Part shown: positions 1-64,000 of the stretch, piece after piece
Position numbering within the stretch: position 1 is the stretch's first letter
Layout: every line of letters starts with the position of its first letter
From: Hemicentrotus pulcherrimus
Lineage: Eukaryota > Echinodermata > Echinoidea > Camarodonta > Strongylocentrotidae
Reading direction: 5' to 3'
DNA length: 64,000 nt
Assembly (NCBI GenBank): GCA_003118195.1
Contig: BEXV01000155.1
Span: 192,025-256,024, forward strand
Notes under the pieces: generated by a model
Told to the model about the DNA's origin: nothing
The model's database searches: none
Seen by the model: the letters and a program-made list of their open reading frames with translations, nothing else
Position numbers and translations under genes: made by a program

Positions 1-48
1 CGTAACGGTCGTTGGAGACGTTAAGCTCATCCTTGATGGGGGATTCCT
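1..48 (-). CDS. S4 exon I, cut by window edge
   Basis: The last 48 bases read ESPIKDELNVSNDRY, matching the helix-C start of the other I exons (for example LRNRYDS). Acceptor ACAG lies just beyond 48. Confidence 0.75.
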
Positions 49-3000
49 CTGTTATGTTCATTAGAAAGGATTCCATGTGGTGTTGATTTGTTATGATATT
101 GAGCAAGATTCCAGTATTACAGGCATAACTATTGTGATGAGTCCTCTTACATTAGGTACACATGGATTCATAACATCTTTATTTTTATGTCTATACTGCT
201 AGGCAAAAAACCCTCTTTCATCATGCATATTGCAAACTCTTCACTTATTTCTTGTATCATTCAAATTGAATTAGCTCGTCCAGGTAAAATATCTTGTAGG
301 TGGTTACAGAATCATATATCAACATAGGGTGACTACTCTATAGTACACTACATATACCAACCTCACTGATAATTGAGTCATCAAATTCATCCCATTCAAA
401 TTTATTGTTATCATTTTCTGTGAGTACATTACTTTATTGATACTTCAGCAATAAAGGAACAGAGATAATATGACAAAGACATACAGAGAAAAGGAGAACA
501 TGATAAGAAAAGCCCAGGACTTGACCTGATTAAAGGTCCATACAGAGTAGGTAATGTAAAAACATTAATTTTCAACTTGTGAATTGCATAACGATTCCTC
601 TCTTTCATGGTTGAAGGACAAGCATGGAAAGGCAACAATTCTCACAATCATTGCAGAAATCTGTTGTGTTTTTTTCATTTCAAATTGTTCAAACTAGAAT
701 TATATTCTTGGATGAAATGCAACAATTACATAAACAAAATGAGAATCTACTGACCATCAAAGAATCCACTCTGGTCTGAAGCAGCCATCTTGGGTCTAAG
801 CCTCTCACCAGGCTTGCGTTCCTGACCTAGTGTCGTGGACCTGAGATGAGGCTCTGTTGCCGTGGAGGAGTTGGTGACCTTGATGATGCGATCCAGGTTG
901 TTTCCGACCTTGTTGAGGTCAGTCATGGTGGGTTTGTAGTTGACCACATCCTCACGCAGAGGCTATGAATAGATGAGGAATACAGAGGTTGTGATGAATA
1001 GAACACAATAAGCTCTGATTTTGAAGACATTTCATTGTCTGTCAGCAAGAAAGCCATAAAAGCTATGTATTAGCAATGGCAATAGTAGCTTTCTTGCAGG
1101 CAGCCAACATCTTGCAATATACATTGTACAAATGCACTCATCAAGATCGCTTTATAAACATAATTGTTGTGTTCTTCTTCCTGGCTTTTATCTTTTTATA
1201 GATACAATGGATTTCTGTGAATTAATATCTTTGTAGTAACATACAACCTGTAATGTTATTTCTCGCATCACATTAAATCCAATTTTTTTTTTAATCCACA
1301 AATTTTTTGTATACATTTATACAATGTTGATGGATTTCCAAACATATGACACTACACTGTACATGTATATTTTGTATACATTTTTTTTTAGCCAAATACA
1401 TATGTAAAACAGGTAACTGTTATGAACCAAACAATCTTAATTCACAAATAATGTTGATTCAATTGATGGAATAAAGGTAATTGTCTTAAATCTGCTTATA
1501 CCCACCTGAACTTCTCTGAGTTGTATCTGGATGGTCTGTTTGTCCATGGAGACCGGCTGGAGTTGTTTGACTTTCCTCTCTGTAGTGTCTAGCCAGTAGT
1601 TGGTGTCCGTGCTGGCTGTGCCATACTTCTTGGTGGCCACCTGCCTCTCCTCCAGCTGCTGGGTCCTGTAGAGAGAGGCGAGAAGAATTTATTAATTTAT
1701 TTATTTATTTATTTATTTCTAATATTTTGTTATGGAAGCCCATTCACCAATAAGCAATCATATGAGGAATACACTCTCAGTTCTAATATTACATGCACTC
1801 ATCTATAAAAAGTTTCTTCATCAAATTTGTTAGATGTCTAAGTTTCAGTTTATCAACGGTGATATTTCTCACTACGCTCTTTTTTTGGCAGGTAGCAGCA
1901 ATGTCAATGTGGCGCTTCATATTATGTAAATGTACACGTTCATGTACGTTTAAAATCACTTAATTACCAGTGAATAATCTTAGTATAAAGAATAAAAAAT
2001 CCTTGCACTAATCATTGAGGAATCCGATTTACAAACCTTCAGGTAAATGAAAAATTATTCAACTGTAAGGTTCTTGAAAAGATAAGAGGCTTATAAGTAA
2101 ATACACCAGATTATTTGTTCATTGTTCTTCATTTCTGATGAGATTTAAAACTAAAAATTGAACAACTTTCAGCCGAATTATAAGCAGTTATTTCTATATG
2201 CAGATGTAAAAATCGCTTCATTTAGAAATGATACATATAAAAATGGCAAAAAGCAAACCTCTTTTCGATGCCATCCTCCAGGCACTCCCAGTTCCTGTTG
2301 GTGTTCTCCAGGACCGTGGATACGAAGGATGTATCGCTTGCCTTGGGGTGCTTCAAGAGCTCTGAGCCAAGACGACGGACCAGGTTCAGCTGCTGGGTGT
2401 GGCCCTCCATCTGACGCTGAGAGTCCTGAAAACAAGGACCAAAAGAAAGGGATTAAAGCTATATGTAGTACTACACTGTAAGTAGTGGTGATGGAACTGT
2501 ACTTCATGAAAACCTGGCATTAATTGCTTCTGAGGTGGGCATCATGCAATGAATGGCTTGTATGGCCCACAGTAAAATGTAAGTGGACCAAAATTAAGAA
2601 GAAAAACAGTCATGCTTATCAGGGTGTTCCATTCCACAAGTGTTAAATGAATAAATACATAAACAGATAAATAAATAAATAAATAAATGAATTAATACAA
2701 AACAAGTAAATAAATAAATAAATAGAAAAACAAGCTTTTCAGAATCTTGCATGAAAATGCATTTCCTGAAAGCATTCTAGTGAACTTAATGTTTACTCAT
2801 CTTACTGTGCTCATTGCACATTTTATATTAAATTTGTTTGGCAGACAATCATGTACAGTGTATTTTATAGTTATGAATGTTCAGCCCAAGTTTGCACTGA
2901 ATCAATGAAATCCTGTTCTCCTTCATCGCCAGAATTCTTTATTATTTTACCATCTAAAATGACTGTATTATGATGGTCAAAATGATGATAAAAAAGAAAT

Positions 3001-6000
3001 TAAACGAACCATGAGCTTGCTGGCAACATCATTGAGGTTGCCCTGCATGAAGTTACTGCTCTCGATGGTACTGATGACAGGTAGTTCCCAATCTTCCAGA
3101 GAATCCACCTGTTTCACAAACTCGTTCAACTTGTCCGTCAGATCAGTCAGGTATTGCCCAGTACCCTGCAATTCAATTCATATCAATCCAGTTTATTTCA
3201 ACTTAAATCACCAATATTCAATTCAACTTGATTCAATTCAGTTTAAAGCAAAATCATTGTGTTTTAAGTCAGATTCATTAATATCCAAGCACATTTAATA
3301 TATATTAATCCAGTTCAATTCAATCTAAATCACTTCAATTTCATTAAATTTAAATCACTTAAAGATGAAATCTCCTCTATACCGGTACTCTTCAATCTAG
3401 TTTTATTCATTCTAATTCAATTCCATTCAGATCAATTTACTTAAATTTAAATAATAAAATCAGTTTAGTCTATTTCAATATGATCCGATTCCATTCCGTT
3501 CTATTTCGTTCTATTCAAGTAAAATCAAATCTATTCAACTCTGAAATCAAATTTCAATTCCTTTGATTCAAGTTACTTCAATTCATATTTTGCTGGTCTA
3601 TGAAAAAGATGCAATGCCTAACAACTACTTTCTGGTTTATTGATCCCTTTTTCTCTCTTCCTCCTGTTTCCTAATCCTTTACCTGTGTATCTGAATCGAC
3701 ATGGGTGTAGCGTTGATTGATCTCATCAAGCTTTGACTTGATCAGTTGGGCAACCTGAGGCTCACTGTTCCTGATCAGATCCCCAGATTGCTGATTGATG
3801 GACTCCACAATGGGACGATGGTTGTCAATGTCCGTTTGCAGGATCTGAGAATAAAAGATATCAATCAATAAATATGAAGCTCTCCTCTTTATTTATCACA
3901 TTTTGATTTTGTGTTTCAATGTCTCATATTATATCAGTCTGGGGGAATGATTGCAATTAAAAAACATTTTTGGCTTTGTCTCGACTTCCCATTCACAACT
4001 TCACATTCACAGAATCAGTCACTGAACAACTAACCAAAAAATTCTGCATGGTCTATTAACAGACATTGTTCAACTCCATTCCCATCACTTGTCCTTGTCA
4101 TTCTGTGCCATCACTAGGTTAAATGGTTGCAGGTATACAATTTAATAAATCTATAAGTAAAACAGCAGATACATCTATGAACAGAAACTCAAAATATGTA
4201 TTGATACCATCATTATTGTTTTGAAACAGAAAAACAGCAGATTAAAATTGGAAAATATATTAGATCAAAGTTACTCCATACCTTGTACTGTTGGTAGTGT
4301 TCCTGCAGTGGTTCCTTCTTGACCTTGACAGCAGTACCCTTGTCAAGGACATGGTAGTCCCTCTCTGCCTTGTCCAACCAGCGCAGCAGATCAGCCATGC
4401 TGTCCTGGACACTCTGCGACTGAGAGAGGGCGTTCTGTAGGGTGTTGAGGCGGTCATCGATGGTGCCACGCAGTCCATCGTAACTGTTGTGAACATCGGC
4501 TAAGGAGAGAAACCATAAATTGTTTGTTAATCCAAACTTAAATTTGCATTTAACTTGATGTGCAGAATTCAAAATCACAGAAGCACCAGTGGAGTTTTTA
4601 AAAAAAAGAACAAAAGAGGTGTATTCTTTTCAATGCCTTTCATCTCTCTAGGAAGTCAATTCAAGCCTCTCAGAAAGAGCCATTTCAATAGACATATTAG
4701 GTAAACAGACAATTTCATAAATTTGCTCTTTGTCAAGGAGCTTTATATATTTTTTGACATGAAAGCATTAGAACCGACAGTTTACCGAGCAAAGGGGATT
4801 TCGTCTTAAGTAGGCGTAAGACCAACAAGAGTGCATCATAATGATCACATGACAAGGACTGGCTGGCTGTGGTAGTGATTGAATGAGCAAAATTAAAGTC
4901 AATTCCACTTACTGGTTTTTCTCTTGATGTTGGGTTTCATCTCTGGTACGACCTCTCCGAGGGCTTGGCCAGTGGTGTCAACCAGCTGAACTTCATCAGA
5001 GTGCATAATAACATCATTAGAGAAGTTCTGTAGGCAAGAAAATTTAAATTACAATTAGTAAAAGTGAAACCTGTTTATGAAGACAGCTAAAAGGAGAAAG
5101 GAAACGTGATCTTTACAGGAAGGTTGTCATAACATACAGGTTTCTTGTATACATGTTTCAATGAAAAACAATGTATCCATGGAAATGAAAAAGTGTAGAA
5201 TTCATACAAAGGTGATTTTTATATTTGGCAACTTGCCAAGGCAGACATGACAACATATTATTCAGAAAACTGAGAATGAAACTCTAACAAAACTGAAGAT
5301 AAAAAAGACATCAATAAATACATTTAAGTCTTGTTCAGGTACATCAAAAGATTCAAGGAACAACAACGCATATCATCTGTTTAAGCTAGAAAGGCATTAG
5401 TTAGCTCTGTTAAACAGGATGAGTCAAAGTCCTTCTGGCTCACGGCAGACAATAGCTATTCTTATGGAAATACTGTCACTGTATACACTCCGTACCTTGA
5501 GGCGATCAATCTGCTTCTGAATGTCAGCCGGCTCCGCAGCGATTGGTTCCCTCACCATCTGATCAAGATTGGTCTTCGAGCTGGTCATCCAGCCATCAAT
5601 GTAGTTGACTGCCTTGTTGTAACGCTTCTGGCGGTCAGCCACCTCGGTCATCCTGGCCAGGAAGTCAGTGGAGTCCGTCTTGAGACGGGAGTAGCGGTCA
5701 TTCAGGTCAGTCAGGTTGGAGTGGATGACGTTTGAGTCTGGGTTCTCACGGTATTGCCGGTTGAACTCGCGAGGTAGAACAGCAGACCTGAACTGAGACA
5801 GGTCTGATTTGTAGTTCTGCAAAGGAAATATGATGATAAAGTGCCCGTAGGTGTTCAACCCATCCTCATACAAGTTTATCTACATTGTTATTTGTTCGTT
5901 TAACTTATAATTGAATTATGGAGAAAATCAGTGATGTATGAGCCAGAGCTCTCTTTTGGCAGAATTCCCCTATGGTTTTAAAAGTGCATCTAACATTTGA

Positions 6001-9000
6001 TTTCTACCAGTCCTTTTTTTGGTCAAATTTACAAGTTATCTAGAATACATTAGTATCATCTTTATAATCCAAAAGCAGTGTTACAGTACAGGAAAAAAGG
6101 CTTAATATTTTGTGATGTAAAGAGCATGTGTTGGGTAAGCATAAAAAATGAACACAACAAAATGCTTACCTTAGCATTGTCAAGGAACTTCTGTCCAGTC
6201 ATGTTGATGAACTTGAGGTCACCCTTCCGGTCATTGACATCCTCAGTGAACTCCTTCTGCTCTTCCAGCTTGTGCTTGAGGGCTTCATAGTCCTCTGGGA
6301 CGTTGCGCTTGGCGATGGCCAGCTGCCTCTCTGCATCCTCAAGCCATTGCTTGAAGGTGCCACCCTCGTTCTCATACTTGTTGAGGTCGTTGGAGGAGTA
6401 GCCAATCTTGTTGTTCCTCTGGTTCGATTCCTGATAGAAAACAAAGCAATAGTTGGGTAACGACTATATTTGTTTTTCAAGAGCACATACATGTATATAA
6501 TCAAATCCTTGAAAATATTGCCTCACAAATCATCTTTCTTCAATCTAGAACCATTCCTCGTGATTTAAAAGATGGGTAATGAATGTTGTTTCTTAAATAA
6601 CAGACTTTGGATGAATCCCTGTAAAATGTCAAAGACCTGGTGACTCTACTAACCTTGGAGACTGTATCATAGCGGCTCTTGAGTGTGTCTGCACCCTCCT
6701 GCAGCATGGACCTATCGTTGGGACGTAGCTTGTCACCGTACTTGCCCAGGAAGGTCTGGGTGTCTTGAATGGACCTCAGGATTGGTGCTTGGTGAGCCAT
6801 GATGTCAGAGTTTAGAGCCTGTAAAAAATATTGAATCATTTTGTCAGGATTACAATGTACATATTCATGTTTTAAGAAGATGCTATATCTGGAGTCAGGG
6901 AGACACACCTACATCATGTCACTCAAACTATCGTGTTTGCTCCAAGGCACCCATGGAGTTGCCCTTGCGTGGCACTTTTGTGCTGTGAAAATTATTGTTT
7001 ATAGAAGTATTAGTTATGTATGTATACATGTAGGCATCCTCTCCGACATTGTTTGTGTATAACAAGAGCAAGTTGTTTATATTTGATACACTTGTGTGAA
7101 CAAGTCTCCCATTTACATAAATTTATCAAACATTTTTCATAGCAGTTCCCAGCAATTCCTTTTTTCAAATATATCTTTCATATTTAACATTAACCTTAAC
7201 TTCTCACAGTAATATGTACCAGTTATGTTTATGAAAAGTTTATGAAATATTTTTAAAATGTGAAAATATCTTACTTGATGCTCTGTCTCTTGCTGCTGTA
7301 GAGGCCTTATCTCCTCATTGAGAGGTTGCTCTGATCCAAGTCGCTTCTCAGCATTGTCAATCAGATCCGAGCCTGTAGTCAGATCTGCTGATAGACTCTC
7401 TACCATGGATCGGATCATAGCCTGTAGAATAGGGATAGGGAATATGAGGTTAATACACACACAAATGACGACTAAGATTTCTCATGGATCAGCATTCCGC
7501 CAATATCTTCAAAACGCATATTAAGTAGTTATCCTGGCATCATTTATTCAGATGTATTGTAATAAGGATAGAGGTCTTTTTAAACATACATGTACATGTG
7601 CTTATATTTTTTAAAAGATGTCCAAGTACACTAGTATTCGAAGAATGTGTAACTCAACTATGTAAAAGTTAAAAGGATTTAACTAGCATGTCGATGCATA
7701 TGAATAGTTTCAGATCTTCCAGTGATTGGAAAACTGGCAGTTCATTCCAGTTTGCCAGTAACTGTTTGAGAAAGGTGTTGAACTGTAGACATAGAAACTT
7801 TCAAAGGTACATATAATTTGGATGTATCAAAGAATAAATTCCCAACCATTTTCCCCTTAAAATTGCACAATGAACGCTCCTCAAATCAATATCACTCACA
7901 CTCTCATCCTGCTCAGCCCTCAGTCTCCTAAGCTTCTCCTCCGCGTCAGTCAAGTCACGCCTAGACTTCAATTGGAGATCATCATAGCGGGTACGCAGGG
8001 TGTCCGAGAGGTCAGACAGCTGGTTCTGCTGGTCACGTGAGAGACGGGTGGCATTGTCACGGTTGAAGGTGTCAATCTTGGATGATGTCTCCGTCACTGG
8101 TTGGCCGTGCCTCTGGATATCTTCAGAGATTTCCTGAAATGAATGTGGTAAAGATTGTCAAATGCATTCATTTGAAAATGATCCCTGCGGTTCTGCAAAA
8201 TTTAAATAAATCATCAATGGATTGTTCGTAACATGTTCAATACTACACGTAAGCCTACAGCTTTTAATGTCCATTGTAAGCTTTCAATGGATGCAAACCT
8301 TTGGAAACATCTAATCACTTATTCATTTGATAGTAATTGGAGATACAGAATCATGTAAGTTACTCTCGTTGCATTGACTTGAAATTTCTTAATCGGTCAC
8401 TTTCCTTGAAGAAGAAAAAAAGAATCGAAAACATTCTCCAGAAAAAAGCACTTTATAAGTCCTACTACTATTACCAAAGTAGTACTGCACATGTACATGT
8501 ACATCGTGGCTTTCACATGATCCAATAGTTTGGCCACGCTACTGGAGTCAGTAGTAGGATTCTGCATACGTCTATTACTTTTCCAAAGTTGAATGACTTG
8601 TCAATTCACCTGATAGTTCTTGATCTCCTTCTGCAGCGTATCGATATCATCACTGGTCGGGACCTCCCTCTCTAGCCTGCTGTCTGTGGTCATCTCCCAG
8701 TCGACTAGCTTGCTGCCGTCATCGTTGAGCGCCATCAGACGTCGCATCAGCTCCAGGTCATCCAGACGACCTCCGAGATTCTTGAAGAGAGTGTCGTAGC
8801 GGGTGTTGTGGGTGGTGATCTCTTGAGAGATGGCAGACTCTGTAATCAATGCATTGAGGTACAGGTAAGAAACATGAAGTGAAATATGAAGGCTAACTAA
8901 GGGAAACATAACTAGGGAGAAAATCTTGGCAGTCAATATCCTACACTAGGTGAATTTCTACCTTCAACCCTAGACAATCCACTACACCTTACGTTATTCT

Positions 9001-12000
9001 TTACTCTAATTTTATTCCCTAAACCCCAACGGACACCCTAACCCAACATGTACATCTTGATAATAGAGAAAATGTCACATTACCAACATAACAGCAGCCA
9101 CTGACGGTGGCCTGTCTTAACAAGTTTTTCAACACATACATGTATTTCGTCTCTGAGAAAGATTATTACATTCTTTTTCACAAGAGAAAACAGGCGGCCA
9201 GAGAGATGGAGAGAAGTGGGTAGAGGTGGCCTGTAACACAGGTTTGACTGTAACGGACATGTTAGATCTTGGTATCATCAAAACTCAAATAAGGTGGCTT
9301 TAAGAACAAAATAGAATTTCCTGACTTCTTTGCTGCCTCATACAAAAGAAGAAGACAACAAAGACCCACCTTGAGGCTCTGTGAAGCTCCGCTGGACCTC
9401 TTCGATGGTGCGAGCCTTCTTCTCCGTGGAGACTATCGGTGGCATGCTGTACTCCTTGGAGCGCTGCACAGTGTATGCAATAGGCTTCTCTACTTCCCTC
9501 TGGAGTTGACCAAGGGTCTGACCGACCTGTTTGACCTCGTCCATGCGCTTCATGGCGTGGTCGACCTCAGTGTGCAGGGGCTTAAAAGAACAGTATTTGG
9601 GATATTGCTTTGACTTTTTTATGGTTCAAACTAAAATTCATTCATGTGTGATAATGTAAAGCACCTCATAAAACCAATCAGCTAAATAAAGCCATCTTAC
9701 ATGTACATGTGTGAAAGGTGGAGTAAGAAAAAAACAGGGACAAGTACACATATAATCAACAAAAAAAATTCACTTATTTGTATGTTACAATATACAAAAA
9801 TGCAAAGCAGAACACCTATGTCATTTTATTTGCCATGGTAGTTTTGGGCGGCAGTTTACTGCATGTACCATTAGCCCATCTGGTACCCCATAGGTTTAGA
9901 CACATGAATCATAAAACAAATTTAGGAGACAAAGATCAAATCACAGTTTGAATTTTGCATTGTTCATGCTGATACAAATATTTTTCCATAATATCTTCTA
10001 TAATAGAAAAACTTCAGAAAATGAATCTCTCAATGTTCTGAAGAGCACTATTCATTCTAATATTATTAACAAGAATTAACATGAAAATGTAGAGCTTAGA
10101 GCACAACTCAAAGGTATGGACTATTTACCGTGATTTCAGTGACCTGGCGTTCAAGGGATGACTTGTCCTTGACACCGGAGGGCAGGCTCTCATACTTGCG
10201 CTCCACGGTGTTCATCCAGGTCTCAAATTCAGAGTTGATGTTGCTGTACCGATCCTGAGCCCCTTGCAGTTCCTGGGCCTGAGTTCTCCTGTTACACACA
10301 AAGTGGGAGGAAGATTGGAAGATTAATTCACTCATGTTTTATCAGGAAATATCTTCTAATCCAGTCTTCTTTTGGAATTTTGAAGAACCCACAAGTACAT
10401 GCACGGTAACCCAATAGTGTATCTAGTATTGTAGATGTCATTGAGTATGTTAGAAGAACCCATAAATACATGAAAAGTAAGTGAATAGTGTACCTGGTGT
10501 TGTAGATGTCATTGAGTGTATTCCAGTTCTGGTCTGATGTCTTGGTGAGTGAAGTGACGTGGGTAGCGTCCTTCACGTTGGGGCTGTTCTTGACATCTTC
10601 TGACAGCGTCTTCATCATCTTCAGATTAGGGTAGTGCTGGTCCATTTGCTGCTTGGTGGACTACAAGGACAAAAAGGGAACAGACAATATTAAACATCAC
10701 AGCTTCCACAGAGTTGCCAAATTTTATGAAATAAAACTTAGAAATCTCACATTCTTCCCTTCCTTTGCCATAATTTCCTGGGGAGAAATGAAGAGTGAAA
10801 TGCTTGCCCATTATGGAATAAAGAAAACAAACGATCTCCAATATACAATGTCCATTATATATTGAAAGTCTTTGGCCTGTTAAATACATAAAGGTTATAC
10901 ATGTAAATGCACAATGAAAAAAAAAATTTGCATCAGTGCGGCATATTCATATCTCTCCATATAAAAATCAAGCTTAAGGCAAATATCTTCTTGCAAAATC
11001 TTATGGCCAACTATTACACTGCAATCATGAATATACTTGTCCATGTTTATGTACATGTATGTGTACGTGTGATTCAAAAAAGATCATGATGATTAAGTTT
11101 GCTTACATCAAGTTCCCTGTTGATAGTCTTCGTCTCCTGTCTCATGAACTGTGGTGAGCTGAGCTTATCAACGGTTGGCAGCACAAAGTCATCAAAGTCA
11201 TCCACAAGATCCTCAATGTTCGTCACCGTTTCGTAAGTGGTGGTCACCGTTGTGTTGTAGGTTTCGTTGCGCTGATGCAGGTCACCATAACGACGGTTGA
11301 CGTTGTCCATCTTGGTCTGGACGTTGCGAGCCATCTCAGGTTCTGACTCACGGATGAGGGACTTAGAGACCTTGTTGATGTTCTCGACGGTAGGCTTGAT
11401 TGTCTGCATGTCGCTGCTGAAGATCTGAAAGAACGAAGAGGCAAAAAAGACGAGGTTCACCAATCAATCTCATTTTGATCTTGATACAAACTTTTTTTAA
11501 AGGTAAACTGTTAAGAAAACTTAAGTTAAGAAAACTGCATTTACATTTATGTCCAATAAATTTCAATGACCAATGTACAAGCAAATCATCAATGTTATAA
11601 TCAATGATTGCCCTTCCATTAGTGAGTTGCATTGTACTTTTAAATGTAGTTTCTCTTTAGGTATCAATTTTTCATTCACATTTACTTTTAAAATGGCCAT
11701 CCAAAATGACATCCATCACGAAGGTTGTACAATATTTTTTTCTAACTAAAAGAACAATATTCTTCGTATCAAAATGGTACAGATAATGAATCACAATAGA
11801 ACTTTAAGAAACATTTTCTACAATCTTATTTTAGAAAAGTCTGTTTGTTACCTTGGTATTGGTGACACACTCTTGGAGGGGTTCCACCCTAGCAATGAGA
11901 GGAGAGCTCTCCATCTGTGTCATGGTGCGCTCATGGGTCTCAAGCCACTGTGTCAAGGAGTAGATGTTCTCCTCGTAATCTTGGCATTGAGCCAAGGCGT

Positions 12001-15000
12001 TACTAAGGATGTTCAGACGGGTCATGTACTGGCCAAGGAGACCATTGTACTTCTCATCTATGGTGTCTGTAAAGAGTAAAGGAAACAGGTTACTATCAGT
12101 TTATCGTATAAAAATCAGAAATACATGTGCATGTACAATGTATCACAGGCATTATACATGTACATATACATATCATTGAATATAATGAATCTTTGAGCTT
12201 GTCTTGGCACAAAATCAGTGAGTATGGTAAAGCGATTGATACAAGTCAAATACTAGTAATGTCATAGTAACCCATAGTACAATGTACATATACATGAACT
12301 TCTCAACTTTTCTTCTCAAAGAGACTTTACAGGAAAAACATAATTATGGTCTAAAATACAAATTCTTTGAGGCTTTTTGGTTATATTATGGCATATGTCT
12401 TCAACATAAAAGAACAAAACATATTTCAAGGATTCTTACTGGTAGTTCGTTCTACACCTGGCTTCAGCTCTGGATGAGCTTCGTAGAGGTCACACCCTGT
12501 GTCCTTGACCTTCTCAATGTCATGGCCATGACTCACAACTTCTTCATAGAACATCTGCAAATTGTTTGGACAAAAAATAACAGAGAAGAAGTAGATGTTG
12601 TGTTGTTTTGTTCTACATGTATTTACAATTAAAATCTAATAGAATATGAAAATATTCACATTTCCTTCACCATATCACAAGAAATAATTTGGTGAAAGTC
12701 AATTTCTAATGAATTCACCCTCTCCCAAAGGATATTCAACAAATAATCTCATAGAAAGGTACCACACCTTTGCTCATTCAAAACAAATTTGGATAAATGA
12801 TTTATGTGCAAACATATCAAGATAAATCTGCTTATGTTCATAATCATGTATGTCATGTGATAATTTCTTCTTTTTCATTGTCTTTTTATGTTATATTGAT
12901 ACGAAGCGATGAAGATGGCAACTTCTACAAAATAACACTTCATCTACCTAATTAAAGTTCTTCCTCCACAAATGATGCACATTTCATTTAGATTACAGTC
13001 GTAAACTGCCAATCATTAATAGAAATATGATATATTAAATTTAAGCAATTCTGATACATGATAAACTAAAGACTTTTTCGTCAACCATACCTGGACTCGA
13101 TCAATCTGCTTCTTGATGAACTCTGGCTCAGCTCCAACAGGTTCCTTCATGAGACGGCCCTGCGTGTCATAGGCTTCCTGCAGCCATGTCTCCACACCAT
13201 CCACAGACACCTTGTAGCGCGTCAACCGCTCCAGTAGATCACTTAAGGTGTTGTACTGTCCATCGCATGAATTGAAGAGGTGCTCGTACCGCTGGTTCAA
13301 GTCAGTCAGCTTGCTGCCGATTATGTTCTGGTCAGGGTTCTCACGGAACTGGCGATTGAACTGAGGGGGCATGACGTTACTGCGAAAGTCGGTGAGGTTG
13401 CGCTTGTAGTTGTCAGCGCCCTTCATGAACTTCTGGCCAGAGATGTTGTTGACTCGGAGGTCACCCTTGTGAGCCAGGATGTCATTGTTGAAGCTCTTCA
13501 GATCTTGGACCTATAATGGTGTAAGAAGAAGTTCAGAAAAATGCATAAGTTTTATTATTACATGTATATATTAGATACACATACTGTATACATGTACATC
13601 TACATTTATGTAATACAAATACCCTATTTAATATGCGAATGACACGGATTGCAAAACTTTTTTTGCATCGACTGTGTATATGACTTTAAGCCAAAATACT
13701 TTGGGCACTTTTCTGTGTCGATCCTTTCGGAGGCTTTTATAGACAGGTTTGACTGTAGGCTAATATATGTAATTCAAGAGAATACTAGGGTGCATCCCAT
13801 ATTGATGGCATTGAACAAACCTGTTTCTGCAGTGACTGCGTGTCCGAGCCGAAGCTCTCAAAGAACTGCCTGGCATCCCTCTCCGCCGTCTGGAGCCACT
13901 TCTCAAACTCGGTCATGTCCGGCTCCAGGTGCTCCAGCTCGTCTTCCTCCACATTGAGCTGCTTGGCCCTGGTCTCAGCCTCCCTCTGGACCACCTCGTA
14001 GCGGGTCCTCAAAGAGTTCTGGCCCTCCTGGAGCTTGTTGCGGATCTCCGGGCTGAGCTGGGTGCTCCTGCGTTCCAGGAAGGAATCCGTGTTGTGGACG
14101 GCAAGCAGGACAGGTTGCTGGTGGGCCAGGATATCCTCATAGATGGCCTGACACATAATTGGCAAAAGGAAATATGATGTGAATACCAATGTTTGCACTA
14201 CACTTTTAGAAAGTACATGCACATAAAGGTCTCATGGGTTTGGATAGAGAGACAAATAAAGCCACCAAAGTGTAAGTAAAAGACATCAAATTTAGTTCTT
14301 TCCTTGCTTTAAGAAGATGGACAAAACACATTTATCTAATGTATTACAATGCTTCAAATCTGCAGCTTTAAATGTACAGATAAATATCTATTGTATCCAG
14401 TTATAACATGACCATTACAAAAGAAAAATGATCTATGTCAAAATTGTCTACAATAACCTAAAATAGTCTAGACATTGGACATACCTTGTGGTTCTGTATC
14501 TGCTGGCTGAGTGGCTTGCGCTGTTCCATGATTGGCTGCTCGTTGCCAAGGTTACGCTCAGCCACCGTGATCCAATCCAGGAGCTCAACCAACGCGTCAA
14601 CACGACGCTTGGTCTCTTGCTCAAGATTGGTCTGCAGAGAAGCAGAAAGAATTTTTTTTTTATATACATCAATACAGTTCTATAGTCAGTTGTCAGATCA
14701 AGATCAACTATTCTGCATCTTTTTTTATACAAGGAGAACAATGTGAGACTAAATTCAAAATGTTTCATCACAAATTTATTTTCACTTTTAAAACTGTTCA
14801 TGAGCTTTAAAATAAGCCTACACCTAAACAAAACCTATATGTAAAACCCAGCAACACCCCAAGCCCCCAATCTAAATCTTAAACCACAAAATAGCAGAGA
14901 GAATGTTGCCAGAGTATGCGTATGAACACAGGATGGTGGAGGCACAATGGCTCAGTGGTAGAGCAAAAGTCTCATAAGCTTGAGGTCCTGGTTCGATAAA

Positions 15001-18000
15001 CCAAGTTGATGCGCTAGTGCCCTTTGGTAAGGCATCAATCCTCATTAACTAGTCCCTCTGAGTAGTCGGGTGAAACAAACAAACCAGTTGGGCTGAAAAG
15101 CTTTGCAGTCATAATTTCCTAAGAGTTCTTGTATCCAAAGTAGTCCAGGAGAGTGTTTCACAAAGACTAAGAGCGATTTTTAGTTGGACGTAACTATGGC
15201 AGGCCGTTCATGCCACTAGTTCCTCTAATCATTCCTGGCATTGGTTTCTCAAGGGACGCACAGATCGTGGTCAAAAATCTACAAAATTTACCTTTTTTGA
15301 TAGTTCTATTATTGAAGGAAAAAATAATATCTAAATATCATAATTGATAGGCCAATGGTGACAGCAATCTGTGGCATGAACAGCCTGCCAAAGTTAATCC
15401 AACTTTGTGAAAGACCCCCCAGATCCCACATTGGTTACCTTGTCACGATTGTCAAGCTCAAGCTGATTGAGCATATCCCTGAGCTTAGCCAGCTTCTCAT
15501 GGGAGAGTCCAGTCAGGGTGTCATAGTACTCCCTCAGCTCCTCAATGCGCTTCTGCATCTCCTCCACCTGGGGCTTGGTGAGCTTCGTCCGGTGGTCATG
15601 AAGGAAGTGCTCAGCATTATGGATGACCTCCACGGTGTGGGATCTCCTGTTCATCAGCTCCTCATGGAGACGCTGTACAGTGGGAGGGGGGAAAAAATAT
15701 CCTTTAGTTGGATGCCACAAACAAACGCATTTATAATGTCTGTGAAAATTGAAAGTTTAGTGAAGATCTCTAACTAAAGAATTATTACTCAAAATCAGTG
15801 AAAAATAATCATTGTATGAACACAATTCACATACCTCATTGTGCATGTACAATTACGTCTACTGTTTGAAAATATTGTGCAATGAATTTACAACACTGCA
15901 ATGCTATTTCGATGTCATTATTTCAATTAGTATAGAGTGTTGTAGTGTGACTTCATCAAAAATCTATTTTTGGAATTTCTCAATTTTGTACAATTTCCGA
16001 AAATTCTAGGGTTCAAAAAAAGGAAATCATTTATCTAAAATAGGAAACTTCAACAGCTGTAATACAAAACAGTGATTCTAGAAATCTAACCTTGTGGTCA
16101 GCAATGAGGTTCTGAAGCGACGCCACATCACTGATGTTTGGGATAGGCTCCTTGAGACGGGCCTTGATGGGACGACTCCAGTCCAGAAGACCTTGTAGGT
16201 CCTTATTGCGCTCCTCGTACTGTCGAATGACCTCGTACATGTCTGTGATGTTGTCCTCACGCAGCTGGACGTTCTTGCTGAGAGAGTCGTAGCGGTTGCG
16301 GAGGTTGCGGACCTCTCGCATCACCTCCGTGTCTGAAGATTGAAAAGATGGCAACATGACATCAGTTGACTTGAATACACATCAAAGAGACAAGGTCATG
16401 GGTCAAGTGTTTTACATTTATGCTTCACATACCCATGGTCTAAAATCCCCAGCCTATGTATTAAGTGAACATGTTAAATAAATATCCCAGACAAAAATAT
16501 ACCTACATCTACTAGATAAATAGGAATCAATGAAATTTTGACCAAATTTTGACCTACATTGTACACACATTGTTCATGATCTACATATATGACCAAACTA
16601 ACAAAGATATATGCATACGTTTTCTGAAAATTTCACCAATTAGTATAGGTTTTATTTCATAAAGTCCTTGCCATTAACCAGGTACAATACAAGAATGGTG
16701 TCCTTGACTTAGCTGCTGAAAATATTCACGTTTCTTGCTCTACAAAAAATAGTGCATTTCACATGATGAATAACAAATCTTCTTTCAGCACATATGATTG
16801 ATTTACATTGCCAGTCACGTAACCTATACAGTGTAACAAAGATATAGGAAAATCATTGAGAAGGTTTTTAGTAGAGTGTACAAGTTTCTATACCTTCTGA
16901 GACTTGGAAGTTCTGTTGGATCTCTACGACACGACGTTCTGTGCGTGCCACCTGACCTCCTGCGACCTGAGTAGAGCGCCTCCTGTTGGTGACCACAGTC
17001 TCAGCGGCCTGGATGAGAGCGTCAAGGGTCTTGCCGAGCTCGTAGGTCTGGTCAACCTTGGGCTTGAAGCTGGTCACCTCACGATTCAGAGGCTAGAGAT
17101 TACATTGAGAAAAAATGATTGGAAGTGTTGTGGTACTGTATGAGCAACACTGTAGTTCATTGATGTGCGTAATGAGGCAGCGATTGGCGGAGGAATACCA
17201 GAAAAAAGCACCTTCAAGATGGCAGCTTATACATGAATATTGTCTACATGATCTCTTATTTTTCCGTCCATCTGATCGTTCAACATGGTGGCAGCGGTGG
17301 GATTTCCACCATAAAATTGGTAAGTGGCAGGGCTTATTCTTTTTGTTCACTGGGAACTAAATCTCTGGGATGCCAACTCATTTCCAGTAAATTCAAAAAA
17401 TAATATTCAGCATTATTACCTTCATCTGTTCCAGTTGATTCTTGAGTTCACTGAGAGACCTAGCAATGTCTGGCAGGTGTTCATACTTGTCTTCTGTGGA
17501 GTCTAACCACATGAGGACCACCTTGACAGCATTGCGGTACTTGTCATTGACATCCTTCCTCTCCTTGAGATAGGTGTTCCTGATATTAAGAGAATAATTT
17601 TTTTTGCAAAATTAAGGGAAATTTAATGCATCCACCATTTAATTGTTAGGATTATTTCTCTAAAATTAATCATAAGATATGCCCAATTTATCCAATGGCC
17701 GAATGCATTTTGTGTTCAATAAAGACAATTATAAAACTGCATTAAACTGAATCTCTATCAAACAAGAAGCAGGGATAACTGTGACGTTTGCATAATCAAA
17801 ATATTAACAAATCTGGGGAAACAGTCTCAATACATAAACAGGGCCTTCAACATGGAAGTACATGTATCTGTCAGCAGATGTACAAGCAGAGAGTATGGTA
17901 GACCTCCATCAGTAAATTCCTATTTAAACCAAAATCAAGCTTTGATTTAATAAAATTGAAATTGAAATAATATATTTTTCCTTCAATATAAATTGTAAAT

Positions 18001-21000
18001 TGTTAATATAAAGTACAATGTATAGATGTTGTTTCTAGATGTTTCTTTATAAATACGTGTTATGTCATATCCACAATGATGGCAAAAATTCTGAATTGCT
18101 AATCAAACTTAAAGCATAACTAAAAATTGTCTTACAGCCTTGTGAGGGCCTCCTCCATGGTTTGCCAGTTACGATCAAAACTGCGCATGAGATCAGTGAC
18201 AAAGGTCGCATCACGAGTGCGCTTGTGTCGGATTAGCTCGTCAGCGACTCGCTTGATGCGCTTGTACTCTGGTGTGTGATCCTCTACCTCACGTGCAATT
18301 CTCTGAAAGTTTTAAAAAGTCAAAGAAAGTTCAAGATGTGATACATGTACATGTATGTCTATTTAAAAGAAAATGTCCATACGACTCTTCTACAAATTGA
18401 TAAAAATAATGTTCTCCAAAATGACTGTGAATATTTAGCATTCAGATCAATGCAAGAACAAATCATAATATTTCACAATTTATTCATCTTCAGGAAATAT
18501 CTTGTCTCTGTGAAGTAAACAATCCTGTAAACAGTAAGTGCCTTACCTTGGTGACCTTCTCAATATCTGGTATCTCCTGCTTCTTGAGTTCCCTAGACTC
18601 CAGGACATCCAAGGTTGGGAACACCCAATCCTCCAGATTATCCACATCTTCGCACAGCTTGCCAAGGGTATCCAGCATGCCATGCAGATCCTCGTTGTAC
18701 TGACCGGACGTTGTGACGAGGGCATCGTAGCGACGGTTGAGGTTGTCGATGTTGTTGCGCATCTGTCGGGCGGTGGCGGGGTTGCCAGACTGGGCCAGTT
18801 TGTTAGCCTTGTCCTGGAGTGCCTCCATGGTGGGGCGTCTGCTCTGGAGCTCTTGGTCAATCAACTGGAAGGGGTATATGGTATTGGTATTAGTACAAAG
18901 GCATGGTAAGACTCATGCACTGTCTTCTTAATACTTTTTAAATCAGTTTAACCCCTCAAAAGTATTAAATTCAATAGGAGTTGCATTTACATATATATGG
19001 TGTATTTAAAAAACAGATTTCCTCCTTTACCTTTTTCAACAATTTGAAATCCAATCCCTTAAATTTTTTCTTCGTATTTGGTTCGTAACTAATCTCTTTC
19101 TCTCTGTGTGTGTCTCTCTCTCAGTTTGTATTCCTATCTTTCTCACCTTGACGTTCTGCATCTCTTCCAAAATCGGCTCCTTCTTGACTGTGACCTTTGC
19201 CCCATCCAGTCGTCCGACCCTCCTCTCTAGGTCATCTAGCCAGCTGAGGGTCGTATCCATGCCATCCTGAAGACCCTGCATGTCAGCAAGGGCGTTCTGG
19301 AGGTCATTGTCCTTACGGGCGAGGTTGGTGTTCACAGTGTCATACTTGTTGATGATCTCGTCTGCGAGGAGTTGGGGGTAGCAAATGAAATTTAGCATTG
19401 TTATCGTCATGGCCAATATTACAATCCTTAACTGCATCATAATCACAGTATCATCACCATTACCCCCATCATAATCATCATTATCATTACCAACATCTTC
19501 ATCATCAATCATCATCATCATCATCAATCATCATCATCATCAATCATCATCATCATCATCATCATCATCCTCCTCTTAATCCTCATCACTATTATCATCT
19601 TCCTCTTCTTATCCCTCATTATCCTCATTTCCATCAACATCATCACTATCATCTTTATAATTGTTCCAATACCTATTATCATCATCCACATCATCATCAT
19701 CATCATGACCATTATCATCTCCTTCATCACATGATACATTATAAATGTACCAAGTTATGGTCTTTGTTGCAACACTGAATACCCCAACTCAAATCCACAT
19801 CTCATGGGACCATACAAGTAATAACTTACTGACAGTCTTGTCAATGGTTGGTTTGAGGTCTGATTGCGCTTCCGCTAGCTCATTACCAGCTGCCTTCACT
19901 CTATCTACATCCTTCAGATGGCGTGCAACATCATCATGAACAACCTGTATAACAAAATAATTTACGTACATTACAAGATGATACTTGAATTGCAAACGGT
20001 TCAAATCTAGAGTAAATTATCAGATAATACTAAGCATGAATTATATTTCTGGACATGATGTTTGTTGACATTTCTTGACATGACGTTTGTTTTCATAAGG
20101 TTTTACAGACAAGTAGTTCTTGAAGCCGCTCTGTCTATCCTTCTCTTGTTGCTATTCTTGTTTTTGGTCCTATCCTTGGCAAAATCTCTTTGACACTCCT
20201 CTCTTGCACCCCTTCCCACTCCCCTCTCTCTACTCATTAATCCCTCTAAACTCTCTATCTCTTCTCTTTTAAAGTCTCACCTCGACTTGATCAATCTGCT
20301 CCTGAGCCTTATCTTATCCTGAGGAATGGGCGCGCTCTCTCCTCCTCTCTCTCTCTCTCCCCCTCTCCCTCTTGTGCTTCACTTTAAAGCTGTTCTCCCT
20401 TTACTCTCTCTACCTCCCCAACCACATCCTCTCACTTCTCCCCTTGCCCCTTCCTCTCCCCTACCCTATCAATCTCTTCTTATCATCATCACTGCCTTTC
20501 CCTTTCTATCTCACCTTGACCTGGTCAACCTGCTCCTGCACCCTGGTCCTATCCTCAGCGATAGGTTCTCTCTCCATATCTTGGATGGTCACGTGTATGT
20601 CCTCAATCCAGGTCGTCACCGCCTCCGTTGAGAAGCGCCACTTCTCATGCAGCCCCAGGAGATTGAGGATGCGCTGGGTGTGCTCGTTGCAACGCATCTT
20701 GAGCTTGGCGTAGCGGTCATTGATGTCGTTGAGCTTGTCGGAGATGATGTGCGAGTCCGGCTCCTCCCTGAAGTTGCGCAGGTACTGTTTGGCTGTCTGC
20801 ACAAGGTCACGGAAGTCGGCTAGCCTCTGCTTGAAGACCTATTATCAAATACAAATAGAGCATTGTTGAAGATGTTTGTATTCATAAGCTTCACATTGTA
20901 TAGGGGTATAAGTCACAAGCATCAAAAATCACATTACATGTCCGTGTGCAAGTACAAAGTTTACTATCAGTATATTGTCATATTGTGTATAATATACATT

Positions 21001-22916
21001 TCTTAATATTGATTCATGTTTGTTTATTCATGTTCCATACTGGTGGTCACTAAAGCAAGTTTATTCTACCACGTACAAAATCAACAGAACTGATATTAAC
21101 AAAAGACCTACCTGGTTTTCACCCAGGAACTTCTGTCCTGACATATTGATGAAGCGCAGATCGGCAGAGTGTGCAACGACCTCCTCATTGAAAGGATGAA
21201 TCTTGTTGACCTGCTTGCGAAGACCGTCCCTGTCCCTGGCCACATCCATCAGGTAGGCTTCAAGCGTTCGTTCTGCAGAGCAAAGCCAGGTGTCAAAGGA
21301 CGAGAACTCACGGTCAAACTTCTGGACCTCGTTCAGGCCGGAGTTCACCTGCTGGCTGCGGGTGTCTGATTCCGAACTGACGTTCTCGAAGCGGTTCTGA
21401 GGATAAGAGTTTGATGTGAAAGTATGAGGCTCAATTTCAAGTTTCCATCATCGACAGCAACATGAGTATCACCATCATTATCATGACTACTGCCACTGTC
21501 ATCTTCAGCAGCATCATCAATAACATCATCACAATCATTGTTAACATCAAAATAAATATCCCTGTCAATATCACCACCATTATCATAATCACTGTCATAA
21601 TTATCACAAGTGTTAATTTTACTTTACCATAGTTTATCTTCATTATAATATGTAGATCTGGTGAGAATAAATATCACTGAGTAAAGAATTAAATTTGTCC
21701 ATGTAGTTGAGTAAGGTTGCCAGAATTCACCAACACAAAGTTGTAGAGACAGTAATAATGGTTGAAAAATAATTAATTGTGATGGCCCCCACCAGTGTGG
21801 AAGATGGAAACCAAATCATATGAAAACTGGACATTTAAAGTCACCCTCTGGACACAGTTCTCCAAAGCAGAGAAGAGGAGACAACTGAAGGCTTCCTCTT
21901 GTTCAGAGAAATGGGATAAATGAAAAAGTCTGGCAGAATATAGAGATCCAGATCGATGGAGATGATTCTGCAGTGCACATATTCAAAGTACTTGACAAAT
22001 TAAAATTGAATTACCACCTGTGAATACAAGAATCAAGTATGAGATCTCAGAGACAACAGCTGATGACTAGGTTGCTGCACGAGTCTTCAGTAGAGGGGGA
22101 AGGTCTCAGTAAAGAACAAATATTATGTAAATATCATCAACAAAGACAGCAACAAGAAGTTAGGCGTTCATCTTGACCACAATCCCTTTAAGATGTTCAG
22201 GGAACAAGTTGATACAGAAGTGGAGAACACTGACCAGATATGGACCTTAATGTTTGATGAGAGAATTATTGGACACAAAGATACATGAACAGCAATACAT
22301 TACAAATTAATATGAAGAGGATTATTATGTTTAACAAGAAAAATAATCTTGCGAACTCTAATATTAGAGGCAGGCAATATATTGCCATTATTTTACTTTG
22401 TTCATTGAGGTCTCCAAAGTTTTATTTGTTTTTCATCTATATACTTGCCATTGCTATTTGCTTTCTGGTATGTGTCTTGAAATAATGTTAATTCTATTTG
22501 ACTTGTTTGAAGTACCTGTTACATGTAGTACTTTTGTACATACATATGTTTTCTATTGTAAAGTTGACATTTCAATCCTATTGTATTTCTGTTATCCATT
22601 TAGTTCACAAAATAAATAGGGCAAAGTTTGTTAATGTTAATTTTCCGATATTTCTCTTTAATATTATATGTAGATCAGGTGGAGCTAAACATCTTTGAGT
22701 AATGAATTCAAGTCAAGTTTTTCAATCACCACCACCACCATCATCATTAGGTTCATGATCATCACCACCACCTTAATCTTACCTTTAGGTCTATGATGCA
22801 ATCTCTGAGAGTTGAAAAGATGTTTTCATTCGGTGTCTCTAGCCGTCTCTACAGTAAAAAATGACTCTTGTGAACATTAACATCATCATCACTATCCCCA
22901 TCACCATCACCGTTAC

Positions 22917-22948
<32 letters not shown>

Positions 22949-25900
22949 CCATCACCATCATTAATATCCTCATCATCATCATCACCACCATCATCATCAT
23001 CATTGCCATCATAACCTTACCTTGAGATCTACAGAGTACTCTCTGAGAGCTGATGTGCTGCTGTCACTCAGTCTCTCTGGCTGGCTTTCCAACAAGAACT
23101 GACCATTGTGAACGGCCAGCATGACCAGCTCATGATGCTGTCGGACATCTTCATGAATCACCTGATCAAACAAACAAGGTTAAATTAAGATGCATGAGCA
23201 TGTAGATGTACTGTATACATGTATGTATTAAAATGGGACAATTGCTTAAAACTTGCGATATCTCTTTATAGAAGAAATAGATAAAACTCATGTTTTTTTT
23301 TAAATATAGTATAGCTAAATTAAACCCCTAACATACAGACCAAAATATGTTTTGGTCATTGATACACTCAGTGATGGCTCAGGTGTATAGCAGTGGTCTT
23401 GTAACCAAGAGGTCCTGGGTTCGAAACCAAGTCAATGCGCTTATTCCCTTTGGTAAGGCATTAATCCTCATTACCAAGTCCCTCAGAGAAGACATAAAGC
23501 CGTCTGTCCCCTGGTTGCTTACTTACAAGCATATACATGCTTTCTTAGCAGTCAGGTAGAACAATAATCAACCGACCAACCAACCAATATGAAATCCTTG
23601 GATTCTCTTTTCTACCAGCCTTCTGTTTGATATAGTAGTATAGCTGAATTGAACCCCTAACATATAGACCCAACATACTACTTGATCATTGATACACTTT
23701 ACATCTAAAGTAAGAAATGATTCTCTTCTCTACTCTACTCACCTTCTGTTGCCTGTGTTGTTCACTGAGAGGTCTCATCTCTTCATTCATTGGCTGCTGA
23801 AGGACCAGCTGACGCTCAATGTCACTCACCCACTCCATCAGGTTACGGAGAGATTGGATCTTCTCCTCCGTCTCTTTCAAGAAGTTCAACTGCAAAAGGT
23901 GAAACAAGAATCAAGTAGGCCATTTTCATAATATTACAACAAATTATATTTGACCCAATGCCTACTGGATCCGGGTAGCTCCTGTATTAAGCCTATGGGA
24001 ATAAGAGAATGCAGGAGTCAACAAGTTAAGTGCCTTGATACAAATTAATTCATTCACCTGTTACGGATAATTGTATTTCAATTGCCAGAATGTTGTCAGG
24101 TCGGGCACCCATAATGTTTGTCCTACCTAGCAACAGATAATGTATGCAATTTGAATTTGGACTATAGAGATACATTTATTCCTAACAGGTGAATGAAATA
24201 ATTTGTATTGAGGCGCTTCACAAAGATGTATGCATAAATCTGGTTATATTATGAAAACGGCATTATCAACCTTGACTACTGAATTATCTAATTCCCATAG
24301 GCTTAATACAGGGACCACCAGGTTCCAGTAAGCAGGGGTTAACACCAATAATGAATGCTGCATGAATAGTGAATTGCATTTACATGTCAAAAAGCCATAT
24401 GTGGTTGACAAAAAATTAAATGTGTACATGTAGGTCAATATAGGAAATTTAATGTATATCCCAAGTAAATAACTGATTGAACAGCATCTTTCTTATAATT
24501 GCAACATCGTTGAATGTAGTATGACAAGTCTGGTAGAGCAAAAGCATCTATACAATTGATGCAGATGCATTAGAAAAATTTGGATTAGCCACTATAAGCT
24601 GCAAAGCTTACCTGATCCTGCATCTTGCGAGTAGAATCTGAAGCCTTGTAGTTAGCCTGGTCGAAGTGAGTTCGGAGATCATAGATGCGCCTCTGGAGAG
24701 CGTCCTGCTGATCAGGGCTCAGACGATCCTTGTGATCCCTGAGGAAGCTCTCGATGGCCACAATGATCTCCTCAATGGTCCGCTTGTTGTCACTCAGCTC
24801 ACTCTTCACTCCCTGAAGACAAAGATTGAAACAAAAAGTTTGAAGAATCCTGTTTTATGGTCTTCATATAATAGCAGCATGTTACACAAACTGCAATGCC
24901 TTCATTTGTATATGATATTTCACAATGTTTAATGCATAATGTGGTTAAAATCTCACAATACTTACATGTCCTATCAGGAGCAGGTGAAGGAAGACCCGTG
25001 GGCCATGGATTGACATGTTTCTGAACCAAATTAAGCATTTTCTTATCGTCCTATTTTAAAATGTTGAAATACTAAACTACATGTATATGGCCTTCCTTTC
25101 TTTTCTAGGGTAACAGTGGATCATATGCCTATCACCCTCAACCCTCTTCTTTGCACTGGTTTTCATGCTCTTCAAAGATGGAAATGTGTTCATAACATGG
25201 GCCATAACAACAAAAATACTGTACACCAGCACTAGCAAAAGCATCAGGACAAAAGAAAATCTTGCATCCTTGGGTACCTGGGTCAGTACTACAATTCATG
25301 GATTCATTCAACAAGTCTGAAATCACATGACATACCTGCATGGCTCTAAGCTGCTGCTCAAGCTGGTTGATATCGCTGCTGAGCGGACCCTGAGAGTCCA
25401 GCTGAGCCTCCAGGTTGGACAGCCAGTCCTGCTGGGATTTCACAGAGCGGAGTTTGTCATTGAACAGCTTGGACAGGTTGAGGAAGGCGTCCAACTCCTC
25501 ACGACGGAACGTCAGCTTGTTGCCAAGGGCGTCGTAACGGTCGATGGTGCGCTTGGTGACGCGCTGGGCCTCTGTTGTTTCTGTTGTGGTTAAATGAGGT
25601 TAGGGGAAAGAAAACATGAGTAATCCTGTGCTGCATAGAGTTGTACAATCTAAACAGTCTGACTGTGTAACAATCAAAACAGTTTCCCTATGTACATATA
25701 TGTTGCTGATTTATTTTCTTCAGTTATAACCAAACCGTGCCCTGCTCGTGTTTCAGGATAAAAATTTCACACCCAAATCTAAATAATAATGAGTTCTTCT
25801 TCATTCATATTTAATCCTAATTTAATTCTACATGTCACACTAATATTGTGCTATTCTTATAACGCACATATCACACTATGATGTCATGTCTCTATGCGCT

Positions 25901-28900
25901 TCTAAAGGAACTTTGAATAATTACTAGTACATTAGCTTTAACTGTAGTGCTCAGAGAACAAATCCTACCAGGCAAGTGTACCCACTTACTACATTTTGGT
26001 TGAGTACTTTTAGAATGAATTGTAACTCTATAACTCCATACCTTCATAGAGGAAAGAAGTACGAGAACGTTCCTTCTCTTTTGGTACTGCAGATGCATTT
26101 CTCTGGTAGAAATTAGACCTGTCCCTTGGGGTAACTGACAGGCTGGACCGTCTTGGAGCTATGGCTAACGGAAGAGATGCATCCCTGGTGATGGTGTCAA
26201 GGTTACGACAGAGCTTGCGGACATCTTCAACGTTGGGCCTGTAGGCTACGTACTCCTGCTGGAGAGGCTGTGAGTGAGGAAAGGTGAACAAGTGTTAATA
26301 TAAGCCTTATCAAGTAATGACAAATTTATTAAAAACCAGTGGTCTTAAAAATTTGAAAAAGGTATAAACAATACAGGAATGATGACAACCAAATAATTGT
26401 ACTCCAAGATAAGTAAATGGAGCTGCTTAATTCTTCCCCAAGTTCTACAAAAGTGTAGAAAGACAAGAGGCGACAGAATACTTGAGCTGAATATGAGTGT
26501 AATTGACAGTAACCTTTATAAATATGACCTTGTAATGGATACTACCTCATGAATGTAAAACTATAAAGACTCCTTTTTAAAGACAACCTACAGTACCTCT
26601 AGTTGGCGGATCTGAATGTTGATGGTCTCACTATCCCTGGCAATAGGCTGCAGATGCTGCACCTTATCCTCCATGCCATCCAACCAATGGTTCCCCTCCC
26701 GCACCTTGCCATCAAACTTCTGGAAAGCCTCGCTGCGTTTCTCCCACTGGGACAGCCTTCGTTGCAGGGCCAGGTCCATGCACTTCCAGTTCTGGCCCAC
26801 GTTGTCAAGGATGTCTGAAACATAGGTGGTGTCATTCAGACGGGCTTCCTGCATCAGCTCCTTGCACAGGGTCTGGATGTGTTCATACTGAGGCTTGCGG
26901 TTTTCAACCTGCTGCTTGTTGTCCTGGTAAAGAGATTATAATTGATTGTTAACATGAGGTGAAGTTCAGCGATTTCAGAGGTTTCACAGATATGTCTTCA
27001 GATGTTGACAATGTGAAAGTGCTTCAAACAAACAAATATGAAGTAGTTGTCATGATTATCCATGTAATAAGATTCTTCTGTAATGCAATGTGCAATTGTA
27101 GGTATGAAAAACCTACAGTGTAGAGAAAATGTCCATGTGAATACACTGCATTTCCTGTCAATGATACTGTGACTTCAGGAACACTACAGACAAATGGAGA
27201 ATGCCAATTCATTAATGTGTAATCTATTCTTCATGCGCTGCAATTGATAAAAGTAACAGCAACTCCATACCTCCATGCCAAACACTCAATTTCGAAACAA
27301 CATCACAGAGGAATTAGAGATTTCAAAGTATCTAAAACTCACCTCCAGCCTACTTCCGAGCTCTGGGAGCTCCATCCTGGAGATATCCCTGGACTCCAGA
27401 GAATCAACCAAAGGAAGGAGCCAGTCCTCCAGGTCACCAACCTCCTCCAGGAGCATGTTGAGTTTGTCCAGGAGAGAGCCCAGGAGATCCTTGCGACCTC
27501 GAGCACGCACAATTACATGCTCAAAGCGGGAGTTGAGGTCATCCAGACGACCTTGGATGTTGCGCGCCATCTTGGGGTCGCACTCTCGGATGAGTTCAGC
27601 TGAGGATTCATTGACCGACTCGACGCTTGGTTTGTGACTGTCAATATCCGTTTGCAGAAGCTGTTCCGAGTACAAAATATGATTGAAATATATAAACAGA
27701 TACACAAATAACATAAAAGTTTGTACGATAATTAGCGTAATGAATATAATTCATAACATGGACTTCAGTAAACATGAACTGCATACAGATTAAATCAAAA
27801 TTGGATAATGAACAAGACATTCATAAAACCAATGAAAGATAAATCAGAGAATAGACCAATGAAATTCCATCATACCTTATGCTGTTGCAACTGCTCCATG
27901 AGTGCATTGCGTTTGATCATCATCCGGGTTCCCTTCTCCAGCTTGTCAAAGGTGTTCTCCTTCTCCTCTAGCCAGATCAGAAGGCTATGAAGAGAGTCCT
28001 GGAGACTCAGGCACTGCATACGGGTCATCTGCAGGGTGTTGCTACGCTCAGCAACCTGTCGCTCCATGCGGTTGTACCTGTCCTGGATGTCAGCTGCACA
28101 GAGAAGAGAATGCAACGGAGGTTTTATTATTTTATTCATCATCTCTATCATGATCATCTTTTCCAACAAAGTCATCATCATCATTTCTATCACCATCACC
28201 ATCATTAGCCACTAACATCGTTACAACTGCCATACATGTAATTATCACTGCCATTGTTACAATTATTGTTATTTTCATCATTTGCCCCTCCATCTAAATC
28301 TTGTTCATAAACATGTATGTACATGTGATTGACATTGTCATTATCATCATCATCATCATCAACTTATCATTATCATAGTGACTCATTTCATGTTTATTCA
28401 AATTCACATAACTTCAGCATGATTTGCATTAAGCAGTTGACTTCTGAAATCTCTCATTCCATCAAGCTCAATACAGGAGTCACTCAGTTCCAGGAATCAA
28501 TGGATTAATTGGAGAAAATGTACAGGAGGATGGCCTGAAAAGTCCCTCCCTCCCCCTACCCCCAATAGAGGAACACCCAGGAATCCAAGAAAGGCCTACT
28601 TGTAATCAGCTCATTCCCCCTACAATACATGTACAAGTACAATTCAAAGTATATGAGATTAAGTTAAGAGCATTCTTACTGATTGATTTCTGGACATCAT
28701 TCTTTACTTCGTCCTGGACGTCTGCTAGTTCTTTACCAGCCTCCTTGCAGCGATCGATGTCATTGGAATGGGCAATGATGTCATCATTGAATGTCTAGGA
28801 AATTAAGCGTTGATGAAATCATGAAATTAGTTATTTACAGATCAATATGACTCTATACATTAAAAATTTCAGAGTAAAGTGTATCACTCTGTTACAATAA

Positions 28901-31900
28901 GAAGACATTTAATGAATTTTTAATGCTAAACAGCAATAGGTTCTGCTTTTACAGGTCCCTGTATTGATTTATGACTTTTGTCTACATCTTTACATAATCA
29001 TACATGTACATGTACTTGTGCTTGTATTTATATGAACTCTATATGTTTGTGATTCCATTAAAATGACTATTAAAGTTTACATTGATGCGTAAATCAAGTT
29101 TTTCAAATCAAGAGATGTTTCCTCACCCTGAGTGTTTCAATCTGTTGCTGAACAGCCACAGGTTCTGCCGCTACTGGTTCCTGCAGGAGCTTGGTGAGGG
29201 TCTGCTCTGATTTCTGGGTCCATGTACGAGTACTGGTCAGGTGTTCATTGTATTGCTGCAAACAAAAGGATGAAAAGATTGACAATGTCATTCATATTCT
29301 TACATGTGTTTTCACTTACTTAGCCGAATCTACCTGTACAACCAACAGCAAATCAAAAATCTGTTACCGAGGCTATAGGATTAAAGTCCATTCTTGCCAA
29401 TAATTCTAAATGACACAATGTAACTTGACACAATGTGAACAGCTACAGCAAAATATGACTAGATATACACACAGCTCTATCAAGAATAGACCTAGAACAT
29501 TACTTGGTGCTTAGAGATGAGGTCCTGCCACTTTCTATTGGTCAGATCAGAGTTGGCCATGAGCCTCTCAAAGTTGTCGTTGAGGCGCATCAGACGATCT
29601 GGGATGATGTTGGAGTCTGGAGCCTCTGTGAAGGTCTTGTTGAACTGGCGTGGCAGAGCGTTGGTCCGGAACTCATTCAGCATTTGCTTGTATCCCTGAA
29701 GAGTAAGAGAGATCGTTTAGATGTTGAATCATTTCTAGTCATCAACTCTATTAAGATGTATACACTAGATGTCCCATGGCTGAATAGATTTATCACTAAT
29801 TGTTTGTTGGTTGTTACATTAAAACATTTATGGCACTAACTTGATAATAACCAGTGGGGGCTCTCGGCATTTGCTCCTGCAACAAATGCTCCAGTTATAT
29901 TTTGCAAATAAACAGGATTGGACATAGTGTAGCGATTGGGTCATAGGTTAGGTTTAGGGGTTAGGTCATTTATGGTGTTGAGTCCCGGGTTGAAGTCAGG
30001 AATTCATTTATGTAGGAAACCGACCTCCCAGCAATTGTCACTGGTGTAAACATGTATGTCATAGAACTCGCCTGTGGAATTCCCTCCCATCATCTATTCG
30101 AGAAATTTACAACCTGGACCACTTCAAAGCTTCACTCAAAACTTGCATCTTCCTTCAGACATTTAAATGCTAATTTTATTGGAGGAGCTCGCGCATTTGA
30201 ATGTTTTTTTAAACAGATATATGGCGCCATACAAATGCTGTTCATCATCATCTTTAGAATTACCTTAGCATTGTTGAGGAAGCCTTGTCCAGAAACATTG
30301 ATCTTGTTCAAATCATCCCGATGCGACTGAATATCAGCATTGAGTGCCTGAAGCTGTCCACTCTGTTTCTGCAAGACGTTGATGTCCCGTCCAGCATCGC
30401 GACTAAAGCCCTCTACAGTCATCATCCGTTCCTTGACCCAGTGCTCGAAGCCAGCAACATCCCGGTCAAATCCTCGCAGGTAGTCGAATGCCTCACCAAG
30501 CTGGGTCACGCGGGAATTGGAATGTTCGACCAGGCGCTCATAACGCATCCGCAGATCGGAGATGCTCTGCTGGAGGCTATCCCGTTCCTCCCGACTAAGC
30601 CGTTCTCCATGGCTCTTGAGGAAGTGGAGCACGTTCTCGGTACACTCACGGACCGGACGTTCTTTGCTGACAACATCATCCCTCAAGGCCTTTGAGAAAA
30701 TAAAAATGCAAAGAGGTATATCAATCAACATTGGGCCATTCAAGTTTGCCAATAGATCAACTTGGTCTTGGGTCTTTGATGTCAAGAATCTTAATCTCCA
30801 CACTGAGAGGATTTTTTTTGGGGGGGGGGAAATGAATATGATCAAAAGATTTCCTCCTGGTGTTCAGTCAATACCATATACCATAATACCATAACACTGA
30901 CAAACCTAATGATATAGAAGTGTTACCACAGGGATGAATAACAACTCTATCATGTACAGTGAACCTGTATAAGAACATTAGGTAGGTGGCCTTTATATAA
31001 AGGTTCCGCTGATACATGTTTCAAAAGTAAATTCTGTTCAACGAAACAACAGATGTTCTTTATAAATGTGTGGCCTTTTTATACAGGTGGTCACAGTGAC
31101 ATATTTGACTGTACTCAGTTTGCTCAGTACTTTTTTATCCAAATCTAATCTTGGGCATTTCATACCTTCATCTTGTTAAGTTGTTCATTGAGAGGTTGCA
31201 CTTTTTCGCTCTGAGGCTGAGCTGATCCCATGGCATGTTCAGTCTCAGACAGCCAGCGAACCAAGTTCTGAAGATTAGTGACCTCTTCTCTGTATCGTCT
31301 CTCAAGGACAGTCTAAACAAAAATATTGAAAGAAATGGTAAATATCTCCAAATAGATATATTTCATATACACAAACATGTACATGTAGCATGGGCAGATG
31401 AAGGGGGCAGCGTTGGGCATAGAAGTAGATAAAGAAAAAGAACAGTCACAAATTTATTGAGAAAAATAACTGTAAATAAAAGGTGCACATTTACTGTATT
31501 GTTATGCACATATACTGTACATCCTAATGACAAAGGCTTTCAAAATGCAAACTTCTGGAATTTTTGATTGATCAGGCACATTTCTAAAATGAAATGCATG
31601 ATCATTTTAAATAACCTCTTACAAAAATATTATCACTACATAATTTTCACAGGCAAAAGAGTATGTATAATGTATGTAATCGAATTGCCTGAAGACCAAG
31701 CTTATAATAGAATTTGACTGTGTTGTAGATATAGATAGAGAGTGCAGAAAGGAGTGAAGAAAGGAGAAAGAGATAAAGAGAAATATATAACATCAACGTC
31801 CTTACCATCTCCTCTTTCTCCTTGCGGCGGTGACCGAGAGCAGACTGCAGCTCTCTGAGACGGGCGTCGGCCAGAGAACCGATGTCATCATAACCCCTAC

Positions 31901-34900
31901 GGAGGTCGCTCATCTTGGTGTTGAGTTCCTTCTGCTGGTCCTGTTTGAGGTACTTGTCCTTGTTCTGGTAGATGAAGCGTTCAGCGTTGGTCAGAGATTC
32001 ACCAATGGGTTCTTTCTGGTGAACAATCTCCTCAACAAAGTTCTGCAATGCAATCAAAGTTGTTATATTTATAAAATGCTAGCCATGCGGGTTCAAGTGT
32101 ACTCTCAAGTACAGCCCAGACACCAAACAAGAATGAACATGGTTGGCTAATTTCTAAATTACCCCTTTGGCTCCTGTAACTGAGTGGCCCATGTATTAAG
32201 CCTACAGGAATGAATGAATTCAGTAGTCAATGAATTAAATTTGTACACCTGTATTTCAGTTGATAGCCACAATTTAAGTAACTTTACTGTCTTTTCAAGC
32301 TTTTAGCAAATGATGTGTTCATGAGCATGTAGTTCTCTGACTGAAGAACAGAAAGTTAATCATTTTTATTGCCCATCATCCTTGTACATGTAAAGAGTAT
32401 GGGGGTTGTCAACGTTCAAGTCTTAGAAGCAGTCATTTGCTCATCAAATGGGCAAGAGTCATTTAGGTTTCTGACCTGTATTACAAATATTTGAATGTCT
32501 TTCAACAGATCAGCAAAAAAAAACTTGGAGGGATCCTAAACAATATTCACTGATCTTCTGCCTCTCAAATGTGAAGAATTTTCTGCTACATCCAAACAAT
32601 AGGTCATTTGGAATTCTGCAAAGTAATCCCTGATGCTGTCCTTTCCTAAAAATACAAGAAAGCATACTCTCAATACAAATGAACAAGAAGTTTTTTATGA
32701 TCCTGAAGACTAACCTTGTGCTTCTCGAGCTGGAAGGTCAGGGTCGGAATGTCCTTGCTGACCGGTTCCAGGTTGGTCAGTTTCTGCTGGGTGACATTAG
32801 TCCAGTAGCAGAGGTCACTGACAGCCTGGAAGATGTTGCGGAACTCCTTGTCCAGATCGGCCTGCGGATGTCCAAGGTGGTCAGAGACGAGTGGACAGTG
32901 GTCCAAACAAGGAACAAGGTGGAGAGAGATGGGTGCCAAGTGCCCAAGAATGGGTGTACAGAGAGGTCAAGACAGAGGACCAAAAGCAGAGAATGGATGA
33001 AGAAGAAGACGAAGATAAGCAAAGACAGAAAGAACAGGCAACAGGGAGGGGTGGGGTGAGCAGTTTTGAGAAGAAAAAAGGGCATGGGGAGAAAACCGTT
33101 GAAGAAAAAAAAATGCAATTAGCATAGGACATCTTACAAATGAAAGATTAAAGTTTCAAGATAAGTGTTTCTGTACTTACAATCTGCCTTCTGCTGTCTT
33201 TTAAAAAAAAGAAAATTTGTTAGCATTGACCTGTATCATATGAATACATGTAATTGGTGTATGGTGTAAACTTTTCATTGGATATCTGTGTAAAAAAGCA
33301 AAATATCTTCTTTGTGTACTGGTGTATAGATTGCATTATGCCTTTGTTTGTTTAGTTTATTTACTTGTATCTCATGATGTACAGAATGTAACATAAATTA
33401 CTCTCTTTGCAGAGGTTTGTGTCTGTTTTTTTTTATAAACTCAACACACACACACAAACCCACACTGTCATAATCAACATAGTCACTCATGCATAGACAA
33501 TCACATAAGCTGTATTTAGAAGGGAAAAACAGATAACTGATACATGTACATTACAATGAAAACATTACTTACTTAACAAAACAAAAACATTAATACTGGG
33601 GGTATGTAAATCTTAAATATATTAATCTCTTTGTACATACTGTATAAAGCTATTTAAAAAAAAAGTTGAACAAATTTAAATATCACAAAAAAATTGCATT
33701 TTGTTATATAAATTAAAAACATTCTTGTTCCTCAACCTCTAAAGTTCTTAAGATCAGCAAACAGTTGTAATCATCGGGAGTGAATATTGTATACAAGAGT
33801 GCCTTCTTTCAATTTAGTTTTTACAAAACAATGTACATTGAAAATTTGTTCCATATATCAACTATTACTAAAATCAAGAATGAAAGATGTGTACCAATAC
33901 ATACAAATAAAATAAATAAAATTCAATAAGTAAATGCAATTCATTGTTACGTATTCATTTTTAACAACGCAATATAAAAAATAATACTATACTTCATTCT
34001 AAAAGAACACAAAATAAAATGATAGTGTGACATACAAGGAAGAAAGATCGGACGCAGATTTATCCCCAGATACCAGACAATGGGATGAGTTTATTCATAT
34101 TGTTCTGTTCAGTAGTTTTTTCCACTGTTTACAGAATAACAGTAGATGACATGAAAATGGACAATGAACCAGTTGAGATATGAGAGGTAAAAAGTTAGAG
34201 AAAGGGGGATTTCCAAAAGCATACATTTTATAATATCACATTTACCTGTTACAAGGAGTTGAGCTTGTAAATATTTGTAAATAAACTATATTATAATGTA
34301 AATAGCTCTCAAATGGACGTAAAATTGCAGTCAACACACACACACACAAACATAGTTTGGAAGAATCTTCAGTCAATTGAAAGAGCCAGACTTAATCAGA
34401 AGAAGAAGAGGAAGCGACATCCACATAGCCTTTATCACATGAAACATTAATGTTTTAACCGGGGCACAAATACACCTGATGGCGCACTGTACTAATCAAG
34501 AAGAAAAAGAAGAATGATTGATCTCTGTCTCAATGTTGCTCAAGTGCCAATCCTAACAGGAAAAGCAGTCATGCTCTGGAGAAATGAATTTCTAAATCTT
34601 GACTTGTTCATGTACATAGTACAATGTCATGTCATCTCCAGTTCATCATCGAAATCTGTTGGTCAGACAGATGCTCCCCTCAACAGCATTGAGATATAAG
34701 TTGAACAACACTTTCACCACCCAATGTAAAATCCATGAAGACCCAAAATGCAAAAGAATGCAGTATACACTTACCATGTAAATAGGCATGACAGTCCTAA
34801 ATTATGTAAAGTACTGAAAGACATAAAAATACAGTCTACAGCATGATTCTACATAAGAAATGAGTTGACTATAACCAAGAGGAGTGGAAAAGGCAGTCCT

Positions 34901-37900
34901 TCACTTTTTTTCTACAACTGCCGTAAGCTTACCAAGAATGCATCATCATTGGATGTCGAAGCAGCCACATTAGTGCTAGGATTTGTATAGGCCAGTGGGA
35001 TAGGAGAAGCAGTAAATGAATCGATGGTGTTGATGGCAGTTAAAGGGCTTGAGTAGGGTATTGCAGAGGGTGCCTGGTCATCATCGACAGGAGGCTGTTC
35101 CTGCAGCTGCAACTCCACCTGCCTACCCACAACCTCAGGGTTGATAATCAGGGAGATCTGAACATTCAGGTAGTGTGGTTCCTGATCTGGTAGTGGAGGC
35201 GTCGCAGACATTTCAAATTCACGCAGAACGGTATTGAACCCATGGTCCTTGCTTTCGTCCGGTTGGGCAGCTTTGACATTGGGACATGACTGATCATGAC
35301 TTTGCAATGTATTGGCTATTAAGGTCTCAACAGATAGATCAATCTTTTGGGGTTCCATGACTTTAGACACATTGTCTACAATGGTCTCTGCAGATGGATC
35401 ATTAAGTTCTGGTTTAACAGCCTTGGCTTCCGGGCTTTCCCAGGTACGCATGATGTTGACTTTACGAATATGAATTGTGCTCTCATTACTCTCATCCATT
35501 ACATCAGCTTCCTCATCCAGGCTTTGCCATGTATCGTCTATTTTGGTCTCCATAGACGGATCGATCATTTGGGGTTTCCCAGCTGAAGCCTCATTTCTGG
35601 CACACACATTGCAGCTCTCTCTACTACCCGAAGGGTACACAGACATTGTCCTACCCTTCAACATCAAGAAAATCTCATTGCGTTGTTTTGGCAATCCTTC
35701 ATCAGCTCTCACACTCCGACACGATCTTGGTTCTGCCGTGTTTCAGCTTTTATGGTCTCCTCGTTTCGGGGTTCCACTGACTCAGCAATCGAGCTTTGCG
35801 ATGTACACACAGTATGATACGAACTGTCTCCACTTTCATCTGGTTTATCAGCTTTCAATTCAGAACTTACCAGTTCCCGATCAGGCCATTTATTGGCTAT
35901 TGTGCTCTCTGCAGATGGACCTTTCATTTCAGGTTTCACAGCAACCGAATCCTCACTTTGCAGTTGTCGCACAGTATGGACTTTACAAACATGAAATGTA
36001 CGGTTGCTGCTTCCATCCAGGTCAGTACTTACCTCAACCAGGGATTGCCATGAATCAGACGTTGTGGCGTCCACAGATGGGTCACTCATTTCTGGATTCA
36101 CAGCCATAGCCTCCTGAGTTTGCAATGTTCGCACAGTATGGACTTTATGGATGTGAATTGTACGGCTGCGGCTTCCGCCCAGTTCATCAGGTTTGAAGTT
36201 AGGATTCATCTGATCCCGGGTTTGCCGTGTATTCTCTATTAAGGCCTCCACAGATGGATCCATCATTTCAGGTGTTCCAGCCGATCCTGCAATTCCATAT
36301 CTTGGGTCATGGCTCCCTCCACTGGTAGAAGGGTGTACAGGGATTGACCTCCCTTCAAAGGTCAGGAAGGCTTGGCTACGTTGTTTAGGCAATCCTTCGT
36401 CAGCACTCACACTCGGGAGGGACTGATCCTGACTAAGTCGTGTTTCGGCTATCATGGTCTCCACATGCGGATCAATCATTTGGGGTTTCCCAGCTGGAGC
36501 CCCTGCCCCGATACGCACCATGTAGCTCCCTCTACCCTCAGAAGACTGTACAAGGCTTGAGGTGCCCTCAAAGGTCAGGAAGCCTTGACTAGCCAATCCT
36601 CCATCAGCTCTTGCACTTGGACTTGACTGATCCTGGCTTAGTCTTGTATCAGCTATCATGGTTTCCACATACGGATCAATCATTTGAGGTTTCCCAGCTG
36701 AAGCCTCCATCCTCACACGCAGGTTGTAGCTCCCTCCACTGGCAGAAGGCTGTACAGGGGTTGACCCGTCAAAGGTCAGGAAGGCTTGGCTGCGTTGTTT
36801 AGGCAATCCTTCAAAGACTTTCTTGGTTAAAATGCTCTGGCGAGTTGGTGAAAATGATTTGTACATCTCTGGAGAAGCATGAAGCTCAATCTATTAAAGA
36901 ATAAAGAAAAAGGAAAAATACTGATGAACATCTTCTGTGACACCAGTATATTTGTGAGATATTATTCCAAATCATAAATGTGACCAAAGAGCATCATTTG
37001 CATTTAGTTTCAACTATCTTCCAAAATAAATAAGGGTCTTTTTGTATATTCTAATGCCTTGATTCAGTTATAGAATATCTTGTCAATAATTTTTGTATTC
37101 ATTACAATCATTCTAAACAAATGATGAATTGTTTGCAAACAGGTAAAAATGGAATTGCAAGGACTAGGAAAGTCAAACAAACAGCAGATTTCATTGGCAT
37201 TTGTTTAACCTGAGAGTGATTGCACATACATGTACACTAAAAACAGTTTTTCTTACGTTCTAAATAAATGAGATTTCCTTCTTAAATTGGCACTTATTCT
37301 TATTTTCTACTCCTAAAGAGTTTTTTTATAATAAAAATGTATCTTGTGAGAGCAAAAGTGAATGAAAATTACAAAATTACACCAAAAAGTTGCCAATTTG
37401 TATACAAGACTAGAGGTAATCAATTGTACATTGCATTACCGATTTAAAGATTTGAATGATTATTCAAATTTAAATTGTTTTTATACATGTAGAGCACAAT
37501 GTACTGCAGTAGAAATTTTCCTGTAATTTTTGTTCTTCTCATGTACATGTATAATGTGCAATTCATAGCATGCTGAAATAAAATCTAAAAACATCTCTTG
37601 AAGGAATGAACTGCTACAGGATAATACACAGTGTACATTCAAATGTATTGTCAAAATGCTATGGTACTTTTGATGTGAAAACAAATGAACTCAACTAATG
37701 TATAGTTAGAAATACAACATTGTCTTCTGTCCTTGTTTGACATTGGACAGTGTACACAAACTAATTACATATAAAACATATAGAACACAATATATGCAAC
37801 TTGTTACACATATAAACAAAAACTGTTTGAATTAGAAGCATGGCAGATCCATGTTCATACTGTATATGTATAAAAACTTCTTTCTCTGTCACAATCAATG

Positions 37901-40900
37901 ATATGTAACTTATTGCATGTATCGCCATCATGTTAGATGTCATCCCCGCCCCCCCACACACACAAAAAAGAAAATACTGGCCTTCATTAAATCACTGACT
38001 GTCTTCTAGAATCATCGTTTAAATTTCTTAATATCCCTATAAAGTACATCAAAATGGTATTCGGTGGAAAGAATAATTGCTTGGCATGCCGGAGTGTATT
38101 AACATGGAAGCTAATTAAAGCTAAAGTTGTGGTAATACAGTATTCACCACTTTCCATGTTTATTATTACAGTGTATTATCCTTATCACCTACATGTATAT
38201 TATATAAACATGCACTGGTCTCACATGCATCATGCATATTTTGCTTCCTTAGTAAATTGTTATCATAATGTACATGTATTAGTAAGTTAAACACACTATA
38301 ATGATATAAGAATGCGTGATGTATTATTGACGAATGTTATCAGTGGAAATTAGTTAATTCAGCAACAAATTGATGAATTTATTTCATTAATTATGCCAGA
38401 GAATCAAATGACGTCTCTCTTTTCTTGGAGAACCTTGACAGAAAAACAAATATTAAATAAAAGAAGGTTACATGCTTTCCATGAACATCTCATAATAATG
38501 AAGTGTCTTCTTTTTGGTTTTGTCAATGCAAGTACATTCATGCAATAATGCATCTAAAACTTGTTCCCTAAAATAACATCTCCAGGAGTTTAGTCAGAAT
38601 TAAGCATGCTCATTAAAAAGAGTTGTTTAATCTTCTTTTACTTGTTTTACTCTTGACATACATGTAACAGCATTCCACCCAAAAATATTAAATTAATAGC
38701 AAGCAGGATGAAATTTTTTAAAAATTACATGCATTTAACTTACAATGGCCTTTTTCTGATGCAAAAAGGGTAATGAAATAATAACAAATAAAAGCAAAAA
38801 TAAATAGGGAAAACCGTGTTGCCTGCCTAAAAACTAATATTTATAAACATGTAGTTGTAACACAAACTTTAAAAGGCTAAGATGGCAAAAATTGGTAGTG
38901 GTTGTGGTAGTAGTGGCAATGGTAGTGGTAGTGGAAGCAATGAGAATGATGAAGTTGCAGCAAATGACAAGTTAGATGTAAAGGGTCATAACTCACCTTC
39001 ATGATTTGGAAGCAGAAGGTCTTTAGATGACTTAGCACAGAAATGTTTATAGAGCTTGTAATATAGAATTTTCCTTGTTAAAAGTACCATTTTTTTACAC
39101 AGATGTACATGTTATAATAAATCTGTTATTCATAATTTCTGTTATAACTGACAGAACAGAGAAACATCACACGTACATGAAACAATGTATGATTCCACAT
39201 CTGGTTTGGATGGCATGTAAATATGTATATAAAGGTAATATATACTCTGTTCATGCATAAACATGTAGTTAATGTAAGTATTGTGTTTGTAAACAGTAAA
39301 TTACAAAGGTGTTATGTGTACATGTATGTACTTGAGGGTCATTCAAGAAAACTTGTAATAAAATTGTCCCATATTTGTCGCCTTTCAAGATTACTGCATA
39401 CAAGTACCGGTAAGTAGATAGAGGTATAATGTTAGCATATGAATACACATGGACCTCTTAATAATATGTTTCACAATAAATGTAAGTACATTTACATGTA
39501 CTGTACACACTAACATGAATAATACAGGACGAAAACAAGCAATAAAGTGTACTTGTAATATACTGTACATATACGTGTACATCAAACATTCTTGTACACT
39601 GCAATATATTTTGATGGAAGTCTGTATTGATGTAGATGTTTTGCATTGATTTTGAACAGAAGGGGAAAATTTTGTTTGTATGTCTTTGAGAAATGGTGCA
39701 AAAGATGACAGAATTCCTCATACAAGGAAAGTAAGGATGACATCTACAGTACAACTATTTCATTAAAGTGATGTTAGAATAGCAGAAAAGAACTGTTCTC
39801 ATTTATCTTTCTGATCTGTCAATATCACAGTCAATCATTGTTAAAAGTACACAGTGAGTCACTTCATAATAAAGATGTCTTATAACGGCGTCATTATCGG
39901 GCATTCATGTAACTTGCTCCAAAATATAAATCATAATCACTTTAAACTCCTCATGTTCATGCAACTTCAAGAAAATGTTCATCTTTAAGGATGACTGAAG
40001 AAGTTCTGAGCAAAATGTCAGCTCAATCATTATAGCAATGGCAGTTTATAGCAAGAATTTCATGTATGTCGTAAAAAACTAGCTTTAGAAATAATGAATG
40101 TATCTCTGCATCACACATTTCATGGTTAGTAGATTATTTTTTCTACATTAATGAATTTCTGCTTCATCAACTACAATGATATGGGGGCATGGGCACACAC
40201 TTTGAAAGCAAAACACCACAGACCATGAGCTTGATCTGTATCTGAATTATCTACAATTGTAAAAGCAACACTGCTTGATGAAAATGAAAAACAACACTTC
40301 ATTTCAAAATTGGAGAAGATTTTTGGTAGATTATCATTTATGAACTGCATTTCCAATATAAATGCCTCTTGAAGGAAAGATTTCAGGGCCCTGTCTTCTG
40401 GAATTTTGTATTAATAATTTTGATATCAATCGCCACTCTACACATAAAGAGATCCTAGATTGTTAATTTGCGATACATTTGAATAAGAGGACTGGTGACT
40501 GATTCAGATGGGAATCCCAATATTAGTACAGTATTATGAATAATGTAGGACTGATTTTACCACTGACAATACAAGGAATCCTCAACCCAGCTTTTCATGA
40601 AGCTATGCAGATGTTGGAATGAGAGAGGAAGAGATGATGAAAAGAAGAATGAAAAAAAAAATAATATCTACTCACATTCTCCCTCTTGCCGACAGCGCTG
40701 ATGTTATCCACTCTTTCCGTGACGGTAGCCACAAATTCTCTGTATCGTTTGTTGAGTGCGTCCAGCTCTTGGCGAGCTACCTCCGCACCTCGATGCATTC
40801 TGGCATGCTTGGGAGGGGAGGGGCCATGAAGGTTGTCCATGGTGGCCCTGAATTTTTCAAGTACTGCATCATAGGACTGTTCAATAAAGAAGATATTCCA

Positions 40901-43900
40901 AAAATCAAAATCATAACATTTTATATACCGGTAGATTGTTTTTCTAATTGTGATTTTTGACATACATGTACTTCAATTGGAGCATCAAAGGTACTAAATC
41001 TTTTCAAAATGAAATATCCAAATAAATTTAACTAATACATGTAGATAGAAGGTGATAAATTAAGATGGAAAAGTTATCAAATGTAAGGTTTACAAGTTTC
41101 AACTTCATAATCAAACAATGTTTCTCTCAACCCTCATAGTTTTGTGAACTGACTGATTGACTCATTATTGGATTGGTTCATTTGGCCATGATTTCATTCA
41201 TTGATCGATTGATTGACCGACTGATTGCCTGACTGACTGATCAATTGATTGGTTGCCTGATTGATCAAATGAATGCTTGATTGACTAACGGATTGACTAA
41301 TTGATTAATTGATCAATTGGTTAACTGACTGATTGATTGACTGATTGAATGAATGAGTGACCAAATGATTGATTGACTAACCTCTGCCTGTGTTATGAAC
41401 CTCTCCCCGGCCTCGTTCACATTCAGTATCCTTGGTTCGTGCATTGCGACCTCCTGGTTGAACTCCCGAGCAGCAATGAACTGCTGTTGAAGGTTTAGCT
41501 GGTCCCGAGCCACGTGACTAAACTCCATGAGAGTGACCTCGGCGGCGCTGATCCAGTTACTCTCACTGGTCATCTGGTCGTTGAACTGGTGAAGGGTGTC
41601 GCCAGATTGGTCAAGCTTTTCTAATCTGTCAACAAATGGAAAACAAAGGGCATTTATTTAATGGTTATGGCTTTTAAATCTCTGACATGTGGTTTTATAT
41701 TTTACTTCCACTGCTTTCCCATCTTTTAAACTACATATCTTTTCATTTTCTCTCTCTCTCTCTTTCTCTATTCATCCCTCAAATCTTTTCCTCCATCCAC
41801 CTCTTCATGCATCCATCCATACATTGATCATTCATCTACCTATCTATCTTTCACTCTATTCATCCATTTGTACATCCATCCATCAATTTATTAATCATTC
41901 ATCCATACACCTACATGTATGTATCTATCTATCTATCAATTCCACCCATCCACCCATATAATCTATCCCTCCCTCCATCTATCCTTCCTCCCTTCCTTCC
42001 ATCCATCCCTCAATCCTACCTTTGGTGTGACTGGGAGCAGACCTCCTCCCATCTGTTATTGACCGACTGGACCTTCTGATGGAGCTGGTCAGCTTCCATT
42101 CTGGCAGCGCCCTCCATGGTCTCTCGGACATGCTTCAGGTCAGAGTTCAACTGATCGACCACAGGTTGGAATGGAGGCAGTGTACGTTGTAATTCCTGCA
42201 ATTGGTCAGAGATGGCCTGATGTCTGTCCAGGTCACATGACATGGGGTCATGACCTCTGAGGATGTTCTCACAGCTGGTGAGGAACTCTTCAACCCGGGT
42301 CAAGTTTGGAAGAAGGTCAGCCATGAGGGACATTCTGAGGGGGTAACCAAGACAACAAAAATATTACTTTTTTCAGTTGATGATAAAGGATAAAATCTAG
42401 ATTATAGAGGTGTGTAAATCATGTGTCCAATAAAAAGGTTCTCATGTGAATGTAAACCTTGGAAAAAGTATAATGAAATATTTGCTCAGAGAAAAGAGAA
42501 ACCAATAAATTTGTAAAACAGAACAAATTAAAAGGTTGCTTGCAGGGTAAACCTCAAAGCTGCCAGTCCATGTTCAGTTGATTACAATTTTAAAAACTTC
42601 ATGACTATATCATTCTTTACAGGACTTTTCTCAAACTTTCACTAAGCATTCTCTCTCATTTTTAAGCTATCATTTAAGTGATATTCATGCCAGAATGGAT
42701 TCCCCCTTGAACTTTGACCTACGAAACATCTTTTTCCTACCTTTGTGTTGATGTATATGAATGTGAGATGGTCTTTTCCCAGGCTTCTTCTAGTTTCTCC
42801 TTCTTTTTCCTCACATCTTTGAGTTCCTTTGGTTTCTTGCCAGCCAGGAGCTGATCACAAGCTAGGATGAGACTGTCATACTTTGGTTGGTCGCTGGTCA
42901 GTACCGCATGGGATTTCTAGAGGTAGATAAAGGTAAAGGAGATTATTCATAATGTTAAAGATTTTATTACGAAAGCCACTTTGAGTTTAATAAAGTGCAA
43001 TGCTCTGTAAAACAGTCCTAACCAATTGCCTAAGTGAGGCATGGGCTATGAGAGGATTCAGCAGTCAAACCAGTTAAGACTGTTCCCTCTTCGATTTTGT
43101 TTCTTTCACCTCTTTATTTCTTCTTATCTATTTTCTACCATTTTTCTCCTTATCATGTGTACACTTCCTTGATGGTCTTCAAAATCTTCTTTTTTTTCTT
43201 AAATATGTCACCTTCCTGTATCCCTCCTCTTCTTTTTTTTCTCAGTTCTTTTTTTTCTCATCTTCTTGCATCCCAATTTCTATTATCATCTTGAAAATTG
43301 AGCAAACCGGTAGGTTTACATCTCCAGGGAAATTACCCCACCCCTCAGCAACAACAAACCCCAAAAATACCTAAATCACACAAACACATGTACATTTAGT
43401 AGTATTGAACAAGCAAGTATCCAGACAACAGTCAACATTCCACAACCAAAATTTGGAATTGCCTCAAGGCAAAATTTTGAAATACAGTGCAGCTGGTAAT
43501 TTTTCTAAACTTAAGTTCTTATTAAAAGAGGGAAATAGATGGATCATTACAGTAGTTTTAAGGCAAATAATAGGAATCATTCCTCAAGAACAGGGATGGT
43601 TGGCAGTTACTTCACAGCAGAAGATTAATTACAACATACCTTATGTTCTTGGAATGTAGTATCTGCTTGGGGAGCAGTTCTTGGGAGTGGGCCTTGGTCT
43701 CTGGAGCTCATGGCGGAATCTTCTTTCTCTAGTTTAGCCATCATGGCATCAATGTCACCGAGCAATCTGCCAGATTCTACATCAGTTGTAGCACCTGAAT
43801 ATCATTCAATCATTGATAAATGAAATAAAGTGTAAGTAAAAGGCTCTATGATGATTCTAAAAAATATGAATCAGTGGGAAATACATCCAAAATTTGTTGT

Positions 43901-46900
43901 GGAAAAGATTATTAATTATTAATAATTATTACAGGCATAAATTACAAGAAAAAATTGAGATAAATACATGTTTAACGATTACATGTTATACAATTTCCCT
44001 CATAAGCTATCAAAAATATATGATTTATATGAAATTTTTTTAAAGAAGGAGGGTGCAAATGTACAGGTCTTGGGGATCTTATCACATTTGAACAGACTTC
44101 TGGAAATCTTTACCTTGCTGAGTCCGTGCTGACATCTCATCAATGAGCTGGTTACAGCTCTCAACCTCTCTGATAAGATCCTGATTCAAGAAGTCCTCCC
44201 TGACCTCCTGTCGACCTATGACCTCTGGTTCACGACCCCTGACCCCTGCATCAACCTCGACATGGGGATGTTGACTGATGACCTCTGGTCGAACCGACAT
44301 GACTTCTCTCTGAGGGGTGGCTGAGGCGACTTCTTCCAGCTGTTGCTTACTTTGGTTGAGTTTCTGAATAGTAGCTTGACGTTGAGTGGGCTCCATCCCT
44401 TCAAACTAATGGTTACAAAGAAAAAGAAAAAGTTAGCTTTGGATGTAGTTCATTTATAATAAATGTTGACAAATTTGCAGTAATTGACCTGCAGGTAAGT
44501 TAGTGGAACTCATTCCCTCAAGTTCATTTCGGTGTTAATCTTTCAAGCTGATTTAAATTAATAGCATGACTTACATTGAGACATCTCTGTTTAAGTCTAG
44601 TAATTTCTGGTTGGGCCAGATTTTAGTTGAAATTGGTTCAGCAGAATTTAAATGCCTTGACATGAGTGGAGTTTGGTTGAATTCAACTGAATTACTCAGT
44701 TAAGCTCAGTTTGGGGTTCAATTAATTTCATTCAGGTTCATTGTTCAGTATTCCAGTATTCAGAATTCAAGAGTTCAGTGTTCAGTGCTCAGTTTTTAAT
44801 AATCAGTATACAATGTTTACAGTATTCCGTCCCATCCAGTTTTCAACCTACCTGTTCTAATGTCCACTGCCTGATTGTCTCTACCCCTTGTGATATCTGC
44901 TGTTGGCTCATCCATGTTCTCAGCTTAGTTTGCTTGGAGCGACACAACGCTAGTAACCTATTCAGCTGATCCTCCAATCTGAAATAAAACAGGTTTCATG
45001 GACTCATTAATGACTACAATGACATTATGTACAAGAAGCTGTGGTTAAAATTGTGGTACACTCTCTAACTGATCAATACAAATCTTGAAACGGCAATGAT
45101 TTTTTTTTTTTTTTTAAACAATTCATTAATCTTTCCAGTGAGCATATAACGTGACAATTGGTGTTGCTCAAATGGCATAAAATGTTACATGTTTTGGAAT
45201 GCATCAAAAAAGATTATAAATTAACAAAATTGACATGGGGCAATACTGTGCAATAATTGTTTGAGAAAAATATTTTACATTTGACCCAAGACCTGAAATG
45301 AAAGTACTTGAATTTGTACAGGTTAAGGTGATGCACGCTGAATAGCATACCTTTTGGATCAACACAGAAAGTTGAAATGAAAGTTCAAGAAAGCATCTTT
45401 TCTCATAAAAGAAAACAACAATATCCCTCAGTTAAGGTGAGGTTGCTTACTTGTTTGTTAGATCTACAGCTTCATTGTTCGGTGGGGGAATGAGGAAGCA
45501 AACTCCTGGAGCAAAGCCTTCAAGACCGAGGCTGTTCACAACTCTCCATTTCATACGGTGGGAATTATCAGTCAGGGTACACCTCTCTCCCTTCTGAATG
45601 TGAATCTGAAAGCAGGGGGAAAGAAAAAAAAGTTTAGACAAATCTTAATTTTTCACAAATGTGCCCTTTTGGATAGAGTGTAACTGAATATTTTGAACAT
45701 GTATTTCCATTGCATTGGAACCTAAAGCCCTGTCTGTTCAAGTTTAAAATCCTACCATGACTTCTATCAAAACTAACTGCTGAAAATATAGCACTCTTTA
45801 GTGTGATTTTGACAAGAATATTTCTTTAAAAAAAATATTATTGAATCTGAAATATGCCCATTTAAACATCTCAGATTTCATATGAGAAACAAAGATTTAA
45901 ACGACTTCTATCAATGCCCTAATAAAAAAGAAAACAGTATGTATGAATCTCTTATCTCAAGACATACACTGTACACAAGAATATTGTAGGTACTGGTAAC
46001 ATCTCTTTTACATCTAAGTGTACATGTATATACACACTCCATGAGACTGAACAATGTGGTAATGGTGTAATGCTGGGATACAATGTATCATGCCTCTACA
46101 GCCAACTGACCAACAACGTCAATTACAGTATAGCCCTCAAGGCAGCGTGACATCCAGATTTCATATTTCATACAAAAAAATCTGTTGAAATACAAAATTA
46201 CAGGTAAATGAATGATTGTCATGCAAGTTTTTGATGATGTTACTTACGTCGATGCCTGCATAATCACACACTGCAGTCACCGGTATGCTGGAATGTATCT
46301 TCTGCCTTCTCTTCTTGAGCGGAACTATCCTCCCGCCCCGACCTACCAGGTCTCTAACAATCACCCTGTACTCAGACAGGCGGGTCTCAAGCTCCTACAA
46401 AAGAAAGTTAAAATGAATACAGAATACCGGTAGTAAGTTCTTGCAACGTTACCCTATTAGTGACATTGAAAAAGTAATGGTTTATATGTATCAAAGCCTA
46501 TCTGCACTATTTTGGCCAGGAGGGATTAGAAATCCCTGCATGGTCACCGACAGGTGGTTATCTCATTGAATCAGCTCTCAATAAACATAAGAAAAGGGAA
46601 CCAACAGTCACCAATTAGGCAATGTTTGCTATATACATGTAGAAGGCGCAAGTAACTGCAAATAGTGCAGTGGGGCTTTAAAGCAAAGGTCATAATATTT
46701 TTATTTTTTTTTATACATATATGTAAACTGTAACAGAAATGGAATATGGGAAATCTGATCAAATTCACGACATGTTTTTGGAGGAGCAAGGTGAGTGTAC
46801 TGGATTACAGTTGCTCTTCTTGAAGATCTAAATAATAATAGCAACAGCTATTATGATATTTTGAATTAACATGTACAGAGTGAACAATTTTCCTTTTGGC

Positions 46901-49900
46901 ACGTATACATGTAGTATACAAGAAAATACAAATCAACAGGATAATCTCAGCTTACAATTGTTAAAAATGAACAGATGAACAAAATAATTATAAACGAAAC
47001 GAAATGATCATCAAGATATTGATTTTCCTTCTTAGCTTTTGGAAAGGAAGAACAAGAAACTTGTCCACAATTTATGATCAAATATCTTTTCCTTACCTTT
47101 AACTCTTGTAACAACTTATCAGCCTCTTCCAATTTGACATCTTGGCGATCGTATCTGACGTTGAGAAGCTCAGCCTGTCTGCCCATCCAATGATCACACT
47201 CTCGAGTGTCTCGGAAGAACTACAAGGCAAGAACAAGATTGTTAATCCACAAACCACAACTGAAGTCAGCAAAGATGTTGAAATAATAACAGAATTTAAG
47301 AAGTCAAATAAAGTACATGCATTTGCCATGACTTGAATAAAGTAAAAAGCACATTGGCATGGCAGAACTGTATATATGTACATGTACACATTTTTCTTTT
47401 CTTTTCTTTTGACTTTGAAAACTAAACCAAACACAAAGCATGCTAATAACTATAGCACCATATTTAAGCACAGGAAAACATCACATGTATCAAGCACCTG
47501 TCCATGTCTGTCTGCCAATTAATTCCTTACAAGAATGATACGATTCATAGAAACATTTATGTGCCTACTGGTCTTATTTTCAGTCACTTATATTGTAAGC
47601 CGTATATGTACATTCTAAGACAATTTCTCTGTATAACCAACTAGCCGAAAACCCTACTCTTGCTTACTAAAAGGCAATTACAAATTAATTCATTATTTCC
47701 GGTAAACTTTCCTCCAAAAATAGAAAATTAAGTTCTAATTTTGAAAACTATGAAAATGATGATGTTTCAATATTGTTAGATTAATAGCATTTGTACCTGT
47801 ACTTTAACAAATATAATAATAAACTTGATTGATTGTTATCAGATTTCTATTATTGATAATGGATTATTGATTACGTTAATGGAAATAAATTGATGTGTAT
47901 GTTAATATGTATATCTGTTTAATATCAACTACTTCATGTTTGCAATTATCTGTAACCTAGAGCATCCAGAGGAAACTAAATTAATTCCAAAATAATTGGA
48001 ATTATTTTTTCAAAGCTAAAATTTGATCACAGCACTACTTGTCTACATTCACAAACTTTAGTCAGATAATATTTGAATATATGATATGAGTTATTAATCC
48101 ATCTATTTGTACATGCATTTGTAAAAACAAACATACATGTACATGCATGCATGCATATGTTTAAAAATAATGTATTAGAAATCAAAACAGTAAATTAATC
48201 ATAAGTTAGTGCCTTCAAACTACACCAGTGCAACACATTTGACAAAATCTTTTAAAACTTTTTTCTTAACAATCCTGTCTTTTATATAAATTCATCGTTT
48301 CTTTCAAATTTGATGTCTCAGTGTAATCAATTCTTCATTTTCATGGAACTCCATATTCATATACTATTTCCATATTCCTTTGAAAATCTATGTACGGTAG
48401 CTTAAAACATACATTATAAAAAAATGTCATATGATTTAATTATCCAAATGACCAATGAGAATGGGGCTATTTCTTCAAAGTGTTATAAAAGTATGATGAA
48501 TATATATATAAATGACTAGATTGCATGAAAAGATAATAAAATGATATAAATGTAGCAAAGGGATTAAAGAGTGAAGGAGTATATTCAAAAACAAATATAA
48601 GAGCTGATAAAGTCTAGCTCCAACAGTATGAGAAAAATTAAAGTATATGGTAGGACATCTTCTAAAAGTTGAAATTACATGTCTATGTAATCTACAGAAG
48701 TACACTGTGCATGTCACTACATTACTGGACCAATAACAGAATGAATATACAATTCCTTCGTATAAGTGGCCAAAATTGTGGAGTGACTGAGGTGAATGTG
48801 CAAATGCAAAAGACCATTTTGGTAATGTTATAAGATTTAATGCACAAGTTTTTGTGAAGTGCCTCGTTACAGATTATTTCATTCACCCATTACCAATAAT
48901 TGTATTTCAATAGTCAGAATGCAAGTTGCATACATTAAGTGTTGTTAGGCAGGGCAATCCATAATGTTGATTGGACCTAGCAACAATTAATGTATATAAT
49001 CCGCACTCACTGTCCTTCGATTCAGATACAATTATTCCTGACAGGTGGATGAATTCATTTCTAACAAGGCACTTAACAAAAGCTCATGCATTCAATTTGA
49101 GAACATTACAGAAATGGTCCATACAATTTTTGTATCCATTCTAGTGATTGGCAGATCATTTCATTTCAACTTTTTTTCATTTCTTTGATTTTTCACACAC
49201 TGTTAGAGTTTAACTTTAAGTCATATGGTTACATAAACATTAAAGGCCTGGTAAGACCTCACCGATAACGATAATGATAACGACACACATAACAATAAAT
49301 TGTTCCCTCTCTCCTGTTGTTCATGCGGAAAATGAATTGGAAATCGTTGTAGGTCAGACCATAACAATTTATGCTAATGAGCCTCCCTCAACAATGTAAT
49401 GTATCACCTTGTTGTTTGTTGAGATCGCTCAGCGAGCATTTTCTTGAGGACAAGCCTAAACAATAACATCCATTATCCATAGGGTTTGATTGACAGAACC
49501 AACGATTTTATTGTTGCAAATCTGTGGGGCCTGACCACTTACATCATTATTGTTATCGGTACATTTATATGTGCACTCAGTTATCGTTACCGTTTAATAT
49601 AGGTGAGGCCTGACAAAGCCACAAGTACACTACCACTCTAACTTACCAATCAAAATAAACAACTAAAACCATGCAGGGATGAGGATCACCGTGGCAACTA
49701 ACACATGCAGACGGGAACGTGTGAAATGGGATGTTGCAAGATGGAGGATGGACGTAGGAAATATTCACCAGCCACGGGAGTAAAAACCCTTCGGTCAGCA
49801 TTTTACCCAAAATTGCAATGTATGCAATTTATATGTAAAAACTTTTGATGTATTTGCCCAAGGTACTCTTCTCCCCCTATATTTTCAACCCAAATGCAAT

Positions 49901-52900
49901 GTAAATGGAGGTATGTCATATGAGGTTTTTTTTTTTCTCCATATATAAAGTGCTGAATGTAAATGCAGTGATTTTGTATATTTTAATATGATGCCCATTT
50001 GGATGATTTGTTTGTTTTTTCCTCTTTTTCCATCCATCACATAATCAACAAAGCTCCATACCCCAAGACAGTTCATATCAAACGAAATCAAACCAAATCC
50101 ATCAAAAGAAACCAACCAAAACACATACCATTACATGCAGCATGCAAAACAAAATACACATCTGCAAATGCAACAAAGCTCAAAACACATGCAAACACAC
50201 TTAGATGAAAGTCTTGAGAACATTTCTGTTTTTTTTTGTTACGTTGTTGTTCGATTCATGGTTTTGTAAAAAAATATTACATGGTATTGAGTATGATGAT
50301 GACATGATAATGTATACCAGACTAACTGCAATCGACCGAGATGAAGAAGGGCATAAGTCCACAAATAAAAGTTATTGAAAGACCTATTGCCCTTTTGAAT
50401 CTCCATCGTAAAATGTTTAAATGATGATGAGCTGACATGATTATCAATTTTGAACGATGCTGCAAACAATGTCATGAGCATGTGATACGATTTCAATAAT
50501 GCTGATTGTTTACATCAAATTTGCGGTGATCATGTGTAAATGTTCAAATGTTATAATACATGCACTTGTAAGGGGACAAGTGCAGGTACATGCAAACAAA
50601 AGGCCATGCATTAAAAAAAACAATATAAAAACAATCAATGCAAAATTAATACATGGAACAATTGCAATGAAATAAGACAAAATATGATTTAAAAATCTGA
50701 TAAAACATGGGGAAAGAGCACTTCAATTATTAGAACAAAATAAAAATCTGTCACATCAAAGACAACAAGTTAGAAAAGAAAAATCAATCAAAGAAATATT
50801 CAAGTTGTTGAACTTATGCAGTGCATGGATTGGGTAGGAAACATACATGTATTGTACAACATAAAAGTATTTTGGTAGCAGCTAAAGTGTGGTATTTGAT
50901 GCAAAAGGAAGTTTGTGTCTGAAAATATATAGGAAGAAAAATAGCATGAACAGCTGAGAAAATAATACAAAATGAGAGTATTTCTTAACATTTTATAGAC
51001 ACACAGCACATATTACACCACAAAGAGAATTCATAAAGATTGGTCGAACAGATCTCGTGAGAGGAGCACTTTTATGACAGGTAACCATGGCAACAATTTA
51101 CAAAGAAGAAGCACAAAGTGCGACAATTATGAGGAGTAATAAAGGGTGCGAGAAGAAATAAACAAACAGACAACTCATAAATTGAAATGATTGAACAGAA
51201 AGTATGAGCAGTGGGAGCAAGGAGGGTAATACATGTTTGAAGGGGTAGGTGGAAGTGGTAGAAGGGGGGTAAAGTGGGGGAGGGAGGGGCTCACCTGGTG
51301 GTACTCGGCGGCATATTTCAGATGGGTTTCTAGGGAGACAAGAAGCTGCTGGAGCCAGTTCCATTGGCCCTGCATCGTAGATAGGTAAGCCTGCACACAT
51401 GAAAGAAGAAAAATGATTAGCAATTTATATTTTTTGACACAAGAACTTTGTTTTTAAAGTTGGAAAAAGTAAAATTGGTGTAAAATTTAAATATCTAGAA
51501 ATTAAATCAGGGAACCAATAACTAAAAGAAAGAAAAATGTAGATTCCAGAGATAAAATAAATCATAAAAGCTGAGCTATCACTTTAAAGAGGAATAAAGA
51601 CACTTTCTAATGATACCAAACATAGCAATGATTATGCCATGACAAGAGAGAAATAATCAATCATATTTGAGTATTTGAACTTTGTGTAGGAGGGGTTTAT
51701 ATCCCAAAGCTAAGAGTTGTTTGTAATGACTTACACTGATTGTCTCTGTAGCGGGATGTCTATCCATGACCATCTTCTCTCCTCTCTGCTGGACACTGGT
51801 AAACTGACGCTTACGCATCTCAACTTCTTTGATCAAGCTCTGTCAAATATCAACATCAATAGAAAACCATAGATTAACACAATTATATGTAGAAAGCGGC
51901 TTTACAATAAATAACTACGCTATTCAAAGTTGCAATACTTGAGGAACTGTAATGAGTCCCATGTACTTCAAGGAATAGAGTTTGGAATTTGTTGCTGGAT
52001 GCTATCAAACCAATGCTAGCACATCTCACTTTCATCGAGCGACCTCTGGAAGCATGGAAGATTGCAATTGAACATTGACTACCGGTAATACAATTAAATG
52101 GAGACTTCAATACATTATAATGTGCATCATCTCAAGCTGTAATTGTAATTGTCAGCCATACATATATGAAATGGAAGGGATGGAATTAGTCAACTGATGC
52201 TTATGCATCTCTATATCTTTGACAAACAGTGACTTTTTAAGCATATTAAAATCATGTGTAGATTACTACATGAAAGATAGATGTTACCCTGCTCATTAGC
52301 AATGATATATCACAAATGCGTCTATAGATATGTTAGGATTTGAACCGTTGACCATAAAAAGAAAGATTACAATGGAAAAGATTCTGTATCAAATTGATCA
52401 TCTGATTTAAATTCCTTGCTTGATACCCTAACATTGTAACAAGTAGACAGATCTCAAGGTTGTGTCAGTTTACCTTGTAGTACTTTTCAAGTTCAGCAAT
52501 GTCCATGTTCTTGGCGCTCCAGTCCCTAGATTCTTCAATCTCTTCTTTTTCATCCAGCCACATTAGTTCCTTGGTAGCGGCTTGAACAAAGTCTAGCAGG
52601 GCTTCCATGTCACCAACACGGTTCACAGATTGGTCCTAGATAAACAAAAATCATATGAATTTTTGTATAATAATGGTAAATTTTAACGAATAGACACTTA
52701 CTAATTACAAGTACCATTAATGGACCAAAGTGCATTGCAAGGTCAAGGAGGACTCCCAATTATATCTCCACCGCCACTCAAAGAATTAGTCTAAATAAAA
52801 CTAAATCAGGGCAGATTTTAAACGTTTGTTGCACCAGGCAATTATTACAGATAGCAGCTACATTCAATTTGTCATACCATCAGTTGTCTGTAATCCTCAT

Positions 52901-55900
52901 CCAGTTTGTTCATTTGCTCTACGTAGCGTTGCAAATCCTCTCCAGTCAAATTTTTCTGTTCGAGGAAAAAAAGAGATGAAAAATAAACCTGTCAATATCT
53001 GAATCATTAATGATAAAAAGTAGAATGTATAAAAATCAACATCATAAAAATTCACCTGGCATTCTATTGGTAAACAGTTACAGAGTACGAAGAAAATGAA
53101 GGATAACCTAAAACCCTGCATATAATGTACATGTAGGGCTCACATGGAACTTGGCTTCCTACTTGGGTTCCATGTGCACACTAATCTATTGCGAGTGCGT
53201 ATCCTAATTGTTAATTAGCCTACTCAACAAGGCGTTTTATTGTTCACTGGAAATGCATGAACATTGTGATGTCCCTTTGTTAAAGAAATATTTGAAGCTA
53301 ATAGTTTAACTACAGTAAAGAAAACAAAGAATATGTAAACTGAATCTGAACAAAATGGTCTCAATGGTACTGTAAAAGATAACTACCCAGATAAATCATT
53401 GCATTAGTCACTTATTTTACCTGGACAGATCTGCAGCGTTCAATGTTGACCCCAAACTCTTTGACGACCTGAAGGTCAGCCTTGGCCTGGGCTAGGGACG
53501 TCTGGACAGAGTTCAAGTCTTGACCAGAATGGGCAGTACGGATAGACACCTGAAAGTATACAGAGACAGAAGTGATCGGTAATGTAAATTTGAAATAAAT
53601 TGTTTGATTAAGTGACTAGGTTCACTCTTTCAATATATTTCTATGGTTTAAAATATTAGAGATACACTTGGAAAGTGGAAAGAGAGGTTACATAAGCCAT
53701 CAGTGATGTAAATTTGGAACAATTGCCCTGCTTTCTTCACTATCAATACACGTTCAACTATTGGAGATATACAAAGAAATTTACGGAACCCCCCCCCCCC
53801 CNNNNNNNNNNNNNNNNNNNNNNNNNNNNNNNNNNNNNNNNNNNNNNNNNNNNNNNNNNNNNNNNNNNNNNNNGTCATCTTGAGGCCCATATATGTATGT
53901 TACCAAGTTAAATCAAACATTGATTGTAAATAACATTGCAAGTGTAATTTTCCTTTATATTTAGTCCAATCCAAGCTATAATAAAGCTATCAACATCACA
54001 CAATTATAAGGTACAGGTATACCAAAAGCTTTGAATTAGTTGGTAACATACAAGGTAGAGTTGCTGCCCAGCAAGCAGTAGATGACAGGTTCAAATCCGG
54101 TGACACAACATTTGATCCTGAGACAATTGCTCCAGGCTTTATTTCATCTAAGATGTAGGGTTAGGATTAGGGTTTCAATAGGGTTTTATGTTAGGTTTAG
54201 GGTTAGGTTTAGGGTAGGGTATAGTGTTGAATCCAGGGTTGAAGTTAGCCATTCGATTAGTGTATGAAATTTACAGCGGAGCAATTGTCGCCGGAGCAAA
54301 TGTCATGGAATCTCGAATCCTGCTTGTTTACTAGATATTTTCTGACTTATTTTGCAAGTATAAGATTGAGCGTGCAAACATAATCTACCAACCCAAAAAT
54401 TTCTTTACAACAAATGACAGAATAAGCTTAAATGTATTTCTAACAGGATCCTACATGCAAGAAAAAGGCTCTCCTATGTCATCAAAATTGATACACAAAA
54501 TTCAAGAAGAATTCCAGAGAGGAAACTTACTGATTTACTCTGCACCCAGCTGGAACATTCACTGAGGAAGCCGTAGATTTTGGGATCCACAATTCGGCGC
54601 TCGGTGTGCAGCTGCACGCGACGCTCCACGCGAATCTGTTCCCCTTTGACGGTGGTGCGGGTGGTCACGCTCTGGGTCTTGCCAGCGATCTGGTAGTTGC
54701 GCACCGCCATGAGTTTGTTCTGGAGATCATCAACCCTGTTGGATAGAATAGTAATCATGAGTGAGAGGTATGTGATTGGATTGCAAATTCTCTTGCACTT
54801 TCTACTTGTATAAGACATGGTACTATCATAATATCTTTGTCCTTATTTACATATTTGCAACAGTTTACACACATGTATATATCAACAAGGTACATGTATT
54901 TCTGTATCGTAAAATTTGTTGTAAATGTCTTGAAAGTTTACCTCATCTCCAGGATTGCTATTTAGAATTGATCAGAGGGCCTGAAAATCAACTAGAATGA
55001 GTGTGAAAATAACTTGAAAGGGCTTGAATTCAAGCTATTGCCTGAAAACTGGCATCCCTGGATCTCTCATTTCACTTCTTTACTTTTCCTTAATCCTAAT
55101 CTCTTCCCATCTCTCCTTCCACTCTCTATTCTCTCCCATCTATTTCTCTTCCTCATTTCTCTCCTCGTTTCATAGAAACTTTCGGAAAGTGATAATTTCC
55201 TCTTCCCCAGTACAAATTCTATCTATCTTTTTCTCTTTCAATCTATCCCTCTCTCTCCTTACAGCTCTCCACCTCCATTCCTCTCTTCTCTTTTTGTTCA
55301 CCCTCTACCGTCTTACCTCTTGGCTAGGGACGGAGCCATGGAATGTTGACCATCTCTCAATTCTTGGACCTCTTTGTCCAAGATACGAATGTTGTTCTCA
55401 CAGGTCTAAAAGTAAAAAAAGAAATCATTTAAACAGTAAAACATGTTCAATACATCTATTTATAGAACAGAATAATTCTATCCTGGCAAAGCTATAATTA
55501 ATTAAAAGAAAATATGTGTATGAGCTTTGAATCAACAGTCAAACCCGTCTTTCATGTAGTGACCATTTCTCTATAAAGACCACCTGTCTATAGTACATGT
55601 AGTTGCCTAGAATATGTTGCTCCCCTCAAAAAAGAAAAACATGTACTTTCGAATCCCAGAAAGGCCACATGTGGCCACTGTTCTGTTTCCATTGAATGAC
55701 TTTATTGGCCCTTTTCATCTTACACTAAAGCCGTACAAATTATAACTACAAGTACAATGTAAAAGTGCAAAGAACAATATTCATACCTTTGATGCACTCT
55801 CGATGTCGTCGATCAGAAGACGGACATCTCTAGCTGTCATCTTGTCTGCCTTTCCGTCGGATTCCTGGATGCGCGTTTCTATGGTTTCCAGATCGCTGGA

Positions 55901-58900
55901 GACTTGGACGATCTGGCGGGTCACATGATCAACGAGGGAATCCAAATTGCCTTGCCTGAAAAGCAACAAAATAATCATTTAAACAAAAATTAATATTCAT
56001 AATTGAATTGACATACAGCTATAATATCATATCTCTCTTATAATTGCAAAATCAAAACTATTTTGATATCAATATAAATATTCTGTTAACCATTGCGAGA
56101 GAGAAGAATGTTAATGAAAGTCTGAAATACAAAAACAAAAATACATAAAGGTGGCATTGCCTTTTGAAACTGAAATTTCGACACTGCAGTTCTCATTTTA
56201 ATTCGGAACATCCAACATTTTCAGATCAGGCCAAAGCTGGGTCTTATAATAAACTAAATGTACAACTGATCACAGACTTTTTTTTTTCATTGATGCTTTT
56301 AAACTAGAAGTAAACAATTGTACTGTATTTTCTCTGTGTTGCTGGGCCAAGAATATACAACTTCCGTTATTTGGATTGACTCTACTGGTCCAGAAAGATC
56401 AAGATTGGTATTAAGACCAGAAGTAATCTTACACTCAGAACAAGAATTGCACTGGGTCTCTATGTACAACAAGACTGACTTGTGGACCTTTTAATGGACT
56501 ATTGTAGCTCTGTGTTAATGTTCCACAAAAGATCAATGTCCAGTCTTAGACCAGACTAAGTACTTAGATCTGAACTTACTTGTGGACCTCTGATTGAAGG
56601 TTGTTATCTCTCTGTTGCTGGGCCAACGAGAGACGACTCCATGCATCCTCAATGTCATTGGGCTGCAGGCCGACCGGGGGACGGAAGTGGCCTGTTGCCT
56701 TCATCGAGCGCTGGAGATAGATAGAAAGGATAATTATCTTTACATTATCAAACATGCAAAGTAAAATCAGAAACATGGGTGAGATGGAGTGCATAGAATT
56801 TTTTTTTTAAACTCTGAAAGCTAAGATCACAAAATCAACATTGATGTGATTTTAAATTGGCAAAAAAAGCCTTTCATCTGTGACATAATAAGAAAAAAAA
56901 TTGTCATTTGTTATGTACACAGTATCTCAAAGTGACTCTTATGTCTTGATTGTATGTATAATGTAAGGATGACACTTTGTTCATATCCTCAATTGATAAA
57001 TGATCCTAAAAACAATCATGATATGTAGAAAAGCCCTGCTGGTCATTTTGTGTGGGCCAGAGCAAACAGAAGATTTTGTACATCTAACCACAAAATTACT
57101 TCCTTGCTGCAATGAACTACCCAATGTGAAAAAAAACCTAAAACCTTTTAAATCATTACTATTTCTTATGTCCAATGGGGCATGGAACTTCAGTTTAGTT
57201 GTAATCATTTTTGGTTGTTTAAGTTTGTTTATATTTCACCTCTTGAGCTCTGTAGTCTGCGATGAGAAGGTTCTTTTCCTGAAGCTTAGTGGGGACCTCA
57301 TCAGTCTGGAACCGTTGGAAATCACGACGCAAGTTCTGCAAAGATGAACGACATAAAAAAAACGTATCGATATCATATTTTCATACAATATTGAAGCCAA
57401 TGATGCTGAGAGCTGTGTCTGAGCAGAAAATGTTGCAAGGGTGCTGTTATTCCTACATGCACAACAATGTACAGTATATCATTTTGCAGTATGATATAAA
57501 AAACATTATTTATTTTCTCATGCGCAATATGCATTTCAACAGTCACAAAATATTAAATAGAATGGCAAAACCCAGAGTAAATCTTATAGATTGGTATACA
57601 TGTACAATGGACAGATCACAGAGAACAATGCTTTGTATGATTTCATTTATTAACCCCCACTTGTCATTTTATCTCTTTATTAAAAATGGGTTTATTTTGC
57701 CACCATTGTTTTATCTAAACCTTTTGACTACTGAATTCTCACGTCTTTATACAGGGACCTCAATATTGCGTACCACTGTCGCACAGTGCACTAATTGAAA
57801 CTACACAAAACTTGAAAAGTGTACCAATCACCTGAAGAAATACAAATTAGTTAAAAGTAGAATGTATAAAATCAACCTCAAAAAACTCTGGCATTCAATA
57901 GGTAAACGGATATAGAGTATAAAGAAAGTAAAGTACAAGATGGCGATGAGAGAGAGAGAGGCATTTTCTTACCTTCATGGCAGCCGCATCTCTGGGGAAG
58001 TTGCGGTCTTCCATGAGGAGGGTAGCATGCTTGACCCATTCAAGGTGACGCTGGGCCGACACCTTGTATGGCTCCCAGTCAGAATCTCGGGAGGACGCCT
58101 GATGGAAAGACAGACGGAGAGATTGGTGTCAAAAAAAGGATGAGGATGATGATGGTAGTATTGACATTTGGCAAGACATTAATCTACATTTACCACAGTC
58201 AACCCAGGGTTGTAAATGGGAACCTGGCAGGAATGGCAGCACAGGTAAAGCCGGGGTAATAATCTCTGAGTTTTGAAGCGTTATATAAAAAGTGAGTATT
58301 TTTGTTATTATTACTGTGATGATGATGATGATGATAATGACTATTTGTGTTTCATGACCAAATCACATTTGGTGCCGGTAATTACAAAAAGGAAAATAAT
58401 CTTTAAAAATCCTTACATTAGCAAAATGTTAAGAGATTAAATATTCTGATTTTGAGAGGGGGAGGGGAATCCATTGTCTTACTTGTTCTCAATATAGTTT
58501 ATAACCATGTACACCTGCTTTCAGATGTGACATTTTATCAAAATGTATCACTAAAAGAAAAATTCCAGTGCTGCCAATTAGAAGAAGAAAAGGTGATCCA
58601 TTAGCCTGATAAATAAATCCTATGACAGTGGTATCTACTTGCCTCTACATTTGTACATGTAAGCATTAGAATTAACATGTCCATGTATACATGTATGTTC
58701 ATCTAGATGTTTGATATGATTTACATTACATGTGCATTTATGGTTCTTCTGAAACACAGACACCTAAATTCCAAATCAGAATGTGTTACTCACCGAGGTA
58801 TTGACTGCACCGCCGTTTGAGGACGTAACATGGGTGCGTTGCTGTAGAAACAAATAGGAATGAATGTAGGAAGGAGGAAATGAAAAACAACAAAATATCG

Positions 58901-61900
58901 TTATTCATCGCATCTAATGATTCTCAAATTTTTGCAATTCAATGTACTACTATAAAAAATTTTAATCTGGCCATATGATTTGAAATATTTGTTACTTTTT
59001 TTAATTGTAAGTAAATCTTGTTCCACCCCCCCCCCCCATTAATCTTTAAAAACATAGTTTACTCCATACATTGTCCCTTGTTCTTGTAATAATTTTCAAA
59101 AAGAAAAAAAATAAATAAATTAGAAAACCTGGAAAATAAACATTTATTTTTTTAATGAATTTTATAATTTCTTGTTATTCATGAAAACTAACACCTTATG
59201 AAACAACTTATGAAGAGTAACATTGTGTAGGTCAGTCAAACAAAATGTATAGTTCCAGGTCAAATACTATTTACTCTGTTTAGATCCAGAAGGACATTAA
59301 TGCATATATACTGTTATATACATCCCAGTATAGCTTGCTGGGTGAGCTGCTCATTAGGGATTAGTCCATCAAGTACATGAACATCTAAAGCCCTTTAAAC
59401 TCTCAGCAGATAATTTGCTCAAATTATTTTTATCATGCTGCACCAGTAAAACATGTGTAACAAAATCATGTCTACCACCGGGTGAAAAAGCATATGTGTC
59501 ATTGTTAGAAACATGTACGTGTAGGAGCCAGAAGAATGTATGTCCTCAATTTGTACATAGTCATTTTAGCATCCTTCTGACACTCGAACAGTGAAATGGT
59601 GTTAGGTATGTTTATACATGGGTACAACATTACAGGTGAAATGGAAACAAAACAGCACTCAACAATACTCAAAAACTTACTTATGCAATAAGTAAAAGTG
59701 CACTGAATTATAGTGTTTCATGGAAAGCTACTACCAGTATGCCCTGATTTACAAATCACATAACTATTCAGAAAATTTCTTCCAATTCTGTTTATGATCT
59801 TTCAATATATTGGTTTGTATAGGCAAGTTTTCTTCTCTTCAAATGTGATTTCTTTTGTCCATGGATTATAAAAGAAGAAGTGAAAAACTTTCTCATGGGT
59901 CTAGCAAAAATGGAAAATGTAAGATTCCTACCTCGCAAAATGATGTATTCTGATTTAGGCTTACCGGTATGCATTGTGCAAATGCCAGTTAGCAAAAGAC
60001 AGGGACAATTGGTGTGTACTGTGACACTTGTAATACCAAACTTTCTATCTAATTTTTTTTTAACATTTTATGCTAATAAAAGTAGGTAATCTGTACTTAA
60101 AACAAACAGTTCATCATTAAAAAGTAAACAAAGAATTGACAATAAAACAATGTTACATGTAAAAACGGTACAGAACCCTCTTGAACCTTCACCATTAAAA
60201 AAAAGAAGAAGATGATGAAAGAAAGATAGTAGACATGTAAATGAAAATACCATAAGATAAGTGAACAGTTACAATATGAGGCAATAAACAAGGATATGTA
60301 ACTCCATCACAATAGCACTGAAATGAATATGATGACAAATTATACAATGATAGAAAATGATCATACAGATTGACAACTAATACATAAAATAAATAAATGA
60401 AATAAAAAATAAACATCTAAATTAAAACCCAAACTCCTGTAGTATCGGACAATACTGTGCTTAAAATTACCAAGGTTATGAAATTATGAAACCCTTTCTC
60501 GATTTTAATAAATGGAATCAAATGGACCATGAATAAATGAGAACGAAAGAAACAGAACCCGATACAGGTCTTATGCAAAGCAAAAATATAATTTTAGGGG
60601 GAAAAAACGTACTTGGTAATACCCTGGGCGTGGCAAGAGTATTTTCTTCAAATAAAATAAAGCACAAAATGAAATGATAGACAAAACAAATTTTAGAAGA
60701 ATTAAAAGACCAACTTTTATAGCTAAAACATGTTCAAGAATGATTAGATAGCAAACAAATGAGATAGTACACTTGTTCTACAACGTGCATCCATTTCCCT
60801 TTATTCTTTTTTTATTATCACCTCTTTTCTTACATCTATAAAAGTTTAAACGGTTAAGTAATAAATGGGTCAAATTTTAGGGCAGTTTTTGATCTTCACA
60901 TCCTTAAAAATCAATCATAGTTTTTATCACATGTATGTTTGGTGCATTTTCTTCATGAACGCTTTACATATAATAAGTAAAACAAAGCAACTAAATACAA
61001 AAAATATTAATTCATAATACCATACATTCACATTGACAAACACTTCAATTATGTACTGACTGAAAATTTGGTTAACTGACATCAATACAGAGTACACGAG
61101 TGGTTTTCAACAATATAAGCAACAAAAAGTAAAGTATAAATGTCGAGCACACGGCAGAATATTCATGGGTTCAAACTTGGGGATAGACAGAAGGAACACA
61201 GCAAGAAAGAGGTGCTATTTTTCATAAATAAGCAGGGTTTGTTTTAAGCACACACTCAGTTTTTTTTTTTTTTTTTTTTGGGGGGGGGTTAAAGCTGCTT
61301 TGGTTACATAATGCATTAAAGAAAATAACGTTTTGACATTAGTACTCACCTTGCCAGAGTCTGTAGCAGGTGCGCTACCAAAGTCTATGGATGTGTGCAC
61401 TGGTTTCTACTCAGTTTTGAAATTTTGGGGGTGAAAAGGAGCAAATTTGGCGGGGCATTGGCGAGATGGAAAAGAGAATCAGGAAAAGCAATAATTTGTT
61501 AATTTTTACATCTAAGCTTTAGCAACAACAAAAGTAGCAAACATTTTCTAATCATGTTCCAATCATGAACATGTAAAGAAAATCTTTCAGTAACTAGATA
61601 CAATCAATTCCAGGATCAAACAAGGTTTGCATGTTTAAAATGTATTTGAAAGACAAAATGTAATGCTACATCTACAATGTACACATTTGAAAACTTGAAA
61701 GTTTCTTGTTACCAAGCTAAAGTATTTTTAAAAAGTTTTAAAAAGTACTTTTAGTGATAAAAATAAACACAATGCCTCAAATAAAACTGTAATGAAACCA
61801 TAAAAATGCTGAAATATGATGCAATAATTGTGTACAAAATAATAGATGCATGCCATAAATATCTACATGTAGCATGTCACCTTTTTTAAAATGAATATCA

Positions 61901-63275
61901 ATTTTAAAAAAAATGATATGTCCTCTGTTAATATACCAGTATTAAATTCAAATGTGTCATATGATATTCAACTCTACAACTTTCTTCCTCAAGGTCTAAA
62001 ATAATGGATTGATATGTTACTATGGTTCTTTTTTCATGTGACCCAAAAGTAAAAAGGGAGATTTGTATTTCTCTCATTTTCAAATCTCATGAAAATTTGT
62101 TGAACTTCACATCTTTCTATCTTTATATTTTTCATTTCTAAAGAGAAAAACCATACCTTTTAATTGTAAAATGAGGTCATCCACAAACATATGGTTTTAT
62201 TCTGTAACTTCCCCATTATGGAATCCCATGATAACAATTTTCTGACACTCTTCTCTATCATTTTCTTTTACAACTTTCTGCCCATCTTTATTTTTCATTT
62301 GTAAACTGAGAAAAACAATTTTTTACAATTGACGGAAAGAAGTGATATAGTCCAAAACTGAAAGGTCAATTATCTATTTATCTGAATCATAACATTTTAA
62401 CCAAAGAGGCCTTCTTTTAATTCACACCATGACTCACTTTTATTTCAACCCTAATTGATGGCTCAGACTGTCTTTGACCAAACCCGCCTGGTCTGTTGTA
62501 CTGTTGTGCGGACTGTCACATATAGGCATGCACATAGCATAAGGGCGGAGATGGGAACAAGAATGGTGCAAGCAAAAAATCATTATTGGAAATGATATGA
62601 TAGCAAAATGTAATAGAAAATGCACAACCAAAAAAAGAGGTAAAACAAACTCAAATCTCAGTGAGGTTTACTTCATTTCTCAATTTTTGCAAACTAATTG
62701 ACAATCATTATTTGATTCCTTATTCATCAAAAATATCAGTTCTTTCTTTACCTATTGTAAGACAACTGCACATTTAAGAACATTAAGTCAATCATCTGTA
62801 TGTGTACCGATCACTCTGTGTGCAACATACATGATTGAGTACCAAGCTCTACATATAAGTAATGTACACAAAGCAACAAAAATACAGAAAATATCAATAC
62901 TTAATACCATACATTTACAAACACTTCAATTATGTACTGACTGGATATTTGGCTAACTGACATCGATAAGAATTACAAGAGTGGTTTTCAATAACATCAC
63001 CAACAGAAATAAGTATTTAAGTCGAGCACGACTGTGGAAATGTAATATTTCACACTTGGGAATAGACATATGAAACACTGCAAACAAAAGTTTTTTTTTT
63101 TTTCTTCATTAATCAGCACAGTTTTTTTTAAAGAACACACTCAGTTTCTGTTTTTTAAGCTGCTCGAGGTAAATATTTGCATTAAAGAAATTTCGCATTT
63201 TTCGAGATTAGTACTCACCTTGCCAGAGTCTGTAGCAGGTGCGCTACCAAAGTCGATGGATGCGTGCACTGGTTT
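1..63275 (-). CDS. MACF1/DST-like: Spectraplakin (MACF1/dystonin-like) gene, partial at both ends
   Basis: One multi-exon gene on the minus strand covers the window. Spectraplakins are giant cytoskeletal linkers that tie actin to microtubules or intermediate filaments. Seen directly: a plakin domain (57973-58098 down to about 40676) containing an SH3 fold with the plakin signature GVCFLIPPPN, then more than 25 spectrin repeats marked by helix-A motifs such as WLDDLE and helix-C motifs such as LNDRY. Nearly every exon boundary was set from an acceptor AG and donor GT on the minus strand with compatible phase. The rod separates it from desmoplakin and plectin, which have coiled-coil rods. CH domains must lie beyond base 64000 and EF-hand/GAS2 before base 1. 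MACF1 versus dystonin cannot be decided, because invertebrates usually carry one spectraplakin. Boundaries may be off by a base or two in places. Confidence 0.9.
755..962 (-). CDS. S4 exon H with basic insert
   Basis: 208 nt using the GTCAGT donor, which restores the phase seen in other H exons. PLREDVVNYKPTMTDLNKVG is conserved. The variable part has TTLGQERKPGERLRPKM. Confidence 0.83.
1506..1665 (-). CDS. S4 exon G
   Basis: 160 nt: TQQLEERQVATKKYGTASTD, then NYWLDTTERKVKQLQPVS. Confidence 0.86.
1682..1716. repeat. ATTT microsatellite
   Basis: Seven or so tandem TTTA units. A similar ATAA/AAAT array lies at 2648-2725. Confidence 0.85.
2259..2425 (-). CDS. S4 exon F
   Basis: 167 nt: DSQRQMEGHTQQLNLVRRLG, then SFVSTVLENTNRNWECLE. 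Confidence 0.86.
3010..3165 (-). CDS. S4 exon E, second part
   Basis: 156 nt: GTGQYLTDLTDKLNEFVKQV, then SLEDWELPVISTIES. The intron before it is unusually AT-rich with TTCAA-like repeats. Confidence 0.87.
3166..3590. repeat. TTCAATT-type degenerate repeat filling an intron
   Basis: Nearly the whole intron between the two halves of S4 exon E consists of variants of TTCAATTCAAT and TTTAAATCA. Confidence 0.75.
3683..3844 (-). CDS. S4 exon E, first part
   Basis: 162 nt: ILQTDIDNHRPIVESINQQS, then LDEINQRYTHVDSDTQ. Blocks E in S1-S3 are single 318-nt exons. Confidence 0.87.
4282..4499 (-). CDS. S4 exon D
   Basis: 218 nt: DVHNSYDGLRGTIDDRLNTL, then LLRWLDKAERDYHVLDKG. Confidence 0.87.
4913..5027 (-). 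CDS. S4 exon C
   Basis: 115 nt: NFSNDVIMHSDEVQLVDTTG, then EVVPEMKPNIKRK. Confidence 0.86.
5496..5816 (-). CDS. S4 exon B
   Basis: 321 nt undivided: NYKSDLSQFRSAVLPREFNR, NPDSNVIHSNLTDLNDRYSR, REPIAAEPADIQKQIDRLK. Confidence 0.88.
6170..6430 (-). CDS. S4 exon A, second part
   Basis: 261 nt: ESNQRNNKIGYSSNDLNKYE, FKQWLEDAERQLAIAKRNVP, NMTGQKFLDNAK. The intron sits at a different place from that in S2. Confidence 0.87.
6654..6818 (-). CDS. S4 exon A, first part
   Basis: 165 nt: ALNSDIMAHQAPILRSIQDT, then GADTLKSRYDTVSK. Confidence 0.87.
7275..7421 (-). CDS. S3 exon K
   Basis: 147 nt: AMIRSMVESLSADLTTGSDL, then SEQPLNEEIRPLQQQ. Helix-A tryptophan missing. Confidence 0.85.
7900..8133 (-). CDS. 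S3 exon J
   Basis: 234 nt: EISEDIQRHGQPVTETSSKI, then DLSDTLRTRYDDLQLKS. Donor GTGAGT. Confidence 0.86.
8610..8839 (-). CDS. S3 exon I
   Basis: 230 nt: ESAISQEITTHNTRYDTLFK, then SKLVDWEMTTDSRLEREVP. Confidence 0.86.
9370..9580 (-). CDS. S3 exon H with basic insert
   Basis: 211 nt: PLHTEVDHAMKRMDEVKQVG is conserved. The variable part has YTVQRSKEYSMPPIVSTEKK. Confidence 0.86.
10129..10288 (-). CDS. S3 exon G
   Basis: 160 nt: RTQAQELQGAQDRYSNINSE, then FETWMNTVERKYESLPSG. Confidence 0.86.
10494..10660 (-). CDS. S3 exon F
   Basis: 167 nt: STKQQMDQHYPNLKMMKTLS, then TSLTKTSDQNWNTLNDIYNT. Its 3' end and donor are part of a 71-bp tandem duplication. Confidence 0.86.
11107..11424 (-). CDS. S3 exon E
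   Basis: 318 nt: IFSSDMQTIKPTVENINKVS, KMDNVNRRYGDLHQRNE, then VDDFDDFVLPTVDKLSSP. The tryptophan of LEDW is replaced here by Phe. Confidence 0.87.
11852..12066 (-). CDS. S3 exon D
   Basis: 215 nt: DTIDEKYNGLLGQYMTRLNI, then YSLTQWLETHERTMTQMESS. Confidence 0.87.
12440..12554 (-). CDS. S3 exon C
   Basis: 115 nt, from MFYEEVVSHGHDIEKVKDTG to a segment containing PELKPGVERTT. Donor GTAAGA. Confidence 0.85.
13091..13510 (-). CDS. S3 exon A end + B fused
   Basis: 420 nt, equal to 99 nt of A plus 321 nt of B: VQDLKSFNNDILAHKGDLRV, NISGQKFMKGADNYKRNLTD, ENPDQNIIGSKLTDLNQRYE, VETWLQEAYDTQGRLMKEP. The normal A/B intron is absent here. Confidence 0.88.
13821..14147 (-). CDS. S3 exon A, first 327 nt
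   Basis: AIYEDILAHQQPVLLAVHNT, then NSLRTRYEVVQREAETRAKQ and FEKWLQTAERDARQF. The last 99 nt of block A are in the next exon. Confidence 0.87.
14485..14631 (-). CDS. S2 exon K
   Basis: 147 nt: TNLEQETKRRVDALVELLDW, then NLGNEQPIMEQRKPLSQQ. Confidence 0.86.
14941..15125 (+). mobile_element. tRNA-derived SINE copy
   Basis: Starts with a tRNA-like head with box A TGGCTCAGTGG near 14948 and box B GGTTCGATA near 14990, followed by a shared tRNA-unrelated body (CCCTTTGGTAAGGCATCAATC). It is not a functional tRNA, as there is no cloverleaf-closing 3' half. Related to the copy at 23367-23586. Confidence 0.8.
15439..15672 (-). CDS. S2 exon J
   Basis: 234 nt: RLHEELMNRRSHTVEVIHNA, then KRIEELREYYDTLTGLSHEK. 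Confidence 0.86.
16091..16332 (-). CDS. S2 exon I
   Basis: 242 nt: TEVMREVRNLRNRYDSLSKN, then LLDWSRPIKARLKEPIPN. Confidence 0.86.
16894..17092 (-). CDS. S2 exon H with basic Ser/Thr insert
   Basis: 199 nt: PLNREVTSFKPKVDQTYELG is conserved. The variable part has NRRRSTQVAGGQVARTERR. Confidence 0.86.
17420..17579 (-). CDS. S2 exon G
   Basis: 160 nt: NTYLKERKDVNDKYRNAVKV, then LMWLDSTEDKYEHLP. Confidence 0.86.
18136..18302 (-). CDS. S2 exon F
   Basis: 167 nt: RIAREVEDHTPEYKRIKRVA, then RDATFVTDLMRSFDRNW. Same length as the F exons of S3 and S4. Confidence 0.86.
18547..18864 (-). CDS. S2 exon E
   Basis: 318 nt: LIDQELQSRRPTMEALQDKA, NIDNLNRRYDALVTTSGQ, DNLEDWVFPTLDVLESREL. Confidence 0.87.
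19147..19361 (-). CDS. S2 exon D
   Basis: 215 nt: DEIINKYDTVNTNLARKD, then TTLSWLDDLERRVGRLDGAK, ending MQNVK. Confidence 0.87.
19440..19740. repeat. CAT/ATC microsatellite
   Basis: A long imperfect array of ATC/ATT triplets in the intron after exon S2-D's acceptor. The apparent Met/Asp-rich reading frames here are artefacts of the repeat. Confidence 0.9.
19830..19944 (-). CDS. S2 exon C
   Basis: 115 nt: VVHDDVARHLKDVDRVKAAG, then AEAQSDLKPTIDKT. Donor GTAAGT. Confidence 0.86.
20515..20838 (-). CDS. S2 exon B
   Basis: 324 nt undivided: VFKQRLADFRDLVQTAKQYL, EEPDSHIISDKLNDINDRYA, VTTWIEDIHVTIQDMEREP. One codon longer than the other B blocks. Confidence 0.87.
21112..21396 (-). CDS. S2 exon A, second part
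   Basis: 285 nt: NRFENVSSESDTRSQQVNSG, then SSFDTWLCSAERTLEAYLMD and INMSGQKFLGENQ. The (I/V)NMSGQ/TGQ..L motif is shared by all A blocks. Confidence 0.87.
21691..22634 (+). pseudogene. Decayed coding relic of unknown origin
   Basis: On the strand opposite to the gene, three short open stretches in three frames look protein-like. One near 21928-22020 begins VWQNIEIQIDGDDSAVHIFK. One near 22023-22070 reads NTRIKYEISETTADD. The longest, 22094-22288, contains NKYYVNIINKDSNKKLGVHL and ends with a TGA. Frame shifts separate them, one at a run of five G. The relic is followed by AT-rich sequence with AATAAA near 22610, and the whole lies between imperfect direct repeats 21611-21690 and 22635-22708. 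It could be a processed pseudogene or a mobile-element fragment; I do not recognise the protein. Confidence 0.4.
22715..23012. repeat. CAT/CACCAT microsatellites around the 66-nt candidate exon
   Basis: Two blocks, 22720-22780 and 22880-23010, of CAT and CAC triplets flank the candidate exon at 22783-22848. Confidence 0.88.
22783..22848 (-). CDS. Candidate duplicated 66-nt exon
   Basis: Open phase-0 segment starting RRLETPNENIFSTLRD and ending DLK, with acceptor CTGTAG and donor GTAAGA. It resembles the last third of the exon at 23021-23161 (ERLSDSSTSALREYSVDLK). The supermodule reaches its standard length without it, so it may be an optional exon or a pseudo-exon. Confidence 0.4.
23021..23161 (-). 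CDS. S2 exon A, first part
   Basis: 141 nt: VIHEDVRQHHELVMLAVHNG and onward to ALREYSVDLK. Adjoins a CAT microsatellite on its 3' side. Confidence 0.85.
23367..23586 (+). mobile_element. tRNA-derived SINE copy with ACCA-type tail
   Basis: Box A near 23375 and a good box B GGGTTCGAAACC at 23417-23428, the same body as at 14941-15125, and a simple tail of CAACCAACC. Inserted in an intron opposite to the gene strand. Flanked by a 65-70 bp imperfect direct repeat (23307-23371 and 23628-23700). Confidence 0.82.
23743..23889 (-). CDS. S1 exon K
   Basis: 147 nt: LNFLKETEEKIQSLRNLMEW, then RQLVLQQPMNEEMRPLSEQ. The QPMNEE.RPL motif is shared by K exons. Confidence 0.87.
23955..24346. mobile_element. 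Foldback (MITE-like) element
   Basis: The left end (CTGTATTAAGCCTATGGGA) and the right end are inverted copies of each other, and a second inner inverted pair surrounds AGGTGAATGAAATAATTTGT. The whole element can fold on itself. A relative is at 48835-49095 and single ends occur near 32165-32250 and 28455-28510. No coding capacity, so non-autonomous. Confidence 0.75.
24612..24812 (-). CDS. S1 exon J, short version
   Basis: 201 nt: GVKSELSDNKRTIEEIIVAI, then ALQRRIYDLRTHFDQ. It is 33 nt shorter than the J exons in S2 and S3. Confidence 0.86.
25336..25580 (-). CDS. S1 exon I
   Basis: 245 nt: TTEAQRVTKRTIDRYDALGN, then SQQDWLSNLEAQLDSQGPLS. A second AG nine bases inside (exon end 25571) would remove three codons in frame. 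Confidence 0.85.
26042..26267 (-). CDS. S1 exon H with basic Ser-rich insert
   Basis: 226 nt. PLQQEYVAYRPNVEDVRKLC is conserved with other H exons. The second half, around AIAPRRSSLSVTPRDRSN and PKEKERSRTSFLYEG, is a basic, Ser/Arg-rich stretch unlike its paralogues. Confidence 0.86.
26597..26923 (-). CDS. S1 exon F+G fused
   Basis: 327 nt in one exon, against 167+160 in S2-S4. From QQVENRKPQYEHIQTLCKEL to NHWLDGMEDKVQHLQP and IRQLE. Confidence 0.87.
27343..27660 (-). CDS. S1 exon E
   Basis: 318 nt undivided: LLQTDIDSHKPSVESVNES, LDDLNSRFEHV, VGDLEDWLLPLVDSLE. One complete repeat. Confidence 0.88.
27876..28093 (-). CDS. S1 exon D
   Basis: 218 nt: ADIQDRYNRMERQVAER, then HSLLIWLEEKENTFDKLEKG. 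A spectrin helix C followed by helix A. Confidence 0.87.
28135..28372. repeat. CAT-rich simple repeat
   Basis: Imperfect CAT and ATT triplet-rich sequence in the intron upstream of exon S1-D. Confidence 0.75.
28680..28794 (-). CDS. S1 exon C
   Basis: 115 nt: TFNDDIIAHSNDIDRCKEAG. Same length as the other C exons. Phase leaves one base over. Confidence 0.86.
29127..29255 (-). CDS. S1 exon B, second part
   Basis: 129 nt: QYNEHLTSTRTWTQKSEQTL and EPVAAEPVAVQQQIETLR. The EP.AAEP..(I/V)..QI motif is shared by all B blocks. Confidence 0.86.
29504..29695 (-). CDS. S1 exon B, first part
   Basis: 192 nt: GYKQMLNEFRTNALPRQFNK, then APDSNIIPDRLMRLNDNFE. With the next exon (129 nt) it makes 321 nt, the size of the undivided B in S4. 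Confidence 0.87.
29845..30045 (+). repeat. Dispersed repeat with telomere-like core, second copy
   Basis: Shares TTAGGTTTAGGGGTTAGG, GTGTTGAGTCCCGGGTTGAA and GCAATTGTCACTGG with 54100-54310 in the same orientation. Confidence 0.62.
30264..30689 (-). CDS. S1 exon A (426 nt, undivided)
   Basis: ALRDDVVSKERPVRECTENV through DLRMRYERLVEHS, DVAGFEHWVKERM and NVSGQGFLNNAK. It equals in length the two-exon versions in S2 (141+285) and S4 (165+261). Confidence 0.88.
30950..31115. repeat. Dispersed repeat (TATAAAGG.../CAGGTGGTC motif)
   Basis: Sequence of the type ATATAAAGGTTCC ... TTTTTATACAGGTGGTCAC resembles stretches at 55540-55690 and 9085-9255, so it is probably a degraded interspersed repeat family. 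Confidence 0.4.
31166..31312 (-). CDS. Rod exon, K-type
   Basis: 147 nt, phase 0. LQNLVRWLSETEHAMGSAQP is helix A, and the exon ends NEQLNKMK. Same length as every K exon downstream. Confidence 0.87.
31806..32042 (-). CDS. Rod exon, J-type
   Basis: 237 nt, phase 0. NFVEEIVHQKEPIGESL and then ELNTKMSDLRRGYDDIGSLA give helices B and C. Homologous to the J exons of supermodules S1-S3. Confidence 0.87.
32715..32861 (-). CDS. First rod exon after the cassette
   Basis: 147 nt, phase 0. ADLDKEFRNIFQAVSDLCYW is helix A of a spectrin repeat. Ends LEKHK. It joins smoothly to REN at 40676 if the cassette is skipped. Confidence 0.85.
32862..34932. other. 2.1-kb intron downstream of the cassette exon
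   Basis: No supported gene. Contains a donor-like site next to a short in-frame ATG segment (34775-34789) and, if the cassette is not spliced, would serve as 3' untranslated sequence after TAG 34914-34912. A minus-strand AATAAA lies near 34090. Confidence 0.5.
34933..36890 (-). CDS. Large repeat-rich exon, probable alternative cassette (frame disrupted)
   Basis: A 1958-nt exon with acceptor TAG after 36890 and donor GTAAGC at 34932. It is not spectrin-like: a core of the form KPxMxDPSVExxIxxTxxS recurs about nine times. Two spacer types separate the cores, one beginning GLPKQRSQAFLTFEG (four copies) and one RTIHIHKVHTVRTLQ (three or four). Residue spacing of the first five cores is 68, 71, 59 and 54. 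Reading enters and should leave in phase 0, but the length is one base short of a multiple of three: the upstream frame stops at TGA 35711-35709 and the downstream frame is open from there to the donor. The place, between plakin domain and rod, is where vertebrate family members carry the plectin-repeat exon, but the sequence does not look like plectin repeats. Unspliced, it would end at TAG just past the donor. Confidence 0.8.
36891..40675. other. 3.8-kb intron upstream of the cassette exon
   Basis: AT-rich, with many TACATGTA words. No supported gene. Holds one strong donor-like site (CATGAAG before GTGAGT at 38996-38991) that could belong to a micro-exon or alternative first exon, discussed in the findings. 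Confidence 0.6.
40676..40876 (-). CDS. Spectrin-type exon preceding the cassette
   Basis: 201 nt in phase 0. ALNKRYREFVATVTERV is a helix C, and the exon ends SAVGKREN. Its phase allows splicing either to the 2-kb exon or directly to 32715-32861, where a spectrin helix resumes. Confidence 0.85.
41140..41378. repeat. GATT-rich simple repeat
   Basis: About 240 bases built mainly of GATT, GACT and GAAT words, ending right at the donor of exon 41382-41625. Confidence 0.85.
41382..41625 (-). CDS. Spectrin-type repeat exon
   Basis: 244 nt. SNWISAAEVTLMEF is helix A, and the exon ends RFITQAE. The downstream intron starts in a GATT-rich simple repeat. Confidence 0.85.
41745..42015. repeat. CATC/TCTA tetranucleotide-rich tract
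   Basis: CTCT then CATC, TATC and CCTC tetranucleotides, abutting the donor of exon 42020-42334. The plus-strand reading frame here is repeat-derived. Confidence 0.85.
42020..42334 (-). CDS. Post-SH3 spectrin-type repeat exon
   Basis: 315 nt, one base then 104 codons and two bases. Starts MSLMADLLPNLTRVEEFL and includes SVNNRWEEVCSQSHQ, a helix-C motif of a spectrin repeat. One complete bundle. Confidence 0.85.
42741..42916 (-). CDS. Plakin domain exon 18
   Basis: 176 nt: KSHAVLTSDQPKYDSLIL, then a strongly charged helix rich in Lys and Glu. Leaves two bases for the next exon. Confidence 0.82.
43640..43794 (-). CDS. Plakin domain exon 17
   Basis: 155 nt, two bases then 51 codons. DVESGRLLGDIDAMMAKLEK is followed by a Ser/Pro-rich loop and TTFQEHK. 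Confidence 0.8.
44114..44405 (-). CDS. Plakin domain exon 16 with unusual insert
   Basis: 292 nt. Starts FEGMEPTQRQATIQKLNQ, continues with a Val/Pro/Glu-rich non-helical stretch containing EVMSVRPEVISQHPHVEVD and EVIGRQEV, and returns to helix with NQDLIREVESCNQLIDEM. The insert has short internal repeats and is not something I recognise from plakin domains. Confidence 0.8.
44852..44978 (-). CDS. Plakin domain exon 15
   Basis: 127 nt, one base then 42 codons: LEDQLNRLLALCRSKQTKL and onward to IRQWTLEQ. It matches in position the helix that follows the SH3 fold. Confidence 0.85.
45451..45605 (-). CDS. Plakin domain exon 14, SH3 core
   Basis: 155 nt. IHIQKGERCTLTDNSHRMKW, then GVCFLIPPPNNEAVDLTNK, the diagnostic plakin SH3 signature. 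Plakin SH3 folds are atypical and packed against a spectrin repeat. This was the strongest single family marker in the window. Confidence 0.93.
46248..46394 (-). CDS. Plakin domain exon 13, first SH3 strand
   Basis: 147 nt, phase 0. A helix with a basic stretch (VPLKKRRQKIHSSIP) runs into VTAVCDYAGID, the first strand of the plakin SH3 fold. The intron splits the SH3. Confidence 0.9.
47097..47219 (-). CDS. Plakin domain exon 12
   Basis: 123 nt, phase 0: FFRDTRECDHWMGRQ and onward to LLQELK. FF.D..E...W continues the preceding helix as in other plakins. Confidence 0.88.
48835..49095. mobile_element. Foldback (MITE-like) element, second copy
   Basis: Left end TTTTGTGAAGTGCCTCGTTA and right end read in reverse complement TTTTGTTAAGTGCCTTGTTA form terminal inverted repeats of about 45 bases. 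The interior shares GTATTTCAAT and CCTAGCAACA with the element at 23955-24346. Confidence 0.78.
49244..49622. mobile_element. Putative MITE with imperfect inverted ends
   Basis: Begins GGCCTGGTAAGACCTCACCG with ATAACGATAATGATAACG and ends with the inverted counterpart (GTTATCGTTACCG ... GGTGAGGCCTGAC). No open reading frame. Sits in the 4.1-kb intron of the plakin domain. Confidence 0.6.
51295..51390 (-). CDS. Plakin domain exon 11
   Basis: 96 nt, phase 0: AYLSTMQGQWNWLQQLL then ETHLKYAAEYHQ, the conserved helix just before the SH3-bearing repeat. Followed downstream by a 4.1-kb intron. Confidence 0.9.
51735..51839 (-). CDS. Plakin domain exon 10
   Basis: 105 nt, phase 0, from SLIKEVEMRKRQF to RHPATETIS. 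The HPA..TI motif precedes the conserved WNWLLQL helix in this family. Donor GTAAGT. Confidence 0.9.
52474..52635 (-). CDS. Plakin domain exon 9
   Basis: 162 nt, phase 0. LMWLDEKEEIEESRDWSAKN is one of the most conserved plakin-domain stretches. Ends AELEKYYK. Confidence 0.9.
52878..52955 (-). CDS. Plakin domain exon 8
   Basis: 78 nt, phase 0: KNLTGEDLQRYVEQMNKLDE, then DYRQLM. Short helical exon with donor GTATGA. Confidence 0.84.
53421..53549 (-). CDS. Plakin domain exon 7
   Basis: 129 nt, phase 0. VSIRTAHSGQDLNSVQ then KADLQVVKEFGVNIERC, helices B and C of a spectrin-type bundle. It lies about 250 bases from an assembly gap but joins its neighbours in phase, so no exon appears lost there. 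Confidence 0.84.
53802..53873. other. Assembly gap
   Basis: 72 N directly after a run of C. Located in an intron; the exons on each side join in phase. Confidence 0.99.
54100..54310 (+). repeat. Dispersed repeat with telomere-like TTAGGG core
   Basis: Contains degenerate TTAGGG/TTTAGGG units at 54155-54225, then GTGTTGAATCCAGGGTTGAAGT and GGAGCAATTGTCGCCGGAGC. A second copy is at 29845-30045, so this is an interspersed family and not a telomere. Confidence 0.65.
54531..54735 (-). CDS. Plakin domain exon 6
   Basis: 205 nt, one base then 68 codons. A helix (VDDLQNKLMAVRNYQ) is followed by a Thr/Arg-rich segment and FLSECSSWVQSKS. Confidence 0.83.
55317..55405 (-). CDS. Plakin domain exon 5
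   Basis: 89 nt encoding TCENNIRILDKEVQEL and a short loop ending SLAKR. The CENNI segment is typical of plakin domains. The last two bases combine with the first base of the next exon. Confidence 0.82.
55787..55955 (-). CDS. Plakin domain exon 4
   Basis: 169 nt, one base then 56 codons beginning QGNLDSLVDHV and ending DDIESASK. Amphipathic helices of a spectrin-type bundle. Confidence 0.85.
56580..56710 (-). CDS. Plakin domain exon 3
   Basis: 131 nt. GHFRPPVGLQPNDIEDAWSR is the recognisable plakin helix in which RPP, the following P/D-I and AW are conserved. Leaves two bases for the next exon, which begins with one. Confidence 0.88.
57240..57335 (-). CDS. Plakin domain exon 2
   Basis: 96 nt, phase 0. 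NLRRDFQRFQTDEVPTKL and the following residues match the family segment with the conserved DEVP motif. Confidence 0.88.
57973..58098 (-). CDS. Plakin domain exon 1
   Basis: 126 nt, phase 0, starts ASSRDSDWEPYK and ends NFPRDAAAMK. The segment HLEWVKHATLLMEDRNFPRD matches the opening helix of plakin domains. Donor GTAAGA. Confidence 0.87.
58794..58841 (-). CDS. Linker exon, 16 residues
   Basis: Encodes QRTHVTSSNGGAVNTS in phase 0, with a clear CAG acceptor and GTGAGT donor. Polar, probably unstructured, joins the variable linker exons to the plakin domain. Confidence 0.65.
58842..61349. other. 2.5-kb intron before the plakin domain
   Basis: AT-rich with homopolymer runs. Holds the start of duplication copy 1 and one possible 33-nt micro-exon (60613-60645). 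No other coding signal. Confidence 0.5.
60955..61905. repeat. Tandem duplication, copy 1 (contains a coding exon)
   Basis: This stretch and 62855-64000 align over most of their length in the same direction. Shared landmarks: the word CTTCAATTATGTACTGACTG, the 57-nt exon, AACTAGATACAATCAATTCC and TGTACACATTTGAAAACTT. The duplicated unit is about 1 kb and continues past the window end. Confidence 0.85.
61350..61406 (-). CDS. Linker exon, downstream copy of duplicated 57-nt exon
   Basis: Encodes KPVHTSIDFGSAPATDSGK, phase 0, donor GTGAGT at 61348-61343, acceptor TAG. Near-identical to the exon at 63219-63275. Confidence 0.65.
62438..62512 (-). CDS. Linker exon, Gly/Gln/Arg-rich
   Basis: A 75-nt phase-0 open exon that begins SAQQYNRPGGFGQ and ends RVEIK, with acceptor CAG before it and donor GTGAGT after it. 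It lies between the two copies of the 57-nt exon and keeps frame with both. Its place just before the plakin domain suggests a flexible, isoform-specific linker. Confidence 0.6.
63219..63275 (-). CDS. Linker exon, upstream copy of duplicated 57-nt exon
   Basis: Encodes KPVHASIDFGSAPATDSGK in phase 0, with acceptor TAG after 63275 and donor GTGAGT at 63217-63212. It differs from the downstream copy at 61350-61406 by one synonymous change and one Ala/Thr change, although the flanking intron has diverged much more. Ser/Ala/Pro-rich linker with no recognised fold. Could be a mutually exclusive or optional exon. Confidence 0.65.
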
Positions 63276-63399
63276 CTACTCAGTTTTGAAATTTGGGGGT
63301 GAAAAGGCAAATTTGATGGTTTGGTAGCATTGGCAAGAAGGAAAAGAGAATCAGGAAAAAGCAATAATTAGTGAATTTTTATATCTAGAATGTTGTAAG

Positions 63400-63575
63400 A
63401 AGATACACAGATATTGAGTGAGAGGTACAGAGGTGAAGAAGAGATAATGACAGAAAAGTGAAGAGAGAGAGGAGAGGAGAAGAAAGAAAAAGAGAGAAAA
63501 AAAGAAAATGAGAGAAAGAAAACAAAGAAAGACATAATGAAGGAAAAAAGAAAGAAAGAGGAAGAAGAGAATTCC
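63400..63575. repeat. Polypurine (GA/GAAA) tract
   Basis: About 175 bases almost only A and G, present in copy 2 but absent from copy 1 of the duplication. Confidence 0.85.
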
Positions 63576-64000
63576 ATTCCTACACATCACTTTGTACTTA
63601 AGTTAATAATAGCTGACTACACTTTTTGACTAATTAAGATTTGCAAAATCAAGTTTTAAGCCTATATCTTCAGCTTTAGCATTAATTAAGATAAGTAGCA
63701 AACATTTTTTAATTATTTTCCAATCATTAACCTGTAAAGAAAATCTTTCTGTAACTAGATACAATCAATTCCAGGATCAAAATAGTTGTGCATGTTTATA
63801 ATGCATATGGAAGACAGAATATGATGCTACATCTATAATGTACACATTTGAAAACTTCAATGTTTCTTGTAACCATTCTAAAATACAAAATGAATACTGT
63901 TGGTGATAAGAACAACACACTGCCTCAAATGAAACCGTAATGAAACCATATGCATGCTTAACAATGGTGTAATAATTGTGTAGTTAATTAAAGATGCATG

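Follow-up and report, generated by a model that had tools for sequence, protein, structure and literature searches.

Results

The window analyzed here is a 64,000-nucleotide stretch of the Hemicentrotus pulcherrimus genome (contig BEXV01000155.1, hereafter C155, positions 192,025 to 256,024); coordinates are window positions unless prefixed with C155. The mitochondrial genetic code and the position of nad4l also point to an echinoderm. The gene that occupies its minus strand is, as judged from its predicted domains, a spectraplakin of the MACF1/dystonin/Shot/VAB-10 type, an identity based on a plakin SH3 domain, spectrin repeats, and a GAS2 domain downstream on the same strand. The plakin SH3 domain (PF17902) scored 50.5 bits at C155:237510-237632 and 23.5 bits at C155:238272, and is carried by two exons (46394-46248 and 45605-45451, together spanning 45451..46394, minus strand). 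Spectrin repeats (PF00435) exceeded the cut-off in three of the six flank and rod pieces scanned, two before and one after the repeat-bearing exon described below. Related rod exons extend to C155:119.9k, and the C-terminal GAS2 microtubule-binding domain (PF02187, 70.3 bits) lies at C155:45697-45834 on the same contig and strand; we infer that it would be linked into one transcript with them. As for the N-terminal tandem CH actin-binding domain of spectraplakins, two CH stretches are present in the Diadema setosum protein P0001, and candidate upstream exons occur here at C155:263-262k. Our gene model is a list of 29 exons; the ends of exons 23 and 24 are provisional, and two small plakin exons, revealed by P0001 and by an exon-chain program, are missing from it.

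Exon 19 of this model, at the junction of the plakin domain and the spectrin rod, spans 34933..36890 on the minus strand (1958 nt), exactly as the initial annotation had delimited it. Its acceptor, TTTATTCTTTAATAG|ATTGAG (also given as TTTAATAG|ATTGAG), coincides with the exon start at 36890, and its donor, TTCTTG|GTAAGC, follows 34933 and coincides with the exon end. Both ends are in phase 0, and the internal length is 3n+2. The first frame is open from 36890 to 35712 (393 codons, containing cores C1-C6) and then meets a TGA at 35711-35709, while a second frame at 34933..35742, minus strand, runs for 270 codons to the donor and contains cores C7-C9 followed by a non-repeat tail (EPHYLNVQISLIINPEVVGRQVELQLQ...). 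With this length and two overlapping frames, the exon as assembled does not form one open frame; thus, the predicted single exon of about 650 codons stands as one exon with splice sites, but not as one uninterrupted reading frame. The net frame shift necessarily lies within 35709..35742 (minus strand), and since both frames carry one repeat family, they look like a single former frame shifted in that interval. At 393 codons, the first frame is the longest run without a stop on the coding strand, whereas the longest in any of 500 dinucleotide shuffles was 178. Searched with a 393-residue probe, the 414-Mb assembly gave this locus alone, and we found no second genomic copy or haplotig able to settle the frame break. 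As sequence, the repeat exon is nevertheless real: it lies on the minus strand of a spectraplakin gene and is bounded by good splice sites.

The exon contains nine cores of the KPxMxDPSVExxI type (in fuller form KPxMxDPSVExxIxxTxxSxDQ), in agreement with the roughly nine copies noted earlier. On the minus strand these are C1 (AGKPQMIDPYVETMIADTRLSQDQ, 36627..36698), C2 (36423..36494), C3 (36210..36281), C4 (36033..36104), C5 (35871..35942), the degenerate C6 just ahead of the frame break (35724..35786), C7 in the second frame (35512..35583), the short C8 (35362..35421), and C9 (35290..35361), which directly adjoins C8. Spacers of two kinds, type A (GLPKQRSQAFLTFEG) and type B (TIHIHKVHTVRTLQ), precede the cores in the order A, A, A, B, B, B-like, A, B, and none, with a B-like stretch after C9. 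The existence of two spacer kinds was therefore borne out, but not their strict alternation. Together with their cores, the spacers make up the A-type units A0 (GLPKQR spacer plus C1, 36603..36809), A1 (spacer without PKQR, plus C2, 36396..36599), A2 (plus C3, 36171..36395), and A3 (plus C7, in the second frame, 35482..35697), and the B-type units B1 (IHIHK spacer plus C4, 36009..36170), B2 (plus C5, 35826..36008), the degenerate B-like B3 (plus C6, 35724..35825), B4 (plus C8, 35362..35481), and B5 (C9 followed by the B-like stretch, 35182..35361), all on the minus strand. The DNA periods are 204, 213, and 162 nt, corresponding to 68, 71, and 54 residues. We considered that the B spacer might be an A spacer minus 14 codons (204 versus 162 nt), and rejected this because DNA similarity did not rise above that of shuffles in any of nine comparisons: in every pairing of one of three A spacers with one of three B spacers, 26 or more of 200 shuffles did equally well. 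The A and B spacers are thus unrelated as far as these comparisons show.

By Pfam, local HMMs, HHalign, and Foldseek, the predicted product of the repeat exon belongs to neither the spectrin nor the plectin repeats, as the initial annotation had held. Pfam searches found no plectin match at E≤10 in either half of the exon (a null limited by the HMMER filters, which drop most matches above E ~0.1), no match at E≤1 for any of the eight units scanned, and no spectrin repeat within the exon. With a plectin HMM derived from PDB chains and fish envoplakin, the exon scored -0.5 bits, versus 70.7 bits for residues 2401-2830 of the Caenorhabditis remanei protein P0002, an independent control absent from that HMM. 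A second plectin HMM, whose iteration recruited 12 sequences in the first round and none thereafter, gave -0.4 bits, versus 351.7 bits for P0002 and 140.8 bits for P0003, two controls that had themselves supplied sequences to the HMM. The HHalign probability was 0.1% for the exon and 90% for the C. remanei control, so that the significant plectin profile match sought with HMMs and HHalign did not occur. A plectin scan in six frames across 264 kb of the contig likewise yielded no match, the best other pieces reaching E 2.3-2.7 compared with 3.4e-20 and 6.8e-18 for the C. remanei control; PF00681 had no match at E≤10 in the 414-Mb assembly, a genome search run without its own positive control. 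A PDB profile search gave no convincing match, and Foldseek returned 12 matches, none of them a plakin. The best PDB profile match of the unit, to superoxide dismutase chains (E 0.028), was dismissed as chance, since it covers 40 positions, involves a shallow profile, and was not reproduced by Foldseek, and DUF1148 (E 0.15) and TIGR03252 (E 0.056) were rejected as far under their cut-offs.

Structure prediction and composition suggest that the repeat stretch is probably largely disordered. AlphaFold2 run on the first frame alone as a single sequence returned a pLDDT of 32, which, in a prediction lacking a deep alignment, supports disorder only weakly. An alignment of units in eight rows, headed by A2 and omitting B3, gave a pLDDT of 65 and a pTM of 0.23, with a hairpin at positions 9-20 and a helix at 47-63. 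Serine and proline account for 12.4% and 7.7% of the residues, respectively. Two further measures speak less clearly for disorder: residues that promote it make up 54.8%, only slightly more than the 51.8% of the folded plakin part, and the charge-hydropathy value is borderline (0.431 versus 0.433). Motif counts (two SxIP, no LC8, no PxxPx[KR], and one [RK]xxPxxP) are not telling for a binding partner. The two SxIP (EB1) motifs lie in the tail, where a rough composition estimate predicts about 0.3.

Comparison of the units with one another points to coding constraint. In all nine within-type pairs among seven of the nine units defined, dN was lower than dS, although these pairs are not independent. 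Differences at codon positions 1, 2, and 3 numbered 101, 93, and 145 for A units and 49, 45, and 62 for B units, with units drawn from both sides of the frame break. Constraint among the cores themselves is weak: in ungapped comparisons of 21 core pairs, dN exceeded dS in seven, equaled it in one, and was lower in 13.

The exons flanking the repeat exon are in phase 0, so that skipping it preserves the reading frame. The upstream exon (40676..40876, minus strand) ends with KREN, the downstream exon (32715..32861, minus strand) starts with ADLDKEF, and the homologous junction is found in P0001, annotated as plectin-like [Diadema setosum], which reads ..GKEEN|ADLDKEY.. without intervening sequence and confirms the predicted rejoining of the flanks. 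P0001 is 69% identical to the plakin part over 1152 aligned columns and 78% identical in the first rod repeats, and has the same junction residues; unlike the gene described here, it lacks the repeat exon, and at 1774 aa it stops early in the rod. Seven proteins matched the joined model, among which P0001 was the only one named as echinoderm (four of the seven were nameless). The first frame had no match in a protein search, and neither a transcript nor a homologue containing the exon emerged. Three protein searches, which covered proteins of about 216-688, 1172-3729, and 4945-15732 aa, revealed no second echinoderm copy; the third, made with the flank exons, found no spectraplakin whatever, and the negative is a weak one. 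The proposed cassette status has support for one half only: skipping is seen in the annotated protein of another echinoderm, whereas inclusion is a candidate, no exon-containing transcript having come to light.

Discussion

The position of the repeat exon has a counterpart in vertebrates, as the initial annotation had recognized. According to the available text of PMC5605089, the plectin-repeat domain of zebrafish Macf1 is encoded by one exon of ~7 kb between the plakin domain and the rod, and macf1a forms occur with and without exons 35-39. Like macf1a exon 35, a representative of the plectin-repeat exon of vertebrate MACF1b/dystonin-b, the exon described here is a single large exon with tandem repeats at the plakin/rod position (PMC5605089). 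The zebrafish exon is optional together with the rest of exons 35-39; here the skipped form is that of Diadema P0001. The H. pulcherrimus exon also differs in size (~2 kb versus ~7 kb) and in its unrelated repeat sequence and period (PMC5605089), and it is probably disordered, has no plectin-profile match, and is frame-broken as assembled. In Drosophila, the plakin-repeat region of Shot-PH is a central splice-in of one isoform, and its role and partners are described as little known in the available text of PMC9320987. The exon resembles it as a candidate optional central spectraplakin module, but the Shot region consists of plakin repeats (PMC9320987), whereas our units have no plectin match; Shot was compared by this description only. 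We found no published account of the exon in a literature search that missed most subscription papers.

A nematode protein offers a further comparison. C. remanei P0002 (hypothetical protein CRE_09761, 3300 aa), which we take to be VAB-10A-like, shares the plakin part with our gene. The alignment is secure until 12 residues ahead of the KREN junction, and a long repeat region comes further on in the protein. Unlike the H. pulcherrimus exon, that region consists of plectin repeats (Pfam 244.6 bits), reached via a charged stretch, and the protein has no GAS2 match at E≤0.001.

The slot shared with the zebrafish exon, and lying near the point where C. remanei departs, raises the question of whether the exon is an ancestral plectin-repeat exon that has drifted beyond recognition, a degenerate rather than a new domain. 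Plectin repeats comprise ~38 residues and form a hairpin and two helices, a plan that the hairpin and helix of the unit model loosely resemble, and MIDP in the cores resembles the IIDP seen in alignments of plectin repeats. However, the units repeat every 68, 71, or 54 residues rather than ~38, Foldseek named no plakin, and Pfam, HMM, and HHalign scores that were high for the nematode control were null for the exon; we consider such an origin unlikely. An old coding exon that acquired a fixed frameshift and is now always skipped would explain the frame break in the only copy in the assembly, the skipping in the only named related echinoderm protein, and the weak constraint among cores. A decaying exon of this length would be expected to gather more stops than the one found in ~650 codons, though, and the intact splice-site sequences together with dN below dS in every within-type unit pair, including units after the break, leave this kind of decay similarly doubtful.

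Two other explanations take the assembled sequence as correct or let splicing repair it. Nematode VAB-10A-type isoforms terminate after their plectin repeats, and reading from the phase-0 acceptor here stops after 393 codons, so that the exon could be an alternative terminus producing a CH-plakin-repeat protein that ends at the TGA and lacks the rod, EF-hands, and GAS2, much as P0002 has plectin repeats and no GAS2 match. A second frame with the same repeats, open to a good phase-0 donor, is unexpected beyond such a stop, and we regard this reading as very improbable. Removal of the break by a short retained-or-removed intron that restores phase 0 is also quite unlikely. An exon-chain program did choose, unprompted, a hypothetical 92-nt intron at 35621..35712 on the minus strand (GT|GTGAGA ... 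GTAGTAG|AGAGAG), but its sites are weak. Another candidate intron spans 36032-35182 (donor GAG|GTAAGT, acceptor CCAGATCAG); judged by distance from the acceptor of the exon, the GTAAGT donors located at 36033 and 35871 have phase 0, and the acceptor at 35181 coincides with the beginning of a codon in the second frame. Against such introns, many GT/AG pairs within 2 kb would restore the frame by chance, and the stretch removed has homologues among the coding units in other parts of the exon.

We favor, with a probability of roughly 60%, the reading that this is a lineage-specific, optional, protein-coding, and largely disordered motif-array exon in the plectin-repeat slot of a spectraplakin, serving as a candidate docking segment. 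The exon would have been inserted at the plakin domain/spectrin rod junction, the position of the plectin/plakin-repeat exon in other animals, and would encode about nine tandem units, each combining an acidic-hydrophobic core (predicted to be a short helix) with a spacer of either type. The frame break would be an assembly or allele defect, or would be removed by splicing, and inclusion of the exon may be isoform-specific. If the cores act as repeated short binding motifs, the included isoform would gain a multivalent docking segment and flexible spacer, with partners presumably of a class other than intermediate filaments; the assembly yielded no plectin-repeat match and, for intermediate filaments, a lamin-like match only.

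More tentatively, and with considerable doubt, the spectraplakin of this echinoderm lineage may have shed its plectin repeats, perhaps in parallel with a loss of cytoplasmic intermediate filaments, and the ancient optional slot may have been refilled by a new disordered multivalent array. The intermediate-filament rod (PF00038) has a single match at E≤0.001 in the assembly, in a lamin-like gene. Plectin repeats are attributed to Deuterostomia spectraplakins generally in PMC9145010, whose main text is silent on echinoderms and so speaks neither for nor against a loss in that group. According to the available text of PMC4448529, in which neither sea urchin nor Echinodermata is mentioned, a cytoplasmic intermediate-filament protein was already present in the ancestor of deuterostomes. 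If the slot was indeed refilled, evolution would conserve the slot and not the plectin domain, and the slot would be a socket for lineage-specific isoform docking modules. The function and partners of the spectraplakin plakin-repeat exon are little known, as far as the available text of PMC9320987 indicates, and a lineage that retains the optional slot with unrelated repeats in it, and in whose assembly plectin repeats had no match and intermediate filaments a lamin-like one only, would be a natural test of the role of the slot apart from intermediate-filament binding. Such a lineage would further demonstrate that one docking module of a giant linker protein can be exchanged for another while the exon position stays fixed.

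Gene identity and exon boundaries

The repeat exon lies on the minus strand of the window at 36890 to 34933, between an acceptor in which TTTATTCTTTAATAG precedes ATTGAG and a donor in which TTCTTG precedes GTAAGC, and it belongs to a spectraplakin gene. A plakin SH3 match (50.5 bits), a GAS2 match (70.3 bits) and spectrin repeats, the last above cut-off in three of the six flank and rod pieces scanned, share one strand of the contig. The best protein match to the joined model was P0001, annotated as plectin-like in Diadema setosum (69% identity over 1152 aligned columns). Mitochondrial COX1 in the assembly has AAA at six positions where Asn would be expected, ATA at nine where Ile would be and AGA at three where Ser would be, and a nad4l-like frame lies between cox1 and cox2; codon usage and frame position together indicate an echinoderm source.

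Our gene model lists 29 exons from 58098 to 27343, the ends of exons 23 and 24 being provisional. Alignment with P0001 showed that two small plakin exons are absent from this list, and an exon-chaining program fills both gaps with exons at contig positions 247429-247341 and 244979-244902. The full chain from this program has 230 exons, 16,634 residues and 6 phase breaks, with uncertain ends. Its very large spectrin rod occupies contig 224.9k-116k (window 32.9k-1 and beyond), where 149 exons encode about 11,100 residues in about 12 tandem modules, whose exon lengths recur as 115, 218, 318, 167, 160, ~205, 233, 234, 147, 426 and 321 nt. A second rod part ahead of GAS2 (contig 73.2-46.9k) has 38 exons and 2,648 residues, the last exon being EF-hand-like. 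The 40 kb between the rod parts (contig 116k-76k) hold few convincing exons, among them one Ig-like by eye (104809-104487, VDEGDVVVFDCHYYGYPSPEVTWFKEDTEVERNDRCLVYT), and could represent a separate gene, an alternative terminus or the insertion of an Ig domain. Minus-strand ATG/GAT-type simple repeats at window 19527-19754, 21440-21673 and 22842-23063 give open frames with M and D runs. Elsewhere in the assembly, a second GAS2 match (47.4 bits) lies on a different contig (C1675:91143-91280), and partial SH3_10 matches above cut-off outside the spectraplakin gene (C495:226696, 27.3 bits; C127:239801, 25.3 bits) may be spectrin SH3 domains.

A repeat family split between two reading frames

The exon carries nine cores (C1-C9) of the form AxKPxMxDPSVExxIxxTxxSxDQ, in agreement with the roughly nine copies counted in the initial annotation. 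That annotation also described two alternating spacer kinds; both kinds are present, but the order of the units does not follow a strict alternation. Spacers of the GLPKQRSQAFLTFEG type occur in four units (A1 without PKQR), and the remaining units have IHIHKVHTVRTLQ-like spacers or none. Repeat-finding tools gave DNA spacings of 204, 213 and 162 nt, and DNA similarity between A and B spacers never exceeded that of shuffles in nine of nine comparisons. A unit HMM scored 471.6 and 203.7 bits on the two frames of the exon and had no match elsewhere among 6110 open pieces from 264 kb of contig sequence, where the next-best E-value was 2.3.

Read initially as a single open frame of about 650 codons, the exon is in fact 1958 nt long (3n+2) and contains a frame break that had been missed. 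An open stretch of 393 codons (36890-35712) makes up the first frame, and the second runs without a stop from 35742 to the donor. Because the same repeat family occupies both, the exon resembles a once continuous frame that has undergone a net shift between 35742 and 35709. The exon-chaining program instead picked a 92-nt intron around the break, whose splice sites are weak; such choices are easily made by chance. No second genomic copy was found for comparison, a 393-residue probe matching this exon only, at three places. Two near-perfect GTAAGT donors at window 36033 and 35871, exactly 162 nt apart and both in phase 0, sit at homologous places in two B units and could allow alternative splicing within the exon.

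The 393-codon frame is longer than the longest in any of 500 dinucleotide shuffles (maximum 178). With B3 and B5 excluded, dN was below dS in all nine within-type pairs of seven units drawn from both sides of the break, and differences were most frequent at third codon positions (positions 1/2/3: A, 101/93/145; B, 49/45/62). Against constraint, dN exceeded dS in seven of 21 ungapped core pairs and equaled it in one. Constraint on the exon looks real but modest.

Different content in the position of plectin repeats

The upstream flanking exon (40876-40676, minus strand) ends in KREN and the downstream one (32861-32715, minus strand) starts with ADLDKEF, both in phase 0. P0001, as annotated, joins these flanks with no intervening residues (ISAVGKEEN followed by ADLDKEYRN), which supports the earlier proposal that they rejoin on skipping. 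Also upheld was the view that the repeats are not plectin-like. Pfam plectin gave no match at E ≤ 10 in either half of the exon, and Pfam gave none at E ≤ 1 for any of eight single units (eight of the nine listed). A plectin HMM built from PDB chains and fish envoplakin scored -0.5 bits on the exon versus 70.7 bits on an independent Caenorhabditis remanei fragment, and HHalign probability was 0.1% for the units versus 90% for the C. remanei control. A second plectin HMM scored -0.4 bits, its controls (P0002, a C. remanei plectin-repeat protein, and P0003) being also among its source sequences.

Scanning 264 kb of the contig locally in six frames detected the control and no plectin repeats. Over the whole assembly, PF00681 had no matches at E ≤ 10 and a fish plectin-repeat query had none; empty searches of this kind carry weight only alongside a positive-control genome. 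Plakin SH3 and GAS2 searches did pick up matches within the spectraplakin gene itself down to 23.5 and 27.6 bits. Plectin repeats have been reported in spectraplakins of Deuterostomia, in an article whose main text does not name echinoderms (PMC9145010).

For INTERMEDIATE filaments, PF00038 matched at least one assembly exon at E ≤ 0.001 (C4:374618-374842, with TYRKLLEGEE in its open frame), a lower bound because the search can miss intermediate-filament exons. The same strand has a run of basic residues (KRRR) and, at C4:372284-372526, a match to the lamin tail; taken as individual exons, these mark the locus (374842-372284) as a lamin-like gene. Neither plectin repeats nor any other intermediate-filament match turned up, a joint pattern that suggests a possible linked loss. 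Flies are a counter-example, in that they retain the plakin repeats of Shot although they are not known to have cytoplasmic intermediate filaments.

The initial annotation had placed the exon in the slot of the vertebrate plectin repeats, and comparison with other animals supports this as far as position between domains is concerned. By BLAST, P0002 is collinear with P0001 as far as LNRRFAQLSSLILER opposite LNRRYRDLVATVTER, 12 residues short of the junction, beyond which the alignment is loose, opening a 19-residue gap ahead of a charged stretch. Its plectin-profile matches begin weakly near residue 1391 and become clear at residue 1686 (Pfam family score, 244.6 bits), so that at the protein level the nematode appears to depart from the common plakin track close to the KREN junction. 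In zebrafish Macf1, the plectin-repeat domain is encoded between plakin domain and rod by one exon of about 7 kb, compared with 1958 nt for the exon described here; forms with and without exons 35-39 occur, and deletion of the domain leaves oocyte polarity normal (PMC5605089). Shot-PH is described as the only Drosophila Shot isoform with the plakin-repeat region, whose role and partners are reported as little known (PMC9320987).

Predicted structure and possible role

Structure prediction gave a pLDDT of 32 for the first frame alone, and for an eight-row unit alignment a pLDDT of 65 and a pTM of 0.23; the unit model shows a hairpin (9-20) and, covering the core, a helix (47-63). Foldseek returned 12 matches (E-values 4.9-9.6), no plakin among them. 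Disorder-promoting residues make up 54.8% of the product versus 51.8% of the plakin part, a borderline difference, and charge-hydropathy falls on the boundary. These predictions weakly support a mostly disordered product with a short helical core.

The analysis establishes where the exon lies, its repeats and the in-frame junction that lacks it; the expression, partner and mechanism of an included isoform are inferred. In such an isoform, a flexible segment some 620-650 residues long would display about nine short amphipathic cores. Its likeliest role would be to dock a partner multivalently close to the plakin end of the protein and to hold the plakin head at a distance from the rod. As seen in one genome, where its frame is broken, the repeat exon is ordinary in type, a putatively optional insert placed in a known slot, and unusual in content.
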